A DNA stretch of 45,861 bases from Limibacillus sp. Lineage in GTDB: Bacteria > Pseudomonadota > Alphaproteobacteria > Kiloniellales > CECT-8803. Shown piece by piece: positions 1 through 45,861 of the stretch. The position numbers and the translations under genes are program-made. Location of the stretch: contig JARRJC010000020.1 in the NCBI GenBank assembly GCA_037379885.1, positions 1 through 45,861 of the forward strand. The letters are read 5' to 3'. Under the pieces are notes generated by a model. The model did no database searches and was not told the DNA's origin. It saw nothing but the letters and a program-made list of their open reading frames with translations. Numbering within the stretch: position 1 is the stretch's first letter; each line of letters begins with the position of its first letter.

Positions 1-65
1 CAGTCACTCTGTTGCCAAAATAACACGCTTGGCCTTTGCGCTTCCGGCAGGGACGGGTCGGAAGC

Positions 66-1742
66 TTATTCTCGATTTTTCATAGACTTCGCCCGGTACG
101 CCTCGATCAAGCCGTCGTGCCCTGGACCTCTCCGCAAGTAGATCGTCAGCCCTTCCTCGCTCTCGAAGGCCTTGGCGTAATCGGGGTGAAGATCAAGCAG
201 CGCCACCAGGGGAATTTTCTTGTTCATGATTACATAGGAGAAGTTCCCCGCCTCGAAGGGCTCGCGCCATTCAGGCCCGCCGGAGATCATCTCCTCATAC
301 CGATCGATGAAGTCATCGCCGTAGAGATCGGCCCGGCCATCGATGTAGACGCGCCGCTCCGGGTAGAGTTCGTGGATCAGGAAACCGCCGAGCCCGTATT
401 GATTGAGCATGGGGCCTTGCAGGTCGTTGTCTTGGATGAAGGTGACCAGGCCGGTCCAGCTCGGTTCGGTCTTCTGAAGGTGCTTGGGCAGCAGCACGGC
501 GCCCGCCACCGCGATCACCAGCAAGCAGGATACCGCCGAGAGCAGGATCGTCTCGGCGCGCGGGGAGAGATCCTCCCCGGCCTTGGAGGCATCGCGCTTG
601 AGAAAACGCAGACCTCGCGTCTGTAGCGTTCGCCGCCACGCGGCTTTCAGGGGTTCGAGAGCGCCGGCGCCGATGGCCTCCCCGGCGAACACGATCATCA
701 CCATGACCGTGAAGGGCGCGTGGCGCATGGAGGTCAGGCCGGCCAGCACGGTCAGCAGAGGGATCGCGGTCTCGGTCAAGTCGGGACGGCGGCCCCGGCT
801 GATCACGAGCGCGAAGAAGGCCAGCAGCGCGACCAGATACCAGCGCGCCATGAACTCGTGGAAATCGAAGGAGGCCCATTCCGCGATGAAGCTCTGGCTC
901 GCCGACTGTCCCATGACATAGAGCGGGTAGAGGAGGTGCGCGGGACCTTCCGGATTCAAGAAGGAGCCGAAAAGGCTGATCACCGCGCTGGCCCACAGCG
1001 CCTTCAGATAGGCACCCTCCGGCCGTCTATCCCGTTCGCCGAGATAGAGGCGGATGGTCTCCAGCGCTGCGAAACAGAAGAAGAAGGCGAGGGCGATGAA
1101 GTAGCCCCCGTGGAGGTTGACCCAAAGAGGCATCAAGAGGGGGATCAGGAACAGCCCGCGCAGCCGGTCCTGATAACGCGCGCGCCACAAGGCGCGCAGC
1201 AGGAGGGCAAAGAAGAGATAGGTGAAGAGGTGCGGGCGGGGCACCACGAAGACCATGTAAGCCGAAAGCATCAACAGAACCAGCAGCAGGCCCAGGAAGG
1301 GATTGCGGATTCGCTCGTTCGCGACTGAAAGGCAAACGGTCAAAGCGCCGGCGCCCAGAAGCGCGCTCACCACCAGGATCAAGTCCTCCCCGCCCAGCAG
1401 GTGAAGGCCGTAGAGCAGCACCTGGAAGAGCCATTCATGGAGGTTCCAGGCCTTGCCTTCGACGCTGTAGGAGAAGATATCGCCCTGCGGCAGCGTCCCG
1501 TGGAGGACGATCCACTCACCTGTCTTCACGTGCCAGTAGTAGTCGGGATCGATGATTCCGCCATCGAGACTTCCAAAGAGCCTGAAGGTGAAGATGAAGG
1601 TGAGCACGAGACAGCAGACGAGGAGCATCCTCGCCTCGGGCCGGGCCGCGCGGTCATGCTCGCTGGACCGCGCGGAACCGGGCGCGGCGAAGGGCAGGCT
1701 TGTGTCCGTCATGTCGCTGGTCTCAGACTTTCTGCGGGTCAC
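66..1742 (-). CDS. polytopic membrane protein, paralogue of the next gene
   Basis: I do not recognise a characterised family member. The 558-residue protein has a hydrophilic N-terminus and then about ten hydrophobic segments from residue 39 to about 420, followed by a soluble tail. Conserved-looking motifs are DPDYYWH (66-72, in the first external loop), LHEWL (about 101-105), WVNLHGGY in the middle and YIDGRADLYGDDF (466-478) in the tail. Each recurs in the next gene (1813-3417), so the two are tandem paralogues. An acidic D-x-D-Y-x-W-H motif after the first membrane segment recalls GT-C-type glycosyltransferases; this is inference, and no activity can be assigned. The start used is GTG at 1742; an ATG at 1712 (residue 11) is an alternative. 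Confidence 0.8.
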   Translation of the reverse strand: MTRRKSETSDMTDTSLPFAAPGSARSSEHDRAARPEARMLLVCCLVLTFIFTFRLFGSLDGGIIDPDYYWHVKTGEWIVLHGTLPQGDIFSYSVEGKAWNLHEWLFQVLLYGLHLLGGEDLILVVSALLGAGALTVCLSVANERIRNPFLGLLLVLLMLSAYMVFVVPRPHLFTYLFFALLLRALWRARYQDRLRGLFLIPLLMPLWVNLHGGYFIALAFFFCFAALETIRLYLGERDRRPEGAYLKALWASAVISLFGSFLNPEGPAHLLYPLYVMGQSASQSFIAEWASFDFHEFMARWYLVALLAFFALVISRGRRPDLTETAIPLLTVLAGLTSMRHAPFTVMVMIVFAGEAIGAGALEPLKAAWRRTLQTRGLRFLKRDASKAGEDLSPRAETILLSAVSCLLVIAVAGAVLLPKHLQKTEPSWTGLVTFIQDNDLQGPMLNQYGLGGFLIHELYPERRVYIDGRADLYGDDFIDRYEEMISGGPEWREPFEAGNFSYVIMNKKIPLVALLDLHPDYAKAFESEEGLTIYLRRGPGHDGLIEAYRAKSMKNRE

Positions 1743-1762
1743 TCGTCGGGCATTTCCCTAAA

Positions 1763-1768
1763 ATTATA
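1763..1768 (-). promoter_or_regulatory. possible -10 element between the two membrane paralogues
   Basis: The minus strand reads TATAAT here, in an AT-rich island of otherwise GC-rich sequence. It lies 20 bases before the GTG start and 50 before the alternative ATG of the downstream gene. No good -35 hexamer is seen at 16-18 bases, so this is weak. If it is real, the two paralogues can be transcribed separately, and transcription starting near 1756 would favour the ATG at 1712. Confidence 0.25.
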
Positions 1769-1812
1769 GGCAGCAATTGGTAACCGGGGGCTTAACCGCA
1801 TAGCCGGAATCC

Positions 1813-3417
1813 TCAACAGGCATGGACAGAGCCATCGCCCGGGCTCTCCGCCTCTTCCGGTAGAGCCAGCCTGCCGTTCGGCCCGGCCCGGCGGACAAAG
1901 AGCGCGAAGCCGGCCTCCTCGCAGACCAGGCCGAAGACGGGATCCATGAGAAGCAGCGAAGCCAGGACCGAGTCGCTGTAGATCACCAGATACTGCGCAT
2001 CCCAACGCTCCAGACTTTCGCGCCACCCCACACCCTTACTGGTCGCGCCGACCACCTCCTCGACGAAGGCGTCGCCGAACATATCCGCCCGGCCATCGAT
2101 CAGAACGGGTCGTTCAGGGCCAAGCGCATGGATCAGGTATCCTCCGATCCCATAGGCGTTGTAGAGCGGACCGCTCACAGCCTCGGCGCGGATCAAGGCC
2201 GTCATGGCGCGCGGTTCGATCGCCTCCATGCGCTCCCAATAGCGCGGGTTGAAGGGCATGATCAGCAGTCCGGCCAGCAGCAGGGGCGCCGCCGCCCAGC
2301 GGAGCTTGGAAAGCAGGGCGTCGCCCGCTGCCGCCTTCCCCCTCTCCGCTTCGCGCCAGCGTTGGAAGCGCGGCATCCGAGAGAGCATCAAGGCGCCGTA
2401 GGCCGTCATCACCAGCGTGGCGTAAGGGGCGTGACGAACACTGGTGAGCGCCGCGCCAAGGGTGATCAGCGGCACAAGCAGCTCGCTCAAGCCCAAGCGC
2501 CTCGGGACAAGGCTCGCCAGGAAGAGATAGGCGAGAAAGCTGACAAGCACCCACTTGTTGTCGAGCTTATGGAAATCGAAAGAGCCCCACTCCGCGATCA
2601 GCTTGTTGGCCGACATGGACATGACTTCGAAGGGATAGAGATAGCGCTCCACCCCATCGGGATTGAGGACGACGGCGATGGTTGAGAGCAGGACGGCCAT
2701 ACCCAGGTAGCGCAGATAGCGGCCCTCCGGACGGTTCTCGTCGGCGAAGATCCGGCTAGCGCCATCCAGGACAAGATAGGCCAGCGCGACGCTGAGGCCG
2801 ATGACGTATCCGCCATGCAGATTGACCCACAGAAGCATGATCGGCGGCAGCCAAAGCAGCAGACGGCAGCGCCCCTCATAGCGGGCGCGCCAGATCAGGG
2901 TCAGCCAAAGGGCGAAAAGCAGGTAGGAGAAAACCTGCGGACGCGGCGAGACGTAGTTCAGAAGCCCGGCCGAGAAGAAGAGCGTGAAGGCCGCCGCCAC
3001 CAGAGGGCTGCCTAGCAGGCGCGCCGCAATTCGATAGACGAGAAGCAGCGCGCCGCCGCAAAGCGCGGCGACGAGCAGCAAAAGCCCCTGCCCTCCGCCG
3101 AGATCGTAGGCCAGAAACAGAAGCGCCTGCGCCAGCCATTCGTGCAGCGCCCAGGGCGCGTCGGCAAAGCTGTGGGAGAAGATGTCGCCGTCGGGCAAAC
3201 GACCCTCGGCCAGGATCCAACGGCCGGTTTCCAGGTGCCAGAAGTAGTCGGTATCGAAGAAGCCGGTCGCCAGCGCCGACTGAACCGCGAAGACCGCCGC
3301 GAGCGAGAAGAAGGCCCAGGCCGAGAGGTTGACGCTCCACGCGCCGGGAGCCGCCGCTCCGGCTACGGCCTCGCTCTCTTCAGCGACTCCTGCTGCGCTG
3401 CCCGCTTCCCAGGTCAT
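1813..3417 (-). CDS. polytopic membrane protein, paralogue of the preceding gene
   Basis: This 534-residue membrane protein of unknown function shares the full architecture of the gene at 66-1742: an N-terminal membrane anchor, a D-T-D-Y-F-W-H-L-E-T-G motif in the first loop, ALHEWL, LLWVNLHGGY, an IAEWGSFDFH segment, SVRHAPY, and a soluble tail with LIDGRADMFGDAF. Both copies keep the same motif order and similar spacing, which shows an old tandem duplication rather than a recent copy. The matching motifs in the loops and tail are the likely functional residues. It lies 70 bases upstream of its paralogue on the same strand. A GT-C-like glycosyltransferase or a lipid-linked sugar-handling role is possible, but only by analogy. 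The ATG at 3417 is a clean start. Confidence 0.8.
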   Translation of the reverse strand: MTWEAGSAAGVAEESEAVAGAAAPGAWSVNLSAWAFFSLAAVFAVQSALATGFFDTDYFWHLETGRWILAEGRLPDGDIFSHSFADAPWALHEWLAQALLFLAYDLGGGQGLLLLVAALCGGALLLVYRIAARLLGSPLVAAAFTLFFSAGLLNYVSPRPQVFSYLLFALWLTLIWRARYEGRCRLLLWLPPIMLLWVNLHGGYVIGLSVALAYLVLDGASRIFADENRPEGRYLRYLGMAVLLSTIAVVLNPDGVERYLYPFEVMSMSANKLIAEWGSFDFHKLDNKWVLVSFLAYLFLASLVPRRLGLSELLVPLITLGAALTSVRHAPYATLVMTAYGALMLSRMPRFQRWREAERGKAAAGDALLSKLRWAAAPLLLAGLLIMPFNPRYWERMEAIEPRAMTALIRAEAVSGPLYNAYGIGGYLIHALGPERPVLIDGRADMFGDAFVEEVVGATSKGVGWRESLERWDAQYLVIYSDSVLASLLLMDPVFGLVCEEAGFALFVRRAGPNGRLALPEEAESPGDGSVHAC

Positions 3418-3498
3418 GGGTTGGCCCGCGTCCCCTCGGTTGTATCTGTAACATTCTATCTTTTTTAGATTCGAGGGGGAAGCGGCAGCGCCCGCGCC

Positions 3499-4839
3499 TC
3501 AGTCCTGCGCCTCTCCCAGACGGGCCGTGGCCAGAAGTGCGAGGAGCGCCGTCACGGCGATGGCCGCGAGCGCCCAGAGCAGGCTGATCGACATGACCGC
3601 GCCGATCACAGCACCGAACACCAGCAGGATCACCCCGATCGCGCTGTTGGAGAGCGCGACGTATTGGGAGCGCTTATCCTCCCCCGCCATGTCGACCAGA
3701 TGGGTCTTGCGGCCGATGCGCACGCCCGCATGGGCGATGCCCAGGACGAACAGCAAGACGCCATAGAGCCAGAGCGACCCGACCAGTCCGGACCCGCTTG
3801 CAGCAAGGGCCAGGGTGGCGGCGGCCAGGACGCCGGTCAGGGCCGCGCCCAGCATCATGGTCTTGCGGCTGGAACGGTCGGAGAGCGCGCCCCAGACGCT
3901 GGAGCTGACCGCGCCCGCGATGCCGGTCGCGACCACCAGCAGGCCCAGGGTGGCGATGTCGGACCCCAGGTTGCGCTGCGCCAGCGCCACGTAGATGGGT
4001 CCGGAAAAGGCGCTGCAAAGAAGCAGACTGCGCGCCAGCAGGAAGCGCTGGAGGTCCGGCTCGCGCAGCAGGTCACGGAGCTGGTCGGCCAGCACTTCCT
4101 TCAGGCCGCGCCCGCCATCGGTCGCGCCCGGATGCTCCTCGATGGCCGCGTAGGTCGCAGCGCCCAGAAGCCAGGAGCAGCCCGCCGCCGCGATCATGCC
4201 AAAGAGCAGCAGGTCCGAGCGCCCCTCTTCGGGTGTGAAGATCAGATACAGTCCGGTGAGCCCGGTCACGACGCCGGAGATGCTTGAGGCGTAGCCGTTC
4301 ACCCGCCCGCGCTTCCGCTTCGCGACGGTCTTGCCCAAGGTGTCCTTGGAGGCGACCGAAGAGACGCCCCGCGCGAGGGACTGCACGACGAGCAGCGCCA
4401 AGACCGTCCAGCCCGCCGCGGCCCCCTCCATGCCCAGGCCCGCCACCAGCGCCATCAGCAAAACGGAGCCGCCCTGCGCCAGACTGCCTGCGACCCAGAA
4501 CCACTTGCGCACGGCATAGCGGCGCACCGCACTGCCGAACAGCATCTGAGGCAGCAGCGCCAAGGATTCGCGGACCGGCACCAGCATGCCGATGAAGAAG
4601 CCGGGCGCGCCCAGAACCGCGAGCAGCCAGGGCAGCACGACCTTCGCGTCGGCCAGTCCATCGCCGATCTTGCTTAAGGAAAGCGCAGCGCTCTGAAGCA
4701 GAAAGTTGCGCGGCTGGTCGTTGCAGTGCGCATCGGATATGTCGCGGCAGAGGCGCGCGTCCTCCTCCCCGACCGCCAGTTCGTAGAGAGAGACGACCAG
4801 ATCCTTGTCTTCCTTCCGGCCCTCCGTCGCCGTCGCCAC
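3499..4839 (-). CDS. MFS transporter with hydrophilic N-terminal extension
   Basis: A 446-residue major facilitator superfamily protein of the inner membrane. The first 55 or so residues are hydrophilic and charged, then about twelve membrane segments follow (LPWLLAVLGAPGFFIGML is the first). A basic loop after the fifth or sixth segment reads SKDTLGKTVAKRKRGRVNGY, and the cytoplasmic loop before the second half contains GALSDRSSRKTMM, a good MFS motif-A-type signature. The GTG start at 4839 is supported by a near-perfect Shine-Dalgarno sequence (AAGGAGG) five bases upstream, so the N-terminal extension is real. The substrate is unknown. The gene stands alone, 81 bases from the membrane paralogue downstream and divergent from the secreted protein at 4892. 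Confidence 0.85.
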   Translation of the reverse strand: MATATEGRKEDKDLVVSLYELAVGEEDARLCRDISDAHCNDQPRNFLLQSAALSLSKIGDGLADAKVVLPWLLAVLGAPGFFIGMLVPVRESLALLPQMLFGSAVRRYAVRKWFWVAGSLAQGGSVLLMALVAGLGMEGAAAGWTVLALLVVQSLARGVSSVASKDTLGKTVAKRKRGRVNGYASSISGVVTGLTGLYLIFTPEEGRSDLLLFGMIAAAGCSWLLGAATYAAIEEHPGATDGGRGLKEVLADQLRDLLREPDLQRFLLARSLLLCSAFSGPIYVALAQRNLGSDIATLGLLVVATGIAGAVSSSVWGALSDRSSRKTMMLGAALTGVLAAATLALAASGSGLVGSLWLYGVLLFVLGIAHAGVRIGRKTHLVDMAGEDKRSQYVALSNSAIGVILLVFGAVIGAVMSISLLWALAAIAVTALLALLATARLGEAQD

Positions 4840-4891
4840 TTATGCCTCCTTCCAGTTTTGTTTCCCGCTCCGGGTGACATAGAGTTATGCC

Positions 4892-5770
4892 ATGGAATCA
4901 CCAACCCGAAACCCTGGCCGGTCCGCGCGCCAACGCCGATCAGGCTTCGCCACAAGCCTGATCGCGCCCCTGCTGCTTGCGGCCGCCACCGGCAGCGCCG
5001 CGGCGCAGGACCTGACGGTCCAGAAGCTCTCCTGCCAGGGCAACGAGCCCTTTTGGTCGCTGGAGATCAGCCAGGAGGAAGCGCGCCTCACGGAGATGGG
5101 CGAAACGGAGCGTCTCTTCAGGGGCAGTCTCTCGCGGCTCGACTATCTGGACCCGCCCTGGAGCGTGTGGCGCGGGCGCGGGCAGCGTGACGAGGGTGCT
5201 GAAGAGCCGCGGGAGAGCGATCTGGTCGCGGTGTTTCGCGCCGAAGTCTGTCTCGACAGCATGTCGGAGGAGGGCGGCCCCTTCGACCGGCGCGCGGTCC
5301 TTACCCTGCCCGACGGGCGGTTGGTCTCGGGCTGTTGCCGGGCCGCCGTCGGTCTCGACGCCAACGAGGCCCCGCTGGCCGATTTCGAGGATGTCGCGCG
5401 CGGCGACTGGACCGGGTTCCTGCCCCGCCTCGCGGAAACGCTCACCGGCTGCGTGGACAAGGGCTTCGTCGGACCCGTGGACAAGGTTCTGGGCGCCTGG
5501 CCGCTCCCGCGCGACCAGGGACTGGTCCGCGCGCTGATGCAGGATGGCGCGCGTCAGGACTGCGTCGCCGAGCAGGCGAGCGGCCAGGTTCTGCTGAGCG
5601 ACGCGGTCTCCGACCGCGCGGCGAAGGGCCGCTCGGAGGGCGACCCCTCATTTTACGCCGCCGCGCTTGGTCCGCCGCTGGCGACCTGCGGTCGCCTGGA
5701 AAAAGTGGTGCTGCCGGAAAAGGGCATGCTCGGCTGGCTTCACTACAAGGGGCCCGATTGCAGCTTCTAA
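4892..5770 (+). CDS. secreted protein with NEPFW motif (COG3650-like)
   Basis: A 292-residue exported protein of unknown function. The N-terminus has basic residues, a hydrophobic core (about 20-38) and an AAA-QD cleavage site near residue 39, which is a Sec signal peptide; there is no lipobox. Directly after it comes LSCQGNEPFWSLEI, the signature of the COG3650-type domain found in periplasmic proteins and lipoproteins related to heat-shock protein HslJ. The rest contains several cysteines (for example SGCCRAA, LTGCVDK, RQDCVAEQ, LATCGR, GPDCSF) that could form disulfides outside the cytoplasm. It is divergent from the MFS gene and convergent with the pirin gene, so it is probably a single transcription unit. 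The domain call is by motif only. Confidence 0.75.
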   Translation: MESPTRNPGRSARQRRSGFATSLIAPLLLAAATGSAAAQDLTVQKLSCQGNEPFWSLEISQEEARLTEMGETERLFRGSLSRLDYLDPPWSVWRGRGQRDEGAEEPRESDLVAVFRAEVCLDSMSEEGGPFDRRAVLTLPDGRLVSGCCRAAVGLDANEAPLADFEDVARGDWTGFLPRLAETLTGCVDKGFVGPVDKVLGAWPLPRDQGLVRALMQDGARQDCVAEQASGQVLLSDAVSDRAAKGRSEGDPSFYAAALGPPLATCGRLEKVVLPEKGMLGWLHYKGPDCSF

Positions 5771-5797
5771 CCAACGTCCGTCATTCCGGCAGGGGCC

Positions 5798-6712
5798 CTA
5801 TTCCGGAAGGGGAATGAAGTCCTCTTCGTCCGGCACCGGATCGAAGCGTCCCTCCTTCCAGTCCTGCTTGGCCTGCTCGATCCGCTCCTTGCGGGTCGAG
5901 ACGAAGTTCCACCAGATGGTCCGCGCCTCCGGCAGGCTCGCCCCGCCCAGCAGCATCAGGCGGCTGTCCTCCAGCGCCTTGATGGAGGGCGCGCGCCCCT
6001 CGCCGTAGACGGCCATGGCGAAGGGCTCCAGGGTCTCCCCGCCGGTCTCGGCCCGGCCCTCGGCCAGATAGGCGGCGCGCTCGGCATGCTCCTCGGGCAG
6101 GGCCAGTTCCGCGCCCGCCTTCATGCGCAGCTCCAGATAGAAGAGCGGGGAATGGACCGCGACCGGCGAGCTCTCGCCATAGGCGGACCCGGCGATCAGC
6201 GTCATCTCGCAGCCCTCGAAGCCTTCGATCCTCGGCAGGCTGCCTTCGGGATAGTGCTGGAAGCTGGGATCCGTCTCCTCCTGGTCGGCGGGCAGCGCGA
6301 TCCAGGCCTGGATGCCATAAAGGCGGCTGTGGCTGTCGCGCACTTCCGGCGCGGTCCGCTCCGAATGGACGATCCCTCGGCCCGCCGTCATCCAGTTCAC
6401 GGCGCCCGGGCGGATCGCTTGCAGGTAGCCCAGCGAATCGTGGTGAAGGATCTCTCCCTCGAAAAGGTAGGTCAGCGTGGCGAGCCCGATGTGGGGGTGC
6501 GGGCGCACGTTGATGCCCTCACCCGGCGGAAAATCCGCCGGGCCCATGGCGTCGAAGAAGACGAAGGGTCCGACCTTGCGGCGCTGGGCGACCGGCAGCA
6601 GGCGGCGCACGGAGAACCCGCCCAGGTCGCGCTCACGCGGTTGGATCATCAGCTCGACCTGTGCGCTCTCACAGCTCCTGCAATCGGGGCTCTCTGCCGG
6701 CTGCCAACTCAT
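5798..6712 (-). CDS. pirin family protein
   Basis: A 304-residue bicupin of the pirin family: cytosolic metal-binding proteins, some with quercetin dioxygenase activity. The N-terminal cupin shows the conserved metal ligands: RPHPHIG gives His72 and His74, and GRGIVHSE gives His116 and Glu118. The spacing matches the pirin iron site. The motif FVFFDAMGP just before it is also typical, and a pirin C-terminal domain occupies roughly residues 180-285. An N-terminal extension of about 20 residues (MSWQPAESPDCRSCESAQVE) precedes the core; a later start cannot be excluded. It is convergent with the secreted protein upstream in the map and divergent from mscS, so it is monocistronic. Its physiological substrate is unknown. 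Confidence 0.92.
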   Translation of the reverse strand: MSWQPAESPDCRSCESAQVELMIQPRERDLGGFSVRRLLPVAQRRKVGPFVFFDAMGPADFPPGEGINVRPHPHIGLATLTYLFEGEILHHDSLGYLQAIRPGAVNWMTAGRGIVHSERTAPEVRDSHSRLYGIQAWIALPADQEETDPSFQHYPEGSLPRIEGFEGCEMTLIAGSAYGESSPVAVHSPLFYLELRMKAGAELALPEEHAERAAYLAEGRAETGGETLEPFAMAVYGEGRAPSIKALEDSRLMLLGGASLPEARTIWWNFVSTRKERIEQAKQDWKEGRFDPVPDEEDFIPLPE

Positions 6713-6877
6713 GTGCGCTCATCCTCTTCCTTGCAGCGGTTCGACGTTCGCGAAATCCTACCCGCGGGCCGGGGCGTTATAAAGACATCAGAGCGTGTTA
6801 CACTTTGACGAAACCCCGCTTGACGAACACTGCCTGACGAGCCCGCCTCGCAGCCATTCGAACGGAGCCCCTGGACC

Positions 6878-8203
6878 TTGGACCAATCCCCCGGTTTCTT
6901 CGACAGTGTCAACCTCCAGAACCTGCTGATGGAGTTTGAGTTCTGGGCGCGCACGGAGCTTCTGACCCTCACTTCTCTCTTGCAGTTGATCCTGATCGCC
7001 ATCGCCTCGGCGGCCGCCTATCTGCTGGCGCGCCCCCTCGCCGCGCGGCTGCGCAGCCGGCTCACCGGGGGCAAGGGCTTCGAGCCGCCGCTCGCGCGGG
7101 TGCCGAGCGAGCTGCCGCTGCTTGTCTTCCCGGTGCTGTTGCTTCTTGCGCTGGTCATCGCCGAGGCGGGCGTGACCGCCGGAGGCCTGCCCAGCAAGTT
7201 CATCGAGAGCGCGGTCAGCCTGACGCTCGCCTGGATCGTCATCCGGGCGGGAACCACGCTGATGGCCAGCCAGGAGGCGGCCCGCGTGCTAGCCAGCGTG
7301 GTCTGGTTGCTGGCGGCGCTTTCGATCCTCGGCCTGCTGGACTACGCGACGGAGCTGCTCGATTCCTTCGCCTTTTCCATCGGCTCGCGGCGGATAACGC
7401 TGCTGATCGTGGTCAAGGGCCTGGCGATTCTCGGCATTCTGCTGTGGCTGGCGCAGCTGCTGTCGCGCTTCCTGTCGCGGCGCATTCAGCGCTCGGCGAT
7501 GCTGACGCCCTCGATCAAGGTGCTGACCGAGAAGGGCCTGAAGGTGGCGATCATCGCCGCCGTCTTCCTCTTCACCCTGGACTTCGTCGGCGTCGACCTG
7601 ACCGCCTTTGCCGTCTTCACCGGCGCGGTCGGCGTGGGCGTGGGCTTCGGCCTGCAGAAGGTCATCTCCAACCTCATCTCCGGCTTCATCCTCTTGATGG
7701 ACCGCTCGATCAAGCCGGGCGACGTGATCGAGCTGGAGGAGACCTTCGGCTGGGTGACCTCTCTCGGCGCGCGCTATGTCGCGCTTTCGACGCGGATCCC
7801 CAACGAGGATCTCATTACCCAGCGGGTGATCAACTGGTCCTACTCGAACCAACTCTTGCGCCTGCCGCTGAAGTTCGGCGTCTCCTATCACTCGGACGTG
7901 CGCAAGGCCATGGAGCTGTCGATAGAGGCGGCCAAGGGCGTGGCGCGGGTCCGGCAGGACCCGGCCCCGGTTTGCCGCCTGACCGGCTTTGGCGATTCTT
8001 CCGTCAATCTTGAGCTTCGGGTCTGGATCAGCGATCCGCAGGGCGGCGTGATGAACGTCACCAGCGAAGTCTTCCTGGCGCTCTGGGACCTGTTCAGGGA
8101 GAACGGGATCGAGATTCCCTTCCCGCAGCGCGACCTTCACATCAAGGAGGGCGCGGAACTCTCGGTCAGGATTCAGGGCCCGAAAGCAGACGATACACCT
8201 TGA
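6878..8203 (+). CDS. MscS-family mechanosensitive channel
   Basis: A 441-residue inner-membrane protein of the small-conductance mechanosensitive channel family, which opens under membrane tension to release solutes during hypo-osmotic shock. There are about five hydrophobic segments before residue 235. The pore-lining TM3 and beta domain are clear: FTGAVGVGVGFGLQ (247-260), QKVISNLISGFILL, then DRSIKPGDVIEL (275-286), which is the family signature. The C-terminal soluble alpha/beta domain ends around 425. The longest frame starts at TTG 6878; an ATG at residue 18 (6929) is an alternative. The 3' end runs 38 bases into the convergent adenylate cyclase gene. A cluster for methylated amines or compatible solutes makes an osmotic valve plausible, but the gene may be unrelated. 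Confidence 0.92.
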   Translation: MDQSPGFFDSVNLQNLLMEFEFWARTELLTLTSLLQLILIAIASAAAYLLARPLAARLRSRLTGGKGFEPPLARVPSELPLLVFPVLLLLALVIAEAGVTAGGLPSKFIESAVSLTLAWIVIRAGTTLMASQEAARVLASVVWLLAALSILGLLDYATELLDSFAFSIGSRRITLLIVVKGLAILGILLWLAQLLSRFLSRRIQRSAMLTPSIKVLTEKGLKVAIIAAVFLFTLDFVGVDLTAFAVFTGAVGVGVGFGLQKVISNLISGFILLMDRSIKPGDVIELEETFGWVTSLGARYVALSTRIPNEDLITQRVINWSYSNQLLRLPLKFGVSYHSDVRKAMELSIEAAKGVARVRQDPAPVCRLTGFGDSSVNLELRVWISDPQGGVMNVTSEVFLALWDLFRENGIEIPFPQRDLHIKEGAELSVRIQGPKADDTP

Positions 8204-10001
8204 CCGTCCCGCTGCGTCCGCGCAGCTGCACCTCGCCCTTGTCCTCGCAGACGAAGTCCGGCCCCAGCAGCGCCCGCACGTCGCCGGAGATCAGGATGCA
8301 GCACTCGGCCTCGCGATCGGCCTGGGCCGCCATTTCCTTGCCCAGGCTTTCCAGGCGCTGACCGGTGTTCACGGCATCGCCGATGATGGTGTAGTTGACC
8401 CGCTCCGCCGAGCCGATGTTTCCGACCACGACCGGGCCCGCGTGGAGGCCGATGCGAAGCCGCAAGGGCGCCTCCCCCGCCGCAAGGCGTAGGGCGTTGT
8501 CCCGCTCCAAGGCCTGGGCGATGGCCAGCGCGGCCCGCGCGGCGCGCAGCTCCGCGTCCGGCTGCGGCTCGGGCGCGCCCCAGAAGGCCATCAGGGCATC
8601 GCCTATGTATTTGTCGATGGTCCCGCCCTCGGCCTCGACCGCCTCCCCCAGAAGCGCAAAGTGATGGTTCAGAAGCGTCGAGACCTCGCGCGCCGGCATG
8701 GTCTCCGAAAGGCTGGTGAAGCCCACGATGTCGGTGAACATGATGGTCAGCCGGCGCTCCTCGCTCTCCGGGCCCTGGGTGAGCCCCGCTTGAATCAAGC
8801 GCCGAACCAGGCCCCTCGGCACGTAGAGCGCGAAGAGCTTCAGCCCGCCGACCATGGCGTCGAAGGCGCGCTGCGCATCGTCCAGCTCGCGCAGGCGCGA
8901 GCGCCCGAAGCCCGGGTGGCGCTCGAACTCCAGCGCCTCGATCTTCTTGGCCCCTTCGCGCAGGCGCTTGATCGGCCGCGCAAGACCCCGCCCCAGAAGG
9001 ACGCCGCCCAGGAGCGTCAGGGCGATCAAGGCGCCAGCCAGATAGAGGAGGGTGTAGAGCCTGCGTATCTGTTCATCGACATCGCTGGCCAGGGTCACGG
9101 TGCCGATGGTGAAGGGCGTGGCCGTAAAGCCCGTGAGCTGGCGGTAGAACCCGATGTAGTAGACATCGGCCAGTTGGAACCAGCGCACTTCGAAGCGGTC
9201 GCTGCGGTAGCGCTCCGGCGGCTCTTCGGTACGCCCGAGGAAGAGCCGCGACAGCAGCGGATCGGAAAAGGCCTGGACCTTCGGCAAGGGGTCTTCCTGG
9301 GTCAACCCCGGAAAGGTCCATTGCAGGAGCGGGTGGGCGACGACCCGGTCCCGGCCCAAAAGAATGAAGGACGTTCCGAAGTTCGCCGCGCCCTGCGCGT
9401 CCGAGAGACGCTCCAGATAGAGCGAGAGTTCCCCGATGCTCACCCCGAGAACGAGGACCCCCTTATAGTCCTCCGCCGCGTTGACGGGCACCCGGTAGTT
9501 GAGCAGCGGCGCGCTGTACTGCGGCGGCAGAACGAACTCGCCCCAATAGCCGCCCGCCCGGCTCCTTGCGTCGTCCAGAAAAGACTGAATGGTCGGCGTG
9601 GTCTCGCCATCGGGCGCACGGGTCTCGGAGGAAGGATTGCGCTGGACCCCATAGTAGCCGCCATCCAAGCCGAAGTAGGCGACGCCCGATAGCTGCGGAT
9701 AGCCCGCCATGGCGTTGCGCAGAAGCGCCATGATCTGATCGTCGCGCGGCTCGCCGGGATCGAGCATGGCCGCGCGCTCGAGCCTCTCCTCCAAGGCGGT
9801 TCCGAGGAACTCGATCGGCCTCAACTGCGCCTCGATCCGGCTGGCGAGCTGGTTCAGCAGAAGCTCCACCTTGTCGCGGTTCAGCTCCGCCGTGTTGCGC
9901 TCGGCGACGGAGAAGGAAAGAAAGAAGATCAAGCCGGCCACCAGCACCGCCGGCAGCGTCACCGCGGCGGCCAGCAGGACGGTGATGGGAAGCCGCCGCA
10001 T
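8166..10001 (-). CDS. membrane-bound class III adenylate cyclase with Cache-like sensor and HAMP
   Basis: A 611-residue sensor cyclase that would make cAMP in response to an extracytoplasmic signal. Membrane helices at about 7-31 and 314-338 flank a 280-residue periplasmic domain of Cache type (SFLDDARSRAGGYWGE, a dCache-like pattern). A HAMP linker follows (339-390), then the class III catalytic domain (415-575). Catalytic residues are present: metal-binding Asp424 (FTDIVGF) and Asp468 (YIGDALMAFWG), adenine-selecting Lys464 and Asp542 (NYTIIGDAVN), and the transition-state Asn and Arg in VNTGQRLE. The Lys/Asp pair predicts ATP rather than GTP as substrate. The gene is 27 bases downstream of the HbpS-like gene and may be cotranscribed. 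Its last codons overlap the end of mscS. Confidence 0.93.
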   Translation of the reverse strand: MRRLPITVLLAAAVTLPAVLVAGLIFFLSFSVAERNTAELNRDKVELLLNQLASRIEAQLRPIEFLGTALEERLERAAMLDPGEPRDDQIMALLRNAMAGYPQLSGVAYFGLDGGYYGVQRNPSSETRAPDGETTPTIQSFLDDARSRAGGYWGEFVLPPQYSAPLLNYRVPVNAAEDYKGVLVLGVSIGELSLYLERLSDAQGAANFGTSFILLGRDRVVAHPLLQWTFPGLTQEDPLPKVQAFSDPLLSRLFLGRTEEPPERYRSDRFEVRWFQLADVYYIGFYRQLTGFTATPFTIGTVTLASDVDEQIRRLYTLLYLAGALIALTLLGGVLLGRGLARPIKRLREGAKKIEALEFERHPGFGRSRLRELDDAQRAFDAMVGGLKLFALYVPRGLVRRLIQAGLTQGPESEERRLTIMFTDIVGFTSLSETMPAREVSTLLNHHFALLGEAVEAEGGTIDKYIGDALMAFWGAPEPQPDAELRAARAALAIAQALERDNALRLAAGEAPLRLRIGLHAGPVVVGNIGSAERVNYTIIGDAVNTGQRLESLGKEMAAQADREAECCILISGDVRALLGPDFVCEDKGEVQLRGRSGTVKVYRLLSGPES

Positions 10002-10028
10002 GGCCTTTCTTGTCTCCTACAGCCTCGA

Positions 10029-10463
10029 TCAGCCGGTATCGCCCTCGAAGCCCGCGGCCTCGATCCCCGCCAGCGCGCAGATCTCGTCGTTGTCCGAGGT
10101 GTCGCCGGAGATGCCGACCGCGCCGATGATCTCACCGTCCTTCCTGATCAGGACGCCGCCGGGAACGGGCACCACCTTGCCGTCGGCCAGCCCGTTCAGC
10201 GCCTGCACGAAGAAGGCCTGCTCCTGCGCCCGCTTGAAGAGCCCGCGCGAGCCCATGCCGACGCCGAGGCCGCCATAGGCCTTCCCGCGCGCGATCTCGA
10301 AGCGGAGGTTGCTGGCGCCGTCTTCGCGCTCGAAGGCCTTCACGTGGCCGCCGGCGTCCAGCACCAGGACGGCCAGCGGCTTCAGGCCGATCTCCCGGCC
10401 CTTGGCGAGCGCGGCGGCGATGATCTTGCGGCTGTCTTCGAGCGTGAGGGCGGTCATGGGCAA
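10029..10463 (-). CDS. GlcG/HbpS family (DUF336) heme-binding-type protein
   Basis: A 144-residue small cytosolic protein of the GlcG/HbpS family. The opening LTLEDSRKIIAAALAKGREI, the strand LAVLVLDAGGHVKAFERED, the ARGKAYGGLG helix, and the terminal GGVLIRKDGEIIGAVGISG are characteristic. Family members bind heme or small ligands and often sit next to oxidoreductase genes; their catalytic role, if any, is unclear. The length equals the usual 135-150 residues, so it is complete. It lies between a short-chain dehydrogenase (24 bases upstream) and the adenylate cyclase (27 bases downstream), all on the minus strand, so the three probably form one operon. It could act as a sensor accessory for the cyclase; this is inference from position only. 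Confidence 0.88.
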   Translation of the reverse strand: MPMTALTLEDSRKIIAAALAKGREIGLKPLAVLVLDAGGHVKAFEREDGASNLRFEIARGKAYGGLGVGMGSRGLFKRAQEQAFFVQALNGLADGKVVPVPGGVLIRKDGEIIGAVGISGDTSDNDEICALAGIEAAGFEGDTG

Positions 10464-10487
10464 TCCTCTTCCTGCTTGCCGTCGGGC

Positions 10488-11186
10488 TCAGAACCGCTCG
10501 ACCCAGGGGCGGAGCGCGATCTCAAAGGTCCAGGCGCTGCGGTCCTGTTCCAGGGCGTGCCAGTAGCTGCGCGCGATGGCGTCGGGATCGAGCATCGAAT
10601 CGGGCTTGTCCGCCGGCTCCTCGCGGCCCGGATTGCGGATCGCGCCGTCGATCACGAAGTGGCAGACATGGATGCCTTTCGGCTGCACCTCGCGCGCCAG
10701 GCTCTCCGCCATGCCGCGCAGCGCGAACTTGCCCATCGCGAAGGGTGCCGAAAGGGGGTAGCCCTTCACGCTGGCGGACGCGCCGGTGAAGAGGATCGCG
10801 CCGCTGCCCTTCGGCTCCATGCGCTTGACCGCTTCGCGCGCCACCAAAAAGCCGCCGAAGGCCGTGACCTGGACGGCCTTGCGCACCGCCTCGGGGTCCA
10901 GTTCGGCGAAGGCGCCGCGCACCCGGGCGCTGGGGTTGTAGACCACGACGTCGGGCGCAGCCCCCTCGGCGTCCAAGCTATCGAAGAGCCCGGCGACCGA
11001 GGCCGGGTCCGAAGCATCGCAGCCGTGGGCCTTGCCGCCGGTCTCTTCGGCCAGCGCCGCGAGCTTGGCGCTGTCGCGCGCCGCCAGCCGAACGCTCAGT
11101 CCCTTCGCGGCGAAGAGACGCGCGAGCGAGGCGGAGAGGCCCGCGCCCGCCCCGACGATCAGCGCCTGTTTGTATGCGGCTTTCAC
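10488..11186 (-). CDS. short-chain dehydrogenase/reductase-like protein lacking catalytic Tyr
   Basis: A 232-residue Rossmann-fold protein of the SDR superfamily. The nucleotide site is ALIVGAGAGLSASLARLFA (8-26), followed by the basic stretch RLAARD, the CDASD adenine-ring segment and the VVYNPSA motif in place of the usual NNAG. In the active site, LFTGASAS supplies the conserved Ser, but the Tyr of YxxxK is replaced by Phe: the segment is PFAMGK (Phe149, Lys153). This was checked in the nucleotide sequence. It could be a non-catalytic or altered-mechanism member; some annotated SDR relatives also carry Phe here. It is the first gene of a likely three-gene operon with the HbpS-like gene and the cyclase. 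Substrate unknown. Confidence 0.85.
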   Translation of the reverse strand: MKAAYKQALIVGAGAGLSASLARLFAAKGLSVRLAARDSAKLAALAEETGGKAHGCDASDPASVAGLFDSLDAEGAAPDVVVYNPSARVRGAFAELDPEAVRKAVQVTAFGGFLVAREAVKRMEPKGSGAILFTGASASVKGYPLSAPFAMGKFALRGMAESLAREVQPKGIHVCHFVIDGAIRNPGREEPADKPDSMLDPDAIARSYWHALEQDRSAWTFEIALRPWVERF

Positions 11187-11244
11187 CCTGCTGCTTCCTT
11201 CTGCGGCCTTTGGTCCGGAGCCACAACGCTAGTCCAGGCGGGCC

Positions 11245-11297
11245 GCAAAAAGAAAGAGCGCGCTGGCGGGCCTCGATGAAACCCGCCCGGCGCGCTC
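11245..11297 (-). terminator. rho-independent terminator of the BMP transporter operon
   Basis: The arms at 11256-11270 and 11282-11297 form a GC-rich stem (8 bp of GAGCGCGC/GCGCGCTC, then one mismatch and a bulge, then GGCGGG/CCCGCC) around a short loop. On the minus strand the stem is followed by the T-rich run TTTCTTTTTG. It begins about 25 bases after the stop codon of the binding-protein gene, as expected for the end of that operon. Confidence 0.8.
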
Positions 11298-11322
11298 TCC
11301 GCCTTTCAAGAAACGAGAGGCC

Positions 11323-12420
11323 TTACTGCGGCAGTTTCTCGTCGATCCCCTGCACGTACCAGTTCATGCCGAGCAGCATGCCCTCGTCCGCGACTTCCCC
11401 CGCGGCGACCTTGATCTCGCCGTTCTGGTCCATGATCGGACCGGTGAAGGGATGGAACTCGCCCGACCGGATCTTGGCGACCATGGCCTCGGCCTCGGCG
11501 GCCACGTCGTCGGGCAGGTTCGTGTAGGGAGCCATGACCACCATGTCCTGGGCGAACCCGCCCCAGGTGTCCTGGCTCTCCCAGGTGCCGTCCATCACCG
11601 CCTGCGTGCGGGCGATGTAGTAGGCGGACCAGTCGTCGATGATAGCGGTGTACTGGGCTTCCGGGGCGAACTTGATCATGTCGGAGGCCTGGCCGAAGCC
11701 ATGCACGCCGCGCTCCCCGGCGACCTGAAGCGGGGCCGGGCTGTCGGTGTGCTGGGTGATGATGTCGGCGCCCTGGTCGATCAGCGCCTTGGCGGCGTCG
11801 GCTTCCTTGCCCGGATCGAACCAGGAGTTGACCCAGACGATCTTCAGCTTGAAGTCGGGATTGACCGACTGCGCGCCCAGCATGAAGGAGTTGATGCCGC
11901 GCACCACCTCGGGGATCGGGAAGGAGGCGACGTAACCGGCCGTCCCGGTCTTCGACATCTTGGCGGCGATCTGGCCGATCACGTAACGGCCTTCGTAGAA
12001 GCGCGCCGAATAGGTCGTGACGTTCTCCGCCCGCTTGTAGCCGGTGGCGTGCTCGAACTTCACGTCCGGGAAGCGCTCGGCCACCTTCAGGGTCGGGTTC
12101 ATGAAACCGAAGGAGGTGGTGAAGATCAGATCCGCGCCCTGGCGCGCCAGACGCTCGATCGCGCGTTCGGCGTCGGGGCCCTCGGAGACGTTCTCGACGA
12201 AGAGCGTCTCGACCTTATCGCCGAACTTCTCTTCGATCGCCAGACGCCCCTCGTTGTGCTGGTAGCTCCAGCCATGGTCGCCGATGGGACCGACGTAGAT
12301 GAAGCCGACCTTGGTCGGGCCGTCGTCCGCCTTTGCTGTGTCGGGGGCGATAGCGGTGGCGGAAAAGCCGAGCGAGACCGCAAGGGCGAGCCCGCTCAGA
12401 AAGGTGGTGCTGCGTTTCAT
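11323..12420 (-). CDS. BMP-family ABC transporter substrate-binding protein
   Basis: A 365-residue periplasmic binding protein of the BMP (basic membrane protein/PnrA) family, the solute receptor of an importer. A Sec signal peptide covers about residues 1-32, with a cut near AKA-DD; there is no lipobox Cys, so it is soluble. Family hallmarks are KVGFIYVGPIGDHGWSY near the mature N-terminus, the ERLARQGADLIFTTSFG segment, and GYVASFPIPEVVRGINSF. Most BMP proteins bind nucleosides or purines, though some bind other small molecules. The start is ATG at 12420 with an upstream AGGAGG; an open frame extends much further upstream but only by overlapping the permease gene in another frame. It is last in the operon, 56 bases after the second permease, and is followed by a terminator. 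Confidence 0.95.
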   Translation of the reverse strand: MKRSTTFLSGLALAVSLGFSATAIAPDTAKADDGPTKVGFIYVGPIGDHGWSYQHNEGRLAIEEKFGDKVETLFVENVSEGPDAERAIERLARQGADLIFTTSFGFMNPTLKVAERFPDVKFEHATGYKRAENVTTYSARFYEGRYVIGQIAAKMSKTGTAGYVASFPIPEVVRGINSFMLGAQSVNPDFKLKIVWVNSWFDPGKEADAAKALIDQGADIITQHTDSPAPLQVAGERGVHGFGQASDMIKFAPEAQYTAIIDDWSAYYIARTQAVMDGTWESQDTWGGFAQDMVVMAPYTNLPDDVAAEAEAMVAKIRSGEFHPFTGPIMDQNGEIKVAAGEVADEGMLLGMNWYVQGIDEKLPQ

Positions 12421-12476
12421 TTTATGTTCCAAGCCTCCTTGATGACTGATTTTCGTCTTGGTCTTTTGGGCAAGCC

Positions 12477-13397
12477 TTAACGGTCGGGTACGAACACCCG
12501 CCCCAGCGCGCGCGGCGTGTTGCTGCTGGCGGTCAGGCGGTTGCGCGAGATGATCACCAGCACGGCGATGGTGGCGAGGTAGGGCAGCGCGGACAGAAGC
12601 TGGGACGGGATGTCCACCTCCGCCGCCTGCGCATGGAACTGAAGGATCAGCACCGCGCCGAAAAGATAGGCGCCGACCGCCGCGCGCAGGGGCAGCCAGC
12701 TGGCGAAGACCACCAATGCCAGCGCGATCCAGCCGCGCCCGGCGGTCATGCCCTCGGTCCACTGCGGTGTGTAGGCGAGTGGCAGGTAGGCCCCGGCCAG
12801 CCCGGCGCAACCGCCGCCGAACAGGACCGCGAGGTAGCGGATGCGCAAGACCGGATAGCCCAGCGCATGGGCCGACTCGTGGCTGTTGCCGACGGCGCGC
12901 AGCACCAGACCCGCGCGGGTCCTGAACAGGAACCAGGAAACGCCCGCCAGCAGCGCGAAGGAGAAGTAGACCAGGACGTTCTGGCCGAACAGCACCGGCC
13001 CCAGCAACGGAATGGCGCTCAAGCCCGGAATCTCCAGGGCCGGCAGATAGCGCCCCGGCTGGCCGATGAAGGCCTCCCCGATCATGCCCGAGAGCCCCAG
13101 GCCCAACAGCGTCAGGGAGAGGCCCGAGGCGACCTGATTGGTCGCAAGCGTCAAGGTCAGGAACCCGAAGAGCAGCGCCAGGGCCATGCCGCCCAGCGTG
13201 CCGAACAGCAGCGCAAGGATCATGGAGTCGAAGTAGTAGATGCCCGCGAAGGCCAGCACGGCGCCCATGATCATCATGCCCTCGACCCCCAGGTTGAGCA
13301 CGCCCGAGCGCTCCACCACCAGTTCGCCCAAAGCAGCGATCAGAAGCGGGGTCGCCGCCGTCACCACGGTCAGGAGAAGGGCTTCGATACCGGTCAT
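12477..13397 (-). CDS. ABC transporter permease (BPD_transp_2, second subunit)
   Basis: A 306-residue inner-membrane permease of the branched-chain amino acid/nucleoside type, with about nine hydrophobic segments. ERSGVLNLGVEGMMIMGA (residues 29-46) is the conserved signature of this permease family, and RAVGNSHESAHALGYPVL is the cytoplasmic coupling segment that contacts the ATPase. It corresponds to the shorter YufQ/NupQ-type partner of a heterodimeric channel. Its ATG overlaps the stop codon of the preceding permease (ATGA, 13394-13397), so translation of the two is probably coupled. The length is normal for the family and it appears intact. Confidence 0.95.
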   Translation of the reverse strand: MTGIEALLLTVVTAATPLLIAALGELVVERSGVLNLGVEGMMIMGAVLAFAGIYYFDSMILALLFGTLGGMALALLFGFLTLTLATNQVASGLSLTLLGLGLSGMIGEAFIGQPGRYLPALEIPGLSAIPLLGPVLFGQNVLVYFSFALLAGVSWFLFRTRAGLVLRAVGNSHESAHALGYPVLRIRYLAVLFGGGCAGLAGAYLPLAYTPQWTEGMTAGRGWIALALVVFASWLPLRAAVGAYLFGAVLILQFHAQAAEVDIPSQLLSALPYLATIAVLVIISRNRLTASSNTPRALGRVFVPDR

Positions 13398-14459
13398 TCG
13401 GCGGCGCTCCTTTCAACCTTCGCGCCCGGCGGCGGACTCGGCGCCCAGCGCAGGCGATAGCGGATGAAGGTATCGCAGCCCAGGACGAAGAACAGGATCA
13501 TGCCCTGGAAAACCCGCCCGATCTTGTCGGAGATGCCGAGCACGATCTGCGCGGACTCGCCCCCGATGTAGGTGAGCGCCAGGAGCAGCCCCGCGAAGAG
13601 GATGCCGATGGGATTGAGGCGGCCCAGGAAGGCCACGATGATGGCGGTGAAGCCGTAGCCGGGCGAGATGGTCGGGCGCAGCTGCCCGATCGAGCCGGAG
13701 ACCTCGGCGATCCCGGCAAGACCGGCCAAGCCGCCGGAGATCAGGAAGGCGCCCAGCACGGTCTTGCTGCGCGAGAAGCCGGCAAAGGCCGCCGCGCGCG
13801 GCGCCGCACCCACCCGCCAGCAGGAAGCCCATGACCAGCACCGCGATCACGGCCAGGATCGTTCCGCCGTGGACACGGCCCGACAGCGCGGGCATCACCC
13901 CGGCCTCCACGAACAGGCGCGATTCCGGGAAGTTGTAGCCGTCGGGATCGCGCCAGGGACCGCGCACCAGCCAGTCGAGCAGAAGCTGCGCGACGTAGAC
14001 CAGCATCAGGCTGACCAGAATCTCGTTGGCCCCGAAGCGGGTCCGCAGGATCGCGGGTATCGCCGCCCAGGCCATGCCGCCCAGCGTGCCGAGCAGCAGC
14101 ATCAGGGGCAGCAGCAGCGGGCTTTCCCAGCCGTGGAAGACGATGGGCAGCAGCGCGCCCAGAATGGCACCGGCGGTGAACTGCCCTTCGGCGCCGATAT
14201 TCCAGGTATTGGCCAGGAAGCAGACCGACAGCCCCAGCGCGATCAGCACCAGCGGCGTCGCCTTGACGATGATCTCCTCCAGCGACCAGATCTCGGTCCA
14301 GGGCTCGATGAAGTAGACGTGCAGCGCGGCCAGCGGATCGTGACCCAGGGCCGCGAAGAGGAGGCCGCCGAAGACCACGGTCAGGCCCAGCGCCAGCAGC
14401 GGCGAGACCAGGGTCATGAGCCGCGAGTGCTCAGGGCGCTTTATCAGCTCCAGCCGCAT
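13394..14459 (-). pseudogene. ABC transporter permease (first subunit), frameshifted
   Basis: The YufP/NupP-type permease partner, read in two frames. Frame one (from the ATG at 14459) encodes normal permease sequence through IAVLVMGFLLA; TWNIGAEGQFTAGAI is the conserved signature. Near 13811-13822 it runs into nonsense-like Arg-rich sequence. The correct continuation (GAAPRAAAFAGFSRSKTV, then SPGYGFTAIIVAFLGR, to the stop at 13394) is in another frame. Relatives usually have 10-13 residues between these blocks, ending R-A-V-G-A-N-P-R-A-A, so a deletion of some 30-40 bases, not a multiple of three, is likely. The C-terminal frame still overlaps the next gene by ATGA. It may be a true lesion or an assembly error; all other genes in the operon look intact. 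Confidence 0.85.
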
Positions 14460-14462
14460 CGC

Positions 14463-16112
14463 CTAGTGCTCCCCCGCCCCGCCCATCAAAAGGCCGATCT
14501 TCTCGCGGCCGGTGTCCCGCCGGGCCACGGGCGGCGAGAGCCTGCCCTTGGAGATGACCGCCACGCGGTCGGAAATCTCCAGCACCTCGTCCAGGTCCTG
14601 GGAGATCATCAGCACCGCCGAGCCGCGGCGCGCCAGATCGACCAGCGCCTGGCGGATGGCCGCCGCCGCACCCGCATCGACGCCCCAGGTCGGCTGGCTG
14701 ACCACCAGCACGCCGGGCTCGCGCTCGATCTCCCGCCCGACGATGAACTTCTGAAGGTTGCCGCCGGAAAGCGCCTTGGCCTCGACGTCCGGATGGGCCA
14801 TGCGCACGTCGAAGAGCTCGGCCAGTTTGCGCTCCAACCGGCGCGCCGCGCCCAGGTTGAGGACGCCGCGCGAAACCAGCCCGTCCTCCGGACGCTGGCG
14901 GGTCAACAGCAGGTTCTCCGAGAGGCGCATCTCGGGCACCGCGCCGTGGCCCAGGCGCTCTTCCGGCACGAAGGCCGCGCCCAGACGGCGGCGGCGGCGC
15001 GGGCCGAGCCGTCCCGCCGCCACGCCCTCAATCTCGATCTGGCCCGCTCCCGGCGCCCTCATCTCGCCGGAGAGCGCGGCGAAGAGCTCGTCCTGTCCGT
15101 TCCCGGCGATCCCGGCGAGCCCCAGTATCTCGCCCGCCCGCAGGTCGAAGGAAATGTTCTCCAAAGCGCAGGCGAAGGGCCCCGGCGCGGGCAGGCTGAG
15201 CCCCCGGACGGAGAGGCGCGTGCGCGCCGTCCCGGCGGCGGGCTTTTCCAGCTCCACCGCGCCCACCTCGGCGCCGACCATCATGCTGGCGAGGGAGGCG
15301 GCGCTCTCCTCGCGCGGGTCGCAGCGCGCCACAACCTTGCCGTGACGCAGGATCGTCGCGGTCTTGCAGAGGCGCTTCACCTCCTCCAGCCGGTGAGAGA
15401 TGTAGAGGATCGCGCAGCCCTCGGAGGCGAGACGCTCCAGCGTCTTGAAGAGCTCGTCGGACTCCTGGGGCGTCAGCACCGAGGTCGGCTCGTCCATGAT
15501 GATGAGCCGGGGCTCCTGCAGCAGGCAGCGCACGATCTCGATCCGCTGGCGCACGCCGACGGAGAGATCGGCGACCCGGCTGTGCGGCTCCAGAGGCAGG
15601 CCGTAGTCGAGGGAGACCTGACGCAGCCGCTCGGCGAGCCCGCTGCCCCAGGCGGCCTTGGGAAGACCCAGGGCCACGTTCTCCACCACCGTCAGCGGCT
15701 CGAAAAGGGAGAAGTGCTGGAACACCATGCCGATGCCCAGCGCCCGCGCGTCGGCGGGGTTCGCGATGGCGACCGGCTTGCCGCGCCAGCGGATCACGCC
15801 CGCGTCGGGTTGCAGGGAGCCGTAGAGGATTTTCACGAGAGTGGACTTGCCCGCGCCGTTCTCGCCGAGCAGGGCGTGGATCTCACCGGGATGGATGGCG
15901 AATTCCAGGGAATCGTTGGCCAGCAGATCGCCGAAGCGTTTGGTGACGCCTTCAGCCGCGAGAAGAGGCTGGCTCGTCCGGGCGCTTTCCTGCCGCTCGG
16001 CGCTCTCTGCAAGACCTTCCAACTGGATCCCCCGAACCTTTGGACCCGGCGGCGCTGCCGCGCTTCTTTCGTTGCAGTGCAACAACCCGGAAAGATTGGG
16101 AAGATAGAGCAA
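14463..16112 (-). CDS. ABC transporter ATP-binding protein, two fused nucleotide-binding domains
   Basis: The 549-residue energising subunit of the BMP importer, with two ATPase domains in one chain as in YufO/NupO and sugar importers. The first domain (about 48-290) has Walker A GENGAGKST, signature DLSVGVRQR and Walker B LIIMDEPTSVL. The second (about 300-540) has a degenerate Walker A region (GIAGNGQDEL), signature ALSGGNLQK and a B-region VLVVSQPTWGVD in which the usual Asp-Glu is Ser-Gln, as is normal for the second half of these proteins. The longest frame starts at TTG 16112; the first 40 residues are not family sequence and a GTG at residue 26 is a plausible start. It leads the operon and ends three bases before the permease start. 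Confidence 0.95.
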   Translation of the reverse strand: MLYLPNLSGLLHCNERSAAAPPGPKVRGIQLEGLAESAERQESARTSQPLLAAEGVTKRFGDLLANDSLEFAIHPGEIHALLGENGAGKSTLVKILYGSLQPDAGVIRWRGKPVAIANPADARALGIGMVFQHFSLFEPLTVVENVALGLPKAAWGSGLAERLRQVSLDYGLPLEPHSRVADLSVGVRQRIEIVRCLLQEPRLIIMDEPTSVLTPQESDELFKTLERLASEGCAILYISHRLEEVKRLCKTATILRHGKVVARCDPREESAASLASMMVGAEVGAVELEKPAAGTARTRLSVRGLSLPAPGPFACALENISFDLRAGEILGLAGIAGNGQDELFAALSGEMRAPGAGQIEIEGVAAGRLGPRRRRRLGAAFVPEERLGHGAVPEMRLSENLLLTRQRPEDGLVSRGVLNLGAARRLERKLAELFDVRMAHPDVEAKALSGGNLQKFIVGREIEREPGVLVVSQPTWGVDAGAAAAIRQALVDLARRGSAVLMISQDLDEVLEISDRVAVISKGRLSPPVARRDTGREKIGLLMGGAGEH

Positions 16113-16189
16113 GGCGGGCGGCCTGACTAGTCTCTAGGAAAGCGGCGAAGGACGGGCGCCACAGGGCGTCCGGCCCGCCGGATAGACGC

Positions 16190-16243
16190 TGAAAATCTGA
16201 TTGCGCCCGACAGGCTTCCGTGAAAAAATCCTCGAAATTTTCA
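16190..16243. promoter_or_regulatory. candidate operator for the cupin-XRE regulator
   Basis: An interrupted palindrome at 16221-16243 has 10-base arms, TGAAAAAATC and GAAATTTTCA, around CTC; eight of ten pairs match. A further half-site, TGAAAATCTGA, lies at 16190-16200, about 30 bases away. Both sit in the 151-base divergent gap between the transporter operon and the regulator gene, in an AT-rich patch of GC-rich DNA. Autoregulation and control of the transporter by the XRE protein is the natural reading, but it is inferred. Confidence 0.5.
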
Positions 16244-16263
16244 TTCTCGCGGAGCGCGATGAA

Positions 16264-16869
16264 ATGACCGCCCCGGTCGCAGGACTGCCCAGAGGAGACG
16301 CCGGTAAACTGGCGCCCAAGACCGGCAGTCTTGGCGGGGACCTTCGCGCGCTGCGCCGGGCCCGCGGCCTGACGCTCACCGAACTCGCCACAGCCATCGA
16401 CCGCTCGGTCGGTTGGATCAGCCAGGTCGAACGCGGCCTTTCCGAACCCTCCATCTCAGACCTGCGCCGCTTCGCGGCCCTGTTCGGCGTGCCGCTCGGC
16501 TTCTTCTTCTCGAACGAAGAGTCCGCAGAGCGCGAGCGCAGAAACATCGTCCGCCACGCCAACCGCCGCACGCTGGGCGACCGCGCGGACGGTCTCTTGG
16601 AAGAACTGCTCTCGCCCGACCTGGGCGGCAGCTTCGAGGTTTTCCGCTCGGTCTTCGAGCCGGGCAAGGAGCTGAAGGAAGCCCAGCTCCGCCAGACGGA
16701 GGAGGCCGGGTATCTGGTCTCCGGGCGGCTCGACCTTTGGATCGGCGATCGGCTCTTCCACTTGGAGCCGGGAGATTCCTTCCGCTTCGATCATGAGCCT
16801 TTCCGCTGGCGCAATCCGGGCAAGGAACCGGCCGTGGTGATCTGGGTCATCGCGCCGCCGGTCTACTGA
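16264..16869 (+). CDS. XRE-family regulator with C-terminal cupin
   Basis: A 201-residue transcription factor. A helix-turn-helix of the Cro/C1 type covers about residues 25-80, with LRRARGLTLTELATAIDRSV, GWISQVERGLSEPSISDLRR and the FGVPLGFFF ending typical of PuuR/SutR-like regulators. A C-terminal cupin (about 120-200) probably binds the effector: AGYLVSGRLDLWIGDRLFHL, EPGDSFRFDHEPFRWRNPG. The ATG at 16264 is preferred; the frame extends upstream to a TTG at 16201, but that would place the palindrome inside the coding region. It is divergent from the BMP transporter and 41 bases before the demethylase operon, so it likely controls both. Members of this family respond to polyamines, amino acids and similar compounds. 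Confidence 0.92.
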   Translation: MTAPVAGLPRGDAGKLAPKTGSLGGDLRALRRARGLTLTELATAIDRSVGWISQVERGLSEPSISDLRRFAALFGVPLGFFFSNEESAERERRNIVRHANRRTLGDRADGLLEELLSPDLGGSFEVFRSVFEPGKELKEAQLRQTEEAGYLVSGRLDLWIGDRLFHLEPGDSFRFDHEPFRWRNPGKEPAVVIWVIAPPVY

Positions 16870-16910
16870 ACCGCCCCTTTCAAAGAAAAGCAGAACAGGG
16901 AACCACCATC

Positions 16911-19352
16911 ATGGCCGATCTACCCTCCACAGCCCGCGTAGTCGTCATCGGCGGCGGCGCGGTGGGCTGCTCCGTCCTCTACCACCTGGCTCTGATGGGC
17001 TGGCGCGACTGTCTGCTTTTGGAAAAGAACGAGCTGACCTCCGGCTCGACCTGGCATGCGGCGGGCAACTGCCCGACCTTCTCCGGCTCCTGGTCGATCA
17101 TGAAGATGCAGCGCCACTCGACCAGCCTCTACAAGCGGCTGGCCGACGAGGTCGACTACCCCATGAACTACCACAACACCGGCTCCATCCGCCTGGCGCA
17201 CAGCCGCGACCGCATGGAGGAGTTCCGCCACGTCTGTTCCATGGCCCGCCATCAGGGCATCGAGTTCGACTTGATGACCCCCGCGGAGATGCAGGCCGCC
17301 CACCCCTTCCTGGAGGTTCACGACATCGAAGGCGGCGTCTGGGACCCGACCGACGGCGACATCGATCCCGCGCAGCTGACCCAGGCGCTGGCCAAGGGCG
17401 CGCGCGACCTGGGCCAGAAGATCATCCGCTTCGCGCCGGTCGAGAACGTGACGCGCACGCCCTCCGGCGAGTGGGAGGTGACCACGCCGCTCGGCAAGGT
17501 GACCTGCGAGATCGTGGTGAACGCCGCCGGCTACCGGGCCGCCGAGATCGGGCGCTTCTTCGGGCGCGACATCCCTTGTGTCACCATGGCGCACCAGTTT
17601 CTGGTCACGGAGTCCATTCCGGAGCTTTCGGCGCGCAGCGAGCAGGTGCCGCTGCTGCGCGACCCGGACGTCTCCTATTACCTGCGCCAGGAGCGCGACG
17701 GCCTTATCCTCGGCCCCTACGAGTGGCAGGCGACGCCGCACTGGGTGTCCAAGGACGACCCCATGCCGAGCGACTTCTCCTTCCAGCTTTACCCCGACGA
17801 TCTGGAGCGGCTGGAGTACTACATCGAGGACGCCTGCCGGCGCGTTCCCATCCTGGGCACGGCGGGCGTCTCCAAGGTGATCAACGGCCCGATCCCCTAC
17901 ACCCCCGACGGCAACCCGCTGATCGGACCCATGCCCGGCGTTCCCAACGCCTATGAGGCTTGCGTCTTCTCCTTCGGCATCACCCAGGGCGGCGGCGCGG
18001 GACGCGTGACGGCGGAGTGGATCGTCAACGGAGAGACCGAGTGGGACATGTGGTCGGTCGACCCCCGGCGCTTCACCAGCTACGCCACCAAGGAGTACAC
18101 CCGGGCCAAGGCCGTGGAGCTCTATCAGCGGGAATACGCCATCGGCTTCCCGAACGAGGAGAGGCCCGCCGGACGGCCGGCCAAGACCTCGCCGCTCTAC
18201 GGCATCCTGAAGGCCAAGGGCGCGGTCTTCGGCGCGCGCGCCGGGTGGGAGAGGGCCTGCTGGTTCCCGCGCCCCGGAAAGGACGACCCGGAGACCCCGC
18301 TCACCTTCCACCACGCCAACTGGTTCGAGGCCGTGGGCGAGGAGTGCCGCGGCGTGGCCGAGGGCGTCGGCATCCTGGATCTGCCCGGCTTCTCCCGCTT
18401 CGAGATCGAGGGGCCGGGCGCCGCCGCCTGGCTGGAGAGCCTGATCACCGGGCGTTTGCCCAAGGTGGGCCGCATCGGGCTGGTCTACTTCGCCGACGAG
18501 GGCGGGCGGATCGTCACCGAGATGACCGTGACCCGCTTCGCCGAGGAGCGCTTCTGGCTGATGACCGGGGCGGGCGCGGAATGGCACGACCGCGACTGGC
18601 TCATGGCCCATTGGCCCCAGGACGCGGGCTTTACCCTGGAGAACGTCTCCGCGGCCTGGGGCACGCTGGTGCTGACCGGCCCGAAGAGCCGGGAGGTGCT
18701 GGCCCAGGTCTGCGAGAACGACCTCTCCTCCGCCGCCTTCCCCTGGCTCAGCCACCAGCCGGCGGTGATCGGCATGGCGCGCGGCCATGCGCTGCGCGTC
18801 TCCTACGCCGGAGAGCTGGGCTGGGAGATTCACGTTCCCATGGAGCAGTTGGCGGGCGCCTACGAGCAACTCTGGCAGGCCGGCGAGGCCCACGGCATCC
18901 ACGACTTCGGCATCTACGCCCTGGAGTCCCTGCGGCTTGAGAAGGGCTACCGCTCCTGGAAGCTGGACCTCTCCACCGACTTCACGATCCTGGAGGGCGG
19001 GCTGGAGCGCTTCGTCGCCTGGGACAAGGGCGACTTCGTCGGCAAGGCCGCGCTGGAGAAGGAAAAGCAGCAGGGGTCGGCCACCGGCTTCGCCACCCTG
19101 ACCTTCGAAGAGGACTTGAGCGCCGAGGCGCCCTATCTCTCGACCGTCTGGAAGAACGGCGATCAGGTCGGGCTGGTGACCTCGGCGGGCTATGGCCACC
19201 GGATCGGGCGGTCCCTCGCCCTCGTCAACCTGCGCAGCGACCTGATCCGGGTCGGCGAGGCTTTGGAGGTCGAGATCCTGGGCGAGCGCAAGGCCGCCCA
19301 GGTGGTGGAGGGCCCGCTCTACGATCCCGCCAACGAACGGCTGAAAGCCTGA
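16911..19352 (+). CDS. dimethylglycine/sarcosine dehydrogenase-like flavoenzyme (FAD + GcvT domains)
   Basis: An 813-residue oxidative N-demethylase of the DMGDH/SarDH family. The N-terminal DAO domain (9-380) has the FAD fingerprint VVIGGGAVGCSVLYHLA and the covalent-flavin motif TSGSTWHAAG with His49. A middle linker domain leads to a GcvT-type tetrahydrofolate-binding domain (about 435-800) with SRFEIEGPGAAAWLE, SYAGELGWEIHVP and LRLEKGYRSWKLDL. Such enzymes oxidise an N-methyl group and pass formaldehyde to tetrahydrofolate, giving 5,10-methylene-THF. The substrate here is unknown; loops around residues 55-130 differ from the next paralogue, suggesting a different amine. It is the first structural gene after the cupin-XRE regulator, with a Shine-Dalgarno CAGGGA, and is 10 bases from the next gene. 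Confidence 0.93.
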   Translation: MADLPSTARVVVIGGGAVGCSVLYHLALMGWRDCLLLEKNELTSGSTWHAAGNCPTFSGSWSIMKMQRHSTSLYKRLADEVDYPMNYHNTGSIRLAHSRDRMEEFRHVCSMARHQGIEFDLMTPAEMQAAHPFLEVHDIEGGVWDPTDGDIDPAQLTQALAKGARDLGQKIIRFAPVENVTRTPSGEWEVTTPLGKVTCEIVVNAAGYRAAEIGRFFGRDIPCVTMAHQFLVTESIPELSARSEQVPLLRDPDVSYYLRQERDGLILGPYEWQATPHWVSKDDPMPSDFSFQLYPDDLERLEYYIEDACRRVPILGTAGVSKVINGPIPYTPDGNPLIGPMPGVPNAYEACVFSFGITQGGGAGRVTAEWIVNGETEWDMWSVDPRRFTSYATKEYTRAKAVELYQREYAIGFPNEERPAGRPAKTSPLYGILKAKGAVFGARAGWERACWFPRPGKDDPETPLTFHHANWFEAVGEECRGVAEGVGILDLPGFSRFEIEGPGAAAWLESLITGRLPKVGRIGLVYFADEGGRIVTEMTVTRFAEERFWLMTGAGAEWHDRDWLMAHWPQDAGFTLENVSAAWGTLVLTGPKSREVLAQVCENDLSSAAFPWLSHQPAVIGMARGHALRVSYAGELGWEIHVPMEQLAGAYEQLWQAGEAHGIHDFGIYALESLRLEKGYRSWKLDLSTDFTILEGGLERFVAWDKGDFVGKAALEKEKQQGSATGFATLTFEEDLSAEAPYLSTVWKNGDQVGLVTSAGYGHRIGRSLALVNLRSDLIRVGEALEVEILGERKAAQVVEGPLYDPANERLKA

Positions 19353-19362
19353 GGAGACGGTC

Positions 19363-21834
19363 ATGAGCGGCATTCCCACCCAGGCCCGCGTCGTCATCAT
19401 CGGTGGCGGCGTGATCGGCTGCTCGGTCGCCTACCACCTGACCCAGCTCGGCTGGCAGGACGTGGTGCTGCTGGAGCGCAAGCAGCTTACCTCCGGCACC
19501 ACCTGGCATGCCGCCGGTCTGATCGGCCAGCTGCGCGCCACCTACAACATGACCAGGCTCGCCAAGTACTCGGCCGAACTCTACCGCTCGCTGGAGCAGG
19601 AGACGGGCGTCGCCACGGGCTTTCGCCAGCACGGCTCGCTGGCGCTGGCGCTTTCCGACGACCGCATGGAGGAGCTGTCGCGCGGCGCCTCCATGGCCCA
19701 CACCTTCGGGCTGGAGGCCGAGGTTCTGAGCGCGGAGGCCTGCGGCGATAAATACCCGCTGGTTTCCCTCGACGGGGTCAAGGGCGGCGTGTTCCTGCCG
19801 ACCGACGGGCAGGCCGATCCGGCCAACATCGCGCTGGCGCTGGCCAAGGGCGCGCGCAACCGGGGCGCCAAGGTCTTTGAGAACGTGAAGGTCACCGGCG
19901 TGCGTCAGGACAAGGGCCGCGTCACCGGGGTCGAGACCGACCAGGGCCCGATCGAAGCGGAGTACGTCGTGAACTGCGCGGGCATGTGGGGCCGGGAGGT
20001 GGGCGCCATGGCCGGTGTTTCCGTGCCGCTGCACGCCTGCGAGCACTTCTACATCGTGACCGAAGCGGTGGAGGGCCTGCCCGGCAATCTGCCGGTGCTG
20101 CGGGTCGCCGATGAATGCGCCTACTACAAGGAGGACGCGGGCAAGATCCTGCTGGGGGCCTTCGAGCCGAACGCGAAGCCCTGGGGCATGGAGGGAATCC
20201 CGGAAGACTTCTGCTTCGACCAACTGCCCGAGGACTTCGACCACTTCGAGCCGATCCTGGAAAAGGCCGTGGCGCGCATGCCCAAGCTCGCCGAGGCGGG
20301 CATTCACACCTTCTTCAACGGGCCGGAGTCCTTCACCCCCGACGACCGCTACCTACTGGGCGAGGCGCCGGAGTTGAAGAATTTCTATGTCGCCGCCGGG
20401 TTCAACTCCATCGGCATCCAGTCGGCGGGCGGCGCGGGCAAGGCACTGGCCGAATGGATGGAGGGCGGCGAGCCGCCCTACGACCTCTGGGACGTGGACA
20501 TCCGGCGCATGCAGCCCTTCCAGGCGAACCGCAGCTATCTGAGCGAGCGGGTCAGCGAGACCCTGGGCCTGCTCTACGCCGATCACTATCCCTACCGCCA
20601 GTACGCAACATCGCGGGGCGTACGTACGTCACCCTTGCACGACCGGCTGGCTGAACGGGGCGCTTGCTTCGGCGAGGCGGCGGGCTGGGAGCGGGCCAAC
20701 TGGTTCCTGCCCCCGGAGGCCGCCGCCAAGGGCGAGACGGCGGAGTACCGTTATTCCTGGAAGCGCCAGAACTGGTTCGACTACGCCGCCGCCGAACACC
20801 GTGCGGTGCGCGAGGGCGTCGGGCTTTTCGACATGACCTCCTTCGGCAAGATCCGCGTCGAGGGGCGCGATGCGGAGGCCGTGCTTCAGCGGCTCTGCGC
20901 CAACGATGTCGCGGTCGAGCCCGGCCGTCTGGTCTATACACAGTGGCTGAACGAGCGCGGCGGGATCGAGGCCGATGTCACGATCACCCGCTTGTCCGAG
21001 ACCTCCTTCCTGGTGGTGACCCCCGGCGCGACGCTCAGGCGCGACCTCTCCTGGCTACAGCGCCACACGCCGGAGGAGGCGCACTGCGTCGCCATCGACG
21101 TGACCGCCGCCGAGGCCGTGATCTGCGTCATGGGCCCCAAGTCGCGAGACCTGCTCCAGGCCTTGACGCCGCAGGACCTGGGCAACGACGCCTTCCCCTT
21201 CGCCACGGCGCGGGAGATCGAGATCGGGCAGGGTCTGGCCCGTGCGCACCGCATCTCCTACGTCGGTGAACTGGGCTGGGAGCTGTACGTGTCAAGCGAC
21301 ATGGCCGTTCATGTGTTCGACTGCATCGCCGAGCGCGGCCAGGACAGCGACCTGGCCTTCTGTGGACTGCACGTACTGGACTCCTGCCGTATCGAGAAGG
21401 CCTTCCGCCATTTCGGCCACGACATCACCGACGAGGACCATGTCCTGGAAGCCGGTCTCGGTTTCGCGGTCAAGACGGACAAGCCCGCCGGAGCCTTCGG
21501 CGATTTCCTGGGCCGCGAGGCGGTCCTGAAGAAGAAGCAGAGCGGCCTGGCGCGGCGGCTGGTGCAGTTCAAGCTCAAGGATCCCGAACCGCTGCTCTAC
21601 CACAACGAGCCGATCCTGCGGGACGGCAAGATGGTCGGGCGGCTCACCTCAGGCAACTACGGGCATTGGCTGGGCGGGGCCATTGGTCTCGGCTACGTGC
21701 CCGCCGAGGAAGGCGAGGACGCCAAGACCCAGTTGAGCTCAAGCTACGAGATCGAGGTGGCGGGAACGCGGGTTCCCGCCGAGGCGTCGTTGAAGCCGCT
21801 CTACGATCCCAAGGGCGAGCGCGTGAAACTGTGA
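19363..21834 (+). CDS. dimethylglycine/sarcosine dehydrogenase-like flavoenzyme (FAD + GcvT domains), second copy
   Basis: An 823-residue paralogue of the preceding gene with the same three-part architecture. FAD motif VVIIGGGVIGCSVAYHL, covalent-flavin motif TSGTTWHAAG (His49), C-terminal GcvT half with MTSFGKIRVEGRDAEAVLQR, SYVGELGWELYVSSD, LDSCRIEKAFRHFGHDI and LTSGNYGHWLGGAIGLGYV. The two neighbours are distant enough in sequence to suppose successive rather than redundant steps. A sarcosine- or dimethylglycine-type substrate is likely but cannot be read from the sequence. A strong ribosome-binding site (GAGGAGACGG) lies before the ATG at 19363, ten bases after the upstream stop. It is 52 bases before the MttB-family gene, so the three genes probably make one message. 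Confidence 0.93.
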   Translation: MSGIPTQARVVIIGGGVIGCSVAYHLTQLGWQDVVLLERKQLTSGTTWHAAGLIGQLRATYNMTRLAKYSAELYRSLEQETGVATGFRQHGSLALALSDDRMEELSRGASMAHTFGLEAEVLSAEACGDKYPLVSLDGVKGGVFLPTDGQADPANIALALAKGARNRGAKVFENVKVTGVRQDKGRVTGVETDQGPIEAEYVVNCAGMWGREVGAMAGVSVPLHACEHFYIVTEAVEGLPGNLPVLRVADECAYYKEDAGKILLGAFEPNAKPWGMEGIPEDFCFDQLPEDFDHFEPILEKAVARMPKLAEAGIHTFFNGPESFTPDDRYLLGEAPELKNFYVAAGFNSIGIQSAGGAGKALAEWMEGGEPPYDLWDVDIRRMQPFQANRSYLSERVSETLGLLYADHYPYRQYATSRGVRTSPLHDRLAERGACFGEAAGWERANWFLPPEAAAKGETAEYRYSWKRQNWFDYAAAEHRAVREGVGLFDMTSFGKIRVEGRDAEAVLQRLCANDVAVEPGRLVYTQWLNERGGIEADVTITRLSETSFLVVTPGATLRRDLSWLQRHTPEEAHCVAIDVTAAEAVICVMGPKSRDLLQALTPQDLGNDAFPFATAREIEIGQGLARAHRISYVGELGWELYVSSDMAVHVFDCIAERGQDSDLAFCGLHVLDSCRIEKAFRHFGHDITDEDHVLEAGLGFAVKTDKPAGAFGDFLGREAVLKKKQSGLARRLVQFKLKDPEPLLYHNEPILRDGKMVGRLTSGNYGHWLGGAIGLGYVPAEEGEDAKTQLSSSYEIEVAGTRVPAEASLKPLYDPKGERVKL

Positions 21835-21886
21835 CGATGCGAACCAAAGAGAATTTCGAGGAAACCCTGTTATTAGGAGTCCGGCC

Positions 21887-23455
21887 ATGACAGCCGAACA
21901 AGAGCTCCCCACCGAAAGCCGCCGCCGGGGCGGCCGCGAGGCCCGCCGGGCCTTGCGCGCAGCACCGCTGGCCGAAGACATCAAGCCGATCCGTCCCGGC
22001 ATGGAGGGCGGCACCTACAAGGCGCTCGACGAGGCCGGGATCCAGCGCATCCACGCGGCGGCGCTGGACGCCCTGGAGCAGATCGGCCTCGGCCAACCCA
22101 TCCCTTCCTGCGTCGAGTACTGCGAAGCGGCGGGCGCGAAGCTGGGCGACGACGGACGCCTGCGATTCCCCCGCGCCATGATCGAGGACACGCTCGCCAA
22201 GGCGGGCCGGGGCTTCACGCTCTATGGCCGGGACGAGGCCTTCGACATCCATCCGGGCGGAACGCGGGTCCACTATGGGACCGCGGGCGCCGCCACCATG
22301 ATGGTGGATGTGGCCGAGCCCGGTTATCGCAACGCCACGGTCAAGGATATGTACGATGCCGCACGGATTGTTGAGGTCCTCGACAACGTGCACTTCTTCC
22401 AGCGGCCCATGACGCCCTGCGACGTGGAGGACCTGCTGGAGCTGGACATCAACACGCTCTATCCGGCGCTGGCCGGCACGCGCAAGCACGTGGGCTGCTC
22501 CTTCACGGTCGGCGAGAACATGGAGACGGTCTTCGATCTGCTCCATCAGGTCGCCGGGAGCGAGGCGGCCTGGCGCGAGCGGCCTTTCGTCTCCAACTCC
22601 AACTGCTTCGTCGTCCCGCCCATGAAGTTCGCCGAGGACGCCTGCCGGGTGCTGGAGGCCTGCGTGCACGGCGGCATGCCGGTGCTGCTGCTCTCGGCGG
22701 GACAGGCCGGGGCGACGGCGCCACCGGCGCTGGCCGGGGCGGTGGTGCAGGCGACGGCGGAAGTGCTGGGCGGCCTCGCCTACGTCAACGCGATCAAGCC
22801 GGGCGCGCCCGCGATCTTCGGCACCTGGCCCTTCGTCTCGGACCTGCGGACCGGCTCCATGTCGGGCGGCTCCGGCGAACAGGCTCTGCTGAGCGCCGCC
22901 TGCGCCCAGATGGCCCAGTTCTACGACCTGCCGGGCGGCGCCGCCGCCGGCATGGCAGACTCCAAGCTGCCGGACATGCAGGCCGGGTGGGAAAAGGGGA
23001 TCTCCAACGTCATGGCGGGCCTCTCGGGCCTCAACATGGTCTACGAGGCCGCGGGCATGCATGCCTCCCTGCTGGGGTTCTGCTTTGAGACCCTGATCCT
23101 GGACAACGACCTGATCGGTCAGTGTCAGCGCTGCGTGCGCGGCATCGAGGTGACGGAGGATTCAGTCTCGCTGGAGGTGATACGGAACGTCTGCACGGAA
23201 GGGCCCGGCCACTACCTGGGCCACGAGGCGACCCTGACCCTGATGCAGCGCGACTACGTCTATCCGGAGATCGGCGACCGCACGAGCCCCAAGGAGTGGG
23301 TCGAGAAGGGCAAGCCGGACCTCGTCGAGACGGCCAGCGCCCGCAAGCGTGAGATCCTGGAGGGCGCGCACCCGCGCCACATTTCCAGCGAGCTCGACGG
23401 GCGGCTGCGCGAGCAGTTCCCAATCAAGCTGCGCCGCTCGGAAATGGGCTGGTAG
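21887..23455 (+). CDS. MttB-superfamily methyltransferase, non-pyrrolysine type
   Basis: A 522-residue protein of the trimethylamine methyltransferase (MttB) superfamily, a TIM-barrel that moves a methyl group from a quaternary or tertiary amine. Recognisable segments are LDALEQIGLGQPIPS, IHPGGTRVHYGTAG (124-134), LLSAGQAGATAPPALAGAVV, and SGGSGEQALLSAACAQMAQFYDLP split around 326-349. In pyrrolysine enzymes the Pyl sits in an A-G-O-S-D-A-K context; here the aligned segment is AAGMADSK with Met356, an ordinary ATG codon, so it belongs with glycine-betaine-type relatives such as MtgB. Those donate to a corrinoid protein, and none is encoded in this window. It has a TAGGAGT ribosome-binding site. 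Substrate and acceptor are unknown; a betaine is the best guess. Confidence 0.92.
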   Translation: MTAEQELPTESRRRGGREARRALRAAPLAEDIKPIRPGMEGGTYKALDEAGIQRIHAAALDALEQIGLGQPIPSCVEYCEAAGAKLGDDGRLRFPRAMIEDTLAKAGRGFTLYGRDEAFDIHPGGTRVHYGTAGAATMMVDVAEPGYRNATVKDMYDAARIVEVLDNVHFFQRPMTPCDVEDLLELDINTLYPALAGTRKHVGCSFTVGENMETVFDLLHQVAGSEAAWRERPFVSNSNCFVVPPMKFAEDACRVLEACVHGGMPVLLLSAGQAGATAPPALAGAVVQATAEVLGGLAYVNAIKPGAPAIFGTWPFVSDLRTGSMSGGSGEQALLSAACAQMAQFYDLPGGAAAGMADSKLPDMQAGWEKGISNVMAGLSGLNMVYEAAGMHASLLGFCFETLILDNDLIGQCQRCVRGIEVTEDSVSLEVIRNVCTEGPGHYLGHEATLTLMQRDYVYPEIGDRTSPKEWVEKGKPDLVETASARKREILEGAHPRHISSELDGRLREQFPIKLRRSEMGW

Positions 23456-23464
23456 CGCCGCTGC

Positions 23465-25885
23465 CTATCCGACGAAGCGGAGCTGCTTGACCGGGCGGCC
23501 GGGCGCCATGGCCGCGGCCGCCGCGGCGATGTTGTCCGCGTCGATGCCGTAGTGGTGGTAGAGGTCGGCGATGGTGCCGGTCTGGCCGAAGTGCTCGACC
23601 CCCAGGCTCACCGCCCGGTGCCCGTAGACGCCGGACAGCCAGGAAAGCGTCGCCGGGTGGCCGTCGATCACGGTCACCAGCGTGCAGTGCGGCGGCAAGC
23701 CCGCCATCAGGCGCTCGACATGGCTGAGTGCATCGGCCTGCCCGCGGATGCGCGCGCGCTGCGCGGCCTGCCAGCCCGCGTTCAGGCGGTCGGCCGAGGT
23801 AACGGCCAGTACGCCGACGTCGCGCCGATCTTCCCCGATCATCCCGGCGGCGGTGATGGCTTCGGGCGCGATCACGCCCTGATAGGCGATCACCACTTCG
23901 CAGTTGGGGCCGGGTTCGCGCAGCCAGTAGCCGCCGTCGATCACGCCCTGGGTGAACTCTTCCGTGACCGGGCGGGAAATCTGCTCCAGCGGACGGGTCG
24001 AAAGCCGCAGGTAGACGGAACCTCCGGTCTCGTCGCGAAGCCAAGTCCGCTCGTTCGGATCGCCCTCCCCATCGCGCTGCATGTAGTCGAAGGCCCAGTG
24101 CATGATCAGCGACAACTCATCGGCATAGGCCGGCTCGAAGGAGGCGAGCCCGTCCTGGGAGAGGCCGATGAGCGGCGAGGCGACAGACTGATGCGCCCCG
24201 CCCTCCGGGGCCAGGGAAACCCCGGACGGCGTTGCGACCAGGAGAAAGCGTGCATCCTGGTAGCAGGCGTAGTTGAGCGCATCGAGACCGCGCGAAATGA
24301 AGGGATCGTAGAGCGTGCCGATCGGCAGCAGCCGCTCGCCGAACAGCGAGTGCGACAGCCCCGCGGCCCCCAACAGAAGGAAGAGGTTCATCTCCGCGAT
24401 GCCCAGTTCGATGTGCTGGCCTTCGGGCGCGAAGTGCCACTTCTGGGCGCTGGGGATGCGCTCGTCGCGGAAGGTGTCGGCGATGGCGTCGCGCGCGAAG
24501 AGGCCGCGGCGGTTGACCCAGGGACCGAGGTTGGTGGAGACCGTGACGTCGGGCGATGTGGTCACGATGCGCTCGGCCAGCGCGCTGTCGCCGCGCGCCA
24601 GCTGATCCAGCACCTTGCCGAAGGCGGCCTGGGTCGCGATCACCTTCTCGTCGATCATGACCGGCGCTTCCGCCGCCACCGGCGCGGCTTCCAGACGGCG
24701 CCGGCCCTCGGCGTTGAAGGGCACGGTCTCCAGGAAGCTCTTGAGCTCCGATTCAGGTTGGGAGAGGCCCTCGAACGGGTCCCACTCGTGGCCCTTGCGG
24801 ACCTGCATCTGCTGGCGGAAACCCTCCATCTGGTCGGGCGTCATGAGACCCGCATGGTTGTCCTTGTGCCCCGCCAGCGGCGTGCCCCATCCCTTGACGG
24901 TGTAAGCGATGAAGACCACCGGGCGGTCGTGGTCGACGCCCTCGAAGGCCTCGGTCACGGTCTCCAGGCAATGGCCGCCCAGGTTCGCCATCAACTCGGC
25001 GAGCTGCCCGTCGCTGCGCTTCTCAAGGAGCGCGGTGACCGGGCCCTGATCGCCGATCTCGTCCATCAGGCGCTTGCGCCAAGCAGCACCCCCCTGGAAC
25101 ATCAGGGCGGAATAGAGCGGGTTGGGACAGCTGTCGATCCAGGCCTTCAGCTTCTCTCCGCCCGGCTCGGCGAAGGCTTCACGCTGAAGCGCGCCGTACT
25201 TCAGGGTGATCACGTCCCAGCCGAAGGCGCGGAACACGCCCTCCAGGCGGTCGTAGAGTCCCTCGCGCACCACGCCGTCGAGGCTCTGGCGGTTGTAGTC
25301 GATGATCCACCAGGTGTTACGCAGGCCCTGCTTCCAGCCTTCCTGAAGGCATTCGTAGATGTTGCCCTCGTCGAGCTCGGCGTCGCCGACCAGGGCGATC
25401 ATGCGGCCCTCCGCCCGGTCCTTCGACCAGCCCTTGGAGCGCACGTAGTCCTGAATGAGCGAGGCGAAGGCCGTGATCGCCACGCCGAGACCCACGGAGC
25501 CGGTCGAGAAATCGACGTCGTCCACGTCCTTGGTGCGGCTGGGGTAGGACTGCGCGCCTCCGAACCCGCGGAAGGTCTCCAGCTTCTCGCGCGTCTGGTG
25601 GCCGAGGAGGTACTGGATGGCATGGAACACAGGCGAGGCGTGCGGCTTGACCGCGATGCGGTCCTGCGGCCGGAGAACCCGGAAATAGAGCGCGGTCATG
25701 AGCGTGACCATCGAGGCGCAGGACGCCTGATGCCCGCCGACCTTGATCTCGTCCTTGGGACGCAGGTGGTTGGCGTTGTGGATGGTCCAGGAGGCGAGCC
25801 AGAGCACCTTCTGCTCCAGCGCCTTCAGGGTGGTCATGCCCGCAAGCTTCTTGGTTCGGGTTTTGGTCATGCTGTTCTTGGTCAT
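23465..25885 (-). CDS. transketolase/AceE-like thiamine diphosphate enzyme
   Basis: An 806-residue homodimeric-E1-type thiamine diphosphate enzyme. The TPP motif is VGDAELDEGNIYEC (166-179) closing at IIDYN (Asn198), about 30 residues on. VKPHASPVFHAIQYL (79-93) and GAQSYPSRTKDVDDVDFSTGS (split at 110-130) are typical of AceE and of a clade often annotated transketolase in alphaproteobacteria. The pyrimidine-binding and C-terminal domains follow (about 430-800, with LGIAEMNLFLLLG). AceE proper needs E2 and E3 partners, which are absent here. The relative MdeB, an AceE-type 2-oxobutyrate dehydrogenase E1, is also paired with an Lrp-type regulator, so a 2-oxoacid substrate is possible. Start ATG at 25885; residues 6 and 17 are alternative starts. 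Its end is 9 bases from the MttB-family stop. Confidence 0.88.
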   Translation of the reverse strand: MTKNSMTKTRTKKLAGMTTLKALEQKVLWLASWTIHNANHLRPKDEIKVGGHQASCASMVTLMTALYFRVLRPQDRIAVKPHASPVFHAIQYLLGHQTREKLETFRGFGGAQSYPSRTKDVDDVDFSTGSVGLGVAITAFASLIQDYVRSKGWSKDRAEGRMIALVGDAELDEGNIYECLQEGWKQGLRNTWWIIDYNRQSLDGVVREGLYDRLEGVFRAFGWDVITLKYGALQREAFAEPGGEKLKAWIDSCPNPLYSALMFQGGAAWRKRLMDEIGDQGPVTALLEKRSDGQLAELMANLGGHCLETVTEAFEGVDHDRPVVFIAYTVKGWGTPLAGHKDNHAGLMTPDQMEGFRQQMQVRKGHEWDPFEGLSQPESELKSFLETVPFNAEGRRRLEAAPVAAEAPVMIDEKVIATQAAFGKVLDQLARGDSALAERIVTTSPDVTVSTNLGPWVNRRGLFARDAIADTFRDERIPSAQKWHFAPEGQHIELGIAEMNLFLLLGAAGLSHSLFGERLLPIGTLYDPFISRGLDALNYACYQDARFLLVATPSGVSLAPEGGAHQSVASPLIGLSQDGLASFEPAYADELSLIMHWAFDYMQRDGEGDPNERTWLRDETGGSVYLRLSTRPLEQISRPVTEEFTQGVIDGGYWLREPGPNCEVVIAYQGVIAPEAITAAGMIGEDRRDVGVLAVTSADRLNAGWQAAQRARIRGQADALSHVERLMAGLPPHCTLVTVIDGHPATLSWLSGVYGHRAVSLGVEHFGQTGTIADLYHHYGIDADNIAAAAAAMAPGRPVKQLRFVG

Positions 25886-25921
25886 GCCGCGCTCTTCTAT
25901 GCCCAGGGTTTCTCTACGCTC

Positions 25922-25991
25922 GGCAGATCATGCCAGAAGCAGCGGGACAGGTCTTTGCGATCTTCCGGTAATTTTTGTAAATCTCTGGCAT
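25922..25991. promoter_or_regulatory. candidate Lrp-type operator between the divergent genes
   Basis: The 126-base divergent gap holds an inverted pair, ATGCCAGA at 25930-25937 and TCTGGCAT at 25984-25991, with centres 54 bases apart, about five helical turns. The left arm overlaps a small palindrome, GGCA-N5-TGCC, at 25922-25934. Widely phased inverted sites suit a multimeric Lrp/AsnC protein acting on both genes. No binding data; low to moderate confidence. Confidence 0.4.
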
Positions 25992-26011
25992 ATTCTGCTA
26001 ATCTTGCCGAC

Positions 26012-26470
26012 ATGGACGCAATAGATCGCCGAATCATCGGGGCGTTGCAGGAGAATGCGCGCCTCACCAACCAGGAACTGGCCGAGCGGGTGGGGCTGTC
26101 GCCCTCGCCCTGTCTGAGACGCCTGCGTAAGCTGGAGGCCGACGGGATCCTGCGCGGCTATACGGCCCTGATCGACCAGCAGCGCTACGGCCTGCCGATC
26201 AACGTCTTCGTCTCGATCCGGCTGGAGCGTCAGACCGACGCGGCGATCCGCGCCTTCGAGCAGGCGATCCAGGACCTGGACGAGGTGCAGGAGTGCTACC
26301 TGATGACCGGGGCGCGCGACTATCTGCTGCGCGTGGTCAGCCAGAGCCTGGAGTCCTACGAGCGCTTCGTGCGCGAGCGCCTGACCCGGATCGAGGGCAT
26401 CGCCTCCATCGAGTCCTCCTTCGCCTTCAATCAGGTCAAGAAGAGCCCCCGCCTGCCGCCGCCGGCGTGA
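26012..26470 (+). CDS. Lrp/AsnC-family transcriptional regulator
   Basis: A 152-residue regulator. An N-terminal helix-turn-helix (1-60) is typical: MDAIDRRIIGALQENARLTN, ELAERVGLSPSPCLRRLRKL and GILRGYTALID. The C-terminal RAM domain (about 65-145), which binds amino acids or 2-oxoacids and drives oligomerisation, contains EVQECYLMTGARDYLLRVV. The ATG at 26012 gives the standard family length; a much longer open frame extends upstream, but it is antisense to the thiamine enzyme gene. It is divergent from that gene across a 126-base gap holding an inverted repeat, which makes it the probable local regulator. Its 3' end converges with the DUF1028 gene at 26496. Confidence 0.95.
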   Translation: MDAIDRRIIGALQENARLTNQELAERVGLSPSPCLRRLRKLEADGILRGYTALIDQQRYGLPINVFVSIRLERQTDAAIRAFEQAIQDLDEVQECYLMTGARDYLLRVVSQSLESYERFVRERLTRIEGIASIESSFAFNQVKKSPRLPPPA

Positions 26471-26480
26471 GGGAATCAGG

Positions 26481-26510
26481 TCACTCGTCGCCCGGTCATT
26501 CGTCCCCCGG
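26481..26510. repeat. 15-bp tandem duplication at the 3' end of the DUF1028 gene
   Basis: Two adjacent 15-base units, 26481-26495 and 26496-26510, match at 13 positions. On the minus strand each encodes Pro-Gly-Asp-Glu followed by a TGA stop, so the last four codons and the stop of the DUF1028 gene occur twice. It looks like a small tandem duplication that has since gathered two changes; translation ends at the first stop. Confidence 0.6.
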
Positions 26511-27170
26511 CACCCCGTAGCTGGGGGCCTTGGTGGGGTCCAGCGCGCGGGTCACGTAGTCCTCAAGCTGAGGTTTGTAGAGCCGCCAGAGTTGGGCCAG
26601 CTCTTCGATGGGGTCGCCCTCGCTCCAGTCGACGCGCAGGTCGGCCACGGCCCAGTCCACGTCGTCCACGATCATGAGGCCCGCAGAATGCAGCGGCCCG
26701 GCCTCGCCGCCCGCCGCGAGCCCCGCTTGCATGGCCGCCACCAGCCGGTCGCCCAGGTGCCCGGAGGCGCCCTCGAAGGCCTCGACCAGGGCCGCGGGCA
26801 CCCCCTCGTTGTCCAGCAGGTTCCCGGCGGCCACCGCGTCCCAGCCCTCCGCCATGGCGTGGGTGCCCAGCGTGTGCTGGCCGGAAAAGCCCGCCGTCAC
26901 GCCCTTGGCGTCGATGGCGATCAGCTGGCGGTATTCGATGTTGGGCGAGGCCGTCACCACCGCGCCCAGCGCCTGCTTGGCGTCGGCCCCGGTGATCATC
27001 ATGTCGAGCGTCAGGCCGCCCAGCTTTGGATCGGTGATGTTCTGGCTGGCGACCGCGCCGACGCCCGCCCGCGCGGAGGCGCAGCGCGCCGCCACGGCGG
27101 GGGAGGAAGAAGAGACGGCCAGCCCCAGCATCCCGGTTTCGGCGCAGCGCGCGCAAAGCGAAAAGGTCAT
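26496..27170 (-). CDS. DUF1028 family protein (Ntn-hydrolase-like)
   Basis: A 224-residue cytosolic protein of the DUF1028 family, whose members have an Ntn-hydrolase-like fold and mostly unknown substrates. The beginning is typical: TFSLCARCAETGMLGLAVSS, ARAGVGAVASQNITDPKLGG, then ASPNIEYRQLIAIDAKG and the GTHAMAEGWDAVAAGNLL segment. The length is complete. Its ATG overlaps the stop of the dioxygenase gene (ATGA, 27167-27170), so the two are translationally coupled. It is the last gene of the putA operon. Such proteins are often found with RidA and amidohydrolases in amino-acid-derivative pathways, so an amide or lactam hydrolase role is possible but unproven. Confidence 0.92.
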   Translation of the reverse strand: MTFSLCARCAETGMLGLAVSSSSPAVAARCASARAGVGAVASQNITDPKLGGLTLDMMITGADAKQALGAVVTASPNIEYRQLIAIDAKGVTAGFSGQHTLGTHAMAEGWDAVAAGNLLDNEGVPAALVEAFEGASGHLGDRLVAAMQAGLAAGGEAGPLHSAGLMIVDDVDWAVADLRVDWSEGDPIEELAQLWRLYKPQLEDYVTRALDPTKAPSYGVPGDE

Positions 27171-28045
27171 GCGGCGGGCTCCTTCTCAGCCGCCGCCTGT
27201 TGCTCGAAGAAGGACGCGCCCGACGGCAGTTCCGGCAACTCCATCTCGAAGGTCTGGGAGCGTACGCGGCCCCGGTCCACGCCCCGCAGCAGCATGCCCT
27301 CGTAACGGCTGGGCATGGGATTGGGCGAGAGCGGTCGCGCATCGGCGGCGGCGTAGACCGAGATGAAGAGCGTGCGCGGGCTCTGGGTCCGGTTGGCGGC
27401 GGAGCCGTGCAGCAGGCGCGTGTGCATCAGGCAGGCGCCGCCCGCGGGCGCCGTCACCGTGACCGCCGCGCGCCGGGCCTCGGCGGCAACCTCCTCGCTC
27501 ACCTGGCCGGTGAAACGCCCGGCGTGCCAGAGACTGTGAAGCGGACCCCGGTGGCTGCCCGGCACCACTTCGAGCGCGCCGTTCTCCGCCGTCATCTCGT
27601 CCACGGCCAGCAGGCTGGTCACCAGATCGTCGTTGCTGTGCGGCGTGAAGCAGAAGTCCTGATGAAAGCCGACGGCGGTCACGCTGCCCGGCTGCTTGGC
27701 GTTGATCTTGGCGTGATGGAAGCGCAGGTCGGGACCGATCAGCTCGGCCACGGCGTCCACCTGATAGGCCTCGCTGGCGGCTTCGAAGTAGGCCAGCGAG
27801 ACCTCAAGCGGCGCGTTGACCCGGCGCAGCGCGGGATGATCGGGCCCATGACTGGGATCGAGGTCGAAGCGCGGCTTGCCGTTGACGGTCTCCCCGTAGT
27901 TCTGCGACTGGCTGCGGCTTTCCTCGATCCAGGCGGCCATGTCCTCGCGAAGCAGGTCCAGCAGCTTCGGCGTCACGGCCTCTTCGATGACGAGGTAGCC
28001 GTCGCGCTCGAAGGCGGTCTTCTGCTGCTCGCTCAGATGGCGCAT
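27167..28045 (-). CDS. phytanoyl-CoA dioxygenase (PhyH) family protein
   Basis: A 292-residue Fe(II)/2-oxoglutarate-dependent oxygenase of the PhyH family. Metal ligands are visible: His128 and Asp130 in GFHQDFCF and a distal His213 in LLHGSAANRT; Arg224 in SPRTLFIS is placed to bind the 2-oxoglutarate carboxylate. The opening FERDGYLVIEEAVTPKLLDL is the usual N-terminal element of the family. Members hydroxylate amino acids, betaines, ectoine or lipids, so substrate cannot be told. Being in an operon with putA, RidA and DUF1028 points to a proline- or amine-derived compound. It starts seven bases after the RidA stop and overlaps DUF1028 by four bases. Confidence 0.92.
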   Translation of the reverse strand: MRHLSEQQKTAFERDGYLVIEEAVTPKLLDLLREDMAAWIEESRSQSQNYGETVNGKPRFDLDPSHGPDHPALRRVNAPLEVSLAYFEAASEAYQVDAVAELIGPDLRFHHAKINAKQPGSVTAVGFHQDFCFTPHSNDDLVTSLLAVDEMTAENGALEVVPGSHRGPLHSLWHAGRFTGQVSEEVAAEARRAAVTVTAPAGGACLMHTRLLHGSAANRTQSPRTLFISVYAAADARPLSPNPMPSRYEGMLLRGVDRGRVRSQTFEMELPELPSGASFFEQQAAAEKEPAA

Positions 28046-28052
28046 GACGGCA

Positions 28053-28478
28053 TCACTCCTCCGGGATCACGGCGATGACGTCGACCTCGACCAGCCATTC
28101 GGGCCGGGCCAGCGCGCTCACCACCAGACCGGTCGAGACGGGGTGCACGCCCTTCAGCCAGCGGCCCACCTCCCGATAGACCGCCTCGCGGTAGCGGGGA
28201 TCGACGATGTAGATGGTGATCTTGCAGATGTGGCCGAGCTGGGAGCCCGCCTCCTCCAGCAACTGCTTGATGTTCGCCATGGCCTGACGCGTCTGGCCTT
28301 CCGGATCGCCAATGGCGACCGATTCGGAGGTCTCGAGATTCTGGCCGATCTGGCCGCGCACGAAGACCATCTGGCCCTTGGCGACCACCACCTGGCAGAG
28401 GTCGTTGTCCAGCTTCTGCTCCGGGTAGGTCTCGCCGGTGTTGAACTTTCGGAAGCGCTTGTGGGGCATCGGGATCAA
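28053..28478 (-). CDS. RidA family protein (YjgF/YER057c/UK114)
   Basis: A 141-residue cytosolic trimeric protein of the RidA family, which hydrolyses reactive enamines/imines released by PLP and flavin enzymes. The typical strand FVRGQIGQNLETSESVAIG, the helix QTRQAMANIKQLLEEAGSQL, then HICKITIYIVDPRYREAVY and the end WLVEVDVIAVIPEE are visible. Start ATG 28478 (residue 4 is an alternative). It may remove imines made by proline dehydrogenase (delta-1-pyrroline-5-carboxylate chemistry) or by the nearby demethylases. It precedes the dioxygenase by seven bases and is separated from the cupin gene by a 115-base gap holding a hairpin. Confidence 0.93.
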   Translation of the reverse strand: MIPMPHKRFRKFNTGETYPEQKLDNDLCQVVVAKGQMVFVRGQIGQNLETSESVAIGDPEGQTRQAMANIKQLLEEAGSQLGHICKITIYIVDPRYREAVYREVGRWLKGVHPVSTGLVVSALARPEWLVEVDVIAVIPEE

Positions 28479-28533
28479 GCCATCATCTGTTTTTCAGTGG
28501 TGTTCTCGGGGGTGTTCTTGGGGGGCGCCCATC

Positions 28534-28566
28534 GCTTTTCTCCCGCCGCGAACGGCAGGGAAAAGC
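28534..28566 (-). other. hairpin in the gap between cupin and RidA genes
   Basis: Arms GCTTTTC...GCCG and CGGC...GAAAAGC pair around a CGAA tetraloop, with a small internal bulge. On the minus strand it is followed by GATGGG, not a T-run, so it is not a standard terminator. It lies in the only long gap inside the putA operon and could be a processing or stability element that separates putA-cupin from ridA and beyond. Confidence 0.4.
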
Positions 28567-28593
28567 CTAGGGCCGCGTCTCCGGTCTGTCTAC

Positions 28594-28860
28594 TCAGCGG
28601 GTGGCGACCAGGAAGTGGACGCCCGCCCCGCCCGCCTGCTCGCTGTGGGTCAGTCCGCCGGGCACTTCGCAGGTCTCGCCGGGCGTCAGCCGCTGGTCTT
28701 TCCCCTCCATGCCGACGACCATCTCTCCCTCCAGGATCAGCAGATAGAGATCGCCCTCGTGGGTATGGTCGTCGTTGAGCCGCCCGGCCTCCCAGGTCTT
28801 CTCGACCGCCGGGCTGTAGCCCTTGGCCCGAAGGTCCGCGTGATACTCCTGCTCGGTCAT
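28594..28860 (-). CDS. small single-domain cupin protein
   Basis: An 88-residue cytosolic cupin. The first cupin motif is DDHTHEGDLYLLILEGEM, with His32 and His34, Glu35 and Glu45; the second is PGETCEVPGGLTHSEQAG with His72. Three His and a Glu make a normal metal site. It may be a small enzyme or a sensor; no substrate can be inferred. The ATG overlaps the putA stop codon (28857-28860), so it is translated from the putA message. Small cupins in amino-acid operons often bind pathway intermediates, but this is only a general guess. Confidence 0.9.
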   Translation of the reverse strand: MTEQEYHADLRAKGYSPAVEKTWEAGRLNDDHTHEGDLYLLILEGEMVVGMEGKDQRLTPGETCEVPGGLTHSEQAGGAGVHFLVATR

Positions 28861-31800
28861 GCCGCGACCGCCTCTCCCTTGTCCGCACTGGCCAGGAGTT
28901 GAGCGTTGCCGCCCGCCGCCGTGGTGTCAACGCAAAGCGCGCGTTCGACCATGTAGCTGTAGGGGCTGATCGCCTCGGTGATCAGCGGCAGGATTTCCCC
29001 GTCGCGGCCCGCCAGGGCCTGACGGTAGGGCCGGAGCGCCTCGCCCGCGCCGACCAGCGCGTAGCCGGAGGCGCCCTCGATCGCACCCAGGGCTTCCGCC
29101 GGAACGACGCCTTCCAGGGCCGCGACCGGCGCGCCGGCCTTGGCCAGCGCCTGGGCCAGCGGCTTGCTGCCGGGCGCCGTCATCAGGACGGCGTTGCCCA
29201 TCGCCAAAGCCTGGAGCGCCTGGACCAGCGCGGTCTCTGCGCTGCCGCCCTCCTCCAGACCGCCGAGGCAGACCATCTTGCCGCGCGGATGGAGGCTCAG
29301 GAGGTTGCTCTCCCCGGTCGGGCCGGGCAGCGTCTCGGGCTCCAGCTCCACGCGCCCGGCGGCGGCGAGCGCCGCCTTGGCCGCTTCGGCGAAGGGCGTC
29401 TCCAGGTCGGCGGCCAGCTTCTTCAGGACCGAAACGCGGTCGGCGCGCGCAGCCCAGCCCTCGTGCGACAGCTTGGCGAGCGCCTGTTCCACGCTCTTGG
29501 CGTCCAGCATCTCGCCCGGCTTGCCGCCGCTCTCCTGCGGGGTGAAGTCCTCCTCGGTCTTGCGGAACCGGCGCAGATAGTTGGGTCCGCCCGCCTTCGG
29601 GCCGGTGCCGGACAGCCCCTCGCCGCCGAAGGGCTGGGAGCCGACGATGGCGCCGATCTGGTTGCGGTTCACGTAGACGTTGCCGACCTTCAGGTCCTCG
29701 ACCACGCGCTGCACGCGCTCCTCGATGCGGGTGTGGAGACCGAAGGTGAGGCCGTAGCCGGTGGCGTTGACCGCCTCCACGACCTTCTCCAGATCCTCCG
29801 CCTCGAAGGTGCAGACGTGCAGGATCGGGCCGAAGATCTCCCGCTCCATCTCGTGGATGCCCTTGATCCTGTAGATCGCGGGCGCGACGAAGTGCCCGGC
29901 GCCGAGACCGCCGCCCTTGGGCGGGTCGAGCTTGGCGATCAGGCGGCCTTCCTCTTCCATCTTGCGGCAGTGGGCGAGGATGCCCTCGGCGGCCTCCTCG
30001 TCGATCACCGGGCCGACGTCGGTCGACCAGGCCCAGGGGTCGCCCTGGCGCAGCAGGGTCATGGCGCCCTTCAGCATCTCCATGACGGTCTTCTCAACGT
30101 CCTTCTGGACATAAAGCACGCGCAGGGCCGAACAGCGCTGGCCGGCGCTCTGGAAGGCAGAGGCCACGATGTCCCGCACGGCCTGCTCCGGCAGCGCGGT
30201 GGAATCGACGATCATGGCGTTCATGCCGCCGGTCTCGGCGATCAGGGTGGCGTCGGGCTGGCCCTTCTCGGCCAGTCCCTTATGGATGCGCTGCGCGGTG
30301 TCCGTCGAACCGGTGAAGCAGACGCCGGCGATGCGCGGGTCGGAGACCAGCGGCGCGCCCACGGCGGCCCCGTCGCCGGGCAGCAGTTGCAGCGCGCCCA
30401 GCGGCACGCCGCCCTCGATCATCAGCTGCGCGGCGCGCCAGCCCATCAAGGAGGTCTGCTCAGCCGGCTTGGCGACCACCGCGTTGCCCGCGGCGAGCGC
30501 CGCTGCGATCTGTCCGGTGAAGATCGCCAGCGGGAAGTTCCAGGGCGAGATGCAGGCGAAGACGCCGCGCGCCGAGCCGGGCTCGGAACGCTCGAGCCGC
30601 CGCGCCTCGTTCGCGTAGAAGCGCAGGAAGTCGACCGCCTCGCGCACCTCGGCCACGCAGTCGAGCTGGATCTTACCCGCCTCGCGGCTGGCGAGCGCGA
30701 AGAGCTCGGGCGCGTTCTCCTCATAGAGATCGGCGACCTTCTCCAGAATCTCAGCGCGCTTGTCGGCGCCCAGCGCGTCCCAGGCGGGCTGCGCCTCGGC
30801 GGCGGCGGCGATGGCGGCCTCGACCTCTTGCGGGCTGGCATCGCGCACGCTGCCGACCCGTTCTTCGGGGCGGGAGGGATTGCGAATCTCGCGGGTCTCG
30901 CCCTGGGCGGCGCCCTTGGCGGCCAGCAGCGGCTCAGCCTTCCACTCGCCGGTCAGGAAGGGGCGGCGCGCTTCTTCCAGTTCGCGCATGGTGGTCACAT
31001 CGGTGATGTCCCAGCCCTTGGCGTTCCTGCGCGCCGCGCCGTAGAGATCGGCGGGCCGGGTGATGTAGGGGTTGGCGATCTGGTCGCCCATCTTCTCCAA
31101 CGCCTCCAAGGGATCGGCGGCGATGGTCTCGGGCGGCACGCGCTCATCGACGATCTGGTTGACGAAGGAGGAGTTGGCCCCGTTCTCCAGCAGGCGGCGC
31201 ACCAGATAGGCCAGAAGGTCGCGGTGCGCGCCGACCGGCGCATAGATGCGGCAGCGCGTCTTGCCCTTCTTCTTGACCAGTTCGTGCAGCGCCTCGCCCA
31301 TGCCGTGCAGGCGCTGGAACTCGAAGGCCTTCGGATCGTCGGCCATCTCCAGGATCGCGGCGGCGGTGTGCGCGTTGTGCGTGGCGAACTGCGGGTAGAT
31401 GCGGTCGGTCATGGAGAGCAGCTTGCGCGCGCAGGCGATGTAGGAGACGTCGGTGTTGGTCTTGCGCGTGAAGACGGGAAAGCCGTCGAGACCCATGACC
31501 TGGGCGCGCTTGACCTCGGTGTCCCAATAGGCGCCCTTGACCAGGCGCACCATGATCTTGCGGTCCAGCCGCTCGGCCAGATCGTAGAGCCAGTCCAGGA
31601 CGTACCAGGCGCGCGGGCCGTAGGCCTGCACCACCACGCCGAAGCCATCCCAGCCTTCCAGCGCGGGATCGGACAGCACCTCCTCGATGATGTCGAGCGA
31701 GAGGTCGAGGCGGTCGGCCTCCTCGGCGTCCACGTTGAAGCCCATGTTGGCCGACTGCGCGAGGGTCGCCAGCGACAGCACGCGCGGGGCGAGCTTGTCC

Positions 31801-32579
31801 TGCACGGCCTCCTTCTGGCCCATCTCGTAGCGCGGATAGAGCGCGGAGAACTTGACCGAGATGCCGGGGTTGTCGCGCACCTCGCCCTTGCAGGCCTTGG
31901 CGATGCCGGAGATCGCATCGGAGTAGGAGAGGTGATAGCGGCGGGCGTCGGCCTCGGTCCGGGCCGCCTCGCCCAGCATGTCGTAGGAATAGCTGTAGCC
32001 CTTGCCCTCCAGTTTCTCGGCGCGCTCCATCGCCTCTTCGATCGTGCGGCCCAGCACGAACTGCTGGCCCATCTGGCGCATAGCCTGTCCGACGGCGGTG
32101 CGCACCACCGGCTCGCCAAGGCGCCGCACCATGCCGCGCAGCGTGCGGCTGAGGCCGCGCTCCTCGCCCTCGCTCAGCACCTGGCCGGTCAGCATCAGCG
32201 CCCAGGTCGAGGCGTTCACCAGGGTCGAGCTGGAGTGGCCCATGTGCCGCTCCCAATCGGCCGGGCCGATCTTGTCCTGGATCAGCTCGTCGATGGTCTC
32301 CGCGTCGGGCACGCGCAGCAGCGCCTCGGCGAGGCACATCAGCGCGATGCCCTCCTTGGAGGAGAGGCCGTATTCGTTGAGGAAGGACTCCATGGTCCCG
32401 TGCGCGCCCTTGGCGCGCAGCTCGCGGATCAGGGCGGCGGCCTCTGCCGAGATCGACTTGCGCTGCTCGTCCGAGAGACCGGCTCTGGCCGCCAGGTTGC
32501 GCACCGCTTCGGCCTCGTCCGGCAGGTAGTGCTGACGAATGGCCTCTCTCAAGTCGGCGGCGGGGCGGTTGCTGGTCAT
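28857..32579 (-). CDS. putA: bifunctional proline dehydrogenase / glutamate-semialdehyde dehydrogenase
   Basis: A 1240-residue PutA, oxidising proline to delta-1-pyrroline-5-carboxylate and then to glutamate with FAD and NAD. The proline dehydrogenase barrel (about 180-475) has MVRLVKGAYWDTEVKRAQ, PQFATHNAHT, FEFQRLHGMGE and RIYAPVGAHRDLLAYLVRRL. The aldehyde dehydrogenase (about 560-1000) has ISPWNFPLAIFTGQ, CFTGSTDTAQRI, catalytic Glu782 (AETGGM) and Cys816 (SAGQRCSALR). Residues past 1005 form the extra domain of long PutAs. The N-terminus lacks the ribbon-helix-helix DNA-binding domain of enterobacterial PutA, so it does not repress itself; the divergent PutR supplies control. Electrons go to the membrane quinone pool. 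It leads the operon with cupin, RidA, dioxygenase and DUF1028. Confidence 0.97.
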   Translation of the reverse strand: MTSNRPAADLREAIRQHYLPDEAEAVRNLAARAGLSDEQRKSISAEAAALIRELRAKGAHGTMESFLNEYGLSSKEGIALMCLAEALLRVPDAETIDELIQDKIGPADWERHMGHSSSTLVNASTWALMLTGQVLSEGEERGLSRTLRGMVRRLGEPVVRTAVGQAMRQMGQQFVLGRTIEEAMERAEKLEGKGYSYSYDMLGEAARTEADARRYHLSYSDAISGIAKACKGEVRDNPGISVKFSALYPRYEMGQKEAVQDKLAPRVLSLATLAQSANMGFNVDAEEADRLDLSLDIIEEVLSDPALEGWDGFGVVVQAYGPRAWYVLDWLYDLAERLDRKIMVRLVKGAYWDTEVKRAQVMGLDGFPVFTRKTNTDVSYIACARKLLSMTDRIYPQFATHNAHTAAAILEMADDPKAFEFQRLHGMGEALHELVKKKGKTRCRIYAPVGAHRDLLAYLVRRLLENGANSSFVNQIVDERVPPETIAADPLEALEKMGDQIANPYITRPADLYGAARRNAKGWDITDVTTMRELEEARRPFLTGEWKAEPLLAAKGAAQGETREIRNPSRPEERVGSVRDASPQEVEAAIAAAAEAQPAWDALGADKRAEILEKVADLYEENAPELFALASREAGKIQLDCVAEVREAVDFLRFYANEARRLERSEPGSARGVFACISPWNFPLAIFTGQIAAALAAGNAVVAKPAEQTSLMGWRAAQLMIEGGVPLGALQLLPGDGAAVGAPLVSDPRIAGVCFTGSTDTAQRIHKGLAEKGQPDATLIAETGGMNAMIVDSTALPEQAVRDIVASAFQSAGQRCSALRVLYVQKDVEKTVMEMLKGAMTLLRQGDPWAWSTDVGPVIDEEAAEGILAHCRKMEEEGRLIAKLDPPKGGGLGAGHFVAPAIYRIKGIHEMEREIFGPILHVCTFEAEDLEKVVEAVNATGYGLTFGLHTRIEERVQRVVEDLKVGNVYVNRNQIGAIVGSQPFGGEGLSGTGPKAGGPNYLRRFRKTEEDFTPQESGGKPGEMLDAKSVEQALAKLSHEGWAARADRVSVLKKLAADLETPFAEAAKAALAAAGRVELEPETLPGPTGESNLLSLHPRGKMVCLGGLEEGGSAETALVQALQALAMGNAVLMTAPGSKPLAQALAKAGAPVAALEGVVPAEALGAIEGASGYALVGAGEALRPYRQALAGRDGEILPLITEAISPYSYMVERALCVDTTAAGGNAQLLASADKGEAVAA

Positions 32580-32652
32580 GGCGGCACTCCTTCCTTAATC
32601 CAAGCATGGTAGCGTGGCAGATGCGCGAAGTTAGGGCATCGTCAGAAGGCGT

Positions 32653-32674
32653 ATTTCCCAATTTGTTCAGAAAT
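32653..32674. promoter_or_regulatory. candidate PutR operator
   Basis: An inverted pair, ATTTC at 32653-32657 and GAAAT at 32670-32674, lies in the 149-base gap between putA and putR, within an AT-rich stretch (TATATT occurs about 15 bases further on). Short imperfect sites of this sort are common for Lrp-type regulators. Inference only. Confidence 0.3.
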
Positions 32675-32728
32675 CCAGTCGAAACGTCTATATTGAGAGG
32701 CATCAGAGAAACATCAGGGCTACAGTTC

Positions 32729-33187
32729 ATGAATATATCAGGCCAATTGGATCGCATTGACCGGAAGATTCTGACCGAACTTCAGGCCGAAGGCCGCCTG
32801 CCCATCACCGGTCTGGCCGAGCGGGTGGGCCTCTCCAAGACGCCCTGCCAGCAGCGGGTCAAGCGGCTGGAGGAGGCAGGCTACATCCGCGGTTACGCCG
32901 CGCTGCTGGACCTGGAAAAGCTGGGCGCGGGCCACGTCGCCTTCGTCGAGGTCAAGCTCAACGACACGCGGGCCCAGGCGCTGGCGGCCTTCAACAAGGC
33001 GGTGCTGCGCCTGCCCGAGGTGGAGCAGTGCCACATGATCGCCGGCGACTTCGACTACCTCTTGAAGGTGCGCACCCGCGACATCGCGGAATACCGGCGC
33101 GTCCTGGGCGAAGCGCTCTCGGCCTTGCCGCATGTCGCCAACACCTCCACCTTCGTGGTGATGGAGAGCGTGAAGGAACGCGTGTGA
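32729..33187 (+). CDS. putR: Lrp/AsnC-family regulator of proline catabolism
   Basis: A 152-residue Lrp-family activator, divergent from putA; this arrangement is the standard one for alphaproteobacterial PutR, which activates putA in response to proline. The helix-turn-helix reads LDRIDRKILTELQAEGRLPI, LAERVGLSKTPCQQRVKRLE and GYIRGYAALLD. The RAM domain contains EVEQCHMIAGDFDYLLKVRT. The ATG at 32729 gives the normal length; the open frame continues upstream 41 codons into the intergenic region and is not preferred. The 149-base gap to putA holds the candidate operator. The N-terminus MNISGQLDRIDRK agrees with the family. Confidence 0.93.
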   Translation: MNISGQLDRIDRKILTELQAEGRLPITGLAERVGLSKTPCQQRVKRLEEAGYIRGYAALLDLEKLGAGHVAFVEVKLNDTRAQALAAFNKAVLRLPEVEQCHMIAGDFDYLLKVRTRDIAEYRRVLGEALSALPHVANTSTFVVMESVKERV

Positions 33188-33224
33188 GGGAATGGGAGCT
33201 GCCCTCTTCTTACGGAGACTGCGC

Positions 33225-34034
33225 ATGCTGCTGACGGGAATCGCCGTGGCGGGGGTGACGGCCTATCTGGGCTTCGTCGGGATTCTCTACGTGAAGCAGC
33301 GCGACATGGTCTTTCCGGCCTGGGCCGTGGCGCCGCCGGACCCCGGCTTTCACGAAAGCATCGAAGGGCTGGAGCGGATCGGCCTGGAGACGCCGGACGG
33401 CGAACGGCTGCTGGCCTACTGGCGGCGGCCCGATGCGGGCAAGCCGACGCTCCTCACCTTTCACGGCAATGGGTCGACCCCGCAGCCGCACGCCGAGCGC
33501 TTCGCGCGCGACCCGGTCTGGCGGGACAGCGGCGTCGGCCTGCTGGCGCCCGCCTACCGGGGCTATCCCGGCTCCAGCGGCAGCCCCTCCGAGGAGGGCC
33601 TGATCACCGACGGGCTGGCGGCTCTCGACTTCCTGCGGACGCAGTTGGGCGGCGATCATCCCGTGATCCTGCACGGCCATTCCCTGGGCAGCGCCATCGC
33701 CATCGCCGTCGCCGCCCAGCGGCCGGTGGAGGCGCTCTATCTCGAATCGCCCTTCACCTCCGCGCTCGCCATCGCCAAGCGTCAGTATCCCTTCATTCCC
33801 GGCTTTTTGATGCGCGACCCCTTCCGCAGCGACCTGCGCATCGCAGAAGCCTCGACGGCCAAGGTCTTCATCGTGCACGGCGCGGAGGACCGGGTGATCC
33901 GGGTCGAGATGGCCCGCGACCTGGCGGCGCTCGCCCCCTCGCCCGAGCTTTTCATCGTCGAGGACGGCGATCACGTCTCCATCCTGGGGCTCTATGACCG
34001 CGAGGTCGCCGAGACCCTGGGCCTCCTGAACTGA
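33225..34034 (+). CDS. alpha/beta hydrolase with N-terminal membrane anchor
   Basis: A 269-residue hydrolase of the YqkD/Bem46 (DUF-type serine aminopeptidase-like) group. One membrane segment spans residues 1-22. The fold shows TLLTFHGNGS (oxyanion region), the nucleophile elbow LHGHSLGSAI, the acid Asp in FIVHGAEDRVI and the final His in VEDGDHVSIL, giving a full Ser-Asp-His triad. The ATG at 33225 has a Shine-Dalgarno sequence (GGAG) eight bases upstream; the ATG at 33192 has its purine-rich stretch too close to act. It follows putR by 37 bases and may be cotranscribed. Substrate unknown; members act on esters or peptides. Confidence 0.9.
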   Translation: MLLTGIAVAGVTAYLGFVGILYVKQRDMVFPAWAVAPPDPGFHESIEGLERIGLETPDGERLLAYWRRPDAGKPTLLTFHGNGSTPQPHAERFARDPVWRDSGVGLLAPAYRGYPGSSGSPSEEGLITDGLAALDFLRTQLGGDHPVILHGHSLGSAIAIAVAAQRPVEALYLESPFTSALAIAKRQYPFIPGFLMRDPFRSDLRIAEASTAKVFIVHGAEDRVIRVEMARDLAALAPSPELFIVEDGDHVSILGLYDREVAETLGLLN

Positions 34035-34138
34035 AACGGCGGCGTCGCGCCATCCGTTTATCGAACCCTCGGGACTTTTCCGCTATAGTTGCTCACGGTA
34101 AAGAAGCCTTGAGACGATCCACCGCGCGGGAGGGCGAT

Positions 34139-34390
34139 ATGACGGTTGGAGTTAAAAGCAAAGCCGCTGGCGTACTGTTGCTGGCGGCCGTTCTCGGCTT
34201 GGGTGGCTGCGCCACCAACCGGACGGTCAACAAGTCGGCCCCGACGATCACCATCGACGGCGTGCTGTTGGGCAACGTGAGCGAAGCCTATGACGTGGCC
34301 GACGCGCACTGCGCCTCCTACGGCAACGACGCGCAGATGCTGGACGACGACGAGTCCGACGGCACCATCACCTTCGCCTGCGTCTACTGA
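34139..34390 (+). CDS. small lipoprotein
   Basis: An 83-residue predicted lipoprotein. The signal peptide (about 1-22, hydrophobic AAGVLLLAAVLGL) ends in the lipobox LGGC, so Cys23 would be lipidated. The mature part is short: ATNRTVNKSAPTITIDGVLL and two later cysteines (AHCASYG, ITFACVY) that may form a disulfide. The ATG at 34139 has a strong GGGAGGG ribosome-binding site; an upstream start at 34109 is less likely. A TATAGT sequence at 34084-34089 could be a -10 element. Function unknown. It stands between the hydrolase and the convergent flavoenzyme gene, and is too short for a domain match by eye. Confidence 0.82.
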   Translation: MTVGVKSKAAGVLLLAAVLGLGGCATNRTVNKSAPTITIDGVLLGNVSEAYDVADAHCASYGNDAQMLDDDESDGTITFACVY

Positions 34391-34402
34391 CCGGCGGAAA
34401 GC

Positions 34403-36832
34403 CTAGCCGCGCATCCGCTCCGCCCGCGGGTCGAACAGCGGTTCGGCCTGCAGGTGGGCGGCCAGGCGGTCGCCCAGCAATTCGATCTCCCAGCCTTCGG
34501 CCTCGTCGGCGATTTCTTTTTCCACATAACCCATGGCCACCGACTTGCCGGAGGCATGGGCGTAGCCGCCCGAGGTGACCCAGCCGCGCACCTTGCCCTG
34601 GAACCAGATCGGCTCGTCGCCGATCACGTCGGCGTCCTTGGCGTCCAGCGTGAAGGAGCGCAAGCGCAGCTTGCCGCCGCCCGCGGCCTTCATCTCCTGC
34701 GCGGCCTCCTTGCCGATGAAGTCCGCGTTCTTGGTCAGGGCGACGAAACGGCCGAGCCCGGCCTCGTAGGGGCCGTAGACGGGCCGGTATTCGCGCGCCC
34801 AGCCGCCAAAGCCTTTCTCCAGCCTCAGCGCGTTCAGGGCGCGGCTGCCGAAGAGCTTGATGCCCTGCGGCGCGCCCGCCGTCAGCAGCAGGTCGAAGAG
34901 GTAGCGCTGATATTCCGGCTGGCACCAAATCTCGTAGCCCAGGTCGCCGGTGAAGGAGACGCGCCCGACCAGCGCCGGGGCCATGCCCAGCTCCATCCAG
35001 GCGATCGACATGAAGGGGAAGCCCTCGTTCGAGAGGTCCTGCTCGGTGACCGACTGGAGCACCTCCCGCGCCTTGGGCCCGGCGACGGAGAGGCCGACCA
35101 GCCCCGCGCCGTGAGCGACGATCACCACCGACCCGTCTTCGGGCATGTGCTGGGCGAACCAGCGCATGTGATACTCCTCGGCGATGCCCGACCCGGCGAT
35201 GAAGAACTCCTCGTCGTCCAGGTTGGCGAGCGAGAAGTCGCCGATCAGCTTGCCGTCCTCCTTCAGCATGGGCGCCAGCGTCATGCGCCCGGCCTGAGGA
35301 AGGCGGCAGGCCAGAACATGATCCAGGAAGTCGCGCGCGCCGGGGCCGTAGACCGAGTACTTGGCGAAGCCGGAGATCTCGGAGAGCCCGACGGACTGGC
35401 GCACGGCCCGCGCCTCCGCGCCGACATGCTCGAAGTCGGTCGAGCGGCGCCAGGAGAACTCGTCCTTAACGCCCTCCGGCGCGAACCAGAGCGGCACCTC
35501 GAGCCCGTAAGCCGCACCGAACTGCGCGCCCAAAGCCTTCAGGCGGTCGTAGATCGGCGTGGTCTTGAGCGGGCGCGCGGCGGGCAGCTCCTCGTTCGGG
35601 AAGCGGATCGAAAAGCGCCGCGAATAGTTCTCGCGCACCTTGGCGTTGGTGTACTTGATGGTCGCCCAGTCGCCGTAGCGCCCGATGTCCATCGCCCAGA
35701 CGTCGAAACCGGGATCGCCGTCGATGATCCAGCGCGCCAGCGCCAGACCGACGCCGCCGCCCTGGCTGAAGCCCGCCATGACGCCGCAGGCCGACCAGAA
35801 GTTGGTCATGCCGCGCACCGGGCCGATCAGCGGGTTGCCGTCGGGCGCGAAGGTGAAGGGGCCGTTGATGATCTGCTTGATGCCCGCCGACTGAAAGGCC
35901 GGGAAGTGCTCGAACCCGACCTCCAGGGAGGGCGCGATGCGGTCGATGTCCGGCTCCAGCAGTTCATGGCCGAAGTCCCAGGGGGTCTCCTTCTCCGACC
36001 AGGGCACGCAGGCCTTCTCGTAGGTGCCCATCAGCATGCCGCCGCGCTCCTGGCGCAGATAGAGCTCTCCGTCGAAGTCGACGGCGTGCAGCACTTCCTT
36101 GCCGGTGGTGCGGTTGATCTCCGCCACCTCGGGCATGTCCTCGGTGATCAGGTACATGTGCTCCATGGCGAGGATCGGCAGTTCCAGCCCGACCATGCGC
36201 CCGACCTCGCGCGCCCAGAGGCCGCCGGCGTTGACCACATGCTCGCAGAGGATATCGCCCTTGTCGGTGATCACCCTCCAGGTGCCGTCGGCCTCCTGCT
36301 CCAGGTCCTCGACCTTGGTGTGGCGATAGATCTCCGCGCCCAGCTTGCGGGCCGACTTGGCGTAGGCGTGGGTGGTGCCGGAGGGGTCCAGGTGCCCGTC
36401 CACGACCGTGCGCATGGCGCCGACGAACTGCCTGGGGTCGAGCAGCGGCATCAGCTCGTGCGCCTTCTCGGGCGTGATGATCTCGGCCTCGATGTCGAGG
36501 TAGCGGCCCTTGGCGGCCAGGCCCTTCAACCAGTCGAAGCGCGCTTCGGTCGCCGCCAGCATGACGCCGCCGGTCATGTGCAGCCCGGTCGCCTGGCCGG
36601 AGAGCTCCTCGATCTCCTTGTAGAGCTCGATGGTGTACTTCTGCAGCTTGGCGACGTTGGGGTCGCCGTTGATGGTGTGCATGCCCCCGGCGGCGTGCCA
36701 GGTGGAGCCGGAGGTCAGCTCGTCGCGCTCCAGCAGGACGCAGTCGGTGACGCCGAACTTGGCCAGGTGATAAAGCACCGAACAGCCGACGACACCGCCG
36801 CCGATCACGACAACCTGGGTATGGGACTTCAT
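34403..36832 (-). CDS. dimethylglycine dehydrogenase-like flavoenzyme (FAD + GcvT domains), third copy
   Basis: An 809-residue third member of the family, same architecture as the genes at 16911 and 19363 but on the other strand. FAD site VVVIGGGVVGCSVLYHLA, covalent-flavin motif TSGSTWHAAG with His46, VDGHLDPSGTTHAYAKSAR, NAGGLWAREVGRMVG, and GcvT half with GFAKYSVYGPGARDFL, SFTGDLGYEIWCQPEYQR, LRLEKGFGGWAREY and ATSGGYAH-like end. The residues TVVDGHLDPSG resemble those of DMGDH proper, so dimethylglycine is the best guess. It is a single gene, 106 bases (minus strand) from the MFS leader and 12 bases from the lipoprotein stop. It could serve general betaine catabolism. Confidence 0.93.
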   Translation of the reverse strand: MKSHTQVVVIGGGVVGCSVLYHLAKFGVTDCVLLERDELTSGSTWHAAGGMHTINGDPNVAKLQKYTIELYKEIEELSGQATGLHMTGGVMLAATEARFDWLKGLAAKGRYLDIEAEIITPEKAHELMPLLDPRQFVGAMRTVVDGHLDPSGTTHAYAKSARKLGAEIYRHTKVEDLEQEADGTWRVITDKGDILCEHVVNAGGLWAREVGRMVGLELPILAMEHMYLITEDMPEVAEINRTTGKEVLHAVDFDGELYLRQERGGMLMGTYEKACVPWSEKETPWDFGHELLEPDIDRIAPSLEVGFEHFPAFQSAGIKQIINGPFTFAPDGNPLIGPVRGMTNFWSACGVMAGFSQGGGVGLALARWIIDGDPGFDVWAMDIGRYGDWATIKYTNAKVRENYSRRFSIRFPNEELPAARPLKTTPIYDRLKALGAQFGAAYGLEVPLWFAPEGVKDEFSWRRSTDFEHVGAEARAVRQSVGLSEISGFAKYSVYGPGARDFLDHVLACRLPQAGRMTLAPMLKEDGKLIGDFSLANLDDEEFFIAGSGIAEEYHMRWFAQHMPEDGSVVIVAHGAGLVGLSVAGPKAREVLQSVTEQDLSNEGFPFMSIAWMELGMAPALVGRVSFTGDLGYEIWCQPEYQRYLFDLLLTAGAPQGIKLFGSRALNALRLEKGFGGWAREYRPVYGPYEAGLGRFVALTKNADFIGKEAAQEMKAAGGGKLRLRSFTLDAKDADVIGDEPIWFQGKVRGWVTSGGYAHASGKSVAMGYVEKEIADEAEGWEIELLGDRLAAHLQAEPLFDPRAERMRG

Positions 36833-37036
36833 GCTGGGCTCACCTCAAGCTTCAGGGTGGTGGGGCCGAAGGGGAAGGTGGAAGCGAACCGCCATCCGGC
36901 CATTTCGCGCCGAAGACTAGACCCAGCCGGACCGGGCGATGCGTGTGCGCTCGACTCATGCTATCGGAAATCCGACGCGGATGTCTCCGGGAGAGCATTG
37001 GAGCACCGTCGCTGGCGGCGGAGCCCCGGCTCGTGT

Positions 37037-37068
37037 AGAAGAGGCGCTTCTCGTTCAGACGCCTTTTT
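37037..37068 (+). promoter_or_regulatory. possible attenuator in the leader of the MFS gene
   Basis: Two hairpins compete. One pairs AGAAG (37037-37041) with CTTCT (37047-37051). The other pairs AGGCG (37042-37046) with CGCCT (37060-37064) and is followed by a T-run (37065-37068); AGGCG is the loop of the first hairpin, so they cannot both form. Upstream at 36964-36975 and 36985-36995 there are further short hairpins. This looks like a terminator/antiterminator switch, but it was found by eye and the bases could also be coding sequence. Confidence 0.4.
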
Positions 37069-37100
37069 CAGATCAACCGAACCAGCCACCGCGAGCCAGC

Positions 37101-38351
37101 TTGGCCTACCTCCGCTTCATCCTCGGCAATCTGCGCAGCCTGTCCTACGGGTTCCTGCTGTCGCTGAACTCGACCTTCGGGCAGACCGCCTTCATCGCGG
37201 TCTACGGCGGGCAGATCATGGCGCTCTATGGGCTCAGTCCGGGCGAGTACGGCCTGCTCTACATGGCGGCCACCCTGACCAGCGCCGCCCTGATGATCCA
37301 GGCGGGAAAGCAGGTCGACTCCCTGCCGCGCTGGCTCTTCACCAGCATCATTCTCTGCGGCATGGCGGTCGCCTGCCTGGCCATGTACCTGCAAGCCTTT
37401 CTGGGCTCGCTCCTGTTCTTGTACCTGACGCTGCTGCTGCTGCGCCTTTTCGGGCAGGGCCTGATGAGCCATGCCTCCATGACCGTCACGGCCCGGGACT
37501 TCAACCGCAACCGGGGCAAGGCGCTCTCCATCGCGGGCATGGGCCATGCGCCGGGCGAGGCCTTCTTTCCCCTGATGGCGGTCGCGCTGATGGCCTGGGT
37601 CGGCTGGCGCGAATCCTGGCTGCTCTATTCGGCCGTGACGCTCTTTGCGATGCTGCCGCTCTTCCTCTGGCTGGCGGCAAAGCCGCGCGTCCCGCGCAAG
37701 GGCGCCGAGCCCGCGCCCAGCGAGGCCGAGCAGAAGGCCGCCGAGGAGGGTTGGACGCGGGGCCAGGTGCTGCGCGACCCGGGTTTCTATCTGCTGCTGC
37801 CCGCGCTTTTCGCCGCGCCCTGCCTGGGGACGGGCCTGTTCTTTCATCAGGTGCCGCTGGTCGAGGCCAAGGGCTGGGCGCTCAGCGATTTCGCGGCGGG
37901 CTTCGCCACCTACGCGCTCTCCAACGTGGTCTTCGGGTTGCTTTCGGGACGGCTGATCGACCGTTTTTCCGCGCGCTGGCTCTTTCAGTTCATGCTCTGG
38001 CCCATGGCCGGGGGTTTCCTGGTGATCGGCCTTGCGGGCGATCCGCTATGGGTCTACGCGCTGATGCTGCTGCAGGGGGCCACCACGGGCATGAACCACA
38101 CCATCGGCACGGCGCTCTGGGCGGAGCTCTACGGCCTGGCGCACCTGGGCGCGATCCGCGCGCTCTCCGCCGCCTTCATGGTCTTCTCCACCGCCATCGG
38201 CCCGCCGGTCATGGGCCTGTTGCTGGACGCCGGGCTGACCATGGGCGGCGTCATGGTGCTGGCCGCCGCCTGGACGGGGGCCACCGCGCTCTGGGTGCCG
38301 GTCGCGCTCAGGATCGTCCAGCGCCGCCGCGCGGAGCTGGACCCGCTCTAG
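37101..38351 (+). CDS. MFS transporter (oxalate/formate antiporter-like group)
   Basis: A 416-residue major facilitator protein of the inner membrane with about twelve membrane segments. The start LAYLRFILGNLRSLSYGFLL, then LNSTFGQTAFIAVYGG and LSPGEYGLLYMAATL, matches this group of alphaproteobacterial MFS proteins; GLMSHASMTVTARDFNRNRG is the central loop. I chose TTG 37101 because the family begins at that point and the earlier codons would cover the structured leader. The frame is open back to 36939, with an ATG at 36981. Substrate unknown; export or import of a small carboxylate or amine is possible. It is divergent from the third demethylase and convergent with the PPK2 gene 14 bases on. 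Confidence 0.85.
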   Translation: MAYLRFILGNLRSLSYGFLLSLNSTFGQTAFIAVYGGQIMALYGLSPGEYGLLYMAATLTSAALMIQAGKQVDSLPRWLFTSIILCGMAVACLAMYLQAFLGSLLFLYLTLLLLRLFGQGLMSHASMTVTARDFNRNRGKALSIAGMGHAPGEAFFPLMAVALMAWVGWRESWLLYSAVTLFAMLPLFLWLAAKPRVPRKGAEPAPSEAEQKAAEEGWTRGQVLRDPGFYLLLPALFAAPCLGTGLFFHQVPLVEAKGWALSDFAAGFATYALSNVVFGLLSGRLIDRFSARWLFQFMLWPMAGGFLVIGLAGDPLWVYALMLLQGATTGMNHTIGTALWAELYGLAHLGAIRALSAAFMVFSTAIGPPVMGLLLDAGLTMGGVMVLAAAWTGATALWVPVALRIVQRRRAELDPL

Positions 38352-38364
38352 CTGCTATAGGTCT

Positions 38365-39258
38365 TCACTCGCTGGGTTCCGCTCCCAGACCGGCGAACTG
38401 GGCGCGGCCCGTCACATGGTGGGTCGAGCCGACCAGCAGGGGGTCGGGCCCGGTCACCACGCTCTCGTCCTTGCCCGGATAGTCGAGCGCGGCGAGGAAG
38501 TGCTGCATGCAGTTGATGCGCGCGCGCTTCTTGTCGGAGGACTTGACGATCACCCAGGGCGCATCGGCGGTGTCGGTGTAGAAGAACATCGCCTCCTTGG
38601 CCTCGGTGTATTCCTCCCACTTGTCGAGGGAAGCGCGGTCGATGGGCGAGAGCTTCCAGCGCTTCAGGGGGTCGCGCTCCCGGCTTTCGAAGCGCTTCAC
38701 CTGGTCTTCCTTCGTGACCGAGAACCAGTACTTGAAGAGCAGGATGCCCGAGCGGGTCCACATGCGCTCCAGCTGCGGGCACTGGCGCATGAACTCCAGG
38801 TATTCCGCGGGCGTGCAAAAGCCCATGACCCGCTCCACGCCCGCGCGGTTGTACCAGGAGCGGTCGAAGAGGACCATTTCGCCCGCCGTCGGCAGGTGCT
38901 GGACATAGCGCTGGAAGTACCACTGGCCGCTCTCGCGCTGGCCGGGCTTGTCGAGCGCCACGACCCGCGCGCCGCGGGGATTGAGATGCTCCATGAAGCG
39001 CTTGATGGTGCCGCCCTTGCCGGCGGCGTCGCGCCCCTCGAAGACGATCACGATCCGCTGGCCCGTCTCCTTCACCCAGGACTGCACCTTCAAGAGTTCG
39101 ACCTGAAGCGCCGCCTTGTGCAGTTCGTAGGCCGCGCGGCCCAGCTTCCTTGTGTAGGGGTACTGGCCGTTCTCGAAGACCTGACGCACACGCTCCGCCT
39201 GCGAGACCGGGGTCGCCGCCTGCGGGTCCTTGCCATTGCCGTTTTTTGAGTCCGCCAT
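38365..39258 (-). CDS. ppk2: polyphosphate kinase 2
   Basis: A 297-residue PPK2-family kinase that transfers phosphate between polyphosphate and nucleotides, usually making GTP or ATP from GDP or ADP. Walker A is GRDAAGKGGT (75-84) and Walker B is FDRSWYNRAG (131-140) with Asp132. GQRESGQWYFQRYVQHLP is the region between them, and the lid/arginine segment SVTKEDQVKRFESRERDPLK and PWVIVKSSDKKRARINCMQH are typical of the class I enzyme. Residues 1-30 are a hydrophilic N-terminal extension common in this class. The ATG at 39258 has GGGGGGAG upstream. It follows the aldolase-like gene by 30 bases on the same strand, possibly cotranscribed. Confidence 0.95.
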   Translation of the reverse strand: MADSKNGNGKDPQAATPVSQAERVRQVFENGQYPYTRKLGRAAYELHKAALQVELLKVQSWVKETGQRIVIVFEGRDAAGKGGTIKRFMEHLNPRGARVVALDKPGQRESGQWYFQRYVQHLPTAGEMVLFDRSWYNRAGVERVMGFCTPAEYLEFMRQCPQLERMWTRSGILLFKYWFSVTKEDQVKRFESRERDPLKRWKLSPIDRASLDKWEEYTEAKEAMFFYTDTADAPWVIVKSSDKKRARINCMQHFLAALDYPGKDESVVTGPDPLLVGSTHHVTGRAQFAGLGAEPSE

Positions 39259-39288
39259 GCCGCTCCCCCCGCAACTCCGAACGCCGGC

Positions 39289-40080
39289 CTAGTCGGCGTA
39301 GTCCGGCTCTTCCAGATCCAGGATCGCCTTCAGCTCCTCCAGATGTTCGCGCGGGAAATCGCTGTCGATCCCCTCCCACTGGCGCGCGGTCTTCTCGGCG
39401 ACCTCGTCGCTGGCGACCCGTAGCGGAATCCCGGTGGCGAGCGCCGTCAGGTAGGTGCGGCAGGCCCGCTCAAAGTGGTAGAGGCGGTCGAAGGCTTCGG
39501 CGGTGTCGCGCCCGAAGGCCATGACGCCGTGGTTGGCCAGCACCAGGATCGGCTTGTCGGGATCGGCGGCGCGGGCCACCCGCTCGGCCTCGTCGCCGAG
39601 CCCCATGCCGTCGAAGCCCTCGTCCACGGTCATGCGCCTGAAGAACCGCATGGAGGTCTGGTCGATCGGCGGCAGCACGCAGTCCTGCAGAACCGAAAGC
39701 GCCGTCGCGTAGTGCGAATGGACGTGCAGCACGCAGCGGATCTGCGGATGGTTCCGGTGGATCGCACCGTGCAGCGCCCAGGCGGTGGGGTCCAGCTTGT
39801 CGCCATCCGGTCCGCCGTTCTCGGCGGCGGCGTCGATCAGCAGCATGTCGCTGGCCTTCAGGCGCGCGAAATGCCGGCTGCCGGGGTTCATCAGGAAACG
39901 CCGTCCCTCGGCGTCGACGGCCAAGCTGAAGTGGTTGGCCACGGCCTCGTGCATATCGAGGCGGGCGGTCCAGCGGAAAGCGGCGGCGAGATCGCGCCGC
40001 TCCTCGGTCAGGGACTGGTTGTGGGTCGGGTCGAAGGGCAGGGCCGACCCCTGCTCTGACTTTGACAAAGAACCGGACAT
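39289..40080 (-). CDS. class II aldolase/adducin family protein
   Basis: A 263-residue protein of the class II aldolase/adducin family, zinc enzymes that cleave or epimerise small hydroxy-acids or sugar phosphates. Metal ligands can be seen: LHVHSHYATALS (His119, His121 and His123 are candidates) and ANHGVMAFG further on. The N-terminus (DLAAAFRWTARLDMHEAVAN) is the usual first helix. No sugar-phosphate-specific motif was evident, so a non-sugar role (such as adducin-like decarboxylase) is open. It is 30 bases upstream of ppk2 and 75 bases beyond the molybdoenzyme stop, all on the minus strand. Ordinary length for the family. Confidence 0.9.
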   Translation of the reverse strand: MSGSLSKSEQGSALPFDPTHNQSLTEERRDLAAAFRWTARLDMHEAVANHFSLAVDAEGRRFLMNPGSRHFARLKASDMLLIDAAAENGGPDGDKLDPTAWALHGAIHRNHPQIRCVLHVHSHYATALSVLQDCVLPPIDQTSMRFFRRMTVDEGFDGMGLGDEAERVARAADPDKPILVLANHGVMAFGRDTAEAFDRLYHFERACRTYLTALATGIPLRVASDEVAEKTARQWEGIDSDFPREHLEELKAILDLEEPDYAD

Positions 40081-40155
40081 GGCGGGCTCAGGGCCTCCTC
40101 TGGTCGATGGCGTGGGTCGTTATCGAAAGAGGCTACGCCGAGAGGCGCGCCATGA

Positions 40156-42477
40156 CTAGCCCGAGGGCGTTAGCTGAACCGGCGCCTCGAAAGCCGTAAC
40201 TGGCGGCGGCTCATCCTCGAAGCGTTCAATCTCGATCAAGGTAGAGTGGGCCGCCGGCCCCTGGGTGAGCCGCGAGGTCCGGCGGTCGTGGGTCAGCACG
40301 TTGGGGTTTCCGTGCTTTTCCAGGCTGCCGCTGCGGCCCGGCTCCAAGGGGTCGTACCAGGCTCCGGTGTTGAGGAAGACTACGCCGGGGCGGACCTCCT
40401 CCGTCACTCTCGCCCCTGCGAGGCAGGCGCCGCGCTCGTTGAAGAGCCGCACGACCTCGCCGTCGGAAATCCCGCGCGCCGCCGCGTCCTCCGGGTTGAT
40501 CAGAACCGGCTCGCGGTCCTTGATCTTGGACTTCCGGGAATAGGCGCCATTGTCGAGCTGACTGTGAAGCCGCGCTTCGGGCTGGCCGGAGAGGAGATGC
40601 AGCGGGAAGCGCACGGCCGTCTTGGCCCCCAGCCATTCCCTGGGCGGCATCCAGGTCGGGTGGCCCGGACAGTCGTCGTAATCGAATGAGGCGATGGTCT
40701 CGGAAAAGATCTCAATCCTGCCGCTGGGCGTCGGCAAGGGATTGGCTTCGGGATCGCGGCGGAAGGCGGAAAGGAAGACACGCTCCGTCCAACGCTCGGG
40801 CAGCTCGATGGAGCCGCCCAACCAGAACTCCTCGAGGCTGGGCAACTCCACATCCACACGGGCGGCGCGCTGGCGGGCCTGTGACCAGAAGAGCTCCAGC
40901 CATTCGCGTTCGCTGCGGCCCTCGGTGAAGGCCTCGACCGCGCTCAGCCGCTCGGCCAACCCGGAGAAGATCTCGTAGTCGTTACGGGATTCGCCGACGG
41001 GCGGGATCACCTGCGGCATGGCGAGAAGGTAGCTCTCGGCCGAATTCGCGCCGATGTCGCTGCGCTCCAGGGCGCTGGTTACGGGAAAGACGATGTCGGC
41101 GTGGCGCGCGGTCGCGGTCCAGGAAATCTCGTTGACGATCACCACCTCCGGCCGCTTCCACGCCTCGACGAGGCGGTTCAGGTCCTGGTGGTGGTGAAAG
41201 GGGTTGCCGCCCGCCCAGTAGACCAGCTGGATCTCCGGGTAGATCAGGTCTTGCCCGTTGAACTGGAAGGGTTCGCCGGGCTTCAGCAGCATGTCGGCGA
41301 TGGCCGCCACGGGAATGAAGTCCGCGACCGGGTTCTCGCCCTGTGGCAGCGACGGGTAGCCGGGGCCCGGCGCCGTGATGCCGATGTTCCCATCCGCGCC
41401 GTAGCCGACGCCGTAGCCGCCGCCGGGCAGACCGATCTGTCCCAACATCGCCGCCAGTACAACAATCATCCAGATAGGCTGTTCGCCATATTCCGCACGT
41501 TGCAGGGAGGCCGTGCAGAGCAGGAGCGTGCGCCTACCCGCCATGCGGCGCGCCAGGGCGCGGATCGCCTCCGCCGGGATCTCTGAACGCTCGGCGGCCC
41601 AGTCCGCGTCCTTGGCCTCGCCGTCCGGATGGCCCAGCAGGTAGTCCTTGAAACGGTCGAAGCCGACGCAATAGCGCGCCAGGAAGTCTTCGTCGTGCAG
41701 CCCCTCGCTCAGAAGCGTGTGGGCGAGGCCCAGCATCAGGGCCGTGTCGCTGCCTGGACGCGGCGCGAGCCACTCCGCCTCCAGCTCCGTTGCCGCATCC
41801 CCGCGATAGGGGGAGATCGACACGAACTCTACGCCCGCGCGGCGGCAGGAGAGCATCTCCTCGAAAAGCCTGTGCTTGCCGAGGCCGCCCGCGCCGACCT
41901 GTGCGTTGCGGCGGGGCACGCCGCCGAACATGACCACCAGTTCGCCGGACTCTTCGATTACCGGCCAGGGCGTGTACTCGCGGGTGTGGCGCGCGTAGCT
42001 GCCGACGATGTGCGGCATCAAGACCAGGGCGGCGTGATAGCTGTAGTTCCCTTGGCTGCGCACATAGCCGCCGATGCAGTTGAGAAAACGGTGAACTTGG
42101 CTCTGCGCGTGGTGGAAGCGCCCGGCGCTAGCCCAGCCGTAGGAGCCGCCGAATATCGCCTTGTTGCCATGGGTCCGACGCACCCGGTCGATCTCCCTGG
42201 CCGCGAGGTCCAGCGCGCGTTCCCAGGAGACGGGCACGAAGGCTTCGCCGCCCCTTCCTTCACCGCCGGCCGCCGCGCCCTTTTCCAGGAAAGACTTGCG
42301 GACGTGGGGACGTCCGATCCGCGCGCGTCCCCTGACGGCCTCGGTAATGTTTTCGTTTATCGGCGAGGGGTCGGGATCATCATCGGGCGCGCGCACGCCG
42401 ACCAGCTCGCCGCCGCGGACCTCGGCCACACCGCGGCCCCAGTGGTGTGCAATGGGATAGAACTTGCTGTCGGTCAT
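40156..42477 (-). CDS. cytoplasmic molybdopterin oxidoreductase, BisC/DMSO-reductase type
   Basis: A 773-residue bis-MGD molybdoenzyme of the DMSO/TMAO/biotin sulfoxide reductase family. The N-terminus, TDSKFYPIAHHWGRGVAEVR, lacks a twin-arginine signal and lacks the Cys cluster of [4Fe-4S] members, so it is cytoplasmic and cluster-free, as is BisC. The Mo-ligand Ser is in FGGSYGWASAGRFHHAQ (about residue 117). Other landmarks are QGNYSYHAAL, EIVWTATARH-like ISWTATARHADIVFPVTSAL, and the C-terminal MGD-binding domain (about 610-760) with LHLLSGQPEARLHSQLD. The likely reaction is reduction of an S-oxide or N-oxide such as biotin sulfoxide, methionine sulfoxide or TMAO. It is divergent from the FAD gene at 42591. 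Confidence 0.93.
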   Translation of the reverse strand: MTDSKFYPIAHHWGRGVAEVRGGELVGVRAPDDDPDPSPINENITEAVRGRARIGRPHVRKSFLEKGAAAGGEGRGGEAFVPVSWERALDLAAREIDRVRRTHGNKAIFGGSYGWASAGRFHHAQSQVHRFLNCIGGYVRSQGNYSYHAALVLMPHIVGSYARHTREYTPWPVIEESGELVVMFGGVPRRNAQVGAGGLGKHRLFEEMLSCRRAGVEFVSISPYRGDAATELEAEWLAPRPGSDTALMLGLAHTLLSEGLHDEDFLARYCVGFDRFKDYLLGHPDGEAKDADWAAERSEIPAEAIRALARRMAGRRTLLLCTASLQRAEYGEQPIWMIVVLAAMLGQIGLPGGGYGVGYGADGNIGITAPGPGYPSLPQGENPVADFIPVAAIADMLLKPGEPFQFNGQDLIYPEIQLVYWAGGNPFHHHQDLNRLVEAWKRPEVVIVNEISWTATARHADIVFPVTSALERSDIGANSAESYLLAMPQVIPPVGESRNDYEIFSGLAERLSAVEAFTEGRSEREWLELFWSQARQRAARVDVELPSLEEFWLGGSIELPERWTERVFLSAFRRDPEANPLPTPSGRIEIFSETIASFDYDDCPGHPTWMPPREWLGAKTAVRFPLHLLSGQPEARLHSQLDNGAYSRKSKIKDREPVLINPEDAAARGISDGEVVRLFNERGACLAGARVTEEVRPGVVFLNTGAWYDPLEPGRSGSLEKHGNPNVLTHDRRTSRLTQGPAAHSTLIEIERFEDEPPPVTAFEAPVQLTPSG

Positions 42478-42590
42478 GCTGGCGTCTCCAGCGGCGCGGT
42501 GTTATGGGGATCAAACGACTTTTGACAGAGTAGCGCAAGGCCCCGCCTGCCGTCATCCGGCGCTTGGTTCCGAGGAGTTAGACCGCCGCC

Positions 42591-43877
42591 ATGCCTGCCG
42601 CAAACACCCTGACGCGCCGCCTATCCCTTTGGGACCAGACCGCGCCACAGCCGCCGGAAACCGGACCGCTTCGCGGCGAGCGGCAGGCCGAGGCTGTGAT
42701 CGTCGGGGGCGGCTTTACCGGCTGCGCGGCGGCGCTGCGCCTCGCGGAGGCCGGAAAGGACGTCGTGCTGCTGGAGGCCGCCGGTTTTGGCGAAGGCGGT
42801 TCCGGGCGCAACGTCGGTCTGGTCAACGCCGGCCTCTGGATGCCGCCGGGCGACATCGAAGCGGCCATGGGAGAGGCGGCGGCGCGCCGCCTCTGCGAAC
42901 CCCTGGCCGAAGGACCGGCGCGGGTCTTCTCACTGATTGAGCGGCATCAGATGAACTGCGAGGCGGTGCGCGAGGGCACGATCCACGCCGCCCACAACAG
43001 GGCCGGGCTGGCCGATCTGAAGCGGCGTCATGCGCAGTGGCAGAAGCTGGGCGCGCCGGTCACTCTGTTGAATGAGCAGGAAACAGCGCTGCGGACCGGC
43101 ACCAAGGTCTTCAAGGGCGGCCTTTTCGATGCGCGCGCCGGCACGATCAATCCCATGGGCTACGTGCGCGGCCTCGCCCGGGCGGCGATCAACGCAGGCG
43201 CAGACCTCCACGGCGCTTCAGCCGTAATGAAGCTGGAGCGCCGCGAAGGCCTCTGGCGGGTCGAGACGGCGGAGGGTGCGGTCACAGCCCCCAAGGCGAT
43301 CCTGGCCACCAACGCCTACAGCGCAGACCTACTGCCGGGACTGGAGCGCGCCTTCACGCCCATCAGCTTCTACCAACTCGCCACCGCGCCTCTCGGCGGG
43401 CAGTCCAGCGGAATTCTTCCGGGGCGGGAGGGACTTTGGGACACCGGCAAGATCATGACCGCAGTCCGGGTCGATGCGGCGGGCCGCCTGCTGCTGGGCT
43501 CTATGGGTGCGCTCTACGGTCGGGACGCGGCCCTGACCAAGCGCTGGGGGAACAAGACGCTGCGCTGGATCTTCCCTGGTCTCGGGCCGGTTTCCTGGGA
43601 GGCGGCCTGGAGCGGGCGCATCGCCATGACCCGCGACCACCTGCCCCGCCTCCTGTCGCCGGAGCCCGGCCTCTACGTCCCCATCGGATACAACGGGCGG
43701 GGCATCTCACCCGGCACGGTGTTCGGAGAGGCGCTGGCCAACCTGATCGCGGGCCACATTGGCGAGGAAGAGCTGCCTTTGGCGCTCACGGAACGCTGGG
43801 AGGAACCTCTGCGCGAATCCCGGCGGCTCTTCTACTCTGGAGCTTTCAGGGCCTACCGTCTCTGGAAGAGCCTCTAG
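42591..43877 (+). CDS. FAD-dependent oxidoreductase, DAO family (PuuB-like)
   Basis: A 428-residue flavoprotein of the D-amino acid oxidase/glycine oxidase superfamily. The FAD fingerprint is EAVIVGGGFTGCAAALRLAE (34-53) with LLEAAGFGEGGSGRNVGLVN, the SGRN motif typical of gamma-glutamylputrescine oxidase-like enzymes. C-terminal FAD contacts are VPIGYNGRGISPGTVFGEAL. It probably oxidises an amine or amino-acid derivative; the exact substrate is unknown. No GcvT domain is fused, unlike the demethylases. The start ATG 42591 is preceded by CCGAGGAGTTAGACCGCC, a fair ribosome-binding site. It is divergent from the molybdoenzyme and 145 bases before an MFS gene on the same strand. Confidence 0.9.
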   Translation: MPAANTLTRRLSLWDQTAPQPPETGPLRGERQAEAVIVGGGFTGCAAALRLAEAGKDVVLLEAAGFGEGGSGRNVGLVNAGLWMPPGDIEAAMGEAAARRLCEPLAEGPARVFSLIERHQMNCEAVREGTIHAAHNRAGLADLKRRHAQWQKLGAPVTLLNEQETALRTGTKVFKGGLFDARAGTINPMGYVRGLARAAINAGADLHGASAVMKLERREGLWRVETAEGAVTAPKAILATNAYSADLLPGLERAFTPISFYQLATAPLGGQSSGILPGREGLWDTGKIMTAVRVDAAGRLLLGSMGALYGRDAALTKRWGNKTLRWIFPGLGPVSWEAAWSGRIAMTRDHLPRLLSPEPGLYVPIGYNGRGISPGTVFGEALANLIAGHIGEEELPLALTERWEEPLRESRRLFYSGAFRAYRLWKSL

Positions 43878-44022
43878 AGACAGGGCGCGAACAAGAAAGT
43901 TTCCTGGCGCGCCTGAGCGAGACGACCCCCGGCGGTCTATGGCTCCGTCATTCCAACAAACGACCAACAAGGGGGCGTCGCCCCGAGAAGCAACCCCAAG
44001 CCGCTCTTCTGCGTAGGCGTCC

Positions 44023-45408
44023 ATGACAGAACCCACCCCCATGCGCTCCGTCCTCTTGTCTGTCGCCGCCCTCATTCTCGGTTTTTCTTTCCTGCTCGCC
44101 GGCAACGGCCTGCAGTTCGTCGCCCTCGGTCTGCGCGCGAACCTGGAAGGAATCTCGGTCCAGACCATGGGCTTCGTTTCGGCCTGCTACTTCATCGGGT
44201 TCGGCGTGGGCTCACAGATCTGTCCGGCGATCACCCGCTCAGCGGGCCATATCCGCAGTTTCGCCGCCTACGGCTCGCTGGTCTCCGGCGTCGCTCTCAT
44301 ACACCCCCTGCTGCCCGATCCCATCGCCTGGGGCGTTCTGCGCCTGGTCACCGGGTTCTCCTTCGCAGGTCTCTACATGGTGGTGGAGTCCTGGCTGAAC
44401 GCGCGGGCCAGCAACGAGCTGCGCGGGCGCCTACTTTCGGTGTATGGGACGGCGGCTTTCGGGGGCTACGCGCTGGGTCCGATGCTTGCGCAGCTCGGTG
44501 ACCCGCGCGGCTTCGATCTTTTCGTCATTTCCTCAATCATGGTTTCCTTCGCGCTCATTCCCGTGACGCTGACTCGCGCCAGCGCGCCGGTCAGTGATGC
44601 CCAGGATCCGAACGGCGGCGAGAAGCGCTTCAGCGTCCGCCGTCTCTACCGGGAGACGCCTCTGGGGCTGGTCGGGCTGGTACTGCTCTCGGCCTGTCAG
44701 GGCGCCTTCATGGGGCTCAGCCCCAGCTTCGGCGAGCAGATGAACCTCTCCGGCGACTGGGTCGCCTACCTGATGACCACGGCGATGGTCGCCGGGTTGG
44801 TGGCTCAGTACCCCGTCGGCTGGCTTTCCGACCGCTTCGACCGGCGCCTGATGATCGGCGTCATCACGCTGGGCGGCAGCGCCGCCACGGGCTTTTTCTT
44901 CATGTTGAGTCTGGCGGGGCCACTGTCGCCCGAGCTCCTGCTCGCCTCCGCGGCAGTCACGGGCGTCGCCATCTTCCCGCTTTATGCAGTCCTGCTGGCC
45001 TACACCAACGACCGCCTGCCGGTCTCCTCCCTGGTCCCGGCGGCGGCGACCATCGTGCTGTCCTATTCCGTGGGCTCGGCGCTGGGCGCGCCGTCGGCGT
45101 CATGGCTAATGAAGCTTCTCGGCGGCGGCGGATACTTCCTCTACATGGCCGCAACTTTGGGCGCCATCGCGCTCTTCACCTTCTATCGCATGATGCGCCG
45201 CGATGCGCCCACGCTCGGGGACGAACAAGCCTCCGCCTACGCCGTGGCCACGCCAGGCACCGTGCCGCTCAGCGAGGACTACGACGACTATCTGACCGAT
45301 CAGCCGGCTGACGAGCAGGTACCTGCCGATGACCGTGGCGAGAGCGCCGAAAGCCCCGACCTTCCAGAGCAGGAGGTCGGCCCTGGGGCGCTCCCGCAAG
45401 GTGCTTGA
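44023..45408 (+). CDS. MFS transporter, YcaD-like
   Basis: A 461-residue major facilitator protein of the inner membrane with about twelve segments. LLAGNGLQFVALGLRANLEG (residues 26-45), the YFIGFGVGSQICP segment, and YMVVESWLNARASNELRGRL are the signature of the YcaD/DUF-MFS group. The interdomain loop is ASAPVSDAQDPNGGEKRFSV, and after the last segment comes an acidic tail of about 65 residues (YDDYLTDQPADEQVPADDRG) with no clear fold. The ATG at 44023 is used; residue 7 (44041) is an alternative. It lies 145 bases after the flavoenzyme. Substrate unknown. Confidence 0.92.
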   Translation: MTEPTPMRSVLLSVAALILGFSFLLAGNGLQFVALGLRANLEGISVQTMGFVSACYFIGFGVGSQICPAITRSAGHIRSFAAYGSLVSGVALIHPLLPDPIAWGVLRLVTGFSFAGLYMVVESWLNARASNELRGRLLSVYGTAAFGGYALGPMLAQLGDPRGFDLFVISSIMVSFALIPVTLTRASAPVSDAQDPNGGEKRFSVRRLYRETPLGLVGLVLLSACQGAFMGLSPSFGEQMNLSGDWVAYLMTTAMVAGLVAQYPVGWLSDRFDRRLMIGVITLGGSAATGFFFMLSLAGPLSPELLLASAAVTGVAIFPLYAVLLAYTNDRLPVSSLVPAAATIVLSYSVGSALGAPSASWLMKLLGGGGYFLYMAATLGAIALFTFYRMMRRDAPTLGDEQASAYAVATPGTVPLSEDYDDYLTDQPADEQVPADDRGESAESPDLPEQEVGPGALPQGA

Positions 45409-45540
45409 GGAAATCAAGGACGGCCCCCTCTATTGCGCTGTTCGCCAGATCACTCCTTGCCAAGCAATAGCCCGCCCGCTATTCGACCTTGAGATCGAAG
45501 ATCGTTAAGTCCCGAAGGGTTCAATCGGAGCGCCGCCGTT
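45409..45540. other. non-coding gap
   Basis: Nothing recognisable is seen between the YcaD-like gene and the small open frame that follows. If that small frame is not a gene, the empty stretch is 326 bases (45409-45734). No terminator, promoter consensus, tRNA or repeat was found by eye. Confidence 0.5.
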
Positions 45541-45738
45541 TTGGCTTCTCGCAAAGCTTCGCAATCGGTGGGCCTGATCGAACGCATGTGCGATAATCTG
45601 ATGTGGCTGGACCATGTCGCGCTACGGGCCTTCGGTCCGATGGCCGAGGTCCTGCTGGTTTTTCTCGATGCCGATGGTCAAGACGGAGAGGGATCCATGG
45701 ATCAGGCCGCGAAGACCGGGACCGAGCAAGAGACATGA
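45541..45738 (+). CDS. possible small hypothetical protein
   Basis: A 65-residue open frame with a TTG start preceded by GGAG at ten bases (an inner ATG at 45586 is possible). It has no signal peptide or known domain; the middle is moderately hydrophobic (LDHVALRAFGPMAEVLLVFL) and the end is acidic. Its stop overlaps the start of the next gene (ATGA, 45735-45738), which is the main reason to list it. Composition is like the neighbours. It could equally be chance in GC-rich DNA. Confidence 0.3.
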   Translation: MASRKASQSVGLIERMCDNLMWLDHVALRAFGPMAEVLLVFLDADGQDGEGSMDQAAKTGTEQET

Positions 45739-45861
45739 GCAGCCCCCGTTTCACGAAGCTGACCGTGCGCGCCGCCGACGTGCCCCTCAACCGCCCGGTG
45801 ATCGCCAAGGTCGGCAGCTTTCCCAAGTGGGCCTTCATCTGCGTCGATGTGGAAACCGACG
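45735..45861 (+). CDS. enolase-superfamily (mandelate racemase/muconate-lactonizing type) protein, 5' part
   Basis: The first 42 codons of a gene cut by the end of the window. MSSPRFTKLTVRAADVPLNR, then PVIAKVGSFPKWAFICVDVE is the N-terminal capping domain start of mandelate racemase/muconate-lactonizing enzyme-type proteins, which abstract a proton next to a carboxylate. The catalytic Lys and metal-binding residues lie in the missing part, so the substrate is open. The ATG at 45735 follows GAGCAAGAGAC; it overlaps the stop of a 65-codon open frame. Confidence 0.7.
   Translation, partial: MSSPRFTKLTVRAADVPLNRPVIAKVGSFPKWAFICVDVETD

Follow-up and report, generated by a model that had tools for sequence, protein, structure and literature searches.

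The hin2 cluster of Pseudomonas putida U is given as hinFLHG in the part of PMC8231116 consulted, the only one of the papers searched in which that gene string occurs. Table 3 of PMC6467879 lists HinF as an FAD-monooxygenase (EC 1.14.13.5), HinL as an enamine deaminase, HinH as an amidase, HinG as an amidase (EC 3.5.1.8) and HinI as an aspartate ammonia-lyase. The portion of that paper dealing with Brevibacterium places HinH and HinL at neighbouring locus tags and HinG away from both. An excerpt of a 2022 review (PMC9140057) treats SPO2555/DUF1028 as an Ntn-hydrolase subfamily of its own, uncharacterised and without peer-reviewed data. The name 'DUF1028' itself was not found in the papers searched, and of the papers listed for two of PhyH, RidA and putA none looked relevant.

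Two gene blocks at putA

We analysed a window of 45,861 nucleotides from Limibacillus sp. (contig JARRJC010000020.1), in which five consecutive minus-strand genes were compared with known systems. putA (32579-28857, 1240 aa) encodes a bifunctional proline dehydrogenase/glutamate-semialdehyde dehydrogenase with the full PutA domain set (four Pfam domains; 1463.5 bits with NCBIfam NF008869, whose cut-off is 747). It is followed by a small single-domain cupin (Cupin_2; 28860-28594, 88 aa; Pfam 33.1 bits against 27.2) and by a RidA-family imine/enamine deaminase of the HinL-like subfamily (PF01042; 28466-28053), which starts at the ATG at 28466, with a TTG at 28478 as a possible alternative. Next come a PhyH-family Fe(II)/2-oxoglutarate dioxygenase (28045-27167, 292 aa; PF05721, 104.5 bits against 22) and a HinH-like DUF1028 protein, a predicted Ntn hydrolase (27170-26496, 224 aa; PF06267, 206 bits against 26). 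All five have a top Pfam match above its curated cut-off and a third-position G+C of 0.89-0.93, and are thus real genes. We know of no put operon in which a cupin and RidA-PhyH-DUF1028 lie downstream of putA.

The first-pass annotation had described a tightly coupled operon spanning 26496-33187. Its five genes are indeed present, with 4-base ATGA overlaps between putA and the cupin and between PhyH and DUF1028, and with 7 bases between RidA and PhyH. Because 127 bp separate the cupin from RidA (28467-28593, minus strand, read from the sequence), tight coupling holds within two blocks, putA-cupin and RidA-PhyH-DUF1028, but not for a single five-gene run. A crude scan of this gap found no minus-strand promoter-like match and one plus-strand terminator-like match, the scan total being at chance level. 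The upper end of the span also had to be revised: the genes reach 32579, and the remainder takes in a divergent Lrp/AsnC gene (32729-33187, plus strand; Pfam AsnC_trans_reg and HTH_24; likely start 32729, read from the sequence) that is not an operon member. Another member of the order has a regulator 62% identical to it next to putA, and the gene is probably a PutR-like regulator of putA.

The cupin is lineage-specific. Among 61 genomes of the order, a relative at E<=1e-8 was found in the window genome itself and in none of the other 60. The class (386 genomes) held, besides the window's, only three weak relatives of 35-41% identity, with no PutA match in the 2.0-3.3 kb stretches around them; neither set contained an informative relative.

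Fold and catalytic residues of the RidA-PhyH-DUF1028 trio

The AlphaFold model of DUF1028 (pLDDT 95.6) found structural matches in 2imh, taspase-1, HslV and the proteasome. It aligned with 2imh over 214 residues (Z 32.6, rmsd 2.0), with permuted taspase-1 over 191 residues (Z 17.9, rmsd 2.9) and with HslV/proteasome at Z about 12. Many of the HslV/proteasome alignments started with model residue 2 on chain residue 1, and of the 87 DUF1028 homologues taken from the loci examined, 86 have Thr2. The model is that of an Ntn hydrolase whose predicted nucleophile, Thr2, occupies the position of proteasome Thr1.

In PhyH, residues H128, D130, H213 and R224 were invariant across all 14 aligned sequences, the window's included. 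From family knowledge, we take the first three to be the HxD...H triad and R224 to be the 2-oxoglutarate arginine. Ectoine hydroxylase was rejected as an identity (TIGR02408, 44.2 bits against a cut-off of 336.5).

RidA is 66% identical to the RidA of a hin-like Klebsiella operon and 71% identical to that of an Arthrobacter one, and its HinL-type assignment comes through these two operons rather than through P. putida HinL itself. It scored below cut-off as an archetypal RidA (TIGR00004, 55.5 bits against 106.25) and with the RutC model; 2-aminomuconate deaminase was also set aside, since its PDB entry 6izh matches only weakly (E 2.4e-6).

RidA and its partners in other genomes

We asked which genes accompany the window-type RidA in the best 80 of at least 584 confirmed relatives. 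Direct tblastn placed DUF1028 next to RidA in at least 68 of these 80 named loci, a lower bound in that one locus counted as non-adjacent (L135) shows DUF1028 fragments beside RidA; third-position G+C gene calling misses genes in AT-rich loci. Within 8 kb of RidA-DUF1028, still among the best 80 of at least 584, a flavin monooxygenase (FMO) or an HpaB-type monooxygenase was found at 56 of the 68 loci and an M20 deacylase at 45. One Klebsiella plasmid, for instance, has the order FMO-RidA-DUF1028-argE. In the same 80 loci, PutA (>=40% identity over 300 residues) and a window-type cupin were both found at none. None of the other genomes searched contained the set putA-cupin-RidA-PhyH-DUF1028. 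Conservation beyond close relatives thus applies to the RidA-DUF1028 core, which is widespread, but not to the five-gene set.

The same association was seen across the 61 genomes of the order. These sets were compiled by hand, and presence cut-offs were chosen after viewing the E-value gaps: RidA <=1e-40 (which leaves out two genomes, G040 and G056, at about 1e-29), DUF1028 <=1e-70, FMO <=1e-180, HpaB <=1e-120, PhyH <=1e-65, PutA <=1e-200 and MTTB <=1e-100. DUF1028 was present in 19 of 20 genomes with RidA versus 0 of 41 without, FMO or HpaB in 20/20 versus 2/41, and PhyH in 17/20 versus 4/41; for each of the three, 0 of 20000 within-family permutations reached the observed association. By contrast, RidA was not significantly associated with PutA (19/20 versus 31/41; Fisher 0.061; 3171 of 20000 within-family permutations) or with the MTTB demethylase (15/20 versus 32/41; p 0.73).

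These distributions bear on the earlier proposal that the cell really grows on a proline derivative and that PutA is the exit of the pathway. In that pathway (proline betaine, N-methylproline or hydroxyproline), PhyH would hydroxylate or demethylate the substrate, and RidA and DUF1028 would handle an imine or amide. The five genes do share a strand and are tightly spaced within each block, and MTTB and GCV_T-type demethylases are present in the window. Moreover, 19 genomes have both RidA and putA, and in 3 of them no more than 5 kb separates putA from RidA or DUF1028, by rough estimate more than expected by chance, so that a link to proline may exist; two of these, G011 and G033, belong to other families of the order and have putA about 3 kb away, not in an operon. 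However, RidA is significantly associated with DUF1028, FMO/HpaB and PhyH and not with PutA or MTTB, PutA was found in none of the 80 named stretches, and the 127-bp gap divides the run. For the nearby demethylase locus, which had been read as a pointer to a proline derivative, no conserved link to putA was found: of 37 genomes that have MTTB and putA, the window's own is the one in which a single contig carries them at most 50 kb apart, several assemblies being fragmented and some true distances therefore unseen. An MTTB relative, MtgB, serves glycine betaine in marine bacteria according to the part of PMC12478193 consulted. The distribution of MTTB and PutA does not support the proline-betaine version, and we consider a proline-derivative pathway in any form quite unlikely. 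The first-pass annotation was right, however, in seeing more here than a plain proline operon: three enzymes have indeed been added, namely an oxygenase, an imine hydrolase and, with an Ntn fold, an amide-type hydrolase.

Not every relative of the window RidA has DUF1028 beside it. The closest ones in the order, in G009 and G010 (81% and 80% identity), adjoin a ureohydrolase instead (L056, L073), and a PrpD context without DUF1028 was found at 10 of the best 80 of at least 584 loci. The window RidA subfamily therefore serves at least two pathways. Such contexts would suit generic damage control, in which RidA would remove reactive imines that arise when amino acids are oxidised, with unrelated passenger genes as its neighbours; the consulted part of PMC4433059 describes Rid proteins as known imine hydrolases, often next to FAD-dependent amine oxidases. 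Against this stand the usual company of the subfamily, DUF1028 (68/80) and an oxygenase (59/80, again the best 80 of at least 584), and the sub-threshold scores with the general RidA and RutC models. We regard damage control as very improbable.

A probable split ring-catabolism module

Further candidate parts of a hin-like system were found in the window genome. An FMO gene on another contig (C3:70541-71779) is 69% identical to the FMO of locus L038 and 65% to the Arthrobacter FMO, and stands alone, without module neighbours. M20/ArgE-type matches, two strong (48%, 42%) and one weak (33%), lie on contigs C4, C73 and C12. One of them may be the ArgE of arginine biosynthesis, and, with the C4 and C12 candidates compared, one ArgE-type M20 is 57% identical to a module M20. 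FMO, RidA, DUF1028 and M20 are thus not contiguous in this genome, no module M20 or LysR gene adjoins the trio, and DUF1028 lies two genes downstream of RidA, with PhyH between them.

Taken together, these results favour, with a probability of about 0.6, the reading that RidA-PhyH-DUF1028 is a split imidazole-acetate-type ring-catabolism module, HinL/HinH-like with an extra dioxygenase, behind putA-cupin. What we observed is homology, gene order, co-occurrence, the fold and the conservation of catalytic residues; from these we infer the class of substrate, the sequence of steps, the part played by PhyH, the equation of HinH with DUF1028 and co-transcription with putA. The stretch would be a composite of two units. 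One would be the normal proline-catabolism pair of putA and its divergent Lrp-type regulator, plus the lineage-specific cupin. The other, RidA-PhyH-DUF1028, would be part of a widespread catabolic module for oxidised nitrogen heterocycles. The best described module of this kind is hinF-L-H-G of P. putida U, which handles imidazole-4-acetate in the degradation of histamine. In such a route, a flavin monooxygenase of the HinF type, whose gene lies elsewhere in the genome, would oxidise the ring, and the HinH-type DUF1028, an N-terminal-threonine hydrolase, would open the cyclic amide formed or cleave an amide. The HinL-type RidA would hydrolyse a formimino/imine intermediate and release ammonia, and a HinG-type M20 deacylase, also encoded elsewhere, would remove the formyl group to yield an amino acid, for example aspartate.

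PhyH would contribute a further oxidation, which most likely precedes the flavin step or replaces it as an alternative. It looks added rather than substituted because the genome has its own FMO and because PhyH and FMO share a stretch at four loci (L038, L113, L125 and L210). PhyH relatives lie mostly outside the module: besides the window and G038 the class has 39 PhyH places, of which 28 were scanned, eight with about 1.5 kb or less per side, and clear module genes were found at 3 of the 28. Among 72,556 plasmid records, four had a PhyH relative at E<=1e-30, all of them distant (31-32% identity).

Since HpaB or Rieske oxygenases accompany the module at some loci, its substrate is not fixed as imidazole-4-acetate. 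The trio might instead break down a different N-heterocycle (a pyrrole, for example, or another imidazole acid), and PhyH would then oxygenate the ring in place of FMO. This would fit the variety of oxygenases near RidA-DUF1028 (FMO 44, HpaB 13, Rieske 4 and PhyH 4 of the 68 loci, from the best 80 of at least 584) and the co-occurrence of PhyH with the module across the order. The genome's own FMO and the four shared PhyH/FMO stretches argue against such a replacement, which we judge unlikely. The imidazole-acetate-type module has a bolder form, one we offer as possible but doubtful: DUF1028 would be HinH, the enzyme that opens the ring or cleaves the amide, in a modular N-heterocycle route with a fixed back end (RidA-DUF1028-M20) and an exchangeable front oxygenase (FMO, HpaB, Rieske). 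Here, an Fe/2-oxoglutarate dioxygenase would have been added and the module placed under the put promoter, switching proline supply and imidazole-ring breakdown together.

The relatives of the trio suggest a direction away from a proline derivative and toward a job for the function-unknown DUF1028 family, which corrects the inference, however tempting, from putA adjacency. Its conserved association with both RidA and a ring oxygenase gives one DUF1028 branch a concrete, testable reaction class. If the reading is true, the histamine/imidazole-acetate back end would be more widespread and more exchangeable than the consulted parts of the hin papers describe.

Comparison with described systems

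Single components of the locus have clear counterparts. The window PutA shares the full domain set of proteobacterial PutA, and PhyH shares its family and its Fe/2-oxoglutarate ligands with the ectoine hydroxylase EctD and with human PhyH. DUF1028 has the fold and the N-terminal Thr of the SPO2555/DUF1028 subfamily (PDB 2imh), at 27-29% identity.

For the trio as a whole, the nearest systems are hin-like. Plasmid NZ_CP012478 of Arthrobacter sp. ERGS1:01 carries a complete, contiguous module (ALDH, primary-amine oxidase, TetR, LysR, FMO, RidA, DUF1028, M20 and aspartate ammonia-lyase), and the annotation of that stretch lists neither PhyH nor PutA; its RidA and DUF1028 are 71% and 51% identical to those of the window. 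The gene set of this plasmid matches the hinFLHG-hinI histamine route of P. putida, and HinH would correspond to DUF1028 by synteny and described function, rather than by P. putida Hin sequences. As in P. putida U, where RidA (HinL) is close to a predicted amidase (HinH), the window has RidA near DUF1028, and its genome also contains a HinF-like FMO and a candidate HinG-type M20. Unlike the P. putida U genes, FMO and M20 are on contigs other than that of the trio, PhyH sits between RidA and DUF1028, and the trio follows putA-cupin with no adjacent LysR gene.

Gene order in the window and in the order

The first-pass annotation described the putA, cupin, RidA, PhyH and DUF1028 genes on the minus strand of the window as one tightly coupled operon. 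The five genes and their overlaps were confirmed in the sequence, and Pfam and NCBIfam assign them as PutA, Cupin_2, Rid protein, PhyH and DUF1028. Tight coupling held within the blocks but not across the cupin/RidA junction, which spans 127 bp, and the proposed block end takes in a divergent Lrp/AsnC gene as well. The stretch at 23465-26470, which converges with the DUF1028 end, holds an AceE/MdeB-like E1 (173 bits versus an aceE cut-off of 860) and another divergent Lrp regulator (26012-26470). A class II aldolase family protein is encoded at 39292-40080 (minus strand), and its relatives occur near a cluster resembling the hin (histamine/imidazole-4-acetate) genes in Bradyrhizobium, Psychrobacter and Acinetobacter loci (L086, L113, L116, L117). 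The window is the entire contig C20 of a 3.1-Mb genome in 128 contigs.

Among 61 genomes of the order, no cupin relative was found outside the window's own genome (E<=1e-8). PutA was present in 50 of the 61. Of 19 genomes having RidA and PutA, three carried putA no further than 5 kb from either RidA or DUF1028: G000 (the window's own genome), G011 and G033; some putA-RidA distances are undefined where assemblies are fragmented. In G011 (contig C114) and G033 (contig C35), from two other families of the order (L060, L064), putA lies ~3 kb from RidA or DUF1028, and these are not operons because opposite-strand genes intervene. Of the 19 genomes with both RidA and DUF1028, 17 have the two genes as neighbours, at most ~1.6 kb apart and sometimes with PhyH or a flavin monooxygenase (FMO) between them; the exceptions, G009 and G033, have them on different contigs.

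Neighbours of RidA and DUF1028

We built a phylogenetic profile with RidA as the marker (20/61 genomes positive). DUF1028 was present in 19/20 RidA genomes versus 0/41 others (genus-level Fisher p 2.7e-8), FMO or HpaB in 20/20 versus 2/41 (G029, G040; p 3.7e-7) and PhyH in 17/20 versus 4/41 (p 9e-4), values reached in 0/20,000 within-family permutations. HpaB alone was weaker (9/20 versus 1/41; 91/20,000 permutations). The window's own genome has its FMO on contig C3, where the gene has no hin-type neighbours; a search for HpaB found none at E<=1e-60. Of three M20/ArgE-type matches in this genome, two strong and one weak, the best is 57% identical over 337 residues to an M20 of the module, the hin-like RidA-DUF1028 set with an FMO or HpaB oxygenase and an M20 deacylase nearby.

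A profile of the window RidA was compared with 84,980 species genomes, and the best 80 of 584 confirmed relatives were used as loci; Alpha-, Beta- and Gammaproteobacteria and Actinomycetota are among the matches listed. By direct tblastn, 68 of these best 80 have DUF1028 no more than 2.5 kb from RidA. Within 8 kb in those 68 loci we found FMO (44), HpaB-type monooxygenase (13), one or both of these (56), Rieske oxygenase (4), PhyH (4), M20 deacylase (45), LysR regulator (48) and aspartate ammonia-lyase (7); no oxygenase was seen in the fetched stretch of nine. The window's cupin was found in 0/80 loci. The annotated order on an Arthrobacter plasmid is aldehyde dehydrogenase, primary-amine oxidase, TetR, LysR, NAD(P)/FAD oxidoreductase, RidA, DUF1028, M20, aspartate ammonia-lyase; on Klebsiella pneumoniae plasmid CP107226 (L161) it is FMO, RidA, DUF1028, argE. 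The CP107226 cluster is accompanied by ALDH, a GMC oxidoreductase and a cytosine permease, and the plasmid is typed mobilizable. Counted by RidA alone, 105 Klebsiella plasmid records carry a relative of the window RidA at E<=1e-40.

Twelve of the 80 loci lacked an adjacent DUF1028. Ten of these had PrpD-family genes (L076, L078, L081, L100, L121, L127, L132, L134, L138, L140), most with an agmatinase-like ureohydrolase also near RidA, and L073 had a ureohydrolase. RidA beside PrpD/agmatinase genes is thus a second pathway context. An Ewingella plasmid (L163) carries RidA with agmatinase, an amino-acid ABC transporter and argE, without DUF1028, and within the order the proteins most similar to the window RidA, in G009 (81%) and G010 (80%), are encoded next to a ureohydrolase (L056, L073). 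These contexts speak against a single function of the RidA subfamily.

The PhyH and DUF1028 proteins

The Fe and 2-oxoglutarate ligands are complete in the PhyH relatives. Within the order, the window, L035-L039, L050 and L058 have PhyH flanked by RidA and DUF1028; PhyH shares a stretch with the module in Psychrobacter, Acinetobacter and Granulosicoccaceae (L113, L116, L125). FMO or HpaB is co-present in part of the loci with PhyH and the module. In the class survey a close PhyH occurred in 38/386 genomes, and clear module genes stood at 3 of 28 scanned PhyH places, with a distant DUF1028 at one more; PutA was found at none of the 28. PhyH recurs in module loci and lies mostly outside the module in the class, and is therefore a recurrent yet optional addition.

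An AlphaFold model of DUF1028 built from 41 sequences (mean pLDDT 95.6) had 2imh as its top Foldseek match. VIA-align gave Z 32.6 for 2imh (214 residues, rmsd 2.0), Z 17.9 for circularly permuted taspase-1 (191 residues, rmsd 2.9) and Z about 12 for HslV and proteasome beta chains. Many rows of the latter alignments begin by pairing model residue 2 with residue 1 of the chain, the catalytic threonine. Thr2 is present in 86/87 DUF1028 homologues from the fetched loci and would be exposed once the initiator Met is lost. A review classes the subfamily as uncharacterised (PMC9140057).

Substrate of the trio and comparison with hin genes

The five genes had been read as a pathway for a proline derivative with PutA as the exit. 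This was not borne out: neither PutA (19/20 RidA genomes versus 31/41 others, p 0.061) nor MTTB (15/20 versus 32/41, p 0.73) was significantly linked to RidA, and PutA (>=40% identity over 300 residues) was found in the fetched stretches of 0/80 RidA loci (best 80 of 584). The demethylases near the trio (RidA, PhyH and DUF1028) suit glycine betaine no less well than proline betaine, and their link to putA was not seen beyond the window; a proline-derivative substrate is therefore unlikely. They lie at 16911-23455 (plus strand), two FAD oxidoreductase/GCV_T demethylases followed by MTTB, which scores 346 bits, below the 525 of the pyrrolysine family. This looks like an MtgB-type glycine-betaine/dimethylglycine locus; PMC12478193 describes glycine-betaine demethylation in marine bacteria.

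Most likely, the trio is part of an imidazole-acetate-type catabolic route, its position behind putA-cupin being incidental. It would serve the ring-opening, deimination and amide steps, with route genes dispersed over several contigs and the 2OG dioxygenase as an extra. The main point left over is the closeness of putA to RidA/DUF1028 in three families, a point in favour of the proline-derivative reading.

In P. putida U, according to PMC8231116, hin2 (hinFLHG) takes imidazole-4-acetate to aspartate. Table 3 of PMC6467879 gives HinF as an FAD-monooxygenase, HinL as an enamine deaminase, HinH as an amidase, HinG as an amidase (EC 3.5.1.8) and HinI as aspartate ammonia-lyase. PMC8231116 states that hin genes were absent from Gram-positive bacteria sequenced by then; PMC6467879 and our Actinomycetota loci show that they do occur there. 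In Brevibacterium, HinH and HinL have neighbouring locus tags, with HinG elsewhere (PMC6467879). Together with the hinFLHG layout, this synteny suggests that HinH is a DUF1028 protein. The P. putida U histamine genes have the same layout as the RidA-DUF1028 locus of the Arthrobacter plasmid.
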